A stretch of DNA of 64,000 nucleotides from Acanthochromis polyacanthus (taxonomy: Eukaryota; Chordata; Actinopteri; Pomacentridae), in assembly GCF_021347895.1 (NCBI RefSeq), contig NC_067125.1, positions 5,722,268 to 5,786,267 of the forward strand. The letters run 5' to 3'. The translations under genes were made by a program, and so were the position numbers. Below the pieces are notes generated by a model, which had not been told where the DNA came from, searched no databases, and worked only from the letters and a program-made list of their open reading frames with translations. Below, in pieces: positions 1-64,000 of the stretch. The stretch's first letter is position 1; every line of letters begins with the position of its first letter.

Positions 1-428
1 GAAGGGTTTGTCCGTCTTTACATACAGCCCACAGCTGGACTGCAGAGTGAAGGAAAAGCTAGAGCTCAGTATATGTGGGAACTCCTCTGAGATCGTTGGC
101 AAAGCTCCAGGAGACGACCTCATGATGCTGGTTGAGAGAATTCAGAGTGTGCAAAGCTTTTGCATATTTTTAACACGTTTTTAAGCATATTTTGCTTTTC
201 TTACTCTTTTTATGCATACTACAGAGTTCCATTAGTACTATTTCCAAGTGTTTTGACTTTGGCAATGTTCTTAAATGTAGAAAACACAACAAAAAAGAAA
301 AACTCTTGAACGAGTAGGCGTGTCCAAACTGGTACTGTATGGGAAAATACACATTTCAGAGTATTCGGTTTCGTATTGTTTTGGGAAACATTTTGAAAAA
401 ATGCACATGTAGGGACTTGCACATTTAC
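1..428. other. a2m intron 19 sequence to the window edge
   Basis: No A2M exon 20 could be recognised here on the minus strand, so intron 19 probably continues past the edge. A plus-strand frame is open from base 2 to about 178 without resemblance to any family I know. It is treated as chance. Confidence 0.4.
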
Positions 429-654
429 CATAATGCATTTGGAGAGATAATTGAAGACAGTGGCTTTGAGTGTGAACACCTCCCCTCGGATGACTGAGTA
501 TGGCAAGGTGAGACTGACAAAGAACGGCTGGAAGACTGTAAGTCCTGTGTTGGGGGACACACCAAAGCCCACAGAGGAGACACAGAACGCTCCAGCTGCC
601 CACTTAGTGATGGTGTCAGGCACCGTCTTCCCCACATCCACTGCCCCACTGTCT
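429..654 (-). CDS. a2m: a2m exon 19: end of MG6 and start of MG7
   Basis: 226 nt, in phase 2, out phase 0 (acceptor TTTACAG|A, donor ATG|GTAAAT). Encodes [34 protein letters not shown], then [20 protein letters not shown] and NYLSKCIM, aligning residue by residue with human A2M around VTVPDTITEWKAGAFC and [25 protein letters not shown]. The next exon was not found in the remaining 428 bp. Confidence 0.95.
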
Positions 655-3600
655 CTGTAAAACAGACAAACAATAGTAACATGAAAGACAAACTGCATCG
701 ACAGGTCATGAGACATTATTTGGACATGGGGCGTGGCACATAACAGAAAGCTCCTTTCTCTGCTCAGTAAACATCATTCTAATATGACCACTACTCTATG
801 TTACTTGCTAATAGATTTGGCTAATTCACTTCATTGGAATCCATGACCAAGCTGCACATACCTCTAGCAAGGATCAAAAACAGCATCTTCAGTGGTAGAC
901 AGGTATTTCCCACCTGTACCCCAAAATAACTTCTAACAACACTGTTACAGAGGCCCACGATGGAAGACGCAACCAGTTAGCAGGCCCAACAGCTGCAAAG
1001 TTTGATAAAGTATCTTCAATCTGATCTAAAGGTTAGGGCTGAATAGGGAGGGAAATTTCTTAGGAATCCATTTAATGGCTGTGGAGACATTTACCTCAAA
1101 ACCATTTTCAACCGCAGGGTTGGCACTGGAAGAAAGGTCAAGAGGCTCACTGTGGTCAGTAGGATTCATCAACTAAATTTTGTGCCAATGTGTCCAGTAG
1201 ATGCTGACACATTTCACAGATGTGACATAATATTTCACTAAAGCCAAAAAAGTAGCATGTTCACCTTCTACTTTAGCAAAAGTCACATATCACCCATGTC
1301 ATTGCAATTCTAGCCACCACAAAAATGCAGTATTTAGTCAAACAGTTAGTATGATCTTTCAGTCTAATGTCACTGACACGCTGACATATTAAAAAAAGAA
1401 AACTGTAAACCCAATAATGGCATAAGAGAAAAGTTGCAGGTGGTGATTCATCCCATGAGGAACACAAATGTCTGAAACATCTCAGTCACTATTAGATCAC
1501 AATGACATTTTGTACAAGTGTTGCATTGACACTAGGGCTGGCCCGAAGAGTGGTTTCTGGTCTCCGGATATTCGGGACCTATTAAAGACAAATATCTGAA
1601 TATTCGTTCCACCCCGTAACGTCCGGGGGTGGGGGTGGGGGGGTGGGGGGGTGGGGGGGTGGAGTCTGAGTACTTGGATCCTTTCGTCTTGTGTTTATGC
1701 AACGAAGTGAAGCGTGACGTCAGAGTCGGCAGGAACCCGGCCATTTGGGTGGTGGTAACAAACACAACGGGATGAGCCGAAGTGGGCCGAAGGCGAAGGT
1801 AAGAGACGAGCTCCGAATATTCCTGTTTTCGTCTGGGGGGAGAAGGGGGTGATCACATAGACATATGTGTATGTTTATGTGATCACACGAAGGCGGAGGG
1901 AAGACAGTAACGCCGCATATTCTTTCCGACCGGTAACGTCCGACTGGTGCGGGGGGGGATTCGTACCACAATTAATATCCAGATACCGCAGTAGCGAACG
2001 AATATTCAGATATTCGGGTCCAGCCCTACAGACCACCATTGCTCATGTGGTTATAAACAGATCAATATATATTACATGGAGAAAATAAAGGGTTAGGTGT
2101 TAAAAAAACAAAACAACTAACATTTATAAGCTTATGATAACTTCCACTCTCAATAAACAAGCTTCTCTTATAAGTGATGGTGTTCTACGTGAACCCAGTT
2201 TTTGACTAAAGGTAAAACACTTTTGGTTTCTGCACACACAAGACTTCTGTACTATAATCAGGGTGTCAAGAGTATCGATTACACAAAACAAACAATCTAA
2301 AGACGTGACCTTTGTCTCTGGAATATTGGAATGAATGAAAATGAACCTTTATTTAACATTTTATAGACTGAAAGATTCAAAGTCATCGTTCTTGTTAACA
2401 CAGACTCCAGGAGTGTTCAAAATGCACAAACGCCTGAGAAAAAACACTGGTTTGTTCATATCTTGTGACATATTACCCCACAGGAACTAGGTCCCAGATC
2501 CAGGTCTCAGGAAAGAACGTTCTGACGGTCTTCTTATTCTCCTCCTCTTTCTCTCTCAGGACACCACCAGAGTTCTGTGGCATCATGTTGAAGGCCATAG
2601 GAACAGGAGAGTCTACGACATCTAGGAACACAAGGATAAAAACAAAATCAGTACACAAGCATACTTACCCAACAGAAAACAGCTCCCAGATCCAGGTCTC
2701 AGGGAAGTGTGTTCTAATAGTCTCCTTGGTGTTTCCAGCAAGCTGATCATCAGGAGAATGAAAACGTCCACCCGCCGGCGCTGCAATTAATAAGCCTCCA
2801 TATTACAGTGACTGGTAAGGTAGTTATCACGGAGCATATATTCAACAGACAATACCCGTGACCAATTATAAAACATACCCGCATCAAATAAGATATAATC
2901 GTAGGCTCTTTCACGGCAGTCATGAGGTTTTTTCACATCAGAGTTCGTCATGATTTTGATTCCAATTTCCTAGAAGTGGGGAGCGAAAGAAACAGGAGAA
3001 GCCATAAGATATATACCATTCCATCCTTACAGATGACACAGAATTACACAGAGGACAATTCTTCAACTCAAGTGCTCTGCTTTAAATAGAAATCTAACTG
3101 GTATTAACAGAGACAGAGATTGAAAACAAAGTGAAAACTGAGATAGAAATGAGGTGAGAGAGACGGATCCAAAGCAACAGAGAATAGAGACACTTGGTCA
3201 CAGCAATGACAGGAAAAGAGAGAGGACAGACATAAAGCTGGTAAAGTTAAAACAGACAGATACAGGGATGATGGAGTTGGACAGATTGCTGGAAAAACAA
3301 ATACAAAGTATGCATAGTCCCGTCTAAATTTACAGTCTGATGCAAATTATTGATCATTATTACTGCCAATATCTACTGAAGCTGATTAAAAAAGACAAAT
3401 CTCTACTTTAAAGATGCTGTAGACATCATTCTTCTGATCAGAATTTCCAAAGAAGACGGATCGTGAGCCTCGATTAAGTGCCCGAAACTTGGGAGCACTG
3501 TCTTGTGCTGCTGTTGGTGCTGCTGTTGGTGGTGCTGCTGGTGCTGCTGGTGCTGCTGGTGCTGCTGCGATTTCAATCTCTGGCTCTGGTACTGGCATGC

Positions 3601-6600
3601 GGAAGCAGGGATATGGCTCGAAGTCGTCCACCTCGTAGGAGTAACCCGACAGCTTCTGAACAGGCAGCTGGCTGTACATCTGCACAGAAACACTCGCGTA
3701 AATGATGATATTGATGTAAAAACCTAAACCTGCAGAGTCCACAGGAGTCACCTGAATCTGAAAAGACAAGCTGTAATCAAAACATTTTTTATGTTCAATC
3801 CTAACTGGTCAAAATGCTGTTAAGAGGAAAGCTATCAGGCCGCTTGTTTTCTTTACGAGTCTACACAACAAATCTTTAACGCTGATAATGTCGTTTACAT
3901 TTTATCAGAGTAGTTAAATAATAAGGGGATCTTCTGAAAAAGTCTTATTTTTCAAAATCCACACTGGATGGCTGAAAACAGTTTTTGTCACCATTCATTT
4001 GTGTTTAAGCTGCACATCTTGAGTCAACAGAGAATTCCAGCTAAAGCATCACTCAGCAACAGAACTGCAACGTAATGAGAAGATGAACCATTTTTAACTG
4101 GCTTTGAATCAGCAAAAGCAGCAAAAGAGCAGTTGATTAAAACTTTAAGAGAACACAGCGTGGCTCCACCAAAAATCACACAGGAAGACGCAGAAAATGG
4201 TGGGAGCAGTGGTCTAATGACTATTTCCAATGCTACATATATTCCATATTACCATCAGTAACTTAAACCTAGTGGTAAAACAGGGTAAGGTTAGTGGGGA
4301 CTGTACAATTTGAGAAATTTAGAACCATAACAGGCTATGATGTGGGTTGTACTCAGTTTGATATGTCAGCATTGAGTGGGAGCTTAACCAAACTGAAATG
4401 ATTTTAATATGTACAGTGTACCAAAAAGCATTTATTTGTAGGGAAAACCAAATTGCGGTGCAGTTTTGGACTGGATAAATTACTACCATGTTCTACTTTT
4501 GCCATCTGGGAGATTGACACAACACCAGTTCTAAAGTTTGGACACAGATGATTGCTGTCATACATAGTCGACACTGAGTTCCTGCTCAGCCTGCAGCAGG
4601 AGGACACTCTGGTCGATCGCTCTGACGGAGCACATGGAACCTGGGTGAGCCTGGAGGCTCAGTGTGGTCTTCTCCGCTGGAAGCTCCTGGAGAGATGAGA
4701 ACTTCAAAGACACCTGCACAGGCGACAGCAAGTTGGAGATTTATTAGCTTGGCAGCAGATTAAATCGAATTCGTTCACCTCATGTCTGTTCCCAATCTAC
4801 AATACACGTCTTTGTACTTTACTAGTGATGGAAAAATACTGAAGATTGTCCAGTCCGTGTGATTCTTTTTCACCCGCAACTACATATTCAAGTTGCACTG
4901 TATTCTTCTAATGTGGTGATGAGCTACCTTGTTGTTAAGGCAGAGCTGAATGGGGAAGTCCAGGCTGTCGGCCACAGCCTCTCCACTGGGCATCACAGTG
5001 TAAACTACCACCTGGGCAAATGGTGCCAGATTTGTCATCTGACTGAGTGGTACGGACAACTCTCCTTTGTTGACTGAGGCATGAAACACAGAGAGACAAA
5101 GGGATGTGACATGTAGCAGCATGGCATTAATATTAAAATACAAAAAACACAAACAATATTCTCTTGCTTTGCCAACATGTACAAAGAATAAAGTACTACG
5201 TCAGCCTGAAGCCCACCTTGACAACAGGCAACTTGTGATGAGCTTCAAGCACTTGACAGTAGGCAATAAAGACTAATAGTGGACTTATTCTATCTTTCAG
5301 CTATTGTTAACAAATCCCAGATAAGATGAACACTAAAAGTGTAGGCCCAGTACTTCCAGTCTTTCCCAGTGTCTCTGTGGCTGTCAAGCAAACATCTTTT
5401 ATGCAGTATTTTCTGACATCACTGAGCAAATAAAATGGTCTGAAGAAGCTCGATTTCTGCACCTTCTTTAGGCTTCAGAAACTCTGGCTTATAAAAGAAT
5501 ATGGTGGTGCAGGACTTTTGGCTGGAAGACCAGGGTTTGAGGCCTGGTAATGGCTACAAATCCATTTTTACATTTGCCTTGAAATGTGTGCTCATGCGGT
5601 AAAAGGGGCTTATAGCAGAGACAGGAGATGGAGAAGAACTCCTGTTGGCAGAACATAGTCAATGTTTGCTGTGGTCGATTTTATGGGATCCTTTGACAGT
5701 AAGAGAATGATAAAATTCTTAACCCTTCTTCTTATGCTTTTTATTATTATTATTATTTATTATTACTCGATCTTTGTACTTTTAGGGTTTAATGTTTTAC
5801 ATATTTTAACCTTTATTTTAACTTATTTTTACATTATTTATTTTATTCTATTTATTTATTTCAGTCCTAGTGTTCCTCGGTGCCTCGCCATGTCTTGATG
5901 ATGTCATGTTGTGTGGGTGTGTGAGTGTGTGTGTGTGTGTGTGTGTGAATGGCTGTCTATATGTAGGGAGGGTGGAGAGTTGTTTTGTTGTTTTTTTTTT
6001 AATTGTATTTTTTTATTGCCTTCTTTGTTTTTAATTCTTGTAAAGGACTTTGTGTTGTTCTGCATGAAAAGTGCTATACAAATAAATAAAGTTTAAGGTT
6101 TGAAAACATTACCAGGCTTAGTCTTTAAGGTGAGCATTTGTCTTAATTGTTCAAAAAATATTAGCTTACCAGTTCCTGCTTTAACAGTCACTGGGACACG
6201 ACCGTTTAGCACAATTGCTCCTCTGGACAGCACCTATAAAGAAAAACAAGGCAGGCAGAGAAATGTATCCATGCACACTATCGTTCAAAAGTATTGGGTC
6301 ACCAACACTTTTATTCATGTGCTAACATAACCGCACAAGAGTTTTCTAATCATCAATGAGCCTTTCAACAGCATTAGCTAACACAATGTAGCATTAGAAC
6401 ACAGGAGTGATGTTGCTGGAAATGTTCCTCTGTACCCCTATGGAGATATTCCATTAAAAATCAGCTGTTTCCAGCTAGAATAGTCATTTACCACATTAAC
6501 TATGTCTAGAAAAAGCTGATTTTCTTTCAAAAATAAGTACATTTCTAAGTGAACCTAAACTTTTGAACGGTAGTATATGTTTCACACATAAATGATGAAG

Positions 6601-9600
6601 AATTCTATCATTTTTTTTATACATTTGTTGAAAAAAAAAAACAGTTCTGTTGATTTCTTTGGCAAAAGACTGCTGAGACCCCGTCTCCTGTTTGTTTGTT
6701 GTTTAGGTGGGTGAGATGTGTGATCTGAGTGCAGTGTGGACGTTACAGCCAGTCTCTGTGATATGATGTCTATCTACATTCAGTTAATACAAACAAACTG
6801 CAAACAGATGCATATGACCAGATATAATTCTAAAAGTGTAAATACATTTACCAGGGATGTGTTAAATGATAGATAATAGCTCCTATACCACATACCAGGT
6901 AAAAGAAGTCGAGGACCTCCTGTCCCTTCTTCAGCTCATCCCCCTGGATGATGTACTGAGCACGCACAGCTGTATCTTTGTCACAGGAGAGCTTCCCTTT
7001 GACCTGCATGACCTTCAGAAAACTGCTGCTCTTGGAGTAGAATGGTGTGACATGGTGGTGGGCTGACCTGTATTCTGGTCTCCGTAGATTATGCACATAT
7101 GGATGATGATCCGTCGTATTTTTGGAACTCGCCTGTTGACAAGGTCAAAGACCATTTTTTTCACTCCAATATAAACCTCCAGTTTCCAGACATGACCAAC
7201 ATACAGACTTCCATCCTTCCTACACTCTGCTGCTAGCTCTTTCCATACCTTCAGTCGGATCTAAATATCAAACAGGCGTCTTTTAGGTATCGGGGATCAT
7301 TTCATTTGAGCTCAATTTGAAAACCTGGCTTTGATGAATCCCAGTGTGAACTGAGCAATACACAGTACAATCACAGCAAATTGAGCAGGAGACGCCGTAA
7401 AAAGATCCAGTCTGAGACCAGCAGGAGTCTCGTTAAAGGACAGACGAGTGTCTTTCATTCGGAATAACTGATCTCCAAGGTGAAAGTATTTTTATTTCTT
7501 GAAAAAAAAACAGCGATTATATCCGTTGACGTCAGCTCTTTTCACTAGATTTTAGGCAATTGTGGGCTACCTTTGAAATGATAGATACACCAATCAGGCA
7601 TAACATTATGACCACCTGCCTAATATTGTGTTGGTCCCTGCACTGCTGTCAAAACAGTACACCTGCACGGGTCCACTACACCCCTGAAGGTGTGCTGTGG
7701 TATCTGGCACCAACATGTTAGCTGGAGATCCTTAATGTTATGGAAGTTGTGAGGTGAGGCCTCCATGGATCAGACCTGTTTGTTCAGAACATCCCACAGA
7801 CACTGGATTGGACGGAGAGCTGGGGAATTTGGAGGCCAAGTCAACACCTCAAACTCATTGTTCTCCTCAAATCATTCCTGAACCATTTTTGCTTTTTGAC
7901 ATAGCACATTATCCTGCTGAAAGAGGCCACAGCCATCAAGGAACACAGTTTCCATGAAAGGGTGTCCATGGTCTGCAGCAATGGCCATAGGTGGGTGCTA
8001 AGTGTTACAGTAACATCCACATGGATGGCAGGACCCAAGGTTTCCCTGCAGAACATTACCCAAAGCATCACACTGCCTCCACCGGCTTTCCTTCTTCCCA
8101 CAGTGCATCTTGGTGCCATGCGTTCCCCAGGTAAGTGATGCAGACACAGTGATCCAGCCATCCACATGATGTAAAAGAAAACATGATTCATCAGACTAGA
8201 CCACCTTCTTCCATTGCGCTGTGGTGGTCCAGTTCTGATGTCCACTGTTGGTGCTTTCGGCGGTGCACAGGAATCAGCATGGACACCCTGACTGGTCTAC
8301 AGCTATGCAGCTCCAAACACAACAAACTGCAATGCTCTGTGTATTCTGACACCTTTCAATCAGAACCACAATTAACTTCTTCAGCTATTTGAGCAACAGT
8401 AGCTGGTCTGTTGGATCAGACCACATGGACCAGCCTTCAGTCTCCTCATGCATCAATGAGCCTTGGCCGTCCATGACCCTGTCACCGGTACACCACTGTT
8501 CCTTCCTTGTATTACTTTTGATAGATCCTGACCACTGCAGAGCAAGAAAAACCCACAAGAGCTGCAGTTCTGGAGATGCTCTGACCCAGTCTTCTAGCCA
8601 GCACAATCTTGTCAAACTTGATCAAGTCCTTACATTTCCCATTTTTCCTGCTTCTAACACATCAACTTTGAGGTGCCATAATGAAGACAGAATCGGTGTT
8701 ATTCACTTCACCTGTCAGTGGTCAGAATGTGATGCCTGATCGGTGTATGAGTTTAATTCAATCTTGATGGTAAAACTGATGAATACTGAACTGGTTGTTA
8801 AGGAAAGTCCTTCATGTAATTGACTCCACTGAAACTAAAATATCCTTGGAGACAACAAATCACTACAGAAAGCAGTAGCTTACCACCAGGTAGATGCTGT
8901 CCTTCCAGAGCGAGGTGTCCAGAGAGAACAAAGCCATACCTTTCCCGTCTGTGGTCAACATTAGTTTTTGTAACTCCCCAGCAGACAGGTACACTGGCTC
9001 ATTGGAGGCTGGTTTATTGTCCGGACCGACCACTTTGATCTGTAAAACAAATCAGAAAATAAGAGCAGGATTTCAGGATGCATCTAGATGAAACATTCAT
9101 CATTCTCTATTGCTGGAACAATTATACATTACAGTGCTCCAGTCCTGCTATAATGGTGAACTTTAAGGTACTGATCATCGAAGGTTTTCCACCCATTACA
9201 AGAATGAAGATGCATCCTTTGGTTAAATTATTATTACTAACTATCCACACACTATCCAGTCAGGTAGAATTTGAAGTGCTGGTTGCATCAGAGGTATGAA
9301 GTCTCCAAATTTTCACCAAAATTTTCAGAGCATCAAAGTAAATCCAGGAGTTAAGTCCTTCTCATTTTCTACACAGATTCATTTAGGTGATGGACACAAA
9401 CCGAGGGCTGAACAACTCATCAATGTCAAATAAACAAGAACATTTGAACCTAACAGCAAATCACAAAGGCTTCAGTTTGGGATATAACACTTGCAGCTGA
9501 TAAATATTGAGATTAATGCTGTAATTCATCATTTAGTTCAAGCAGACTGAAACATTTAGGGCTTGTTAAAATGTCCACTATGACTCCACTAAATATAAAA

Positions 9601-12600
9601 ACCCAGTCTCAGTGTCCAATAGCCACACCTCGTACATTTTGCAGTTCATCTGACCCAAGGGTGAAGGTGTCATGGTAGTGGTTTGACAAATTCATGCTCT
9701 CCTTTTGTGATGATCACATGTTTTGATGATGTCTCATGTGGTAATATTTTATCACATTTTAAATCTAATAGGCAAAGAAAATAGAAGTTTGATTTTTGCA
9801 GACACATAAAAAATTATATTTTCCCCCAAATCATTTATCTATATGAAACTCAAAAGTCCTTTAGGTGAGAAACATTCAGTCACAAAGCTTACAATCTGTC
9901 CTGTGCACTGTAGGCTCATGTAGAATCTCTATTTACATCAGTTCATTTGCTACAGATCTGTCTTCATTCCACTGATTGGCTACTTTTCCATGACAATCAT
10001 AACTGACGCTTATCTATTCAGGAGCTATCTGTCATCACCAATCTGATGTCTCAGCAACAGTGCTGGGATGATTAAAACTGTTCGACAAAGAGTATTTTAC
10101 ACTGTCTGAGAATAAAGCGGTGTATGGAGAATGGATGGATATTGCTTTTATTTTATTTTATTAAATGTTAAGAAAAAAACAGCAGCTCCTCCTCCCACTT
10201 TAAAAAGCACTTACAGCCTTTCACAGTCAGAGACCAACTTCCCTTAAAGTAGCACATAAAACCAACCTAGCTGCTGTGTTTCCATGATGTTTGTCATTTC
10301 CATTCATTTTCACAGTTTCAGTGTTGACTGGAGCTTTTTCAGTTCCATCATCTAATTGTGCATTCTTTGATGCACATCAGATGGACGTTTATCACAAACT
10401 TTTTTTCTTGAAATTCAGCAAAACAAAATTCAGCAAAAATGTACATTAGATTTGGATAAAAAAATTAAAAAAAACTAGTGAATGAAGCAAGCAATTGTGT
10501 GCTAGCAGCTCTTATGAGCCCGTACTTGAACCTGTACAAAGTAATGATTTGAGCTACTTAGCCTGTCAGCAAGCTAACATGCCAACAGTGTTAGCATGCT
10601 GATCTTTACCAGAAATACACCACCGCTCAAAAGTTTGGGGTCACCCAGACAATTTCATGTTTTCCATGAAAACCCACACTTTTATCCATGTGCTAACATA
10701 ACTGCACAAGGGTTTTCTAATCATCAATGAGCCTTTCAGCACCATTAGCTAACACAATGTAGCATTAGAACACAGGAGTGATGGTTGCTGGAAATGTTCC
10801 TCTGTACCCCTATGGAGATATTCCATTAAAAATCAGCTGTTTCCACATAGAACAGTCATTTACCACATTAACAATGTCTACACTGGATTTATCATTCACT
10901 TCATATTATCTACATTGAAAAAACTGCTTTTCTTTCAAAAATATGGGCATTTTTAAGTGACCCCAAACTTTTGAATGGTAGTCTATTTACCAGGTTATTT
11001 TAGTGAGCTAACATTCAGCTCTATCAGCTTAGCAAATGTTAACATACTTCACAGACTGCATCAAAAGTGACTTGCTGATGCAGTGCGTTGCACTGAATTC
11101 AGGGAACTATTAAAATCATGAGGATTCATTCCCTGGGCTCCATAGATATCTGTACCAAACACCTTAGCAATAGCAATGATAAATGCCAAGATAACCTTCT
11201 AAAACCAAAAATCTCCACCTCACAGGCAGTGCAAAAGAAAAAGTCAGAAGATCCCAATAGCATAATTGTGGGGATGAATCCTGCTGATGTCTGTAAAAGT
11301 GCTACAGAATAAAAGATTCATACATCTCTGTCCAGTGCTGACAGCAGACTGGTCATTCATGAGACTGATTACCTTTCCCTCAAACGGGATGCCAGGCCTG
11401 TATGCTGCAGGAACATCCTCAAAGCTGACAGTTCTGATGTGGCTGTTGAAGGTGGCCCTCCCATTGCCTTTAAGGATGACCCCTAGATGGAAGTCAACAT
11501 TTGGTTACAACCCATGAGGAACTAGTGCTGCTAACAGCATGAACTGAATCTGGCTATCAGTCAGCCTACCTGTGCCATACTCCTCCATTTCTGCAGACAC
11601 CTGAAAATTGTCAGCGTACATGGTCTTGTCGAGAGCAAATGCTGTCAGATTCACAGTTTGCGTAGCACATCCACTTTTATCCGTCTAGCAGACAATTAAA
11701 AGGTAAATTGCAATTAAAATATATACATATATGTGAAAGAGGACTGTCATTACAGCAAGTGATATTTTGTTTACGTTTGGGATACTCACAGTCAAGTGGT
11801 AAGTCCTGCAGATGTCAGGTCCTGCGGAACGTGAATACCAGTAGCGGACAGTGCGTCGACAAAACTCTGCCTTCACCGAACCAATAACTGGCTTTCCATA
11901 GGTGTACCTGTTGGAAATGACACAAGAATGCAGAGACTGTTATTGCAGGAAATGATTAGATCATCTCAAATGCAGATCCCATTCTCAAGACTGTTCTGTT
12001 TAAGTGGGACACTCACTTTCCACAAACCCTAAGCGTTGCCTCCTCATCCAGGATGGTTATCACACTGGGCAGCTTCACATTTACTTCAAACTTTGGCAAA
12101 ACTAAAGCAAAAGAAACAGAAATGAGGTCTCCCAGCTAAAAACTCACATATAGAGTAATTACTTTTGTAAATGAGATATTTCTGTGTTTTGTTTAAAACT
12201 ATGCACCACACCATATTCCTTGATCTCAAAGCTGTGAGATATTTCCTCTCCTTTGTCTGTTAAGGCAGTGATCATGTAGGTTCCTTGTACCGCCTCAGGT
12301 ATCATGGGGTGTGACAGGTCGAGGATGCCGCTAACAAGGGCCCTGTCCAACCACTGGGCAATGCGATTGGAATTGGGATCCTGCATACATCAAAGAGAAA
12401 TGCACACGTTTGAAGGCTGCTCCATTCTGTATGATGTTAAATGTGCTGTGTGTACAATTGTAATCAGATTACTGCATCGTTTAAATTACACTGATCGCTT
12501 AAATTTTTGTTCATGACCCAGTCTACATGTAGCTTTCCGGTGGTTCATCTCAGTGACCCTGAACTGGACAGTGCTGATGGCACAAAAAGGTGAAAAATTA

Positions 12601-15600
12601 AAAAGATTCTATTCAACATTATAAAAAGAACTTGGTGCAAAAAATTCTATGAAATCTTAAAAGAGCATTTCCTATTTCAGTGACAGGTGTATTACACAGA
12701 TAGTTTGACAATAACTATCAAAAATGAACACGGTTTCATGAGGTTATCAAATGTGGGTCGTGCTGTGTACGTTGAAGCCGTGTACAGAGAACGGATGGAT
12801 GGATAATCGTTGTTTGTCGGACAAATGTGTTTATATTACCCGCTGTGGTAATCACATCTGAAAGCGGATTCATGAGAATCTAAGCTTTCCATCGGTGTAT
12901 AATGTTTCTATCATCGAGTTGGCAGTGTCGTTCTATTTCGAAAAATGCTTATGCAGATATCAAAACGGAGCCACCCGCGGGCCGCTGAACCTTAACGGGT
13001 TTTAATAAGTGATTGTTTACATAATAAATAATTCTGGAATTTGTAAAGACATGATCATAATGAACACTGAAAAACAACTTTTTAACTTTTGATAAAAATG
13101 TTTACAAGATGTATCCCATGGACTTCAAAAATCCCTCAATTATACATTATGTGTTCCACATTCTAACCGTTGCTTGAATAATCTGTAATAAGCTGTCAGA
13201 GGGGTACATGAATGTAATTTGGGGTGACCAGCCAACATACATCATAAAAATCTGTCTTGACGAGTGCCTTTTGTAGCTGGACAGGAGACATCAGGGTCCG
13301 AGGATTTTAGCTGGCAAGCGGTTTCTGTTTATTGAACATTCTTATGCATTGCTCTCCATAAATTTCTCACCAAGACACCCTTACTTTCAGCCACATCAGA
13401 AGTGATAAAGCTCCTGTGCAGCTTTTCACTCAGAAATGCATCAGCCTGTGAAACCTAAAGCAACTGGAACTGCTAATGTGCAGTGCTGCTGGTTTGACTT
13501 GACATGAGGACCTTTACTGCATGTCATAACACCCTCTCTCTCCCTCCTCATTTCCTGCCTGCCTCTATTCTGATGCTCGCAAATAAAAAGGCAAAAAAAT
13601 GCCAAATGAACCCTTCACAAAGAAAAGGAGCAATTCAGCAGTTTTCAGGAAAACGGTCTCATTTCTTTCTAATGCAGATGAATGGGTGGCATTTTAAGGG
13701 TTTCTTACCTGGAGCGCCACCTCCTTGTACTGAAACGAATGAAAACAATTGATTAGCTGCACATCAAGATTCAAGACCTTTATTTATCACAAACACAACT
13801 ATATATAGCACGATGCACAATGAAATGCACTGTGCACCTGTACCAAACCGAAATAATGATAAAAACACACAAGAAATATGTACATAAACACCCCCTGTCA
13901 AAAGTTTTAGGACACTTTCTCATTCAAATAAAGTAGAACCTGTCCTACAACTTTTGACAGGGGGTGTATCTACCAAATTTGGTACACATATGCAGCACAT
14001 TAGGCTGAACAAAAAAAGTCAGTGACAGCCACATTCCAAACCCAACAGGAAGTGAGCTATTTTGCGTTGAATGTCAGATTTTGCCCATTTTTCATTTTTT
14101 TTCTAGAGCGAACTCCTCCTAGGGGGAAACTCCAATTCACCTCAAATTGGGCCAGTACATACAGGAGGCCTTAATGATCCAAAGTTATTAAAATCTTTTT
14201 CCAAAGTCAAAGGGCGTGTCCGTGGCAGCCTCTGGAATTTTGATCCTTCACCATGAAATTTCAAATGCTGTGTAAATGTCCTGAACATGCTCCAATCTGC
14301 CTGAAACTTTACATGTATGATCAGAGTCCTGCCCTGATCACATCCATATGATGAAATACACCCCCTGTCAAAAGTTGTAGGACAGGTTCTACTTTATTTG
14401 AATGAGACAGTGTCCTGAAACTTTGGACAGTGGGTGTACATGTATAGATAGACAGCCAGACACTAGCAAAATAAAGTGAAATAATGCAAACAACATATAA
14501 ATACACACACAATATATTATCTGTAATATGTTATCTATAATTTAGACAAGTATCTCATCATCTGGTCATGTGGAGAAAAAAACATTTGGGAAAGCTTTCA
14601 ATAGTATCTGTATTATGTTAGGTTCAAATGACAACCTGACACAGGAGGAAAAAGCATCAAGCATCAGAGTGTAGACGGTTATGTCTCAGCAACTATTTAT
14701 GACTCCACAGTCACTTCATTTGATAGAGCCACTGTCACATCAGACAAACATCGTTCAGTCTCAACCTGGCACTGGCCCATTTTTGGCAGTCTAAAATCAT
14801 GCAAAACACACTGAATATTTTAATTAGACAACAGCCATAAAAAAAAAAAAAAACATTTTGGGTTCGAGTATTTGGTGTTTCCAGCTCATAAAGTGTTGAA
14901 ACAAGCACATGCATAATGTGACGTCTTCATTATAGCTGATGCAATTCACCTCTTCCCAGCAAGCTACTTTCATGCGATATATCTGAATGGATTTTACGTT
15001 TACTGCGTGCAGTCATGTTTTCATCCTCTCATCACAAACGGAAAAGGCCTTGAGCTGGTATTGATTCAGATGTTTGGGTCAAATGCAGTGTGCGCCAAAT
15101 GAACTCTGACAGCATGTTTATCACACTACTCCACACAGCGCCTCACACCCACGCTGTCTCCAAAATCAACAAACAGCCCTCCGTTCACCTCCCACTCCTC
15201 TGAACCAAAATAGACCTCGCTCTTCAGATTCACTGGCTGCTCGGTGGAAATCACAGCAGATTAGAAAGTTCACTGGTTGAAAGCTCTACGCACGTCACAC
15301 AATAATTATCACATGGTCTTAACAGGAAAAAAATAAGCAGATGGAACTCACCACTCGACTAACGGGGATGAAATTGGCATCAAGGGAGACAATCCGAAAC
15401 TGGACTTTAAAAAAAAAAAAAGGAAGGAATAAGTAATCAGTCTGTATGTAAGTGTAGAGCAGGAAAGGTAATAGGAAAACAGCAAACTACTACACACAGT
15501 GTTTTTACAATGAGACAATTCTGCAAAAGTTCCTGGTGATGATGAATTCTGTAAGATTACAACAAAAGATGACAGAGTGGCAGAACGTAACAGTACAGAA

Positions 15601-18600
15601 ATAAAGTCATTAGACACAATACAGCAATTCCGAACTTTAACGCCAATACGAAAGAGATTTTTAAAAAGAAAAGTCAAAATTACAGAAGGCAAACTGATCC
15701 GCATTTCACGTATGGATCCAATATCTGAAAAAAAGGATATTTCCCATAATGCAGTGCTATGCAATACCATATTTGTTGGACTCCCTCTGCTCAGTAAAAA
15801 CCCTTAGCATTAAAAAAAAGAAGCTCAGAATCCCAAGTTGTGACAACCCTAAAGATTTTATTTTTTTTACCTCAGACCTGATAAAAACTGCACCAGAGCT
15901 GCAGGAGACTAGCCTAGCCCTGCTAGACCCATGTTCTGAAGGCACAGGGGTCTAGACATGCTCGACAGGGAGGGAGGCGGGCTAAAAGGTTGTCTATCAA
16001 ATCCCTCTGCAGCAATTGGGTAGGTATACAACCAATCAGCGCAACGAATAGGCTCCTAGAGCGCCGGAAATCAGAGGATGCGGCAGTTCGGTGAAGCCTT
16101 ATTTGTACAGTCAATGGGTGAAGCTCAAGTATATTACAGACATGGTAACAGAAAGATTATTCAGAGTTGGTGCTAATGGAGCTCAACGACTGTTATCGAC
16201 CCTGGCAGAGAATTAAATTTGTTGCTGTGGGTTGTCTAGCGCGGCTAGGCTAGTTGTTTCTGTCAGAATCGTCGCGCCTCTGTCGTCACTTAGTTACGCC
16301 CTCCTTCTGACTCTACACTTCATGGTGATTCGTCCGGCCAGTTTTAGGAGAATCCAGCCTCGAGCCTTATGGAGGGTAACTAGACCCACCCTGGCAGAGA
16401 ATTAAATTCATTGCTGTGGGTTGTCTAGCGCGGCTAGGCTAGCAGGAGACATTACATCAAGCCGTTCTCTGTGCTAACCACGTCAGTTTTCATGTGTAGC
16501 AGTGATTGTGGTGGCCTTTTAATGATGAACTCATTTTAAATGTGAGGATGTCTTTTCTTGTCAGCTGGAGACTGGCCTATAGACTTTAAAATTGTGTTGC
16601 AAAGACGTAGGTGCTTCCTGGTAGGAGGGTTCTGATGACATCCATTGACCCTGCACTGAAGACAGAACACATGCCTACTGAAACTATAAAGTGTGTAGGG
16701 TTGTACGCGGCATGCACACAACTGGGATATACTACTTTATCATAACATTTGCCTTAAGCTTTGACCGCCTTGTTCACACATCCACTGCCATCTGCAGGCT
16801 AAAATATCCTGTCTGTGCGTTCTCTCAGCTCAGCCTTGTGAGCCACTGTGACGCGTCCCCCACTGGTGCTGAGGATTTGGGGTCAGAATGGACAGAAAAG
16901 TATTCTGCACACTACAAAATGGGATTGGATATAGCAGGGTCTCGCAGTGTATTCAAAAGATACTAAATCTTTTTCTGACATATGTTTTGCTGATATGGGT
17001 AACGTAACAAACCCTTATTTGCATTATGGGGCCATGCTCTGTCTGCCTCTGATGCATCCACGTCAAACCGTCTTTCCTAACTTGAAAGACATCAACTGTG
17101 GAATATGTGTTAAATTAAGTGGGTGGAATAACCCTTTCATTACACCAGTGAACAGCTGTTCAAACTACTGTCTCAAATGGACAGGTGTTGTAAATTTGCA
17201 AAAACTAAATTCAGTGTGTGTGGCTCTTGTGCGTAATTGCAGGTGTATTCATTAAATGTTATCTAAATTGTTTCTTTCACATGGACACAATAATAGCATT
17301 AGAACTACAGGCAATCAAAAACGCGTTGTCCCAAACATTACACACACAACAAATACATAAAAAGGCAACACAAACAGAAATAAAACACTTTTTCTGCGCG
17401 TGATATTTTATAAAGCTGATAAAAACAGTCTCTACCCAGAACTGTTGAGGAATCACCGTGCTTCTGTGCACTGAATACAGACATAATTCCTAAAGTTGTC
17501 AAGTCGCAGCTCAGCATTATGCAGATGGAGTAAAGTAGTCCAAAATTATGCAAGTACAGCTGAATTGGTAAGTAGTGCAGAGTAGACGACGGGTGCTAGA
17601 GGAACAGCAGAGTATTAGTCATTCTAGCAGACAGGAGGAAGATGCAACGCCTGCAGACATCGTCCAAGCGAGCAGCAGCAGGTTTAGCGACTAGCACCTG
17701 AATTCATGACGTTAGACACCTACCAGTCTGCCCAGGTTTGTAGATGGGTTTATCAGTCTGGACGACATGGATGAAAGCAGGAGGCTCCACGAGGACTTTG
17801 GTCTTCTTGCCCAGTGAGGCGTTCTCACCCTGAATTGTGACTTGAACGCTCGCCACAGTCCTCCGGGGCACTGTGGGGACCTGCAACACCAGCAAACATC
17901 TGTCACAGAGGACTGGGAGATATTTGAAAGTTCAGGATGAGAGAAAGGAAGAAAGGAAGGAGGGCCACGCTTTAAAACTTGCTTCATGCAGAGGCACAAT
18001 TTGTGCTTAGCTGGCGAGCACTTCTCTAAATGATCCTTCTTTGAAGTGTTTCTGCTGAAACGTCTGTCCCCTGAAGTGGTGGAGAGCAACGGCTTGGAAG
18101 CAAACCCTTCAGAGCTCCGCTGATATTGAGCAACAGCAGGCCTCTTCCACGAGGTTAATTATGAAATGTCGTCATCCTTGTATAGCATATGTTTTCACTT
18201 GCTAATGGAGTTGCTCTTGCATAACAGGGGCTGGAACCACTTCCAAAAATTTCAAAGGGGTGTTTTTTCAGATGTGTGTGGGGAGCCTTAGAGTAAGGGG
18301 AAGTGGGTGTTCTGTGGAGGAATGCAGGTAGATGGCTAGCCTCTGGCAGAAAGCGGTCTTTGTTTAGTTGCAGGAAGACAAATGCCAGAGCAGTCCTGCA
18401 GCACAGCCAAACACTGGGGAACCGAGTGAAACTAAGCGCTATTGTCACAGAGCTGATTGGGGTCGGCGGGTCGTTCCACATCAATATGGAGCAAGACCCG
18501 AAGGTTGCATAACAGCGAGCAGCGGTGTGACAGAAACCAGAGCAGTCATTTAAAGAGACCCACTGGTGTCGACAGCCTCAGTCATGGCGCCGGCTGGATA

Positions 18601-21600
18601 ATTAGGTACATAATTATGCCAAGATTTGTGCCATTACTCTAAATGCGCAGCAAGAGGAAGAGGAGAGGAAATATGTTATGCTTGGAAACCTCAAGGATGC
18701 ATTTAATCTCTGCAAACATTAAAAGTTTAGCCCTGCTCTATTCTACTTCACTGTTACTAAAAACCTAGAAGTGAATACTACAAAAAAAAAAAGTATATTT
18801 GAAGAGATAACTCCCTTTTAATAAATTTTTAGAAAACTTTTTTATTGTTTTTTTACTTGATATAATATCAACAAAACTGAAGCTGAGTGGATTTGACTGA
18901 GTAGAAAACATGACAAAAAAGAGAAAAATAAATCATCATTATTATTATTATTAACTCAGGCAAACAAAAAAACAAGTTTTCTGAAAATTTATAAAGATGG
19001 AGTTATCTGTTTTTGCAAATAAACTCTTCATTTGTACCTGAAATATCACACGTCTGTCTGCCACTTGTCAAAATGTACGTATGTGCCAGGGTAGAGACTG
19101 CGATTTGGTAGAGTTGGAGTTTCTACCAGTAGAGATTGCGATTGTAATCTCTACCAGTAGAAACTCCAATTCAGTTCAAGTTGCATTGCCTACTGGTGCA
19201 GCTCTGAACTAAAGTCACACTTCAGTTTGAAACCAAAAATATCAATATTTAATGGTATTTCTGGTTTGCGTCCACTTGATTCTAGTATAATTGTTCTTGG
19301 TTATTGATAAGATAAATCGCATAATAGCACTATATGCAGGTGTTGGATGTTTCCTTTCAAACTGCTGTGGTGACATTATTCCACTAACGGGAATACTGGT
19401 AGGATTGGAGTTTCAACTGGTAGAGATTACAATCGTAATCTCTACTGGTAGAGACTCCAACTCTACCAAATCGCAGTCTCTACCCTGACATATACATGTG
19501 GAGTCTGACCTGGAAGCTCAAGCAGCGGTATAAGTCCTCCTCGACTTCCTCCTCGAGGATGACACTGTTGCCAAAGTCCGTATTGAGGGTGATGTTCAGA
19601 GAGACGGGCTGTGTGAGGCCGTGGATCAGGGCACATAACGTCTCCTGGTTCCCTGCTGTCACACGGGAGCTCACAGTCACAGCAAAAATACTGCAGGGAC
19701 AAAAAGAAAGCAGAAAACACACTTGACGGAGAAGAAGACGTGCTGCCGATCAATCGGAGTAAAACAGGAAAAGAAAATTAAGTGCAACAGTTAAAAAAAA
19801 GAAAAGAAAAAACAGACCAAATGGATCCTTAAAAATTTTGGCTTATTAATTCGCCAAAGACCACGGTGGAGTTATGTGACGATCGGTGTACGTTTGTCCA
19901 CCTGTCTGTCTGTTAGCAACATCACTCAGAAAGGGACAAACGGATTTGGATGAAATTTTCAGGGAAGGTCAGAAATGACACAACGACCTGGAAATTAGAT
20001 TTTGGGAGTAACGCAGCTTATAGATATGGATTTGTTAAAGATTTCTGTATCATTGCGAGATAGCTGCACGGCGTCACTGTAACCATGACAACAAGAGAAC
20101 ACTACATCAGCTGCCTGCTGACGAGCACATGACCATGATCCTACTACAAATCCACCACTGAGGACCACACATTCCTTTTTAAATTTCATCCGTCAGAAAT
20201 GATACGACTGAACAGCCTTGGCGGAGTCCTGCACTCCGAGTGCTTTTTTTTGTTGTAACTGTGACAATGCTTGTATTATAATTATTGGAACTCAATGGGA
20301 CTGAGTGCTTTAGAGAATAAATACAACTGTAATTTTACTGATGTATATTCCCATTTCGATTAAACTTGATGTCATTTTTAAAGTCACGTTTCAGTTCAAT
20401 ACGGTAACAAATTTATACGTGTGATAGAGAATTGCCACAGAGACACAATCAGAGGCCGTTGTAAAGCTATTGACATGACACTTTAAGCTCTGGAGCACAT
20501 TTACAACAGATATTCTAAATTGCTGCGTTATGATTTGCTAATTATATCACTTCAAAATGCAACTTTGATCAAAAATCAAATAATTATTAAGCCCTCATCC
20601 TCACTGAGGGCTTAATAAACAACACAAAAATTGTTCAATTCATGTGACAGAATAGTCCAAAAGTACAATAAATATGTTTATAACAGCAAGTGGTAATATG
20701 AAAGTTGTAATTATTTTTGACAAATCAAAGAGAATAACTACACTTCTTTCAGTGTCACTGCACAGATTTTTGCTGTTTTTCAGTATTTTTATTTTTTTAC
20801 AACAGCTGGCTGTAAAAAGCCACAAAACACATGAAGAGTTCATTTGCAAAAACAGATTACTCCGTTTTGATAAATTTTTAGAAAACTTTTGTTGTTGTTT
20901 ACTTGAGATAATATCAATCAAACTGAAGTTGAGTGGATTTGACTCAGTAGAATACATGGCAAAATAGAGAAAAAATAAATTATGAGTGTCATTATTATCA
21001 TCTCAAGTAAACAATAAAAAAAATTAGTTTTCTGAAAATTTATAAAACGGAGTTACCCGTTTTTTGCAAATGAACTCTTCACATATTCACACATTCCCTG
21101 TTCAGCACCAAGTACCTGAAACAAACATGCAGCTAAAAAGGCTAACCGCTAAGGGCTAACTTCTCTAAAAATTAATCGGCTGTTCGTGGTTAGACAGACT
21201 GGTGACCTGTCCAGGGTGTCCCCTGCCTTCGCCCGAGTCAGCTGGGATAGACTCCAGCACCCCCCATGACCCTAGTGAGGATAAAGTGGTGTATAGAGAA
21301 CGGATGGATGTTCGTGGTTAAAAAGTCCAGCAGGCCAATCCATTTCCAAAGATAAAGACGGTTTTATTTGGGGAAAAAAATACATTTTGTCCACTGGATA
21401 ATAAAAATAAATGTTTCTCAAGACGCTGTTGTTTTTGCCCATGTAGTCGACCGACTCATCGTTGTTTCTATTACAGATCAGACACTACTTTAAGAACTGT
21501 TAAATACATTTAGCTATAGATTTTTTTAATTCAATAAACAGATGGCATTTCTTAATCCATGTGGTTTATACAGTTTTGTGGATTCTGACAGGTTTTGTTT

Positions 21601-24402
21601 TTTTTTTTTTTAAACACTGGTTATCTCTGTCACCAGAATGTATGCTACTATATGACAAGCAAGCTACAGCCATGGCCATAAGTTTGGACACAGCATGACT
21701 TACTATGTCTGTTTTGATGTCTATTACAGAACATAGCTAATATTTTTTGACAGCACCAGTTTAATTAGTCAACAAATCAACAAGGGATATAATAATATCA
21801 ATAAATTCCAACAATTGGAACAACTTTGTTTCCAAAACATAATATTAGAAGAAAATAACAAAAAAAATGCAGTACTTTCACAACAGAATTTGGTAAGAAT
21901 AACAAAATGACACCAAACTCTTTTGATGTTTTTTTCAAATATGAAACTTAATATAGTTCTCAGGAGTTGTGTACTGTATTGTAAGTGACAATTTTGTGGT
22001 ATTTTCTAAGATTCACAAGCGTCATGGTACTTGTGTCCAAACTTATGGCCATGGCTGTACAGCTAATCAGCAGCTAATGCTAGCTGATGAACACAGTCCA
22101 GCATTTAGCAGTGAAAGACCAAAACATTTTCCTCTGGAGCTGGTTGAAGCCAAAACAGTTAAAATGTGTTAATACTGGACTTACATTCACCGAGTGGCCA
22201 GAAATGCTAATGTTGTTCTCTGTCTGTAACAAAGTGTAAATAAGCTAACACATGCTCTACCTAAAAACATGATAATGAGTTTACAGCTTGATTCAGGTGG
22301 CAAAAAAAATCTTATTGCAGGTTCTACTCTTAGAATGCGTATGGTTTAAATGTGCAAAACAAGAGGCCAAGTCAAACAATGTTTATCAGGGTAGCACAGC
22401 ACCTATCTAAGTTTATTTCTTTTAGCAAATTGCTGAAGGCCAAATAATCTTTTTTTTTATGTCATTCACTACTATTTGCATATGCAGGCAATACTTCCAT
22501 GAGAGTACATGAGAACCCATATTCACTCTGCTATAAAACTCACAAGATAATTACTACTTCATTTATATAAAATGAGTGTACTTAAAGTGATAGTGTCTGC
22601 TCAGAACATCCACCTAGCTGAGGCATCACGTGTCCATCTAAACTTTAGTTTCTTTCTTTTGGCTGCTGGTTGTGGGTTAGTTTCACATTGTTCAGTAGTT
22701 TGTTACTCCAGTGAGTTATGTGACGATCAGCATTGGTTTGTCCGTCTGTCTGTTAGCAACATTACTCACAAACGGACTAACGGGTCTGGATGAAATTGTC
22801 AGGGAAGGACAGAAATGACACAAGGACCAATTGATTAGATTTTGGCGGTGATGCGGCTTCTCGTCTGGATCCACGCATTTTTGAAAGATTTCAGCCATTT
22901 ATACGACTAAGCAGCCATGGTGGAGTACTGCACTCTGAGTGCTTTTTTAGTTGCTTCCAAAACTCTTCAAAGCAGCTTCCATCCCAACAATTTAAAGGCT
23001 GTATAAGAGCTAAACCCAAATCATACACACCAACTAAGAAAAGGTATATAAAGAGATGAATTCTTACACTGTCTATATATTTGTATTCTTTATTTAACCA
23101 GGTCAGTCCCACAGAGATACAGTGAGCTCTTTTTCAAGGAAAGTCTGGCCAAGACAGCAGCCTGAGAAATATTGAACTCGTAACAATTATAAACAGACAA
23201 CACAACAAAATAAGTAAAATGTATGCTTGATTAAAGCACGGGATTAAGAATTCACATTAGAACAAAAACAAGTGTGATAAGTAGCTGCTGCAAGAGCTTT
23301 TATACGGTTTTTAAAAGTTCCAATGGTGATAAGTTCCTTCAGATTCAGTGTGTTCTGCAGTGAACACACAACAACCAAGAAAACAAGATTGTTGCATAAA
23401 CATTTTCTGCTTCATCACAACTACTGTACGTGATTGAATAAGGTCTGGCAGTGCTGTTAAAATGTATCTGTACAGTAACAACAGCTGTAGACAAATTGTT
23501 CAGCAAAAATATTTTGCCAGAAAACTTCTAGTTACAGGATGTAATTACGATTCTATGGCTGTGTGGACATCCCTCTAATGGGCTTCCCTATTGGTTGTGT
23601 GGGGTGGCCTCCCCAGGACACCCCTCGGCTCTGCTCCTTTGAAAAACACCACCAAGTACAATTTTGATGTGTTTTTACTTTACTTGGGTATATCCATTTT
23701 AAACTGCCCAAGAGTGGAACAATTCGACTGAATGCAAACATTTTAATACTCTGAAAGCAGCTTTATGATACTTTTGTAAGATTTTGAATGGAGATTGTAC
23801 ATTTGTAATGTGCTACATCGAGAAAAGTCCCATGTATTTCCTGCACTGCAGAGTAAGACAGATACAGCGTTAATAAAAATGTGTTTTCCACTGAAACTGC
23901 ACTAAAGGGCATCCTAAGCAGCCGTGTTCTCTAGATTCAACCAGGCGCTCTGCTGGACTTTCTGTGTTGGACGCTGCTTGGCACACAGGGGCCTGCTATT
24001 GCCAATGAGAAATAAAGGACACATTTAATTGAGTTTTGGGTGGTGCTGCTGAGAATATTGATGCCGTTTTTGCCAGAGAGCGAGTTGCTCGACGATTAAA
24101 AGTCACTTCACTCTGATACAAAACAACGAAAAGCATTCGAGTCATGACGGCTATAGTACCAACAGCACAGAAAGACAGCAAAGCAAAGGTCAGAGCTTCA
24201 ATCAATATGCAGAGGCAGCAAGGACTGAACTTTAGAACAGAGAAGCAACAATTTCCTTTATAAGAAAAAGCAAGACATCCGTTTGGCCTTTCAGCCTAAA
24301 AACAGCATCATGAAGAGCATCTCTCACTGCTTCACTTCATCCAGATCACTGTAGCAGATCTGAGCAGGTTATTAATCAAATGGTGGCAAAGTGGTAGCAG
24401 AT

Positions 24403-24493
<91 letters not shown>

Positions 24494-24881
24494 GTGTTTC
24501 TTTGCTGATTGCATAACAGTGTCCTCAGGCCAACCACTGGACTATGTGCCTCAGCAGTGGGACGATGCTTGTTTTTGGTGATAACAAACATACTCCTACA
24601 TAAACAGATAAATGTGCAACATTTTTTCAGTTGTTTTTTTTTTTATTCTCAATCACGTGCAGTTGATTCTACTGCGGACACCAGCTCGTGCAGCCCGTTT
24701 GCGTCTGTAGACGTGACGCGCAAAACTTTTGCAAACTTTCGCAGACAGCATGAGATGCAGCAGCTGGTTGAAATCAAAGTCTCCTTCAGCCTACTTACGT
24801 GTCATTGAGGTGGGCCGATGTCGCAGTTTGCAGGAGCGCTGCTGCCAGCATGACAGCAAACATTTGGAGGACAGGTGCCAT
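429..24881 (-). CDS. a2m: alpha-2-macroglobulin, N-terminal 19 coding exons (gene runs off the left edge)
   Basis: Secreted broad-range protease inhibitor. A protease cuts the bait region, and the protein then changes shape, traps the enzyme and exposes a receptor-binding domain. Nineteen minus-strand exons join in one continuous frame (849 codons with exon 18a, 860 with 18b). They start with a signal peptide and run through macroglobulin domains MG1 to MG6, the bait region and the start of MG7. Hallmarks include [47 protein letters not shown] and [17 protein letters not shown]. Family proteins are about 1,450-1,500 residues, so the thioester domain, CUB and receptor-binding domain are outside the window. 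All splice phases agree, and the 53-bp and 21-bp exons match the sizes I recall for human A2M. I see no frameshift or stop. Which fish A2M paralogue it is cannot be settled without the C-terminal half. Confidence 0.97.
655..2476. other. a2m intron 18
   Basis: 1.8-kb intron without coding signal. It contains the hAT-like MITE at 1,534-2,028 with a G-rich core. No third copy of the bait exon (no further FPETWIW-type block) is visible on the minus strand. Confidence 0.6.
1534..2028. mobile_element. hAT-like MITE
   Basis: Inverted ends: TAGGGCTGGCCCGAA at the left, with TCTGAATATTCGTTC inside it, and GAACGAATATTCAGATATTC followed by GGTCCAGCCCTA at the right. The TAGGGCTGG terminus is typical of hAT-derived elements. 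There is no transposase. The interior contains a run of G tracts at 1,622-1,662. Confidence 0.6.
2477..2621 (-). CDS. a2m: a2m exon 18b: bait region, version B (alternative exon)
   Basis: 145 nt from the TTCCTAG|AT acceptor (136 nt if the AG nine bases further in, GTCGTAG|AC, is used), in phase 1, out phase 2 (donor GTGGG|GTAATA). Encodes [20 protein letters not shown], then [14 protein letters not shown] and the conserved [15 protein letters not shown]. The phases are identical to 18a. Splicing 18a to 18b would shift the frame and soon reach TAA, so the two can only be used one at a time. The bait is longer, rich in Lys/Glu and has a Met-Met pair, unlike 18a. Confidence 0.85.
2669..2780 (-). 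CDS. a2m: a2m exon 18a: bait region, version A
   Basis: 112 nt, in phase 1, out phase 2 (acceptor AATTGCAG|CG, donor GTTGG|GTAAGT). Encodes a bait of about 24 residues starting [20 protein letters not shown], then the conserved [16 protein letters not shown]. Few basic residues lie in the bait. It is followed after only 47 bp by a second exon, 18b, encoding the same conserved block. Joined to exon 19 it reads ...[19 protein letters not shown]. Confidence 0.9.
2879..2969 (-). CDS. a2m: a2m exon 17: lead-in to bait region
   Basis: 91 nt, in phase 0, out phase 1 (acceptor TTCTAG|GAA, donor GCGG|GTATGT). Encodes [20 protein letters not shown], then [10 protein letters not shown], aligning with human DMGLKAFTNSKIRKPKMCPQ. 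It ends with a single G that completes either GCG (Ala, exon 18a) or GAT (Asp, exon 18b). Confidence 0.9.
3407..3679 (-). CDS. a2m: a2m exon 16: pre-bait segment with Ala/Pro repeat
   Basis: 273 nt, 91 codons, phase 0 on both sides (acceptor TGTGCAG|ATG, donor AAA|GTAGAG). It starts [20 protein letters not shown] and ends [13 protein letters not shown], the place of human SVYNLLPEKDLTGF...NEKDMYSFLED. In the middle is a low-complexity run of Ala and Pro (repeating Ala-Ala-Pro) encoded by a 9-bp repeat of GCA GCA CCA codons. Mammalian A2M has no such tract here as far as I recall. It probably forms a flexible, length-variable surface loop. Confidence 0.9.
3680..4563. other. a2m intron 15
   Basis: Unique-looking AT-rich intronic sequence. 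I see no repeat, RNA gene or exon. Confidence 0.5.
4564..4713 (-). CDS. a2m: a2m exon 15: MG6, first half
   Basis: 150 nt, 50 codons, phase 0 on both sides (acceptor GTGCAG|GTG, donor TAT|GTATGA). Encodes [18 protein letters not shown] through [20 protein letters not shown], aligning with human VDLSFSPSQSLPASHAHL...VCALRAVDQSVLLMKPDAEL. Confidence 0.95.
4928..5073 (-). CDS. a2m: a2m exon 14: MG5
   Basis: 146 nt, in phase 1, out phase 0 (acceptor CCTCAG|TCA, donor AAG|GTAGCT). Encodes [20 protein letters not shown], then [20 protein letters not shown] and QLCLNNK, matching human [36 protein letters not shown] in order and spacing. Confidence 0.95.
5074..6169. other. a2m intron 13 with repeat-derived segment
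   Basis: The part from about 5,660 to 6,100 is AT-rich, has a (TG)n run at 5,925-5,947 and ends with GTGCTATACAAATAAATAAA, a tail common to teleost interspersed repeats. The rest (5,074-5,650) shows nothing recognisable. Confidence 0.45.
6170..6233 (-). CDS. a2m: a2m exon 13: MG5
   Basis: 64 nt, in phase 0, out phase 1 (acceptor TTATAG|GTG, donor ACTG|GTAAGC). Encodes [20 protein letters not shown], the counterpart of human IMAKGGIVRTGTHGLLV. It is about 40 bp from a Tc1-derived MITE at 6,275-6,574. Confidence 0.9.
6275..6574. mobile_element. Tc1-derived MITE, copy 1
   Basis: Ends resemble CGTTCAAAAGTATTGGGTCA and CTAAACTTTTGAACGGTAGT as inverted repeats. The interior (TGTTCCTCTGTACCCCTATG and flanking bases) is the same as at 10,618-10,983 and, inverted, at 43,449-43,745. 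Non-coding. Confidence 0.7.
6896..7132 (-). CDS. a2m: a2m exon 12: MG4-MG5
   Basis: 237 nt, 79 codons, phase 0 on both sides (acceptor TCAACAG|GCG, donor CTG|GTATGT). It runs from [12 protein letters not shown] through [18 protein letters not shown] and [17 protein letters not shown] to DFFYL, matching human EEAHHTAYLVFSPSKSFV...VQAHYILNGG...SFYYL. A weaker AG within it (after GAATACAG) was rejected because the frame is open and conserved further upstream. Confidence 0.92.
7133..8883. other. a2m intron 11
   Basis: 1.75-kb intron, two-thirds of it the Tc1 remnant at 7,588-8,745. The rest has no feature I can name. Confidence 0.6.
7588..8745 (-). mobile_element. Tc1/mariner element with dead transposase
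   Basis: Inverted ends start CACCAATCAGGCATAACATT and end AATGTGATGCCTGATCGGTG, each flanked by TA (7,586-7,587 and 8,746-8,747). The minus strand keeps transposase blocks in different frames and with stops: [17 protein letters not shown] and [13 protein letters not shown] followed by LWDVL. The last block is a decayed DDE motif, with Asp and Glu replaced. Inactive fossil. Confidence 0.85.
8884..9039 (-). CDS. a2m: a2m exon 11: MG4
   Basis: 156 nt, 52 codons, phase 0 on both sides (acceptor TTACAG|ATC, donor GTG|GTAAGC). Encodes [18 protein letters not shown] through [18 protein letters not shown] to SIYLV, in line with the MG4 segment ending 'GTSLTVR' in human A2M. The 2.3-kb intron upstream in transcription holds a MITE. 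The one downstream holds a dead Tc1 transposon. Confidence 0.9.
9040..11372. other. a2m intron 10
   Basis: 2.3-kb intron. A MITE lies at 10,618-10,983, and a short piece of the tRNA-head SINE 3' end is at 10,118-10,140. Otherwise it is unique-looking AT-rich sequence without exon or RNA gene. Confidence 0.5.
10618..10983. mobile_element. Tc1-derived MITE, copy 2
   Basis: Best preserved copy. Ends read CTCAAAAGTTTGGGGTCACC and GTGACCCCAAACTTTTGAAT, with TA on both sides. The interior is shared with copies at 6,275 and 43,449. Confidence 0.78.
11373..11482 (-). CDS. a2m: a2m exon 10: MG3-MG4 junction
   Basis: 110 nt, in phase 1, out phase 0 (acceptor ATCTAG|GGG, donor AAG|GTAATC). Encodes [18 protein letters not shown], then [19 protein letters not shown], the counterpart of human LSFVKVDSHFRQGIPFFGQ at the start of MG4. 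Confidence 0.93.
11570..11684 (-). CDS. a2m: a2m exon 9: MG3-MG4
   Basis: 115 nt, in phase 0, out phase 1 (acceptor TGCTAG|ACG, donor ACAG|GTAGGC). Encodes [16 protein letters not shown]... through [10 protein letters not shown], aligning with the human LNSHGCFYQQVKTKVF...EAQIQEEGT region. It contains one N-glycosylation sequon (NLT). Confidence 0.93.
11790..11907 (-). CDS. a2m: a2m exon 8: MG3
   Basis: 118 nt, in phase 2, out phase 0 (acceptor CCAACAG|GTAC, donor ACT|GTGAGT). It begins [18 protein letters not shown], matching the human 'YTYGKPVPGHVTVSICRK', and ends CRTYHLT. It contains two Cys of the domain. Confidence 0.95.
12017..12101 (-). CDS. a2m: a2m exon 7: MG3 start
   Basis: 85 nt, in phase 1, out phase 2 (acceptor CTTTAG|TT, donor GGAAA|GTGAGT). 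Encodes [20 protein letters not shown] followed by ATLRVCGK, aligning with the human LPKFEVQV...ILEEEMNVSVCG segment. Only 109 bp of intron separate it from exon 8. Confidence 0.95.
12212..12380 (-). CDS. a2m: a2m exon 6: MG2
   Basis: 169 nt, in phase 0, out phase 1 (acceptor TATGCAG|GAT, donor TATG|GTGTGG). It starts [10 protein letters not shown], close to the human DPKGNRIAQW, and continues through [17 protein letters not shown] to FEIKEY. The donor was chosen because only phase 1 continues into VLPKFEV in exon 7. Confidence 0.93.
13709..13729 (-). CDS. a2m: a2m exon 5: 21-bp microexon
   Basis: Seven codons (YKEVALQ), phase 0 on both sides, between a TTTCAG acceptor and a GTAAGAA donor. 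It fills exactly the gap between exon 4 (ending in phase 0) and exon 6 (starting [10 protein letters not shown]). As I recall it, human A2M also has a 21-bp exon here, encoding IPLVYIQ. It is the only 21-nt candidate I found in the 3-kb interval with correct splice sites and the final Gln. Confidence 0.82.
13887..14440. repeat. pair of short palindromic elements bracketing a 390-bp repeat
   Basis: At 13,887-13,967 and 14,355-14,440 lie two related ~80-bp units that start CACCCCCTGTCAAAAGTT and end AACTTTTGACAGGGGGTG (second copy slightly diverged). Each is itself an imperfect palindrome around TTATTTGAATG. The bases between them contain phrases (CAACAGGAAGT and others) also found in the repeat at 35,205-35,680. 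Confidence 0.6.
15352..15404 (-). CDS. a2m: a2m exon 4 (53 bp): MG2
   Basis: 53 nt, in phase 1, out phase 0 (acceptor TTAAAG|TCC after a long T-run, donor GTG|GTGAGT). Joined to exon 3 it reads [21 protein letters not shown], matching the 'VKFRVVSMDENF' part of human A2M. It is too short to be found by ORF length. It was placed by phase and by this match. Confidence 0.9.
15405..17723. other. a2m intron 3
   Basis: 2.3-kb intron. It holds the repeat at 15,905-16,445. Several medium open frames (15,348-15,807 and 16,691-17,255) show no family resemblance and no codon-like pattern. Nothing else recognised. Confidence 0.5.
15905..16445. repeat. interspersed repeat with internal 54-bp direct duplication
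   Basis: The segment CCCTGGCAGAGAATTAAATT through GGGTTGTCTAGCGCGGCTAG occurs at about 16,199-16,254 and again at 16,389-16,442, nearly identical. The left edge carries an inverted form of its end (CTAGCCTAGCCCTGCTAGAC). This suggests terminal repeats of a non-autonomous element. Class unknown. Confidence 0.5.
17724..17880 (-). CDS. a2m: a2m exon 3: MG1-MG2 junction
   Basis: 157 nt, in phase 0, out phase 1 (acceptor TTGCAG|GTCC, donor ACTG|GTAGGT). It encodes residues 89-140, including a potential sequon (NAS) and the strongly conserved family signature [14 protein letters not shown] at the start of MG2. Confidence 0.95.
18800..19033. mobile_element. long-TIR MITE family X, copy 1 (5' truncated)
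   Basis: Shares its body and ends with copies at 20,831-21,082 and 36,721-36,942. All have outward ends like ATGAAGAGTTTATTTGCAAA and the inner block AATTTTCAGAAAACTT as inverted repeats of about 60 bp. No coding capacity. Name unknown. Confidence 0.65.
19087..19488. mobile_element. foldback element beside a2m exon 2
   Basis: The left arm starts CAGGGTAGAGACTGCGATTT and the right arm ends AAATCGCAGTCTCTACCCTG as a near-perfect inverted repeat of about 85 bp. Each arm also contains an inner palindrome around GGTAGAGATTACAATCG. The element stops about 20 bp from the exon 2 donor. Confidence 0.75.
19510..19690 (-). CDS. a2m: a2m exon 2: MG1 domain
   Basis: 181 nt, enters in phase 2 and leaves in phase 0 (acceptor CTGCAG|T, donor CAG|GTCAGA). 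It encodes 60 residues resembling the start of mature A2M, including [16 protein letters not shown], the sequon NIT in LNITLNTDF, and a second Cys in YRCLSFQ. A foldback repeat begins about 20 bp beyond its 5' splice site (19,087-19,488). Confidence 0.9.
19852..20248. repeat. interspersed repeat family Y, copy 1
   Basis: Phrases GTCTGTCTGTTAGCAACAT, TTTTCAGGGAAGGTCAGAAA and TCACTGTAACCATGACAACA recur at 22,708-22,948 (short copy) and 44,836-45,248 plus 46,858-47,122 (split copy). Ends resemble each other in inverted form (GGTGGAGTTATGTGACG and GGCGGAGTCCTGCACTCCGA). Class unknown. Confidence 0.65.
20831..21082. mobile_element. long-TIR MITE family X, copy 2
   Basis: Complete copy with ends ATGAAGAGTTCATTTGCAAA and TTTTGCAAATGAACTCTTCA as inverted repeats. 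The interior has AT-rich ATTATTATC tracts. Confidence 0.75.
21190..21312 (+). repeat. tRNA-head SINE family Z, 3' fragment
   Basis: Contains GACTGGTGACCTGTCCAGGG, CAGCTGGGATAGACTCCAGC and a GAACGGATGGATG tail. The same unit occurs at 27,545-27,668 (inverted), 43,225-43,320, 62,959-63,312 (long copy) and 63,903-64,000 (inverted). Confidence 0.7.
21667..22057. mobile_element. Tc1/mariner-type MITE with TA target duplication
   Basis: Inverted ends CAGCCATGGCCATAAGTTTG and AAACTTATGGCCATGGCTG (about 28 bp), flanked by TA on both sides. The 390-bp interior is non-coding and AT-rich. Confidence 0.78.
22708..22948. repeat. interspersed repeat family Y, copy 2 (internally deleted)
   Basis: Starts GTTATGTGACGATCAGCATT, contains GTCAGGGAAGGACAGAAATG and ends TACTGCACTCTGAGTGCTTT. 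About 150 bp of the middle present in copy 1 is missing. Confidence 0.65.
24406..24491. repeat. (CA)43 microsatellite
   Basis: Uninterrupted 86-bp AC run. Open frames across it (poly Val/Cys) are artefacts. It lies in a2m intron 1, about 300 bp from exon 1. Confidence 0.98.
24799..24881 (-). CDS. a2m: a2m exon 1: start codon and signal peptide
   Basis: Coding part is 83 nt (27 codons plus 2 nt). The ATG at 24,881 is followed by a hydrophobic signal peptide ([18 protein letters not shown], then TATSA, likely cleaved after Ala) and HLND. The donor reads AC|GTAAG. An in-frame GTG further upstream (25,079) lies in the promoter region, so this ATG is preferred. The next coding exon is about 5.1 kb away. 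Confidence 0.9.
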
Positions 24882-25028
24882 GTCTGCGGAGCGGAGCCGA
24901 GCAGCGGGACGACACGAGCGGAGCGGAGCGGACCGAGGAGGACGCGCTTCCAGCCTGCTGTGAGCCGCGGAGAGGCAATCAGGGACGTGCAGTGCACAAA
25001 GTAGCTGTAACGGAGGAGGAGGTGGCCG

Positions 25029-25069
25029 TTTATAACACCAAACCACCGCCGCCCCCTCCCCCTGAGTCA
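25029..25069 (-). promoter_or_regulatory. a2m core promoter: TATA box and AP-1 site
   Basis: Read on the minus strand, TTATAAA lies at 25,029-25,035 and a consensus AP-1 site TGACTCA at 25,063-25,069, about 30 bp further upstream in a G-rich stretch. The TATA position predicts a transcription start near 25,000 and a 5' leader of roughly 120 nt before the ATG at 24,881. AP-1 input fits an acute-phase gene, but that part is inference. No TSS can be read from sequence. Confidence 0.55.
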
Positions 25070-26639
25070 CTCCCCCCAAGTTCGTTGGGCCTTCGCAGCC
25101 TCCTCCCTATTCCCCACAGAGCTGCACTTCCCAAAAGTTGAATCACAAAGTCCTGCCTGCGGCCAGCAGTCCACCCCTCCGGTTTCTGCAGAATTTGCAG
25201 TGAGTGAGGGCTGAAGAAAGAGTGGGTGGGATAGTTGAAATACCGGGGCCATTGTGTGATGGATGCCAGGGATTTTCAGGATGGTTCACCAACAGGCCTG
25301 ACCACCTCAACAACTACTGGTATGCTGCAGAAATGATCAGAGGTAACACAGGTTAGTGTGTGATGGGTTCTGTGTGGCTCCAGAGAGGCCCTCTGCAATT
25401 TTTTGCAATTAGAGGAGGTATGCTAGTGACATCTGATTGATGACTTTGACAGTGTCGACGCAGAGTAGAGATGTCATTTATGGCTCTTTGAAGGGAGTCA
25501 TTCCTTTCAAATGACTGGCTCTTTCTTCTATTTAGTTATTTTAGAAGTCAATCAGGGGTAACTGGTTTTTTATCAAGGAATTAGTCACTGGTGGCAGTTA
25601 CAAGATAGAGATATGTGGATCAGAATAATTCAAACTTACGCACCCACCAGTATATACTCTATTGAGTTTTATTTATATTTTTTACATATGGTTTATTCTT
25701 ATTTATTATTTTTACATTATTTTTCTGTATTGTTAAAATCTTCTTGTGTGGTTTATATAGTCTTCATTATTGTTTATGTATCTGTAACTTATTTATTTAT
25801 TTGATTAAGCAGCTACACTTGCAGCATTAATAGTGAATTTAATTCCACCACTAAATCCCATAAAGCTTCAAGCTCTTTCTTATTTCTGTTGTTCTAAACA
25901 TTTCAGTCACAGAAGTAGCTTTCAGTCCACGGCAGCATCAGTTATCGGTCTCACATATTACCACACTATCTTACTGGAAAACTGTGGTGGAAAAGGCTTT
26001 AGCATTTATTTATTACGTGACTTCAACTTTTCTGTCAGACTGAGCACATGCTCTTTTTCAGTCATAAATGATCCTGTAATCTCTGTAATAACCCTGTCTG
26101 TTACAAGAAAAGGACTCTTTAATACCAGATTTCCACAAAGTAAAGTCAATTAATTAAAAATATTAAATGAAAAATAAGGGGTTGCACGAGTATTTACAAC
26201 TTTTAAAAGAGAATCTAGTAAAGGCACCAATTATTTTCTGGATTTTCGTTTTGATATTCTGTCTCTCCATGTTAGAATACATCTACCATTAAAAGTATAG
26301 AATGATCATGTCTTTATTAGTGGGCAAACCAACAAAATCAGCAAGGGATCAAATACTTTTTACTCTCACTGTACCTCTGCCAAGGCTGCAAAGATCTGAT
26401 CATTTTCAAAAACCGTGTAAAATTAAACCTTTCTCAGTCTCACAAGTCAAACTATGCCCTCCACATTCAATGTATTGTAAATGTTATAGTCCTGAGTAGA
26501 GATGTGACATTTGTGAACGAGTCAGGAGAAAGCTCTTTAAAGTGAATGATGAGAAGCGGTTCACAGTTGCGAGCTGTTCATATGTGCAAATTGCCCGCAC
26601 TTTCCTCACATGTCACCTGTGTGACCAATGAGTCTGAGT

Positions 26640-27765
26640 TGTCCACACTACCTTCACCAGCCTCAGAAATGGAAAGTTAACAGCAGCTCAGATTAGAGCC
26701 CAGATAAATGCCACACAGAGTTCTAGTAGCAGACACATCTCTCCATCAACTGTTCAGAGCAGACTGACCAATCAGGCCTTTATGGTCAAATAGCTGCTAA
26801 GATCCACTACTAAGGAAAAGCAACAAGCTGCAGAGATTTGTTTGGACCAAGAAACACAAAGAATGGACATCACACCAGTGGAAATCTGAGCTTTGGTCTG
26901 ATGAGTCCAAATGTGAGATCTTTGGTTCCACCTGCCGTGTCTTTGTGAGACCAGAAAAGGTGAATGGATGGTCTCTACATGCATGGTTCCCACCGTGAAG
27001 CATGGAGGAGGAGGTATGATGGTGTGGGGGTGCTTTGCTGGTGACTGTTGTGGATTTATTCCAACCTGAAGACACACTGAACCAGCATGGCTACCACAGG
27101 ATCCTGCAGCAACATGACATCCCATCTAGTTTGCGTTTAGTTAGAGCATCATTTATTTTCAACAGGACAATGACCCCAAACACACCTCCAGGCTGTGAAG
27201 GACTATCTGACCAAGAAGGAGAGTGATGGAGTGCTGCTACAGTCACCTGACCTAAACTCAGTCCAGATGGTTTGGGATGAAATGGACCACAGAGTGAAGG
27301 AAAAAGGCCCAACAAGTGCTCAGCATCTCTGAGAACTCCTTCAAGACTGTTGGAAAACTATTTCAGGTTCTACTTCATGAAGCTCATCCAGAGAATGCCA
27401 AGAGTGTTCAAAGCAGGAATCAAAACAAAGGGTTACTGCTTTGAAGAATCTGAAATATAAAACATGCTTTGACTTATTTCACACTTTTTTGTTGACCGCA
27501 TAATTTCATGTGTGTTTATTCATAGTTTTGATGCCTTCAGTGAGAATCCATCCATTCTCTATACACCGCTTTATCCTCACTAGGGTCATGGGGGGTGCTG
27601 GAGTCTATCCCAGCTGACTCGGGCGAAGGCAAGGGACACCCTGGAGTGGTCACCAGTCTGTCACAGGGCGCCTTCAGTGAGAATCTACAATGTAAATAAT
27701 GATAAAAAACAAAGAAAAAAACATTAAATGAGAAGTTGTGTCCAAACTTTGACAGGTAGTGTATA
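26640..27765 (+). mobile_element. dead Tc1/mariner transposase remnant
   Basis: The plus strand retains out-of-frame transposase blocks: KSELWSDESKCEIFGST, HGGGGMMVWGCFAG with shifts, a decayed version of the FQQDNDPKHTS box (FIFNRTMTPNTPP), and SPDLNSVQMVWDEM. The right terminus resembles CCAAACTTTGACAGGTAGTGTA. Many frameshifts and stops. A SINE fragment has inserted at 27,545-27,668. Confidence 0.8.
27545..27668 (-). repeat. SINE family Z fragment with 16-bp target duplication
   Basis: Reverse-strand copy (CATCCATTCTCTATACACCG ... GGTCACCAGTCTGTCACAGG) flanked on both sides by GCCTTCAGTGAGAATC, a direct repeat that marks target-site duplication. It therefore moved by retroposition into the already resident Tc1 remnant. 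Confidence 0.8.
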
Positions 27766-28841
27766 CACATGATGCATTTTTGTGGCAAACTCTGTAACTA
27801 AGATTATAACCAGAATTATTTTTTTACTCCACAGAGCCCCTTTAATGTGGATCAAGGTCCAAACAATCTTGAAAATGGAAATTCAAGAATGCAATTTGGT
27901 AGTGGATTAGACCTTCTGTGACTGGTATACATCCACAAACCACATGCCTCTACTTTGCTATTCTGTCTTTTTTGTTGTTAAAATCTGAGAAATAACCCTG
28001 ATGATGATTGGTAGAGTGCCCCTTTAACATGGTTCTGTTTGAAGACTGATAATGAGAATGACATTTTGATCTTAATGAGAGGAAGAGTAACTTAAACACA
28101 TATGAAGGAATCTGGAAAAAAGACTCTGTGCATCAAGGGCAACTCAGATGAGGCCCACCATCCTGTGAGACACAACAGAGGGTAAACATGAGGAGAATTC
28201 CTTCCAGGATATTAAAAATCCTCTCTGACATGCCATGCTCCCCCTCTTCATTCCTGCGTGAGGACAGGAAGCAGAATACAGATCAGCAGAGACATTCAGT
28301 TCCACAACATAGACACGGTGTGGTCTGACTTTGCCAGAAACTCCCCAAACCTGCATGACAACACACAGGGCGAGTGCACTGTGATGAGATTTTCAGTCAC
28401 TTCAGGTTTGTTGAGAGCCTGTTTGCCACTAGACTGGAGGCGACGTGGTGACAGTCTCCAAGATGCGTTTCCTCCAGCTCTTCTTTTATCTCCTTTTATC
28501 TTTTGTCTCCTCCTGCCTTTGATCTCCACTGCTACGAAAATCAATCAAATGCAGAACTGAATGGAGCAGAAATTATAACAAAGTATTTCCCTATTTGGCG
28601 ACTGTATGCAGCATTATTCTCATTCTGGTGTCACATTTATACAAAGTGTTTTACTCTTGGTTTTGTCCTGTTTAACTCCAGACTGGGTTCACAGAAAATC
28701 GTCAGACAGTTGCAGCTGCCTCTGTTTTGGAACAAAGGAAGATTCACGATTCAACGTGAACACTGTATGACCTGATGGAGAGTTGACATGTGTATAGCAG
28801 CAAGATACTTGTATTTTGTCATTAGTGCAGTGGAAAAATTA

Positions 28842-30069
28842 CAGGTTTTTTCAATTGCTAACACGCATTGGTCGAAACTGAAGTCACACGTTCAAAACTC
28901 TTAACACAGTCTGCAGAACAGCAGTCCATGCTGGTGATATGTGGTGATTTTCTTGCTTTAAATGTAATATAATTTGAAATGATGTCTGACAAATACAAAG
29001 TTAGCGTAGGAGAAGACTATTTAAAAGTGGGACGGCCTGAACTTATTTGTAAGACTATGTTTTGGACAAAAAACCTACTTGCCTAATAATTTGGCACAGG
29101 GTGTAGTTCACCACCTGCAAAACACTAGACTTTTACAGCACATTTTTCAAATGCTAACTCACTGTGTTCAGAACAGTTAAAACCACAATCAAAACAGAAT
29201 GATGAGGGAATAAACATGGTGAATTTCTGCTGGAGCCACATTGAAATTTATGGAAAATCATATCTAAATATTGACAATAAAAATAAATTTTAAAAAAATT
29301 ATATAATTCCAAACACAGCGGAGTGTAGTTGTCAGCTGAAAACCGATTCAGGTGAGCTGTGTTTGGCCTCATCAGAAACCGTATAGAAGGAGACACTCAA
29401 AAAGGTTCTACCCACAGTGCATCGCGAGAGAAGACATCAGATGTGTCGTGGATGGAAACGTGGCTAAATGCAGACGACAGGGTGTGAATGTTACAGTATA
29501 CATGTGTTGTTGGTTTTTGAGTTTTATCTCTTGATTTCTATTCTGCCCCCTGAATTCTGAGATTCTGCATTCTTTTTGTTTACAGTAAACTTTCTATTTT
29601 TTTGTACGGTCCCAAAGTACTGATATAAAGGCACAGAGAAAATACATCAGTGTTGTTGAAGTAAAGTGCTGCATTCATGATTCATTCTTGTTGCAAAATA
29701 TCACAATAATTTAGAAAACTCAAAGTGCAAAGATCTTATTTTATAATAAAATACTGATTTATCTCAAAAGAAATCATTCAAACTTGAAAGATTAAACTTT
29801 ATTTCATGTAATGCTGTCTGTTGTTAGTATTTTGTAGTTCAGTGTCCTAAGAGTGACAGCGTTTGTTTCCAAAGTGAGACTATTTTCTAGTGTTGTGGTT
29901 GATTGAGCTTATTTTGAGACATGTATGAAGTGTTTTGTTGGTGAGAAACAGTTTTGGGGACAAGATTAACTGTTTAGCTGAGATACATGATGGAAATGCA
30001 GGCTGTGTTAAGAGTTTTGAACATGTGACTTCAGTATCGACCAATGCGTGTTAGCAATCCAAAAAAACT
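28842..30069. mobile_element. DDE transposon remnant A (internally deleted)
   Basis: Ends are inverted repeats of more than 60 bp: CAATTGCTAACACGCATTGG with GTCACACGTTCAAAACTCTT at the left, and AAGAGTTTTGAACATGTGAC with CGACCAATGCGTGTTAGC at the right. The interior matches element B (30,238-31,690) in inverse orientation but lacks its transposase segment. The junction lies near 29,345-29,390. Confidence 0.75.
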
Positions 30070-30237
30070 GAAATGACAATTATTCAAGTGATACAGATTC
30101 ACACAGCGACAGGGTTGGATCAACCTTCTAGCAGCCCTGTGGCAAAACTTTGTTAGATTCCAATTGACCTTGAGTACACACCCAGAAACGAACCGGCATG
30201 CCACAGATAAAAGCATTTTTGCCATTCCTCTCATTTA

Positions 30238-31690
30238 CAGTTTTTTTTTTCAATTGCTAACAAGCATGGGTCCAAACTGAAGTCACATGTTCAAAGCTCT
30301 TAACAGCCTGCATTTCCATCATGCATCTCAGCTAAACAGTTCATCTCATCCCCAAAACACTTCATTCATGTCTCAAAATAAGCTCAATCAACCACAACAA
30401 TAGCAAATAGTCTCACTTTGGAAACAAATGCTGTCACTCTGAGCACACCGAACCACAAAATACAAACAACAGGGAGCATCACATGAAATAAAGTTCAATC
30501 TTTCAAGTTTGAATGATTTCTTTTTAGATAAATCAGTATTTTATTATAAAATAAGATCTTTGCACTTTGAGTGTTCTAAATTATTATAATATATTGCAAC
30601 AAGAATGAATCAGGAATGCAGCACTTTACTTCAACAGCATTTATGTATTTCCTCTGTGTGTTTGCATAGGGACCTTACAAAAAATAAAAAGTCTACTGTC
30701 AACAAAAAAAAAAACATGCATAATTCAGAATTCAGGGAGCAGAATAGAAATCAAGAGATAAAACTCAAAAACCAGCAGGACATGTAAACTGTATCATTCA
30801 CACCCTGTTGTCTGCATTTGGCCACAAGTTTCCATTCACGTCACATCTGATGTCTTCACTGGTGCATTGTGGGTAGAACCTTTTTGAGTGTCTGATCCAC
30901 CCTGTCAGGCCTCAGGAGAAATATCTCCACACCCAGCATTCATTGCCTCCAGCAAGGAGAGCTGATTGTGTGGAGAGTGATCATAAACTTTCCACCTCCA
31001 TACTTAAAAAAAAATTCTTCTATGGGGTTCAAGAAGGGCGAGTATGGAGGTAAAAACAATACAGACATCCTAAGATGTGCAGTGAACCACACAGTCACTG
31101 CAGCAGAGTGGTGGAATGCCACATTGTCCCACACACCAACAAATGTAGTATTTCTTACCCTTTGACCAATCTCCACTGCTGGCATTAGTAGAACATGAAG
31201 GTCCTCTAAAAAGAAATGAGTCTCTCTGTCTTGTTTGGGCCAATGAGAGGTTTATGTAAAAGCAAACCATCGTCAGTTTTCAGCTGACAGCCACACTCTG
31301 CTGTGTTTGGAATTACATAATCTCTTTATTTATTTTTATTGTCAATATTTTGGTATGATTTTCCATAGATTTCAATGTGGCTGCAGCAGAAATTCCTCAT
31401 GTTTCCCCCCATCATTCTGTTTTGATTGTGTTTTTAACCGTTTTGAACAAAGTGTGTTAGCATTTGAACAATGTGCTGTAAAAGTCTAGTATTCTGCAGG
31501 TGGTGAACTAGAAACTGAGGAAAAAGTTCATGAATTTTGGTGACTGTGGTCACTGAATGCATTTTGTGTGAAAGCAAAGGAAAGTGATTCACAGCTCGGT
31601 CCACATGGGCTTCTGTTTTGCAGACTGTTAAGAGTTTTGAAAATGTGACTTCAGTGTCAACCAATGTGTGTTAGCAATCAAAGAAAAAAA
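30238..31690 (-). mobile_element. IS630/Tc1-mariner-type DDE transposon remnant B
   Basis: Same ends as element A but opposite orientation. Between 30,940 and 31,185 the minus strand encodes the C-terminal catalytic part of a DDE_3-type transposase: VGVWDNVAFHHSAAVTVWF and FLPPYSPFLNPIEEFF (second Asp, third acidic Glu). The N-terminal half is not readable. Inactive. Confidence 0.75.
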
Positions 31691-32550
31691 ACTAAGCTAT
31701 TTGGCAACACTTTTGAAAGTTGCTTGTTTAAACTTCTCTACCCAACATCTTTAGGTTTTTCACAGCATACGATATATGAACTTGGGATTCAGGGAACAAT
31801 TGTGGCATGCACAGCTTTCATGTGATTGCACTGATCAATGCAATCACATGATCAGACTTTCTGCAGTCTCACAGATCTGCTATTAAGAAATCATACAACC
31901 CTTCCCCATGTTTTAGCAATTTAACATATTGTGAAAATATCATTTAAAAAGTAACTTGTTAAAAAGGCATCTTCAGTGCAGCTTTAATGAACTCAATAAA
32001 ACCTGGAAAATTTTAAGTTATAAAATGATATTTTGACTCATAATCAATCAATCTAAAGCAGCAAATATCATAGCTGAAATGTTAAGTGGAGTGGATCAAG
32101 TTTCAGTTAACTGTGTTTGTGGTCAATTCAAAGAGTAAAAAACACTTTTCTACTGAAAACAATGCCAGAACAGTGACAGGGAATAATAAAATCTGAGCTA
32201 AATGCTGAACGAAGAAAAAACTTTTACTTTTTTTTTTTTTTTTTAGCAAAATATGTTTCTGTATGTGTTAGTGTGTTAACCTGTCTAAAGTAAAATAGCT
32301 TGAATATAATTGTAAATGATGTGAATTAAAATGTAAATAATTGTTTCATTTGAAAGGCACTTAGACACTGAATTGTGAAGGCTGCCAAGAATACATGTAA
32401 AACTTAGTGTCTGTTGTAATTTATTATTAATTAAGGTCTTGAAGTTATAAACAAAAATAAAACTATATAATTAAAGCATTTTTACAATGTCTTTCAAATT
32501 CAATATTGTGGTTTTAATTTATTTTGTCGGAAACAAAATCTTTTCTATAA

Positions 32551-32686
32551 TATTTTAGATTAAGATTTAGATTATTATATATAATATTTCAGATCAATAT
32601 TTAGATTATTACATGTAATATTTTAGATTATTATTTAGATTATTCTAAAAAATATTTTAGATTAGTATTTAGATTATTTCCCAGCT
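32551..32686. repeat. 34-bp tandem repeat, four copies
   Basis: The start of each unit (TATTTTAGAT, TATTTCAGAT) falls at 32,551, 32,585, 32,619 and 32,653, an exact 34-bp period. Each unit is roughly TATTTTAGATTA, then a TATTTAGATTATT half. Very AT-rich. Confidence 0.85.
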
Positions 32687-32864
32687 CCCCTAGCTTCATA
32701 TGTTTGGTTGATTTGACATAATTAAATCATAGTTATAATAATTGAATTATGTTAAATATGTTGCTGTGCAACACTTGAATGTAGGCATGTTCCTGCTGAC
32801 TGTCTTATGGGAAGCCCTTTGAGCATTTATTCCATGTCCTTGATATCAGACATTAGTTTTCTTC

Positions 32865-33058
32865 ACTAGTTTGGTCTTTGTCAGCACTAGTTGGACATTC
32901 AGCCACACTAGTTATGCACTTTGCTGTACTAGTTGCACAAAAACTCTGACTAGTCAGTCATTTTCAGCAACTTGTGGCATTTTTGTCCAACTAGTGCCAA
33001 CAGAAGTCCAACTAGTGACACCTAGAACCACACTAGTAGTGCCAAACTCGCAGCTAGT
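32865..33058. repeat. 21-bp-phased array of ACTAGT palindromes
   Basis: ACTAGT occurs at 32,865, 32,886, 32,907, 32,928, 32,949, 32,990, 33,011 and 33,032. One-base variants sit at 32,970 (ACTTGT) and 33,053 (GCTAGT). Steps are 21 bp except one of 20. The 15-bp spacers share little with each other, so only the palindrome and its spacing are kept. No gene is linked to it. Confidence 0.9.
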
Positions 33059-34905
33059 CAGTGAGGCAGAAGTGGGATTTGTGTTCAGCTACAACAGCAA
33101 AGTGTGACTCTTTATGTTGTGACCTTATAGGAGCCAATCATCTGCAGGCCAGCAGCTGATCCACCAATCACTGACTGTAGAGAGAGGTGAACTATTGGAA
33201 CTGTTCTGATGAGAAATGGTCAAGAAAAGTCCAGTTGGTTTTAAAGTTACTGTGATCTGATTACTGGACATTACACTGTAAGGATAAATGGCTCCACTTT
33301 CAGACTTTTAGCATTACTGCCACTGGAAAGTGCAGAAAAAAATGTATAAACATTATACGTAGGTATATTTATGGAAATGCAGTTTTTGGTGTAAATGTAA
33401 TGGATGGATGGATGAAACTGTGCCTGCTTTGCTACTGGTAATGCAGCCTTGGATTTTACAGTCATGCTGCCTTGTGTTTGTAATTACTGCTGTGAGTGTT
33501 TTACATCACTGAAAATTAAAAACGCTGATAAACCACATAGTTTGGCTGTAAAACACTGCGCTGGCTTGGTGAGGCAGAACTTCTGGCCTCAGACTGATGT
33601 GTGTTCACAGCAGCAGGCAGGAGAGGGCAGCAGACATGCAGGCTGAGAGCTCACTGTTTGTTTCATGTCTCTCATCTCCAACCCAGGGAGGGGCTCATTA
33701 AATCTGGCTCCCCATCTCTGCCTAATGAATTCTTTATCAAAACAATATGTTCACCCTGCGCCCCTACAAAGATATCATATAAAAGTTCAATTAAGTGGGG
33801 CTTGATGATCTCAATGAGATGATCTTTACAGCTAAAAGCTCCCTCTGCACGGCCCACTGGAGCCTTTCCAGAGCGATAGCACACACGGAAAAAAACAGTG
33901 AAGGAACATCCACCAGTGAATAACAAAGGGAAGTCAGACGCTGCATGGGGATTTAGATGTTCAAAGGAGCAGCTTACGCCTCTGGGCCATGCAGGGCCCT
34001 CTTGAGTCAGAGAATGAAATCTGTTGTTTAACAAGCCTTTATTGGAATCCACACTTCTACCAAAATGTTGAAGATCAGGGACAAACAGAAACCCGCAGCG
34101 GCGATACATGAGCCAGTGATGAGCACAATCCCAGAGAATTTTAGTCAGTGAGGCCATACCAGAGTGTATGATTCCCATATTGGTATAACAAAATCCACGG
34201 GTTGTGTGTGTTTGCATGTGTGTGTGTACAAATCTGGAACAGGGATAAGCTGAGCTTCAGGTGGTGGATATAACAGAGAGCCGGTTGCCTTTGGTTCCCT
34301 CACTTCTTTTGGCTGTGTAGTTTCTAGAGGTATATTAAGCACCAGCTTGGTTTGTTCTAGAGTCCCATGGGTGCTCCAGAGACCCGGACGCTGCCTCTGA
34401 GCTTTACTGCACTTTGTGACTGAAGATTTAAAGGAAAACTCCACCTCAGATCTTCATAGTTTTAAATATCATCATTTTGTGACATCTGTATCTTTCCAAT
34501 TAGTTTTAATAACAAATTTGTTTTACTTTGAAGTTGTGCTTACTTATATTAAGCTTGAAGTGCCACAGAAAAAAATGTCATCATATTCTGTCAAGTAATG
34601 CCTTTTCTTAATTTAATCAAGACTGGAGTCTGCAGTCTATGCTAAGCTGCTTCCTTTTGTGAGGCTGGACATGGCATGTTGGGGTTTTGAACTAAATGCT
34701 AACAAACTCAATACCAGGGGCTTTTCCACAATAGGAACAAGGTATGAGGCGGCTTGAACATTACAGGAAGAGGCCCCAGTCATCCTTTTCGACCTTTCTG
34801 TTTCCATTGCAGTGAAGGATTCAACAGCTTCAACCTTGACATTTAACCGGAGCACACCACAACAACAAATAGTACGTGGACAGAGTAGACTCTGACAAGA
34901 CCAAA

Positions 34906-35205
34906 AAGCATCCCAGAATTGGAGGAAATGTTATGTCCCACTCATCAAATTTCAAATAATCCATGTACAAAATACTAAAACATGCACTTGTTGTGTAAAT
35001 TTACTTGTACTGCGACTAAATCTAAAAAAAAAAAAAAAAAACTAGGAGAAGAGAATGATCAAAAATATTTTCAAAACACCAAATAAGTCTGAAATTTCTC
35101 CTAAAATGCTATTTTCTCTTGTCCCACCCCTCTGATGACCAAACTGAATCTCAAATATAACAGTTAAAATGAAATTTAAATCTCCTGTTTTGGGTATCAT
35201 TAGGG
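34906..35205. repeat. interspersed repeat W, copy 1
   Basis: Shares CATGTACAAAATACTAAAAC, AACACCAAATAAGTCTG and CAGTTAAAATGAAATTTAAA with 61,183-61,443, in the same orientation. Class unknown. Confidence 0.7.
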
Positions 35206-35680
35206 TCCAAATGCACCGCGGTGCCGAGGACCCTATTGTAATGCAAGGAATTATTATTATTCCACTTTTTTCTACGGACGGCGAAATTGCATTTTTGGCG
35301 GCCTTTTCATACCCCAAAATGCGTCAAAGTTGACATGCATATTAGGAATGGCGAAACATTTGAGATTTTAGGGTAGTTGCGCATGTGTGTGGCAAAATGG
35401 CTCCATAGCGCCCCCTGCAAAATTGAAAAAGTGGTCATTAGGCCAACTGCCAGGACGTTTCATCTACAGCTACAACATTGGGTGGGCATGTGTAGCACAT
35501 AAGGACACACAAAAAAGTCAATCACGACCATACTGTAAACTCAACAGGAAGTCGGCCATCTTGAATTCACTGTCAATTTTTGAGATCAATAACTCATCGG
35601 GGGTAAGTCCAACAGACCTCAAATTTGGACAGCATGGACTAGTTTTTCAACATCACTCTGAGACAGGATGTTCCTGATTT
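35205..35680. repeat. teleost interspersed repeat (unclassified)
   Basis: Phrases such as GCGGTGCCGAGGACCCTATT, TATTAGGAATGGCGAAACAT and CAACAGGAAGTCGGCCATCT belong to a very common non-coding teleost repeat type, as I remember it. Related phrases are at 13,968-14,355. Confidence 0.5.
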
Positions 35681-36374
35681 TGATGATGTGTAGGTGAAAA
35701 TAGGCTATTGTAGTAACTTTTTTTAAAATCTATTAGTTAAATTAAGTACCCTGGTTAAAAATAATTATAAATTTTTCAGAGTAGAACTGGAGCTACCTGA
35801 TCCATTATGGTTATCTTTGTACTTTGACTGAATACAAAAATATGCTACACTGAAAAACCAAGACAAGAACTAACAACTACGCTCTTCATCAGAATACTTG
35901 GGAAGCCCAAGCAATATAACTAAAACTAAATCAATAAACAGTATTCTCACAAACTCAGGGGCAACAAAGCTAAAAGGGCAAGATAGACATACACAAGGAA
36001 TCCAGGAGCTGGCAAGAAACAAGACCGATAGACAGACGACTGGAGACAGAGAGGGGACTGGCAATTAGTCAGGGATGAGAACTGAGTCGATGTAATGAAA
36101 TCCAGGGGAGCGGAGTGCAAATGGGGATCTGACAGTCTACGGTCTGGAGGAGTGTGACTGAAAGAACCAGGCTTATAAAGTGTGCAGGTGAGGTAGTGGG
36201 CAGGTGAGCTGATTGCTGCAATGAGTGTCACCTGTCGTGATCAGATGAGTGCAGGCAGGTGAAGCAGGGAGAGAAAGAGAGATATAGGAGGGAGAAAGAG
36301 AAAAAGATTGAGAAGGAGGAAAAAGGACAGGGGCCGGAGCAACAGGGCAGTAATCACTGACTGCTGATTTTTTT

Positions 36375-36710
36375 AAGCACAGACACAATTATGGAGGTTT
36401 TGAGGCTAACAGGGACTGTGGCAAGCTGCAGGGACAGGTTGAAAATGTCCAGGGAAACTCCTGCCAGTTGGTCGGGACTCAATTGTGAGCCGACATCCTA
36501 TCTGATCCTTCAGCTTTGTTGTATTGATTCTCTTCATGGAAGAGCTCACTTGAAGCAGCTGCAGGACCAGAGACTGATGCTGTTCCTCCAGCCGGGGTAG
36601 ATGAACACTCTCTCTGCTGCCAGGTGTGTCAAAGAGAGCATTGAATGTGTTCAGGGTGTCACAGAGAGTGGACTCGTGGATAACCAGCTGATCACTAAGG
36701 CTGTAACTGG
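36375..36710 (-). pseudogene. LINE reverse-transcriptase fragment
   Basis: The minus strand reads, in two frames, [11 protein letters not shown] followed by [20 protein letters not shown] and [10 protein letters not shown]. This order matches the fingers region of Rex1/CR1-like LINE reverse transcriptases (R-NPRKAAGPDGIPG ... QLAGVFTDIFN ... P-CFK). A frameshift and stops show it is dead. The preceding 35,880-36,345 looks like another repeat of unknown class. Confidence 0.65.
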
Positions 36711-36720
36711 TAAACAATAA

Positions 36721-36942
36721 ATGAAGAGTTTATTAGCAGAAACAGATAACTCTGTTTTATAAAATTTCAGAAAACTTTTTTTTATTGTTTTCTTGAGATA
36801 ACAATAACAATTTATTTTTTCTCAATTTTTCATGTATTTTTTTCCATTCAACTTCAGTTTTATTGATATTATCGCAAGTAAACAAAAGGTTTTCTGAAAA
36901 CTTATCAAAATGGAGTTATCTGTTTCTGCAAAATTCTTCATA
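36721..36942. mobile_element. long-TIR MITE family X, copy 3
   Basis: Ends ATGAAGAGTTTATTAGCAGA and GTTATCTGTTTCTGC with TTCTTCAT are inverted. It lies about 100 bp upstream of the putative promoter at 37,038. Confidence 0.7.
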
Positions 36943-37037
36943 TATATATCACTGTTTGAAGGTTTCAGTGCAACTCAAGTTAGTGTTACAGATCAGAATC
37001 GTCATAAAACGCAGGATGAGGGGGAAAAAAAACGTGA

Positions 37038-37082
37038 CACGTGATTTTGGGGCGCGTCTCCGTAAACTGAGGAGCCGGAAGT
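37038..37082 (+). promoter_or_regulatory. possible TATA-less promoter (E-box and ETS site)
   Basis: CACGTG at 37,038-37,043 and CCGGAAGT at 37,075-37,082 lie in a local CpG-richer patch (GGCGCGTCTCCG). Such pairs mark housekeeping-type promoters. Downstream, plausible exons with good splice sites follow on the plus strand. Confidence 0.35.
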
Positions 37083-37089
37083 CAGCCTG

Positions 37090-39409
37090 TTGTGGTTTGT
37101 GTAAAGCAGGTGGGTCAGCGGTTCTTCCCTCACTCACCAAAGTGATGCAAGTTCAGGATGGTTATCTCAGGAACTTCTGCTGAACAGTTGAATTTACAAG
37201 GACGCTGGCTGGAAACGAGTCTTCGTAGTCTGTTAAAGGTGAATGGAAATCAGCTTGTTTGTGGCGTGTTGAATTGTTTGCATTTTGGCTTGTTAAACGT
37301 CCTGTTTTAAAGCGTTTCCTTGTCTCCTGCAGGCCTCAGCCGCACAAACGGACCCCGCTCAACTCTGCTGTTTGCGGATGGTTTTAAAACCTCGTCGGAC
37401 AGCATGAGGAGCCCAAAGTGACAGAAAACAGGTCAGTAAAAGTCTGAAAGTTGGTTGAGAGTTTGAGGGTGGGTGAGTGAGGTCTGCTCAGGTGTGTTGA
37501 TTAGCGCGTTCACGCCTGTAATTAAACACGCTAATCAACACACCTGAGCAGACCTCACTCACCCAGTGTGCTTCGAGTTTCTTTCAACGTTTCTAATGCT
37601 TTTATTGATTTAACATATTGAGTCCATCTGCAGCACATCGGTTAGTCAAACTTTAATCATTTAACTGGATTCGGTTTTAAAACAGATACCGCTCACTTGG
37701 ATGTAAATCATTTCGGGCCTTCATTTAACAACGGAAACGCAGTGTAGGCTGCCAACGTCACAGGACGTCGTGACAGCTGATCGGTCAACGCATTGTTGGT
37801 TGGCCGCATTACGTACACTGTCTGTGTTTATGCATCGATTTATGGCACAAACAAATTAGAATCGCATGGAACGTAATGCAGTGAGGCTCAGATCTTTTAT
37901 TCTGAAAAAGTTTTTTTTTTTTTTTTTGCTGTCTTGGAATGTTGCTTCTTCCCTGTTTCAGAGTTCATTTTACTACGTGTTGTCTCTTGGTTGATAGATT
38001 CTTGTCTGTATTCTAAATGTTTCACAGAGGGGGTTGTTGATTTTTCATTTAGATGCCAATTTATGAAACGTTTTATTACTAATGGCTTTATTTGTGGCTG
38101 TAGTACTTGAATTTGTTTGACTTAAGTTAACTAGAAGCATTTGGAAATGCAGTTCAGTAGCTCTAAAAGTATGAGACTTGCTGAAATTTTATACTTGCAT
38201 ATTAAATTTTTAAAATTCAACTGCTTTTCTTGTAATGAAACATGTTACATCAGGCCAGTGCAAAAGAGCAATTAAGTGCATTTTCAGAGCAGCAGAATTC
38301 AATTTGAAATTGAGATTCAAATAAAATTTGATTTAATCAAGCTGCACAATTCAAGAATACACATCTAAATGTATATCAGCCTAAAGCTTAAACCTGCATG
38401 TGAACCATGACAGTTAAAGCTGCATCTGTAAAATAAGGGGCTAGTACACAGCTCATTCTGTGAAAGTCTTTGGTTTTTGTTAAAATGTTTTGGACTCTTG
38501 AAGTAGATTAATACTGTCAACATGGGTCATAACTGACAAAATATCCCATGTCGAACCACCTTCTTTGCACTACAACTGGTACATTTAGTCTGCTTTCTGC
38601 AGCATCTTGAACATTAGTTTTAGGAAGGTGCTATAGAAATAAAGGTGCATGTAACTGGACTGCTTTTGTCACTTACCAAACAGGTGCAGATACAAAAAAA
38701 ATGGCACCAGCAGGGGAAGTCATCTTCTGCATTAAACTGTCAAAGTGCCAGCTGTGAAGAGTGTTGGTGAGGCTCAAAATGTTTGAAGAACATCGCTGAA
38801 AACGCCAAGCTTCACCTCTTATGAAGAGGAGGTCAGTACATTGTATTTCAGGGTTTTACAGGTTGTTGCTGCAGTATCTGACTGAGGTCTCATCCAGATG
38901 AATGTGATTTAAACTGTATTTTCAAGAAGTCTAAACCTCTCACCTGTTTGCACCAATTCACTGTTTCTTTCTTTTGGTTTTTCAGGTAGAATCTACGAAC
39001 TGTGAGGACTATTTATGTATATTTTTGGCCACTGTGCCTTCTATCCTTTATTTCCGTTTCATCTTTCCATTTGTCTTAAGGTTAGGATGTGATCAGTGTG
39101 TAACTTTGTTTCCAGGTTGTTCATCTCCCCGTAGTTTAGCTTAGTGCGAACACTTGCGTCGTCGATGATCGCTCTACGGTAAGTCCCGTGTTTACTTCCT
39201 TCTTTTAATGGGTTGTCTCTCCTCGGCCGCCGTGCCGACCTGTTCTGTCTTTCTAACATGGCCGCCGTGGCGTGTTATTCGCATCATGGCCGCCGTGCCG
39301 CTTCTTCAGGCTGTCTCTGTCCATTCCACGCCATGCGTCGTCCAGCATGGCCGCCGATGCGTAGTTTGAAGCCATGCTGGAGAAGACATTTCATTTTGAT
39401 CTACACAAA
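37090..39409 (+). ncRNA. possible spliced noncoding transcript
   Basis: Candidate exons by splice signals: about 37,090-37,238 (donor AAAG|GTGAAT), 37,333-37,431 (CTGCAG|G, donor ACAG|GTCAGT), 38,684-38,831 (AAACAG|G, donor GGAG|GTCAGT), 39,116-39,178 (TTCCAG|G, donor TACG|GTAAGT) and 39,310-39,409 (TTCAG|G, donor CAAA|GTAAGT). No long frame joins them, so a lncRNA or the 5' leader of an unseen gene is more likely than a protein gene. Based on splice-site quality only. RNA data would be needed. Confidence 0.28.
37471..37564. repeat. 36-bp perfect inverted repeat (hairpin)
   Basis: The left arm 37,471-37,506 (GGGTGAGTGAGGTCTGCTCA, then GGTGTGTTGATTAGCG) is exactly complementary to the right arm 37,529-37,564, with a 22-bp spacer. 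No MITE-like ends or flanking target duplication are visible. Confidence 0.9.
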
Positions 39410-42400
39410 GTAAGTGGTATCTGTCTTAAATGTTGGTTCTGGTGTTGGCTTTTATCTTGAGCTCTCATTCTCTTTCCAACATGGCCGGCTGCCAACCAGA
39501 GTTGTGAAGACCGTCGCATTTGTTTAGTGTTAGTAGTATCGTGTTGTACAAATCCCCTCATGTGTCTGCTGTAGTAAACTGTAATCTCCTGTCCCTGTTT
39601 ATATCTGCACCTGTCTGTCCAGCATCACCACACCATCTCTCTGGCTGCTACACCATTCTACCCTCACAGTAGTTTACCTGATCTGGCCATGATTCAATCA
39701 GACCATAGTTAAATTTCATCTCTATTGACTTGATGAGCAAATGATGGTGCCCAAACAAAACTATAGACTAACAAAGCACTGTTTTATAGACATGTTGTCT
39801 TAACTTGAAACATTTTTTTTAACCCAAAATTTCCCTAAAAATGTTAAATGTAGAATTTCCACTGTGAAAATGTATATATTTTTCCACATTTCCAAACAGT
39901 AAACGGGTCAGTTTTGACCCACAGCACAACATGAGGGTTAAAAAGTGCTTTTTGCAGTTTGTGTAATTGATGTTCAGTTCTTTAAATGCATTTATTCCAT
40001 TTGTTCTAAACTTATAGAACATTGTTTAGTAAAGTGAGAATTTTTTTTCATACAGCATCATAAAATGATTTCCAGTAGAAACATAACTTTTTTTAAAAGT
40101 TTAAATATTAAGACTTCACAGAAATTTGACAAATTTGAATATTCAGGTTAAGATCAAACACAGGCTTTAAATCTGTGATCGGTCAAAACAAAAATCAATT
40201 TGCTTGAGTCCGGATGAGCTGCTGTCAATGTATTCAAAACTTTAATGTTAATCGCACTTTGCTCACATATTGTGGTTAATTTCTGACTGCTGTCACTCTA
40301 CTGGGTTTAATTCCAACAGCTGTATAGAGTTCTAGTTTAGGATTTGTTTGGGAGGCCTCCCTGCAGGCGATTGTAACCAAACGCCTTTAAAGTGTAGCAT
40401 GAGATGAAATTCACCAACAGGGTTAGTACAGGTTTGTTTTTTTGTTGTTTTTTTTTTTTAAATCGGGGGAAGGGGGAAGCTGGTTGGGTTGCTGGAGGGA
40501 CTAAACCTGACAGAGTGACAACTTAAAGCGGAGTGATGCTGAAATTTGGGTTGTTTTATGGTGACAAACGGCAACTACAGCTGGAAACCTCAGACATATT
40601 GAATAACTTAGTCCTACTCTTTTCATAACACTAAATTGCAGGGCATTTTTTTTTTTTGCCTTTTAAGTTGACTTATTTTAATTGACTACATAAGACTGTA
40701 GGTTCTATACCTGTGCTGTTTCAAATGAGTAACATCTGCAGTACTGGCTGTTTGTGTGATTCATTTATTTTTTTAAATAAATGAACCTGACTTGGTTTTT
40801 TTGCTAGCAGTTCCTGTGAGAACTCCTGACTTGTATGTGCTAGCAAGTGGAAAAACTTTGAGTGTAAGTGCCTAAAAATACTTAATGTACGTTAAAAAAA
40901 AATTTTTTAAACTGGGAATGGGGGACAGGCATGTAAATGTTGACAACTGTTTATCAATTACACTAACTCTAGTTTGTGGCATCTTTTACTTGTATCGTCT
41001 TTCTTGGTTGAGTTTCACTGTATGAACAGATTATACAGCTTTTTTTAAAAACTTGATTTACTGTTTTTTTTTTTTTTTATTCTGTCCCCCCCCCCCCCCC
41101 CCCCCCCAGTAGTTTCATGTCTGTATTTTAATATCCTGTGTATATAGATGTGGCTGCAAATAGTTGTTAGTTTCTGCATTAACTGATGATTCTAAAAAGT
41201 CACTGTGGTTTCTCAGTGTCTTTAGGATGCAACTCATAGATGTTCAGTTTACTATAACAGATGTGAAAACAAAATACACTCTCATAAGAAGCTGAAATCA
41301 CAGAATTTATTTTCAAAAAATGTTAAATTAGTTTACTAATTCTTGTAGTTCTACTGTCAACATTAATTAGGTCATCATTTAACTATTTACACACAATTTC
41401 AAACTTGAGTTGCTAAATGTGTCTGATTTGTCTTGATTCTGAAAGTTGTTGGCAGTGACCAAATTTGAGCTAAAACTAGGATTGGTTCATAAATGTTCTC
41501 CATCTGACCTTTAAAATAGGAACTTTTTAGAATGAAGTTTGGTGTGAAGGTTCATTCTAGAGCTGTAATTGATTAATTTCAGTGATTACATTTTTTTTTT
41601 CAATATATAAGCAGTTATTTAGGCTCTAAAATGTCAGGAAATGCTATTAAAGACAGCTCAGTGCGTTGTAGTTTGAATTCCATCTTCAGAGCTTATTTTG
41701 ACATCTCACATGAACATCCAGTGATGAGAAAAGGACAAGCATGTCAGAATCGGTTGTAAAAATAAACTATCCTGGAGCATTTTACGTTATAAATGGTGCT
41801 TTGCAAACGGGTTTCGCTGGGTGAGGTCGCCTCTGAGCTGCAGAGAACGAGGTCAAGAGTCGACTCGTATCATAAGATGGCAAGGCTTTTCTCCTTCCCC
41901 TTCTTCTCTGTGTTCAATGATGGCCGAGCCCTAAGAAACTCACAGGAAAAAAAAACCAAAATGATCACGCTGTGGTTTGCAGAACCAGACTAGGATCCAT
42001 CTGATTCTGTTACTCAGCTGATCGTGTGAATGAACAGCCGATTCTGACGTGTTTTGGGGGATAATTGTAAGGATAGACTTGGCTGCGTAGGAGCAATGCA
42101 AAAGCCAGTTGATCTAAAAAATCCTAAGTATTCAGTTGATCTGCAGGCTTTGTTTACAGAGCAGACGGGAAAATAAAACCGACAGATCGATAAAATGAAT
42201 GCAGCAGGGCTCAGACTGTAAATTGTGAGGTCTATGGTATGGAGTGCAGAGTAGCGCTAAAAAGCAGACTTTTAGAGGTTGTGAAAATGTAGTTCAATAT
42301 CTATAGTATAATTTGACAAAACAACCCCAAAGAGACTAAGATGAACAAGGCATGTAATGACTAAAACATGGAGGTTAAAAATTACAAAAGAAAAATCTGA

Positions 42401-43224
42401 CACAATGAGAGAGGAAAATGGCAAAAGCAATACAAACTGTTGGTGATTAGATAACTTGGTATGTAGAGCCACCATGTTCTTGGTAACACATCTGGACACT
42501 TTGAAAATGTTGGTTATACTAGTGTTGCTGTTTTGTTTTTCTGATGGTCTTTCTGTGTTATTGCACAAAAATGTCCAAGTTCTCTGCACTTCTGACCATT
42601 GAGGTGCTGGCTATGTTTGTTTATTTCATGAAGGAAATTGTGTAGTTTTTGTTTTTCTTATATGCTGTCTGAAGAACTTGTGCATCTTCCAATCAATATT
42701 CAGCCCACTGGCCTGCTGCAGGTCATCGGACTTTTGAACTGTAGAGCTTGAATGTGATTAAAATCACATGAACCTTGAACTGACTGATGGGACAATTAAC
42801 AAGCTCTACAACTTCCACGACACTCGCACTGGACTTTTACCGATCGTTACGTCATCTCTGCCAATTGATGGACATTCTGGCCAACGTTTGGGTCTCGTGT
42901 GAACTGATTGCATTTTAATGACATGGGATTTTGCCTGAGCTGAAGTCACCCTAGGTTTAGTGTCCTAAAAGTGGGATGGACTCGCTTCACAAGATGGATG
43001 AGGAGAGGAACGAAGTCTGGTCGAAGAGCTGTAGGACGGAGTTGATCTGAGGTCTGTTGATGGAAGATGACAAAGGCCTGATGACGATTCCTCTGTGACC
43101 CACTGATGTCTACAGGTTAGTTTCTAACCCTTTCACACTACACGATCTGTTTGTTTAATTTCTGCTAGTTTCATACCATTTTCTGTTTGGTTCAGATGTC
43201 CATGCCGTGTTTACCCTCTGGAGG
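37565..43224. other. intergenic stretch, mostly unique AT-rich DNA
   Basis: Besides the candidate exons and YY1-like motifs, it contains a 15-T run followed by a 22-C run (41,064-41,107). A segment near 42,720-43,113 is bounded by CTGCAG|G and ACAG|GTTAGT and could be another exon of the putative transcript. No protein gene recognised. Confidence 0.4.
39255..39489 (+). promoter_or_regulatory. cluster of YY1-like motifs
   Basis: AACATGGCCGCC (39,255), ATCATGGCCGCC (39,283), AGCATGGCCGCC (39,344) and AACATGGCCGGC (39,478) all lie on the same strand. The core AANATGGCNGC is the YY1 consensus. The motifs fall in different reading frames, so they are conserved as DNA, not as protein. Confidence 0.45.
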
Positions 43225-43440
43225 GTCGATGTTGGTTGGAGTCTATCCCAGCTGACTGAGCATGAAGGCAGGAGACATCCTGGACAGGTCACTGGTCCTG
43301 TTGGACAATCTACAATGTAAGAATGATTGTTAGGGTCCGATTAAAACAATTCAATAAGTCTCCTTTTACTGCTGCAAACCTGCGGCACATACATCATGTG
43401 AATTTCCCTTCGGGGATGAATAAAGTGATTCTATATCTAG
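43225..43440 (+). repeat. SINE family Z fragment plus AATAAA-tailed retroposon end
   Basis: TGGAGTCTATCCCAGCTGAC and GGACAGGTCACTGGTCCTG belong to SINE family Z. TTCGGGGATGAATAAAGTGA at 43,409-43,428 is a typical retroposon 3' tail. Confidence 0.55.
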
Positions 43441-43448
43441 CAGGAGCA

Positions 43449-43745
43449 TGTCCTTATTTTTGAAAGAAAAACAGTTTTATCAATGAAGATGACATTAAAT
43501 GAATGATAAATCCAGTGTAGACATTAATATGGTAAATGACTATTCTAGCTGGAAACGGCTGATTTTTACTGGAATATCTCATAGAGGTACAGAGGAACAT
43601 TTCCAGCAACCATCACTCCTGTGTTCTAATGCTACATTGTGTTAGCTAATGGTGTTGGAAGGCTCATTGATGATTAGAAAACCCTTGTGCAGTTATGTTA
43701 GCACATGAATAAAAGTGAGGTTTTTTTTTTTTAAAACATGAAATT
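43449..43745. mobile_element. Tc1-derived MITE, copy 3 (inverted, end-truncated)
   Basis: Reverse complement of the copies at 6,275 and 10,618: CCTTATTTTTGAAAGAAAAA, AGAGGTACAGAGGAACATTT and ATTGATGATTAGAAAACCC. The outer terminus at the left is missing. Confidence 0.7.
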
Positions 43746-45248
43746 GATGCAAAACAATGTTCAATGTCCGCTGTTTCTCTTTACGAAGGATTCTATTCAT
43801 GCTAGCGAGCAAAGCAGTTTTAATGTGTTTTTGTGTTAATGCTTGTTGACGCATGTGTTGCACAGAAGCATTCTTGTTGTGGTCAGACTGAAAACATCTG
43901 CTTTATTTAATTTCTACAAGCTCTATTTACACCTGGTAGTAATGACTGTCTGGATAATTTCAAGCAGTGCTGTTGCCTGGGTTCAGCTGATTTGTTCTAC
44001 CAAGCTAACACTGGGCTAAGATCTGATCTGAAACAGGCCCTCTTCAAATGTTGTCCTGGTAACTCATCAGGCACAGATCAGTATAAATTGGGGTATAATG
44101 CAGAAACGAACAACAAAATGCTTTAGGGTGGAATTTCTTGTTTAACATAGCTGCATTGTTTACCACAGATGATGCAAATGGGATTCCAGTTGCATCATAG
44201 GAAGGATTTTGGTTGAAACAATGCTTCATTTTTAAAGACCATTTTCTGTTTGTTTTACCTCATATAGAGTAAGGGACTATTAATTGCTGAATTTAATTAA
44301 ATTGTAAGGGAATCCCATTCTTTTCAATAGGACATTAAAAAAACCCTATAGTGAAAACAAGTTTCATGTACATATCGTATATTTTTTTTTTATATGCTGG
44401 AAAATAAATGAGTGAAATAAGCAGTCTTCGTCATGGCTGAGAATTACCACCTTAAAGCTGCAGTGTGCTGATGACAGTCCTGTTGACTTGCAGGTTGGGA
44501 CTCTTTATCGTTCGTCATCTTCAGAATCAATTTTAAACTTGTATGACTGAATTACTCCAGTGTTACAACTGCAATTTGTCGTGTCAAGTAGTTTGACAGA
44601 GTTTAGACGGGCTGTAGGTGAGCTGGTGTCCAGAGCTGCAGTGAGTGTAGAGATTTATTTGTATGAAAAAAATCCTAAATGTGTAATTTTGATACAGATG
44701 GTCAAATCAGTGACTGGAAACTAAATTAACCCTAAATTTATACAACCTTTTGTATATTCACTGTGTCTGTATAGTACTGATGTGCCTTTTAAAGCTACGT
44801 TATATAAAAAAACAGTCTGGTTTGGTTCTATTATTTGGCCAAGGAACACGGCGGAGTTGTGACAATCGGCGTACATTTGTCCGCCTGCTTGTCTGTTAGC
44901 AACATTACAAAAACAGACTGACGGATTTGGACGAAATTTTCAGGGAGGGTCAGAAATGACACAAAGACCAAGTGATTAGATTTTGGCAGTGATGCAGCTT
45001 ATAGTATGGATCCACGGATTTGTTAAAGATTTCTGAAATGTTGCGAGATAGCGGCACAGTGTCACTGTAACCATGACAACAAGTGAACACTTCATCAGCT
45101 GCCTGCTGACGATCACATGATTGTGATCCTACTACAAATCCACCACTGTGGACTTATCAGGATTTATCTGTTGGAAATGATAAAGGAACAATTGATTAAA
45201 TTATGGGGGTGTTTCTGAGTCCCATCGATTCCCACCACCCGCTACATA

Positions 45249-46857
45249 CAGGTCCTTCTCAAAAAATTAGCATATTGTGATAAAGTTCAGTATTTACTGT
45301 AATGTACTGATAAACATTACTTTCATATATGTTAGATTCATTACACACAACTGAAGTAGTTCAAGCCTTTTATTGTTTTAATATTGATGATATTGGCCAA
45401 AAAGTGTAAAAAAAAAAAAAAAAAATCCCTATCTCAAAAATTAGCATATTCCATCCGACCAATAAAAGAAGTGTTTTTAATACAAAAAAAGTCAACCTTC
45501 AAATAATTATGTTCACTTATGCACTCAATACTTGGTCGGGAATCCTTTTGCAGAAATGACTGCTTCAATGCGGCGTGGCATGGAGGCAATCAGCCTGTGG
45601 CACTGCTGAGGTGTTATGGAGGCCCAGGATGCTTCGATAGCGGCCTTAAGCTCATTCACAGTTGTGGGTCTGGTGACTCAACTTCCTCTTCACAATATCC
45701 CACAGATTCTCTATGGGGTTCAGGTCAGGAGAGTTGGCAGGCCAATTGAGCACAGCAATACCATGGTCAGTAAACCATTTACCAGTGGTTTTGGCACCAC
45801 TGTGAGCAGGTGCCAGGTCGTGCTGAAAAATGAAATCTTCATCTCCATAAAGCTTTTCAGCAGATGCAAGCATGAAGTGCTCCAAAATCTCCTGATAGCC
45901 AGCTGCATTGACCCTGCCCTTGATAAAACACAGTGGACCACCACCAGCAGCTGACATGGCACCCCAGACCATCACTGATTGTGGGTACTTGACACTGGAC
46001 TTCAGGCATTTTGGCATTTCCTTCTCCCCAGTCTTCCTCCATACTCTGGCACCTTGATTTCCAAATGACATGCAAAATTTGCTTTCATCCGAAAAAAGTA
46101 CTTTGGACCACTGAGCAACAGTCCAGTGCTGCTTCTCTGTAGCCCAGGTCAGGCGCTTCTGCCGCTGTTTCTGGTTCAAAAGTGGCTTGACCTGGGGAAT
46201 GCGGCACCTGTAGCCCATTTCCTGCACACGCCTGTGCACGGTGGCTCTGGATGTTTCTACTCCAGACTCAGTCCACTGCTTCCGCAGGTCCCCCAAGGTC
46301 TGGAATTGGCCCTTCTCCACAATCTTCCTCAGGGTCCGGTCACCTCTTGCAGTTGTGCAGCATTTTCTGCCACACTTTTTCCTTCCCACAGACTTCCCAC
46401 TGAGGTGCCTTGATACAGCACTCTGGGAACAGCCTATTCGCTCAGAAATTTCTTTGTGTCTTACCCTCTTGCTTGAGGGTGTCAATGATGGCCTTCTGGA
46501 CAGCAGTCAGGTTGGCAGTCTTACCCATGATTGCGGTTTTGAGTAATGAACCAGGCTGGGAGTTTTTAAAGGCCTCAGGAATCTTTTGCAGGTGTTTAGA
46601 GTTAACTCGTTGATTCAGATGATTAGGTTAATAGCTCGTTTAGAGAACCTTTTCATAATATGCTAATTTTTTGAGATAGCGATTTTTGGTTTTTCTTTAC
46701 TTTTTGGCCAATATCATCAATATTAAAACAATAAAAGGCTTGAACTACTTCAGTTGTGTGTAATGAATCTAACATATATGAAAGTCTAATGTTTATCAGT
46801 ACATTACAGAAAATACTGAACTTTATCACAATATGCTCATTTTTTGAGAAGGACCTG
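45249..46857 (-). mobile_element. nearly complete Tc1-like transposon
   Basis: 1.6-kb element, ends CAGGTCCTTCTCAAAAAATT and ATTTTTTGAGAAGGACCTG, flanked by TA (45,247-45,248 and 46,858-46,859). An inner repeat of the same motif (TCTCAAAAATTAGCATATTC at about 45,432, inverted at about 46,660) gives the IR/DR layout, two repeats per end, as in Sleeping-Beauty-type elements. Encodes the transposase below. Confidence 0.92.
45652..46528 (-). pseudogene. Tc1 transposase with N-terminal frameshift
   Basis: DD34E transposase. The ATG at 46,528 opens MGKTANLTAVQKAIIDTLKQ and then runs into a stop. The main 277-codon frame takes over near 46,455-46,470, so one frameshift separates the first ~25 residues from the rest. 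The main frame has the DNA-binding helix-turn-helix part (HKEISERIGCSQSAVSRHL), LFSDESKF (first Asp), FIFQHDLAPAH (second Asp) and NSPDLNPIENLWDIVKRKL (Glu). Apart from the shift it is intact. Normal length is about 340 residues. Confidence 0.9.
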
Positions 46858-49059
46858 TATTTAGGTCACGTGATTCGGTAGCCGTACGTAACGTACACAT
46901 GCAGAACACAAGCCTGTCTTCAGCACAACGTCCTTTTATTTATGGTTACGTCTATATTAAATGGCCACATTCTATGTTGCTGTGATTTCTGATCAATAAC
47001 TAATAAATAAATGCTGTATTTCTACCAAAAAAATTATTAAATGAATAAATGCTGCATTTCTGACAATGCCATATGGGGTAATGAACAACTTTGACAGAGT
47101 ACTGCTCTCTGAGTGCTTTTCTAGTTAAAGAAGTTGTATAGTCTTACATACCCAGTAAATGGTGAAGCTATAAACAGATAAATGCACTTTTAGTGAATAG
47201 TTTTGTAGTATTTGTTCCATCTTTTGTCTTGTTGTCTTCAGCTGTATGAATGATATGTGGTGCCGTTCCCTGTGCACTCGTCTGCCTTGAATCATCCCTG
47301 GAGGCATGAATAAAGAATCCGGAGTTGACGTGCATTGAACACATTCTTTCTAACCCTGGTGTTGTGGCCCCCAGTGGGGTGACTCTCCTCCTGGTTAACC
47401 TCAGATTGACTCTCACAACAACAGCAAACCTCCTTCTGTTGTTTCTCTCACCTGCATTCAGCAGAAAAACAAACCTACCCCCAACTTTTTCACTGTAAGG
47501 CTGTGGCTCCTCAGCTACCACAGGGCTCCTGGTGGAGGTGCTGAGGGAGCAGGCAGAACATTGTTTGAACTACAGTAAAACACAGCTCCCTTCAGCTCCC
47601 AGATCAAAGGCAGAGGATTACCAACAGCCTGCTGTAATGAGACCACAATGACTTGAAATCGCTGGGATGGCTTGGTACACTCTCCCCCAACCACAACATC
47701 GTTACGAGAGGCTGCGGTGGAACACCCTGAGAAAGACAACAGTAATCTAGTAATGTGGGATTCTCTGGATGTAAACTCATCTGCTGTGCTCGCTTCACCG
47801 TGTGTGATCCTGCTGCTGAAGCTGGTGACACAAGTCAGCGTTCCTGCTACGGACGAACTGCTGTGAATATCAACAGCGTTGCTTCATGTCACCGCTTTTT
47901 GTTCCTCAGTTCACTAACACTGGTGGACGGCCTGTCTGGGTCAATGAGTGTCGCTTTTCCTTATGAGTTTAGTGTAATTTAATATATAACCGACGCTGTG
48001 GTATGTTTCTGTCATCAGGCCAGGCTTGTCTGTAGATTTTGAGTATCTGAAAGGTCGGCGGTTGTATTTCCATTGTACACCAATTATTATTATTAGACTT
48101 GATGATGTAAGAAAAAGAAATAAAAGAAAAAAATAAATCTTAAATCCAGCGCTCCCCTCACTCTGTAATTCTCATTTATTTGAATCCAATTTAAATGCTC
48201 CATTTCTATCCACTGTGTTCAGGGCAGAATATCACTGTTCACTTCAACAGTCATTCCTAAAATAAATACAGAATTAAACGGAGTCTGTAAGCTGAAAACA
48301 CGGCATGTGATTATAGTAAATTCAACCAAACTCCTCTGTGACTTCACATTCAATCTACAAAAAATTACATCAACAAGATTTTATATTTGAATATTTTGAT
48401 TCCGTGTTTGTAATTCTATGAGAACTGTATGGATACAAATAATAAAAAGCCACAATAACACACAGCCATGCAGCTAGAATATTTTCTTCTGCTTCTCCTT
48501 TGCAGGCACGTCTCCTATTATTGCCACCGTGTTTTACTGGATTGCCAGTCATGATCTGTTTATGCAGCAGCCTCCACGTATGGCTGCTTTCCGGAGGTTG
48601 TGTGTAAATGATTTCTCCTTTATTAAACACTTTCATTTCATTCATTTTTTGAGGCCTGAGGAGATTAAAACGAGCAGGATTTCATGAAAAAGCAAAGGTT
48701 CAGGAGAAGACACACACAAAAAAATCAACATTATTTTACAGAGATGGCAACCTTTGTTTTCCTTCTTTCTGATCCTAGTGTGTTTCTGCTAGAAATGTGT
48801 TTCACAATCTTAAAAAAAAAAGCTACATTTTTTCGTTTCAGTTATAGAAAAAGAAAAACACATTTAGGTTGTATTTTGATAAATGAAGTCAAAAGGCCTT
48901 TAATAGAATTTGTGGTGTTTCCTGCATTGCATCTGTCTTCTTTAAGAATTTGTTTGCAATCTTTAAATCTGCAAATTTATGAAATGAGCCGAGATGTAGT
49001 AATGAGAGCGACGGTAATCATTGTTTCATCATCTAAAGCGCGTTCACGGCCAACATAAT

Positions 49060-50000
49060 GGGTTAATTCATTCATGTTTATTCATGCTGCTTCTGTAGTT
49101 TGCGGTTGTAAGCAGGAACACTAAAAATTAATTAAACTTTCAAACTCGCAGTAAACAAATATGGAAATTTACAGTGTGTTTGGCATTGTTTTGTCTCCTA
49201 ACAAGCACTTCCAGTAGCTGATAATCTCACAGTGAGCAGTGATTAAAGCAGATGTGTGTATCATGGGGTTTGGATTAAATTGTCTACGTTTCATATTCTT
49301 CCTCGCTCCCTGTGCAGCCGTATTATCATCATCATCTCAGGGTCTAACATGTTAATTTCGGTGCATGTTTAAAGCAAATTAATTAATTTGCGTTGGTGCT
49401 CTTTGTGTGTTTGGGGCTGCTGTGTGAGCGAATCAGCGGCTCGGCGCTGCTGCTGCTGCTGCTGTATGAGCGCTGTAATTATGGCTGCTTTTTGACGTTC
49501 CCCCGGTGCCTGGCTCCCCATCGCAGAGATGAGAGGAGAAAGTGACACGCTGCCTTGCATGTTCTCCTCGGGGAACACTTATCAAAACAATACACCAGCC
49601 ATCATTCAAACACAGCCCTGCACACTTTGCCACTTTGAAGTCTCCCCATCCTCTTGTTTTTTAATCCCCCTCGCCTTTTCTCTCAATGTAATCCCACTGT
49701 AACTGCGGGGATTCTTCACAATTCGCACCATTTGTTCATACAAATACAACACTTCATCAACAAATAACAATACGTTGAGGACAGCTATTGAATAGGAGGC
49801 GAAATCTAAATGGGTTCAAGTGCCGGCGCTGCCATGCATCTCTGCCTCTTGAGTTGCCAATCCCTGTAAAAAGTTAATGTAAGCAGGATTCACAGGGAGC
49901 TGCTGGTGATGAAATTATGGTGTAACTGATACCAATGTGCCATAGTAGAGGAGTGCATGGCCGTCTGTGTCTTTGAAGGAGGCTCTTCCCATCCCACGAT
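49060..50000. promoter_or_regulatory. candidate conserved noncoding element
   Basis: No repeat family and no coding frame, but dense TAATTA-type motifs, including the perfect 18-bp palindrome GCAAATTAATTAATTTGC at 49,374-49,391 and CTGTAATTATGGCTGC near 49,472. This is the texture of vertebrate enhancers near developmental genes. Conservation cannot be shown from one sequence. Confidence 0.3.
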
Positions 50001-51433
50001 GCACTGCTGGAGAAGGCTCCTGTATGGTTGTACAGTACAAACGGACAGATGGAGGGCAATACTGCACAAAGAGCAGGCAATCGTTTTGCCGCAATACAGA
50101 AAAAGCCTGCAAGTTAAGGAATTCATTGTGGATTCACTATTGCACACAGCACTGAAATCGTGTGGACTAAATACATACAGTATATACAGTATACAGTGTG
50201 GGAGGTTAATATCAAACAGAATGGGAGATTTGTGTCAAGGTTACTAAGCTTTTTTTAAATGTTTTCTGATGCAAAATGTATTTAAATTCCCCTAATGTGC
50301 GATTTATTTCCAACATCTAGTCAAAATAAAACGGTTAAACATGAATTCAAAATGTGATTGAATTAAAAATTATAAACGCGTCTCTTTTTATTTCATTTTT
50401 CTCTTTTGAGTATTCCACACGAAGCCACTGAAATGTGAGCAAAAACGTGCTTCCCGTTGTGTTTTCAGCAGCTGCTCCTTTTGTTTGTCGTCCGGTAGAT
50501 TGAATGTGAAGTCCTTGCAGGGGCGTTACACGTATCACCACAACTTTTCTTGATCTCCGTGACCCGGGATAATTACAAATTCATGCGCGACTAAAGAGGT
50601 GCATCATGCATAATAAAAAACTGCACCGTCTGCAAAAAATAGCGAGAGTGTAAACAATGGGGGTGCAAGAGCTCTGAGGGGGAGGCCGTAAAAACCCACG
50701 GCTACAGGGATGCCAAAAACATGTTTTCGAGAAGGGTGAGCCAGTGTTGCCTATTACTATAGCAACAGGAAGACCTGGCTGCTTCAATCAGCTTTTGGTT
50801 CGTCGAGGAGGCAGAGGATAGGCAGAGGAGCTCCAGCCGGGGAGCCATGCAGCGAGACATCCTAGTTTTACTAATGAGGACAGCGGGACACGCTGGGTGT
50901 CAGCCCGCCTGTCCGACCTCCCCACGTCCTACCTGTCACGCCGCCCGTCAGGCCGCACAGGCAGCAGGGAGGTCAGGTAGAAGAAACAAGCAGAGGGACA
51001 GCCCGGAAAGCACAATACGTCTGATTCCAGATCACGTTACTAACAGATTCCAAACATTTCAGCCAATAAATTACTTCCCACACGCTTTATTTTCTCTAAA
51101 TTGATGCCACCAGAAAGCAGCAGATTATTACATTTCCCCAGTCAGTACCACTCAGAAATCAGGAAGAATCAATTGAAAACTGAAGCTGAAAGTGACAGTC
51201 GGCTGTGTTTCACAGACTTTCTGAAACAACCATGTTTGTGTAGAATTAATTAACATCTCACTCTGCTTGAAGACACTGCAGCTGTAATAGATTCATTGCT
51301 TCTTTTTACGGCTCATTAAACATCGTGATTAAATAAAGATCCTGTTTTGAGGAGCCGGTTAAATAATCATGATGTTGTGGCAGTGATGAGATTCATGAAG
51401 GCGTCAGAGTGTGAAGTGACAGGTGGAAGCGTG

Positions 51434-51436
<3 letters not shown>

Positions 51437-51500
<64 letters not shown>
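51437..51500. repeat. (TG)32 microsatellite
   Basis: Uninterrupted 64-bp TG run. The open frame across it (poly Cys/Val) is an artefact. Confidence 0.98.
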
Positions 51501-51501
<1 letters not shown>

Positions 51502-53477
51502 CTTCATATTCAGTCTGCACACAATTACATGGAACATACACGGTGTTACATTTTAACACTTTGATCACATGATAGTAATTCTATTGCGGTTGTATTGATA
51601 CAATTAATAAATGAACTATACCACACTATTGTAGTTGTGTTCAGCTGGAGGGGAAATTCAAGCATTTTCTTCTTCTGCTAAAGACAAATTTTATGTTATT
51701 GCAACTGTGTTTTATGAGGTTGTCGCTCATGGTCTGGCTGTGCAGCGCTTCAATCATGCGGACATTCTTTGGATTATTTGTATGGCACTTTTCATACAAA
51801 CAGAATGTGGCACGAAGTGATTTACAGGGGAGAAAAAGGCCGGTAAGAACAAAACCCAGCTAAAACCTTTCTCAATTCTGTTATAAATAAAGGAGTAAAT
51901 AGAAAAAAGGCTGTCATAAATAAACAGAATGAGGAAACACACAATAAATCAAAATTCAGAACTGCAACATCAGACAAGTGAAATGATAAACGACGGATAA
52001 TATTACATATAAATGTGTCATACAACATACAGCTACAATATGGGTGATTTTTGTATGCAGTTTATTATTTATTACATGTTTAAACAGTGCTTACAAATGC
52101 TAAATGGCAGGGATCACCGGTGTCTGTATATCCTGCTGGACAACATTATAATAAACAGCGGTGAAGTGAACATGGTGTCAACTTATATTTTTAAAAATGA
52201 TATTGGGTTTTAAAAAGCTGTCAGAGCGCGTAGAGTTTTAAACTGACCTTCCTAACTTTGCAGAGCGTCTCATTCAGGCTGCCAGTCTAATGCTGCTTTA
52301 GTCTGCAGCTCATCAGCTCCAACATTTCTTACAATTTAACCAACATTTACAACCGGCTGCCAGTACTGAGAAAAGCTGCTACTGTACTGCAGCACACAGG
52401 AGGCCCCATCTGATTCCTTTAAAAAAAAAAAAAAATGAAATTGTGTACAAATATCCCCGTGTGATGCCAAGATCGTGTTGCCTATCTGTCATGATGCGCT
52501 CTGTAACACTCAGGGTAAAGACAACTTCTAATCCTTCCCTTTGTTTTCCACCTTTTAAAAATGGTTGAAGCTTTCTTACAATAATCGGAACAAAAAGCAG
52601 TCGCTGGTTGAGATGATGAGACTGACATCTTACACACTGGAACAATTTCACTCACTGATTTTTTTGATGGAAATGCATAGCAATGTTAGGAAAAAAAAAG
52701 CTTTATGTCAGCTGTTAACAGGTAGGCGATGTTAGGATTAAATCTTTTAAAATATTTGAATCACTTGTAATAAAATTGTCGGATTCAAACTCAGCATTCA
52801 GTGAGATTCTCTCTGTGAAGGTTGAGGATGTTCTCTTTGTGTTTGTCGTTTTTTTTTCTACATTTCCACACTTAAAAACACACACGGTAAAAAGAAATTA
52901 GTTTGAATTATAAAAAGTGCATTCAGATATTTAGGATTGATCAAATAATGAGAAAACATTTTCACAGCCCTCCTTAAATTAACTTTAAAAAAAATGCAGT
53001 ATGTATCTGATGAAATCTATTAAATCTGTTCAAAAACAGCCATGCGCTGGGGGTTTCTGTTTGGCTGAACTACCCACGCAGTGACACCAACATCTGCATT
53101 TCTCCATGAAATTCAGTAATAATTTTACCAAATGAAACTTAAGCTGAACATTTGCACCTAAAATACCGTAATGTGTGCTTTATTTTCACAGCAGTGCTTA
53201 GGGTTTGCTCTTCGTACTACAATTATGAATAAAACTTTTAAGGTAAAATAGGGAAAGTGAGTGTATTTGCACAGTAAATTCTCACACAAAGAATAAAATG
53301 TGGAGGAGGTGATGTTAAAACACACCTAGTGATTTGTGGTTGTTAGTGTGATTCTGGTCCCAGCTGAGGGCCAGAAGTTTCTTTTCCCCAAACCGTCACC
53401 AGCTGACCCTCAGCCCGCTGGTCCCAGGCCGGTGCTGATGTCTAATGATTAGCAATCAGTGTTAGAGCGATAGCAGG

Positions 53478-54092
53478 CCAATAGAAACAGAAAAGTTCCC
53501 CCGATAAACCAATGGTGCGGCCACATTGTTACAGCGCTCAGCGAATCCCCTGCGGATCTGATGCAACAGGGCTGCAACTAAAGTTACACCTTCCAACTGC
53601 AACACGGTGTCCTTCCGCTGCGGCGCGCCGAAAACTAGTGCCTACTGTACCGTCTTCTCTGCAGCACATATTCCCGATTCCTCTGCGCTGCTTGCGGTTG
53701 CAAGTGTGTTTAGAGATTTAATAGCGTTTGCTAAGTGGAGTTTTATTATTTAGAGGACGAGTGGAGGAGTCAGTCAGATAGTATAGGGACTTTACAGACA
53801 GTTGTGAGTCAGGAGTAAGAAGTTCGTGGTTGTGAGGGGCGCATTTATTCCCAGCTGGGTAATAACCAATTAAAAAGGACTATTTACTCTAACGGATTTG
53901 AGTTATATTATATTTAGATAAGTTATTACATACTTTTGTTATAGCGTAATTGCAACATACAGAATAAAAGCTATATTTTACAGTAACAAATAGCTGCTTT
54001 TAATATAAATAAAGGTAAGATGAGCTAACATCGCGGTGTAAAGGGCAGACTCTCTCTGGATAATGGGAAAGTCCCTGAGCTTCATGACGTAA
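53478..54092 (+). promoter_or_regulatory. atf5 upstream region: CCAAT, CARE-like and CRE/ATF sites
   Basis: Two CCAAT boxes (53,478-53,482 and 53,509-53,513). TGATGCAAC at 53,559-53,567 differs by one base from the C/EBP-ATF response element TGATGCAAT. TGACGTAA, a CRE/ATF half-palindrome, lies at 54,085-54,092. These fit induction by ATF4/CHOP and possible self-regulation, which is known for mammalian ATF5. No TATA box is clear. The TSS is likely between 54,095 and 54,220. Confidence 0.5.
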
Positions 54093-54119
54093 CGGCCGCC
54101 TGAACTCTGTCAACTGCGC

Positions 54120-54351
54120 ACTGATCTGGGCTGCTGTGATGCGGTCCGGGCATTAGGAGTTCCAGAAGTAGCGGATTTAAAAACTTTCTGTCCGCAAGTC
54201 TGTTCGTCGAAATAGCACTTCATGAAGAGTCCCCTGATTTTCAGAAGGGAAAACATGGCTTTTTAAACACCGGCTGCCCTCCTCTTCGACGTCAAGCTTC
54301 GTGTGCTTTGCTTCTGCAACGCACTTTACCAGACTATTCAGAAACTATGGG
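54120..54351 (+). other. atf5: atf5 exon 1 (5' leader; start approximate)
   Basis: Non-coding for the main protein. The donor GGG|GTGAGT at 54,351/54,352 is strong. It carries uORF1 (ends 54,266) and, 80 nt later, the start codon of uORF2 as its last five bases (ATGGG). The 5' end is an estimate. Intron 1 is 698 bp. Confidence 0.6.
54222..54266 (+). promoter_or_regulatory. atf5 uORF1
   Basis: ATG GCT TTT TAA at 54,255-54,266 gives the three-codon uORF (Met-Ala-Phe) expected in ATF4/ATF5 leaders. An earlier in-frame ATG at 54,222 would extend it to 14 codons if the transcript starts upstream of it. In the known mechanism, uORF1 allows ribosomes to resume scanning and reinitiate downstream. 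Confidence 0.8.
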
Positions 54352-55212
54352 GTGAGTACAGGAGCTTTCTGCCTGTGGAGGAGCGGAGGAAAGTTGGGAG
54401 AATAACATCTGGTTTTAGCTCACAGACACCTTCAGACTCTTTAAACTAACCCGAGATCGTGCTGTCAGTTCAGTTGTTTATTTACTGAATTTACAGGAAC
54501 ATTTTAAACGTTTTTGCTATTTAAAGTAAGCATGTGAAACTTACTTTGTAAAGTGTCAAAATAGTGGAATTATTTGATTTCTTTTGATTGGTGACATTTA
54601 AAACGGGCAGCAAACGTTCCTACAACTTAAATATCTTCTTTTTCAGGTTTGTTGAAGTCTGTCATTGTGTCATTCAAGTAACATAAAAGTGTATTTTTGT
54701 TGTTGTTGTTCTTATTTGCTTTGCTGTATTATTATTTTTTACATGGTTTATTGTTTCCTAAAGTGTGACAAAGGACATTTTGCATGTTATTGCTTTTAAA
54801 TTGTGACCTAAATAAATAGTAGCTACACAATATGACAGGTGAGTAGAAAATTGAGTTAATTAAAAGAATTAATTTGAACTCAGTTAATCTTTAAAATGCA
54901 TTAATTTGTAATCCATAAATATATTATTAAATGCAATATTTTTATGTATTTTGGGGAATTTTTAACTGATTTACAGGCTGAAAAAGGGGATTTAAAGTCT
55001 AATTAAAAAATTTTTGACGTGCTTGTTTTTTTAAATTTGTTTTCCGCAGGTCTCCAGGTGTTTCCTCAGCTACCACATCAGCCCAGTGCACGATTTGTGC
55101 TTTTGAACAATTTGATCGAAGCAGACGACACAATGGCGGCATCGATCCTTCGCAAGAAAATTCCTCCCATTTCCACAGGCGAGCTCGGCGCTCCCCCTCA
55201 CCGACAGGCTAG
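54347..55212 (+). promoter_or_regulatory. atf5 uORF2, inhibitory, spliced, overlaps the main start
   Basis: The spliced frame starts ATG GG|G TCT CCA GGT across the exon 1/2 junction (54,351 to 55,050), runs 55 codons and stops at TAG 55,210-55,212. It overlaps the main ATG (55,133) by 80 nt in another frame. Length and overlap are close to the 59-codon uORF2 of mammalian ATF5. In the family, translating it blocks atf5 unless eIF2-alpha phosphorylation delays reinitiation. In unspliced RNA the same ATG reads ATG GGG TGA, a two-codon uORF. Confidence 0.85.
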
Positions 55213-55271
55213 CCACAGCCAATCACGACCCAGGACGGGGGCGGAGCCAGTGGAGAGGCAGCACTTAATTG
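55050..55271 (+). CDS. atf5: atf5 exon 2: end of leader and codons 1-46
   Basis: Acceptor TTCCGCAG|G, donor ATTG|GTGAGT. The first 83 nt are leader (and uORF2), then [16 protein letters not shown] to ERQHLI. Leaves in phase 1. The N-terminus differs from the mammalian MSLLATLG start. Confidence 0.88.
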
Positions 55272-57692
55272 GTGAGTTTTGCCAAGACGCTTTTTTATTT
55301 TTCCACATCCCGAGGTCGGAGCCGCAGTGCAGCACGGGGCTAATGTCGTACAGTGAGTACAGCTAAGTGGATATTTATCGAATGCAGACGATGCTGTTCA
55401 ATCATTTTCAGATGATCGGTTAGTTGTTCACTTGGACTTTATTGGATGCATTGCTTGATTTTAATTTCAGCTTTTTTACATTCATGCTCTCATCCTTGCC
55501 TTGTTTAAGAATTTTTTTCTGAATTTGCAGTTTTTATTTCACTTATTTTGCACAACCATCTGAAAGAGAAAAAGGCTTGCTTTACTGATTTTATGACGCA
55601 TTATTATGATTTTGAATTTGAATTTTCATAGGTGATGGTCACTCTGATTGGATGACGGAAAAAGTTGATTTGTCTTCATTTGTGTCGACGACCGAGTCTT
55701 CTCCAAGCTCATCTCTTCCACCCTCGCCGTTAGAACAAGATGTCAAGGTGCCCTCGGATCTGGAGGTCATGACCTCTCTACTGCAGGAGGAGCTGGCTCA
55801 GCTGGAGGACTACTTCCGCTCCGAGTCCACATCCACGACAAACAAGTTGGAGAAATCTTCAAAATGTGACAAGGGTGCTCAAGCCATGGGCTCCCAGTCT
55901 TATTATCAGTTACCCTATGGCTCGTATGGGACCAGCCAATCAGAAACCAGCCCTGTGGTTGTTACCTTGGCAACAGGGGAACTGGACCTGGCCAGCTTCT
56001 GTGGCGGTCCCATCAGCAGAACCAAAATTGCGCGACCCGCTCCGTACAACTACCATCACCGCTACCACCACAACAACGGGCGAAGAATCATCAGTGAGAC
56101 TGTGAAAGTTGGGGACGAAGTTGGACTTGATACGTGGGGCTCCAGGGGATGTTACTCAGGAAGCACAGAGTTGTCTGTGAACCACTATTCCACACTGAAG
56201 ACAGTGAGCAAGAACAGCCTCGGTAGCGTCAAGAAGGTGAGAGAATGTGCTTTATCGTTGAAGGAAGAGGAGAGTTATTGTTTCTCAGAAGGAATGTTTT
56301 GCAGCGAAGAGATTGCTCGAGGTTTTTGTCTGGGTGGCTCGTACGACAGCCACCACAAGCGAGAGGGACAGCTGATGCACAACGTGAAGGTCAATGTAAG
56401 TTACGACAGCACGGGGCTTGAGGTCTTGCACTGCAGCAAAGATGGAGGACTTTCGGGAAGTATTCCCCAAGAGACAATGGTGGCCGGTGACGGCTACTTC
56501 CACCAGTCCATGGCCAGCACAGAGCCTTACCATAGCTTTATAGGTGACCTAGATCAGCCGTCACAAGCACAGGCTGTAGAGCCCCAACATGGCCACTACC
56601 TCTATCCAGAATGCCTTGCAGACCAAAGCTATGAATGTCTGTCCAGAGGGGACGGCGAGGGGTCACTGTTGGGTGCCTCCATCCACCGCCCCACCCAGAG
56701 GCTAAAGGATGAGCCCTGCTCTGTCAAACCAGCTCTGGTGATGGGCGCCGCTTCTCTGGATTCCGGCACTGGAGAGAGGAAGCAGAAGAAGAGAGACCAG
56801 AACAAAACTGCTGCTCACAGGTAAACAACTGACTCTTATTTTGACCTTCTTGACTCCTTTTGTCTTCATGAAACATGTTTTAAACTCCATAAACGTCATA
56901 TGTCGTCAGAATTTAGTTTTGGCTTGAATGGAAATTTTGTTAACGACAGTAAGAATTAATTCATAAAAAGAAAAGAACTTATAGCTGTTGCAGTGGATCA
57001 TACTGGATGGTGTTTTTTCTGTTTATTGCAAAACTGTTCGTTGTTAATACCTGGATAGCTCTTGTTTGGATTTACAACTTCCACATGGCAGGATTCTAAT
57101 ATAAAGCAGCCGTCACAGAGTTTTAAATGTCCTGCAGAGTGTAGGAGGGATATGGAAAGTCCCTCACTGCCTGCCAAATTCAGCCCCACCTAGGCAGTTC
57201 TATAAGTCTGGTTGGTCTGTGTGAGTGTTTCATTTCTTCACTTCACTCTGAAATGGGATGTAGACAGAAAAAAAAATCTTTAAAATGTCAGCAGGGTAAA
57301 AGTTAAAAGTTACGTCAGGCAGAAATTGAGCCCTGCAGCAGGTGAAATAAACAGCACATCATTTTATCTCTGGGGACGGATGTTTGAGCTGTGTAAGTAA
57401 TCCGCCCGATGTAGCTCAAAGGTCACGCTCACTTGACTCATTAATAAAGTTGCAAGGCAGCAAAAAACCTGTAACACCAACCAAAGGCGTTCTTCCCTGT
57501 TGCAGGTACAGGCTGCGTAAGAGGGCGGAGCTGGACTCTCTGGAGGAGGAGCTGCACGGCCTCGAGGGGCAGAACCGGGAGCTTCGTGACAAGGCGGAGT
57601 CGGTGGAGCGAGAAATCCAGTACGTCAAAGATTTACTGATTGAGGTCTACAAGGCTCGCAGTCAGCGGCTCAAACAGGATGGCAGTGCCTAA
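55133..57692 (+). CDS. atf5: ATF5, bZIP transcription factor (complete, 3 coding exons)
   Basis: 504-residue nuclear bZIP factor of the ATF4/ATF5 branch, acting in amino-acid, ER and mitochondrial stress responses. Join 55,133-55,271, 55,632-56,820 and 57,506-57,692 (1,515 nt, TAA stop). Residues 47-60 ([14 protein letters not shown]) and 89-111 ([20 protein letters not shown]) match human ATF5 ([34 protein letters not shown]). The basic region is 429-449 with the N-x7-R pattern (N437, R445). The zipper d positions are L455, L462, L469, V476, V483 and V490, followed by [20 protein letters not shown], identical to human ATF5. The centre is longer than in mammals (282 aa total) and His/Asn-rich near 180-192. 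The ATG at 55,133 has a good context (ACA-ATG-G) and is the one overlapped by uORF2. ATF4 was rejected because its diagnostic segments are absent. Confidence 0.95.
55632..56820 (+). CDS. atf5: atf5 exon 3: central and activation region
   Basis: 1,189 nt, in phase 1, out phase 2 (acceptor TCATAG|G, donor ACAG|GTAAAC). It codes from GDGHSDW to the first half of the basic region ([11 protein letters not shown]). The exon boundary cuts the bZIP basic region inside an Arg codon. Confidence 0.95.
57506..57692 (+). CDS. atf5: atf5 exon 4: second half of bZIP and stop
   Basis: 187 nt (acceptor TTGCAG|G), starts by completing Arg443, then [16 protein letters not shown] and the zipper to KQDGSA and TAA at 57,690-57,692. 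The long open frame upstream of 57,506 in the same frame is intron 3. Confidence 0.96.
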
Positions 57693-58240
57693 AACGCCCA
57701 CGCTGACCTCACCTCCAAACCTCCCAACCAGCACCAAGAGAAAAATCGAGTCCAGAGCACCAACTGGTTTTTGTCTCACGAAAATGAAATGGTAGTTGCA
57801 TGATTTTGGTAGTTCTTTTCTAAAAAAAAAAAAACAAACAAAAATATGTAATTGTTCCGAGCGGATGGCTGAACAAAAGACACCTTTCCTAAAAGAAAAG
57901 AAGGAGAAGTTTCCAAATGGGTGACTAAACTATAACAAGCCTTAGTGAGGTGGCTTCCAGAGGAGATGCTGAACTTGTCCGTGACCACTGTGATCCGAAC
58001 TGCACTCACAGCCTTGTGATGACTGAGTTTGCGCTTGCAATGATTGATCGTTTACAAAATGCTCTTTGAATTAGTAGTAGTGATTGAATTTGCTTGTGGT
58101 TTTTGTGACACACATCAGCAGCATCGAGGCAGATCCATACTAAATATATATTTTATTTTATATTTTATTTTTACTTAATAATGTTCATTTATCATTTGCT
58201 TAAAACAATCAACTGAATAAAGGGATTGCTGGAAAAAGTG
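57693..58240 (+). terminator. atf5 3' UTR and poly(A) signal
   Basis: First AATAAA after the stop is at 58,216-58,221, giving a 3' UTR of about 0.55 kb. Further AATAAA hexamers at 58,622 and 58,760 could serve longer forms. Confidence 0.6.
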
Positions 58241-59335
58241 TGTAACATGCTCTACAAATATTCATTATCAGAAACATTTAGAGAATTTGTATTGCTAAAA
58301 TGTTGAGTATTTACACCTCTTTACCCCACTGAAATACCCAATGCATGTTTGATTTTGGAAAAGCATGTGCGAGTGTTATTTGAAGGCAATATTCTGTTAA
58401 CTGCATGGCTTCAAGATCTCCACCGCGTCAGTTCAAACTGAGTTGACTTTATTCTTCTCATCAGCTGGCGACTTTTCTCTGAGTTTTTCTCCCTGCCAGT
58501 GTGATTCATGCTCAGGTTTTGGTTTTCTGCTCTGAGAAACACAGAAACATCCGCTGGCTTTTTTCCTTTCTCTTCTCTCTCGGCTGTATTTTGCGAACAA
58601 ACAATCACCTGTTGACGCAACAATAAATCGTTGTTGGGTAACGGTACGACTTCATGGGAATTTTGTTTTCAATTGATCAATTTGATGTATCTGAAATTCA
58701 GGTCCTTTTAATAATCGATGTCAATGTCAGGAAATTCTACATCAGGTAAATTACAGCCAAATAAAGCAGTTATGTAGTATCATTCATCTCTGCCTTTGGA
58801 CTGTTCTTCACTGCATGCTCTTCATTGTGCATTCATTTCGCAGCCATTACGACTCCTGCTCAGACGACGTGAAGCGCACTCAGACCAGCACACACACAGA
58901 ATAAGAACAGGGTGGGATTAGGAGATAGAGATGCAGAATAAGCCCACTCTGCCCCTCCCACCACAGCCGCTGGTTCCAGCCCTCTTGTTTTTGGCTGCAA
59001 TGCAGTCAGTGTGAGCCATTTCCCAGGGTTCACCGCTGGACGGCAGCACATGAAGGCAGGCTTTGATTGACACCTGGCTGCTCTGGAAGAAAGCAGCCCG
59101 TTTTCCTGTAGGTTTAGCCGCTAGGATCGAGTCAGTTTGTCCAAACAGCCACACGTAGAGGGAAATGTGTTGCAGAAAGGCTAATAAGCACGGATCATGT
59201 TATGTTTCCCCAATATTTTACTACTTTGTTCCTGCATTATGATTGATCCCCGGGGTTGAGTGGAGTCATATCAAGCTCCAGCAGTCAACAGACAACAAAA
59301 GTTGCCTATCTCATCTCCCAGCTTGTAGAGGGTGT

Positions 59336-59369
59336 ATGTGTGTGTGTGTGTGCATGTATCTGTGTGAAG

Positions 59370-59402
<33 letters not shown>
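59336..59402. repeat. interrupted (TG)n microsatellite
   Basis: Two TG runs (59,336-59,352 and 59,372-59,402) separated by CATGTATCTGTGTGAAGGC. Confidence 0.95.
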
Positions 59403-59405
<3 letters not shown>

Positions 59406-61182
59406 TCTCTTGGTATCTCTCCGAGCAGTCGTAGGCCTTTCAAGTGCATGAGGCAATATCACACAATACTTGCAGGAGGAGGAGAGAGATGCAAGTGAAC
59501 TATCAGAATAAGAAAGTACTGGGCTGACAGAGAATGCCATTAAATCTATTGATTCAGCCTTCTGTTTGTTGTTTGATTCAGATGCAACACTAAAACAAGC
59601 TGCACGGCTGATCTGATGAAGATTTATTATCCCTCACTACAACACTTTCAAGCTGCTTCTTTTTTTTTTTTTAGGTGAGATTAAATAATTTAGTTTGATT
59701 TTATTTATGTATCACCAAATCACAAGTCATCTCAGGGCCTTTTACATCACATGTTATAGAGAAGAACCCAGCAAATCCCTGAGAATTGTACCTGCGGTAA
59801 AAAGCAGTCAGCGGTAATTCTAGATTGTTATTCCCACAGCTTAATTACAGGCATGATTGTAGGAAAAAGGAATCACCACACGAGTTTAGATCAACCTTTT
59901 CATAAACCGTATTTTGATGATTTATGTTGACCTAATCATGTTGATGATTCCACCAACTTAATATTAAACATTTATCAATTAGAAGTTAAATTATTGTAAC
60001 TTAATAAAATTGGCTCAGTTAATGCCGTGATGACATCACACCGTTCAGATTGTGTGTTAGAGGACCTGCAGGCTGAACCAATATGATTCAAAGAGCATTC
60101 CAAGGTTAGTAACATTTCTTTTACAAATAAATTCTACTAAAACATCACGATTGGGGAATATTCTCAATTATGTTATCACGTGAATCCCTGAATCTGCTGT
60201 TATGACCAAACTTAACCTCTGCTCTTCAAAACTGATGCAGGTCATGTCGCTAATATGAGGAGCTCCAGGAGTGAGTCCGACAACTCGATTCTTTTAACGG
60301 TGCTCAGCTTTAAAATTTGTTGTTCAGAAGCCTGATAATTAAATACATGACACTTAAAATCCCTTTACAGTAATGTGGAAAACCCTGATGAAACAAGTGA
60401 ATCTCTATCAACTTGAAAAGTCGTGTTTATGCTCTCAATAAGTCAGGAATTATTAAAGATACCTTTGATTTCAGAGAAAAAACGAATTCTGCTAACTCAG
60501 TGCAGTTATGAGTTGTTGGTTGAATATAGTTTCATTAGATGTTGTCATAACTCTAAAAGATTGATGCAAACTGTTGGGTTATTCTCCTTTGTGTTGAGAC
60601 TGAAACAGCTGTTTTTTTTTGTTTTTTTTTAATTTAACACTTTTTGTTGAGTTTGCCATGAATTTCACTATGATACATTTTGTTTGCAGCACACAATGCA
60701 GGTAGGAAAATACAAAAACATAGAACAGCTTCCGCAGTATTTTGGGTACAGTTTTTACGGTTGCCTTTCCCACCCCCATCCCATCCATTCAGCCCAGAGG
60801 CCCAGATCTGTGATGTTACTGTGTGATAAATCTAAGACTGCAAAAATGGCTGACATATATATGTTGTGATGAGATGATGTGAAGAGAAATAAGAGAAAAA
60901 ACAAACAAAAGCACTAGTAAATCATTAAACCTGAGACGCGTAAGTGGGCTTAAAATGAGGTCGTTTTCTTGCAGTATCTTTGTAATGAAAAGTTGTTTTC
61001 ATTTCATGTTCCAGCTATTCCTCAAATAATGTGTTTTGATATTATTCAGTTTATATATTTAAGTTATATTCTTTTTGAAAAGACATTGTAACATTTATGT
61101 TACTACCCCAACCTCTTCATCATTGATATCATACAAAAGGTGATGAAGTGCACAAATTTGGAGGGACGAAGAGCAGAGAGAG

Positions 61183-61443
61183 ATCATCCCAGAATCGGGG
61201 GACATTTTACATCCCACCCATCCATGTACAAAATACTAAAACATGCAGTTGTTGTGTAAATGTTATTGTCCTGAGAACAAATCTAAAAACTAGGAGAAAA
61301 GAAAGTTTGAGAATGCTTTTTAAACACCAAATAAGTCTGGAGTTCCTCCTAAAATGACATTTTTCTCTTGTCTCAACCCCCCTGATGACCAAATTGAATC
61401 TCAAATAAAACAGTTAAAATGAAATTTAAATCTCCTTTCTTTG
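61183..61443. repeat. interspersed repeat W, copy 2
   Basis: Same orientation and phrases as 34,906-35,205 (CCATGTACAAAATACTAAAA; ACACCAAATAAGTCTGGAG; ACCAAATTGAATCTCAAATA). Confidence 0.7.
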
Positions 61444-62958
61444 GTAATTCATGTTTCATTTATGTGTCTTGTAATTGTGGGAACATTTTTTAAATCATAA
61501 TATTTTAATAATTATCATACATGGAGCGTGTGTCCCACAATATGTTAGCATAACTTTTTTATCTGGTAGCAGAAGAGAACAGTGAATCACATGAAACACT
61601 GGAATTAGCATCAACAGTTTTCCTAAAGAATGGGTAGAGCAAAGCCATGTCCTCTCTTTTAGTTTTCTTATTTTCATCCCATTGTCAGCCTTGACTGAAC
61701 GTCTCTCTCTACCTTATATTATCAGGATCAGACTCATTCTTTGGACTGTTTTCCATCAGTCAGTTTGTCCTCTTGGTCAGCAGTAACAGCTAGCTAAATA
61801 TCTAGCTTCTACTGCTGAGAAAAAGCTAACATTAGCATGGATTAGCATCCCTGTTACTGTGATTAGAGCAGGGTTAGTAATCAAGCCTCTGATATTCTTG
61901 ATGAATATGGAGCAGAAAATCGTACAAGAGAAGATTAATTTTTCAACAATTTTGGAGTGCAAATGTCCTATTCCAGAATGACCCATACACAAAATTTAGA
62001 TATGTACATAATATAGAAATTTAAGTAGCTGTCTGCGTACCTCAGTAGAGGTTCATGCATTAGGGGACAGCTTGAATATTTCAGCACACTTCATTCTGTG
62101 TGAGGCTCTTTCACCACCAGGTGTCTCTACAAGCTTGGAAAGAGACCCGCTCTGCTCAGATTAATGCGTTTCCACAGCAACCCCAAAACACAACCATGCA
62201 GTGTTAATGTCCCGGTCCAGAGGGGTGTCAGCAGCAAAAAGAACTAAAACACATGCACACAAGTTTTATAGAAAACTAGAATATCAATGATGGAAAAAGC
62301 ATTTAGAGCCTTAGATAAGTGCAGCAGTACCACAGTGTAAAATCACTCCATGTGATTAAAGCAAAAGCACAGAAATGTAAAATGTGTTACAGTAGGACAT
62401 GCCAGAAAGTGTGACAGTGAGTGTTTGGATTAGTGGCCAGTTTCAGTGGTGCTGCTTTATATTACTGGTTACTTACAAGTTAAAGTCACATAAATGCAGC
62501 ACACAATAACCCATTAACACTCATAAGTATCATCATATGTATGCAGAGTATGATCTATACAAGCCATTGCAGTCAAATGGAAGACTAACTTAACTTTAAT
62601 TCCTGCTGAATTTGAATTGAAATGTTCATTTTTTCACAAATACATGAAACAGTTTCATGTTTTCAGAAAAGACAAAACCCGCCTTAAGGCAGCCAAAGCG
62701 ACCATTTAACTTTCCGCCTTAACTGAATGATGAGTTTTGCCTCATAGCTTCTGAATTAAACATGATCACAGAAAATGAGATGTGTACCTAGATGTTTCAT
62801 TGGTCAAAGATTACAGTGATGTCATATCAACAAACTGTTGTTGAGACATCAGAAGGAATGCAATGAAACTGCAGTGAGCTATCTGAGAAGATGCAGAATG
62901 GAATTTGAAATATATTTCATACAATCTTTCATTTAAAATCACTTTGAAACCAGCTGTA

Positions 62959-63312
62959 CAGTGGGCCGGTGGTTAGCACTGTCACCTTGCAGCTAGAAGA
63001 TCCCTGGTTCGTGTCTCCACCTTCCCAGCTATTTCTGCATGGAGTTTGCATGTTCTCCTGTACATGTGTGGGTTTTCTCCAGGTACTCCGTCTTCCTCCC
63101 ACAGTCCAAAAACATGCTGAGGTTAATCGGTGATTCTAAATTGTCTGTAGGTGTGAATGTGAGTGTGACTGTTTGTCTCTAGATGTAGTCCTGTGATAGA
63201 CTGTTATATGTCCAGGGTGTCTCCTGCCTTCACTCTAAGTCAGCTGGGATAGACTCCAGCCCTCCATGACAATAATGAGGATTAAACGATGTATAGATGA
63301 TGGATGGACTTT
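62959..63312 (+). repeat. tRNA-head SINE family Z, long copy
   Basis: Starts GGGCCGGTGGTTAGCACTGT (A-box-like) and CCCTGGTTCGTGTC (B-box-like, cf. GGTTCGAATCC). It continues through GGAGTTTGCATGTTCTCCTG, CAGTCCAAAAACATGCTGAG and CAGCTGGGATAGACTCCAGC to a GATGGATGGA tail. The longest family member in the window. Confidence 0.7.
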
Positions 63313-63902
63313 GAAGCCACAATGATAAATTTCACATTGAACATTGTTCTACTCTTGATGTAACTGTAGTATTAGAGTTAATGAAGACAAGGATTCAGCT
63401 TTAAAACCCTACACAACATGTGTGCAGCAAACTGGATATTATAAAGTCTAGCATAGGTTTGTCTCTAAATTATTCACCTGGACTGTTCATGATGTACATT
63501 ATTGTAATCCTTAACCATTAAAACACAACAGCAGACATCACCTTGTCTGTGTTGTCTTGCTTGGTTCAAGCGATGTGACACATATGACATAATTTGGTAA
63601 TGGCGGACAGCAAGGTGGTGACCATCAGGTGTTTTTGAGATTACCCAATGGCTAAATATGTTCAGGATCTCTAACAGTGCAAGTTTCATGCATTTCCTAA
63701 AATGTAAACATCATTTTCTCTCCTCACATGACCTAATTAAAGCAGATTGTTGTTTAGAAACCAGATGAGTCATGATGAACACAAATCACATACCTGTGGT
63801 TACCTGTGAGGACACACAGGTAGAACGGTTTGAAAATCTGTGACTCTGCCAGCAAATATACATGACCCAAATGTGGAGCGACAATACATCTTCAGAGTAA
63901 TA

Positions 63903-64000
63903 CATCCATCTATTATCTGTACACCGCTTAATCCTCATTAGGGTCTCTGGGGGCTGGAGTCTGTCCCAGCTGACTTATGGTGAAGACAGGAGGCACCTGG
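63903..64000 (-). repeat. tRNA-head SINE family Z, inverted partial copy at the edge
   Basis: CATCCATCTATTATCTGTAC through GGCTGGAGTCTGTCCCAGCT is the reverse complement of the 3' part of the 62,959 copy. It continues past the window. Confidence 0.7.

Follow-up and report, generated by a model that had tools for sequence, protein, structure and literature searches.

Tandem bait-region exons, probably spliced as alternatives, in an alpha-2-macroglobulin gene of Acanthochromis polyacanthus and in other spiny-rayed fishes

The DNA analyzed here, a 64-kb stretch of the Acanthochromis polyacanthus genome (C13:5722268-5786267, hereafter the window), carries on its minus strand the first part of an intact and apparently working alpha-2-macroglobulin (A2M) gene. 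Our main reading, which we hold at a probability of about 85%, is that this is a functional fish A2M gene in which the bait exon has been duplicated in tandem and the two copies, 18a and 18b, are spliced in a mutually exclusive manner. Exon 17 would be joined either to 18a or to 18b, and the chosen exon to exon 19. The two mature inhibitors would differ solely in the C-terminal, larger part of the bait, the b isoform having an old and conserved bait with a 10-residue run and the a isoform a fast-evolving one. Thus read, one gene can probably make two differently baited inhibitors. The finding is stronger than the first-pass annotation of this DNA could know: the arrangement is common to other spiny-rayed fishes.

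A protease that cuts the A2M bait, a region expected to be disordered, springs the trap and exposes the thioester. Because bait cleavage springs A2M, the isoforms would be expected to respond to different proteases and at different speeds. Both isoforms are presumably expressed in this species and would presumably differ in protease range. They share the bait start (14 residues), which exon 17 encodes, and only the remainder is swapped, so that their specificities could overlap widely.

Results

The exons of the gene, all on the minus strand, were placed as follows. Exon 1 (24798-24881), located by tblastn with Amphiprion ocellaris protein P0001, encodes a signal peptide whose 28 residues are 100% identical to that protein. 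A long CA/GT microsatellite lies near this exon, at ~24514. Exons 2 to 19 were placed by splice signals and reading frame, and tblastn with P0001 covers the gene past exon 19. Exons 2-16 (3407-19690) encode domains MG2, MG3 and MG4 and the bait-region domain A2M_BRD, as judged from the gene model, its open frame and Pfam. In exon 17 (2879-2969, 91 nt) the constant part ends and the bait begins; a 98-nt intron (2781-2878) separates this exon from 18a. Exons 18a (2669-2780, 112 nt) and 18b (2477-2621, 145 nt, with orthologues among database proteins) both enter in phase 1 and leave in phase 2, and between the 18a donor and the 18b acceptor lies a spacer of 47 nt (2622-2668). The 18a peptide begins with a bait part, the first 17 residues of which are read here, and ends in a 15-residue block; the 18b peptide consists of a 31-residue bait part and its own 15-residue block. 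Exon 19 (429-654), entered in phase 2, is the downstream partner of both.

Several observations argue that the gene is intact. Matches to P0001 extend over residues 1-1481 of its 1487 and continue beyond the window; residues 851-1481 were matched in the adjoining genome sequence, including PYGCGEQN, which contains the thioester motif GCGEQ. The stretches matched beyond the window are 76-98% identical to P0001, apart from the last one (45%), which spans an intron, and the stops within these tblastn rows lie, by eye, in intron sequence at exon ends or between exons. Pfam models MG2, MG3, MG4, A2M_BRD and A2M were found in both isoforms, in order and above the cut-offs, and exons 16-19 of isoform B, the isoform used for this comparison, align across the bait to residues 659-822 of A2M chain 6tav_A (E 1.3e-44). 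Among the matches listed for a bait-centred query, the best is an Amphiprion ocellaris protein (77%). Elsewhere in the gene, exon 16 (3407-3679) encodes a low-complexity Ala/Pro run of 22 residues before the bait from a CAG/CAC-rich repeat. Introns at ~8700-7600, 6600-6300 and 10980-10620 hold interspersed repeat-like sequence, the copies at ~6500 and ~10800 being alike by eye.

The frame allows one bait exon at a time. Across exons 2-19, the reading frame of the part in the window is open with either exon (821 codons with 18a, 832 with 18b). When 18a is joined to 18b, a TAA stop appears at codon 775 of the joined frame; when both are skipped, the frame shifts, the two lengths (112 and 145) each being 1 mod 3, with no stop in the part of exon 19 that was read. 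Any double or null product would accordingly be predicted to be out of frame. An inner acceptor would start 18b at 2612, giving a 56-nt intron and a b isoform three residues shorter. In all of this, the exon coordinates, splice sites, phases, 47- and 56-nt introns and TAA stop given by the first-pass annotation were reproduced.

The spacer itself is likely to prevent joining of 18a to 18b by steric exclusion. At 47 nt it is shorter than the next-shortest intron of the gene model (87 nt), and a pattern search for yTnAy gave only two matches in it. One, a branch-point-like CTGAT (2647-2651), has its A (2648) 20 nt away from the 18a donor and 26 nt away from the 18b acceptor; the other, TTTAT, is 31 nt away from that donor. 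The 18b branch point would then sit too close to the 18a donor for the two exons to be joined. In a survey of human mutually exclusive exons, a donor-to-branch-point distance of <50 nt was taken as steric interference, a situation assigned to 57 of 629 clusters (PMC5740500). Both distances in the window gene fall under this limit, but the human cases are other genes, and A2M or macroglobulins do not occur in the main text of that survey (PMC5740500). Frame alone is an incomplete bar, because joining reads were reported for 83 of 377 human clusters with frame-breaking lengths (PMC5740500).

The splice sites of the two exons differ in strength. The 18a acceptor has the lowest pyrimidine count of the 19 in the gene (8/16) and is paired with a donor, GTAAGT, that matches the consensus at 7/9 positions, like most donors of the gene; 18b has a good pyrimidine tract (13/16) and a donor, GTAATA, that at 5/9 is tied for weakest of 19. 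This arrangement would fit competition between the exons. It may be, however, that both exons are used and that the choice is made by RNA secondary structure or trans-acting factors, the short spacer being a by-product. Control of this kind has been described in insect Dscam and human ATE1 (PMC11802352), and inverted repeats of 11-19 nt surround the bait exons; these repeats are short and imperfect and were counted without a chance control, and the 47-nt spacer together with the frame is sufficient to explain exclusivity. We regard this explanation as rather unlikely in the form of an alternative. Spacer and frame leave the isoform ratio unexplained, so that control by RNA structure or trans-acting factors may be an addition to steric exclusion.

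The two exons are homologous, and their likeness is not due to chance. A direct repeat covers their 3' halves and donors (2473-2535 for 18b, 2665-2727 for 18a); its 63-nt copies lie 192 nt apart, are 79% identical and stop short of the bait parts, which in the window are 15% identical. The peptides of 18a and 18b score 87 against each other; over the window's 1297 other stop-free stretches (30 aa or longer), the best score of 18a is 34. Silent differences occur at 5 of 11 shared degenerate codons in the 3' halves, which argues that the duplication is not recent. PETWIW blocks were found in 18a and 18b only, on both strands of the whole 64 kb, and exact and relaxed motifs revealed no further bait exon in the window. 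A bare PETW on the plus strand at 3481 proved unrelated to the bait exons.

We then compared the exons with A2M proteins of other fishes. A query containing both baits gave 3355 matches, of which 120 fish proteins were listed, and two further searches enlarged the set to 154. Four proteins of >1600 aa (P0122-P0125) were dropped, three of them with two FPETWIW blocks, and 150 were counted; none of these 150 has two FPETWIW blocks. The three (P0122, P0123 and P0124, from Labeo and Bagarius, >1900 aa) look like neighbour-gene fusions or prediction errors.

Among the 150 proteins counted, 17 pairs exceed 97% identity outside the bait but have different baits. An a/b swap accounts for eight of them, six in Anabas testudineus and one each in Sander lucioperca and Scophthalmus maximus; the other nine are variants of one bait type (four Anabas, five salmonid). 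Outside the bait, the a and b isoforms agree at all aligned residues (1414 in Sander, 1407 in Anabas and 1396 in Scophthalmus), with no gaps in the latter two. These isoforms are database annotations, mostly automatic. Anabas P0028, P0032, P0038, P0071 and P0075 show an optional (T)VYAEADAAIE-like segment ahead of either bait, and the end of exon 17 is missing from Scophthalmus P0129, a b isoform, as though that exon had alternative donors.

Such pairs could in principle be tandem gene copies or prediction artefacts and not the products of one alternatively spliced gene. This genome does hold separate A2M genes with different baits, and the pairs of Vanacampus, Hippocampus zosterae and Leuresthes are not identical outside the bait. 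The same-contig pairs of Vanacampus (1133/1380 identical) and Hippocampus zosterae (1176/1396) were set aside as gene copies, not isoforms, and the a- and b-type proteins of Leuresthes look like two genes because they share 1312 of 1377 residues and come from contigs of different size. In Sander, a Pro/Glu repeat ~90 residues before the bait differs in length by 14 residues between P0019 and P0034, so that these two may be alleles, copies or doubly alternative forms. In Anabas and Scophthalmus, however, the rest of the protein aligns gap-free with no differing residue and the listed contig size is equal, and in the window both exons stand 47 nt apart in one intact gene. The copy or artefact explanation is thus largely refuted for Anabas, Scophthalmus and the window, and we consider it very improbable overall.

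Both baits are also present among database proteins of Amphiprion ocellaris, as P0001 (18b-type) and P0121 (18a-type, from a poor gene model), which are identical at 992 of 1082 residues outside the bait; exon 18a is 76% identical to P0121 over 98% of a 52-residue query. The first-pass annotation had named decay of one exon in close relatives as a sign of a defunct duplicate, and had proposed comparison with the A2M genes of other fishes. The opposite of decay was found, with both baits in Amphiprion and in the three isoform-pair species, and the comparison showed the bait pair to be shared with Anabas, Scophthalmus and Sander. Its proposal of mutually exclusive exons accordingly gains support from the tandem homology, the frame logic, the 20- and 31-nt distances from donor to branch-point-like sequences and the isoforms annotated elsewhere.

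When the 150 proteins were sorted by the residues around PETWIW, 74 had a b-type tail (FFP..D), 27 an a-type tail (Y/H..E/Q), 45 the tail YFP..D and four another, the classes not being clean. A 13-letter b motif, searched as a regular expression, occurs in 48 of the 74 b-tail proteins (49 with a second form of the expression), in 27 of the 45 YFP..D proteins and in one of the 27 with an a-type tail (Albula); with the expression used, 26 of 74 b-tail proteins lack it. Among the matches listed, the 26 motif-less a-tail proteins represent 23 named species, including Lampris and Myripristis, all of which we take to be acanthomorphs. In these 23 species the 18a-type segment has its FPETWIW block in frame and tail residues of its own (Y/H..E, often LVSVG). 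Most species show one bait type only among the matches listed, where clustering at 90% may hide the other, and for Lampris and Myripristis only the a type was listed. Exceptions exist: a YFP..D tail lacking the motif occurs in the percomorphs Cebidichthys, Thalassophryne and Sphaeramia, and an FFP..E tail in Thunnus P0030.

Among the matches listed, YFP..D predominates in salmonids, pike, eels and tarpon, where the motif frequently accompanies it, and is likewise the tail of the acanthomorphs Polymixia and Diretmus. From this distribution we read 18b as the exon nearer to the older bait, 18a being the derived copy. In some a baits a trace may persist, as VPEMAFGEM in Stegastes P0024. In a tree of 18 exon peptides, a and b fall mostly apart with moderate support (78), and the Scophthalmus a exon, whose branch is very long, is misplaced among the b exons. 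For these two reasons, the a/b classification was based on tail residues and motif.

The two baits evolve at different rates. Across ten pairs from the five species for which both exons were available (the window, Amphiprion, Anabas, Sander and Scophthalmus), the bait parts are on average 71% identical for b and 33% for a; the latter figure is rough, since exon-peptide starts outside the window were set by eye. The remainder of the protein is 81% identical in six pairs of four species, the window being left out. Constraint is thus little weaker on the b bait than on the protein, while the a bait evolves freely. A 52-residue query for a-type exons returned 24 candidates and only 2 matches, because the a bait varies too much.

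The same data could mean that 18a is a decaying duplicate, rarely spliced, and that the real protein comes from 18b. Of all acceptor tracts in the gene, that of exon 18a is the poorest, and the 18a bait varies freely between species (33% identity). In addition, four proteins (P0011, P0012, P0039 and P0150) come from 5.0-6.5 kb contigs with the complete coding region, most likely derived from spliced RNA; all four have the FFP..D tail and none is of the a type, which indicates that some fishes make b-like transcripts. A dead exon would not, however, be expected to keep its FPETWIW block in frame, with its own tail residues, in 23 named species, and in the window 18a is open with usable splice sites and phases. 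We judge decay of 18a to be improbable and retain mutually exclusive splicing of two functional bait exons as the preferred reading.

Finally, we searched the genome (957 Mb, 81 contigs) for other genes of this kind. The Pfam A2M model gave 16 matches, one of which is this gene; six others were inspected, and the remaining nine were left out. Each of the six loci (L011-L015 on C13 and L016 on C4) has one FPETWIW-like exon, that of L016 being diverged. Paired bait exons were found in none of them, in a six-frame motif search of ~10 kb per locus that a strongly diverged second exon would escape; among these six loci and the window gene, the pair is present in the window gene only. A genome search with the 18a peptide gave eight matches, namely 18a, 18b, the five C13 loci and one at chance level on C14. 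L011-L015 lie on the same contig as the window, at 6.69-6.78 Mb and 23.98-24.04 Mb, and have single, differing baits followed by the tail FFPETWIW(D/G)LVE(V/I)G.

Discussion

Mutually exclusive bait exons are of a known kind and, as far as we have seen, new for vertebrates. In the open full-text literature on macroglobulins and thioester proteins consulted here, from which subscription journals are mostly absent, exclusive bait exons are described only for invertebrates and for no vertebrate. In this respect the first-pass statement that no description for vertebrate A2M was known agrees with that literature, but database isoform predictions already contain the swap. For the insect and mollusc thioester proteins that it mentioned, mutually exclusive or alternative bait-like exons are on record in Drosophila TEP2, the Chlamys farreri TEP (CfTEP) and a snail (PMC7016707).

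A close parallel is that of the snail Biomphalaria glabrata, for which transcriptome data point to alternative bait or variable-region exons in A2M, TEP2 and CD109 and to three BgA2M variants (PMC7016707). Its A2M likewise has alternative exons that encode the bait; it is the gene of a mollusc, presumably of independent origin, whereas the A2M gene of the window is that of a vertebrate and has two bait exons 47 nt apart. CfTEP has six exclusive exons for its bait-like region, with isoforms induced by immune challenge, and Drosophila TEP2 has five isoforms with an alternative bait-like region (both cited in PMC7016707). These are invertebrate TEPs, not inhibitors of the A2M type, and have more exons for this region than the window gene. 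Bait variants of A2M itself are also recorded for arthropods, in A2M-2 of Fenneropenaeus chinensis (cited in PMC7016707) and, from a reference title in a 2026 A2M review, in the tick Ornithodoros moubata (PMC12939704); in the accessible text of that review, the word splice appears solely in this title. Long-read cDNA of Hilsa shad also gave fish A2M isoforms, many of them short or without domains and 4 of 12 with the bait (PMC6650032). A bait-exon swap like that of the window gene does not appear in the sections of that paper considered here.

We tentatively suggest, at somewhat less than even odds, that a two-way bait switch has been kept in spiny-rayed fishes since before the split between Lampris and percomorphs. 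It would consist of a constrained b bait and a freely evolving a bait, with the choice made sterically and regulated by tissue or infection, and it would combine a fixed specificity with the exploration of new ones. Such a switch would be an independently evolved vertebrate counterpart of the bait-exon switching of invertebrate thioester proteins.

The common view of vertebrate A2M is of a single broad trap per gene, with diversity supplied by gene duplication. A splice switch in the bait, if conserved, would open to fishes a second route of diversification. Since a conserved and a fast-changing bait would be carried by one protein, a direct test of what the bait is selected for would be possible. 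For fishes in general, farmed species included, one A2M sequence per species may describe only part of the products of the gene.
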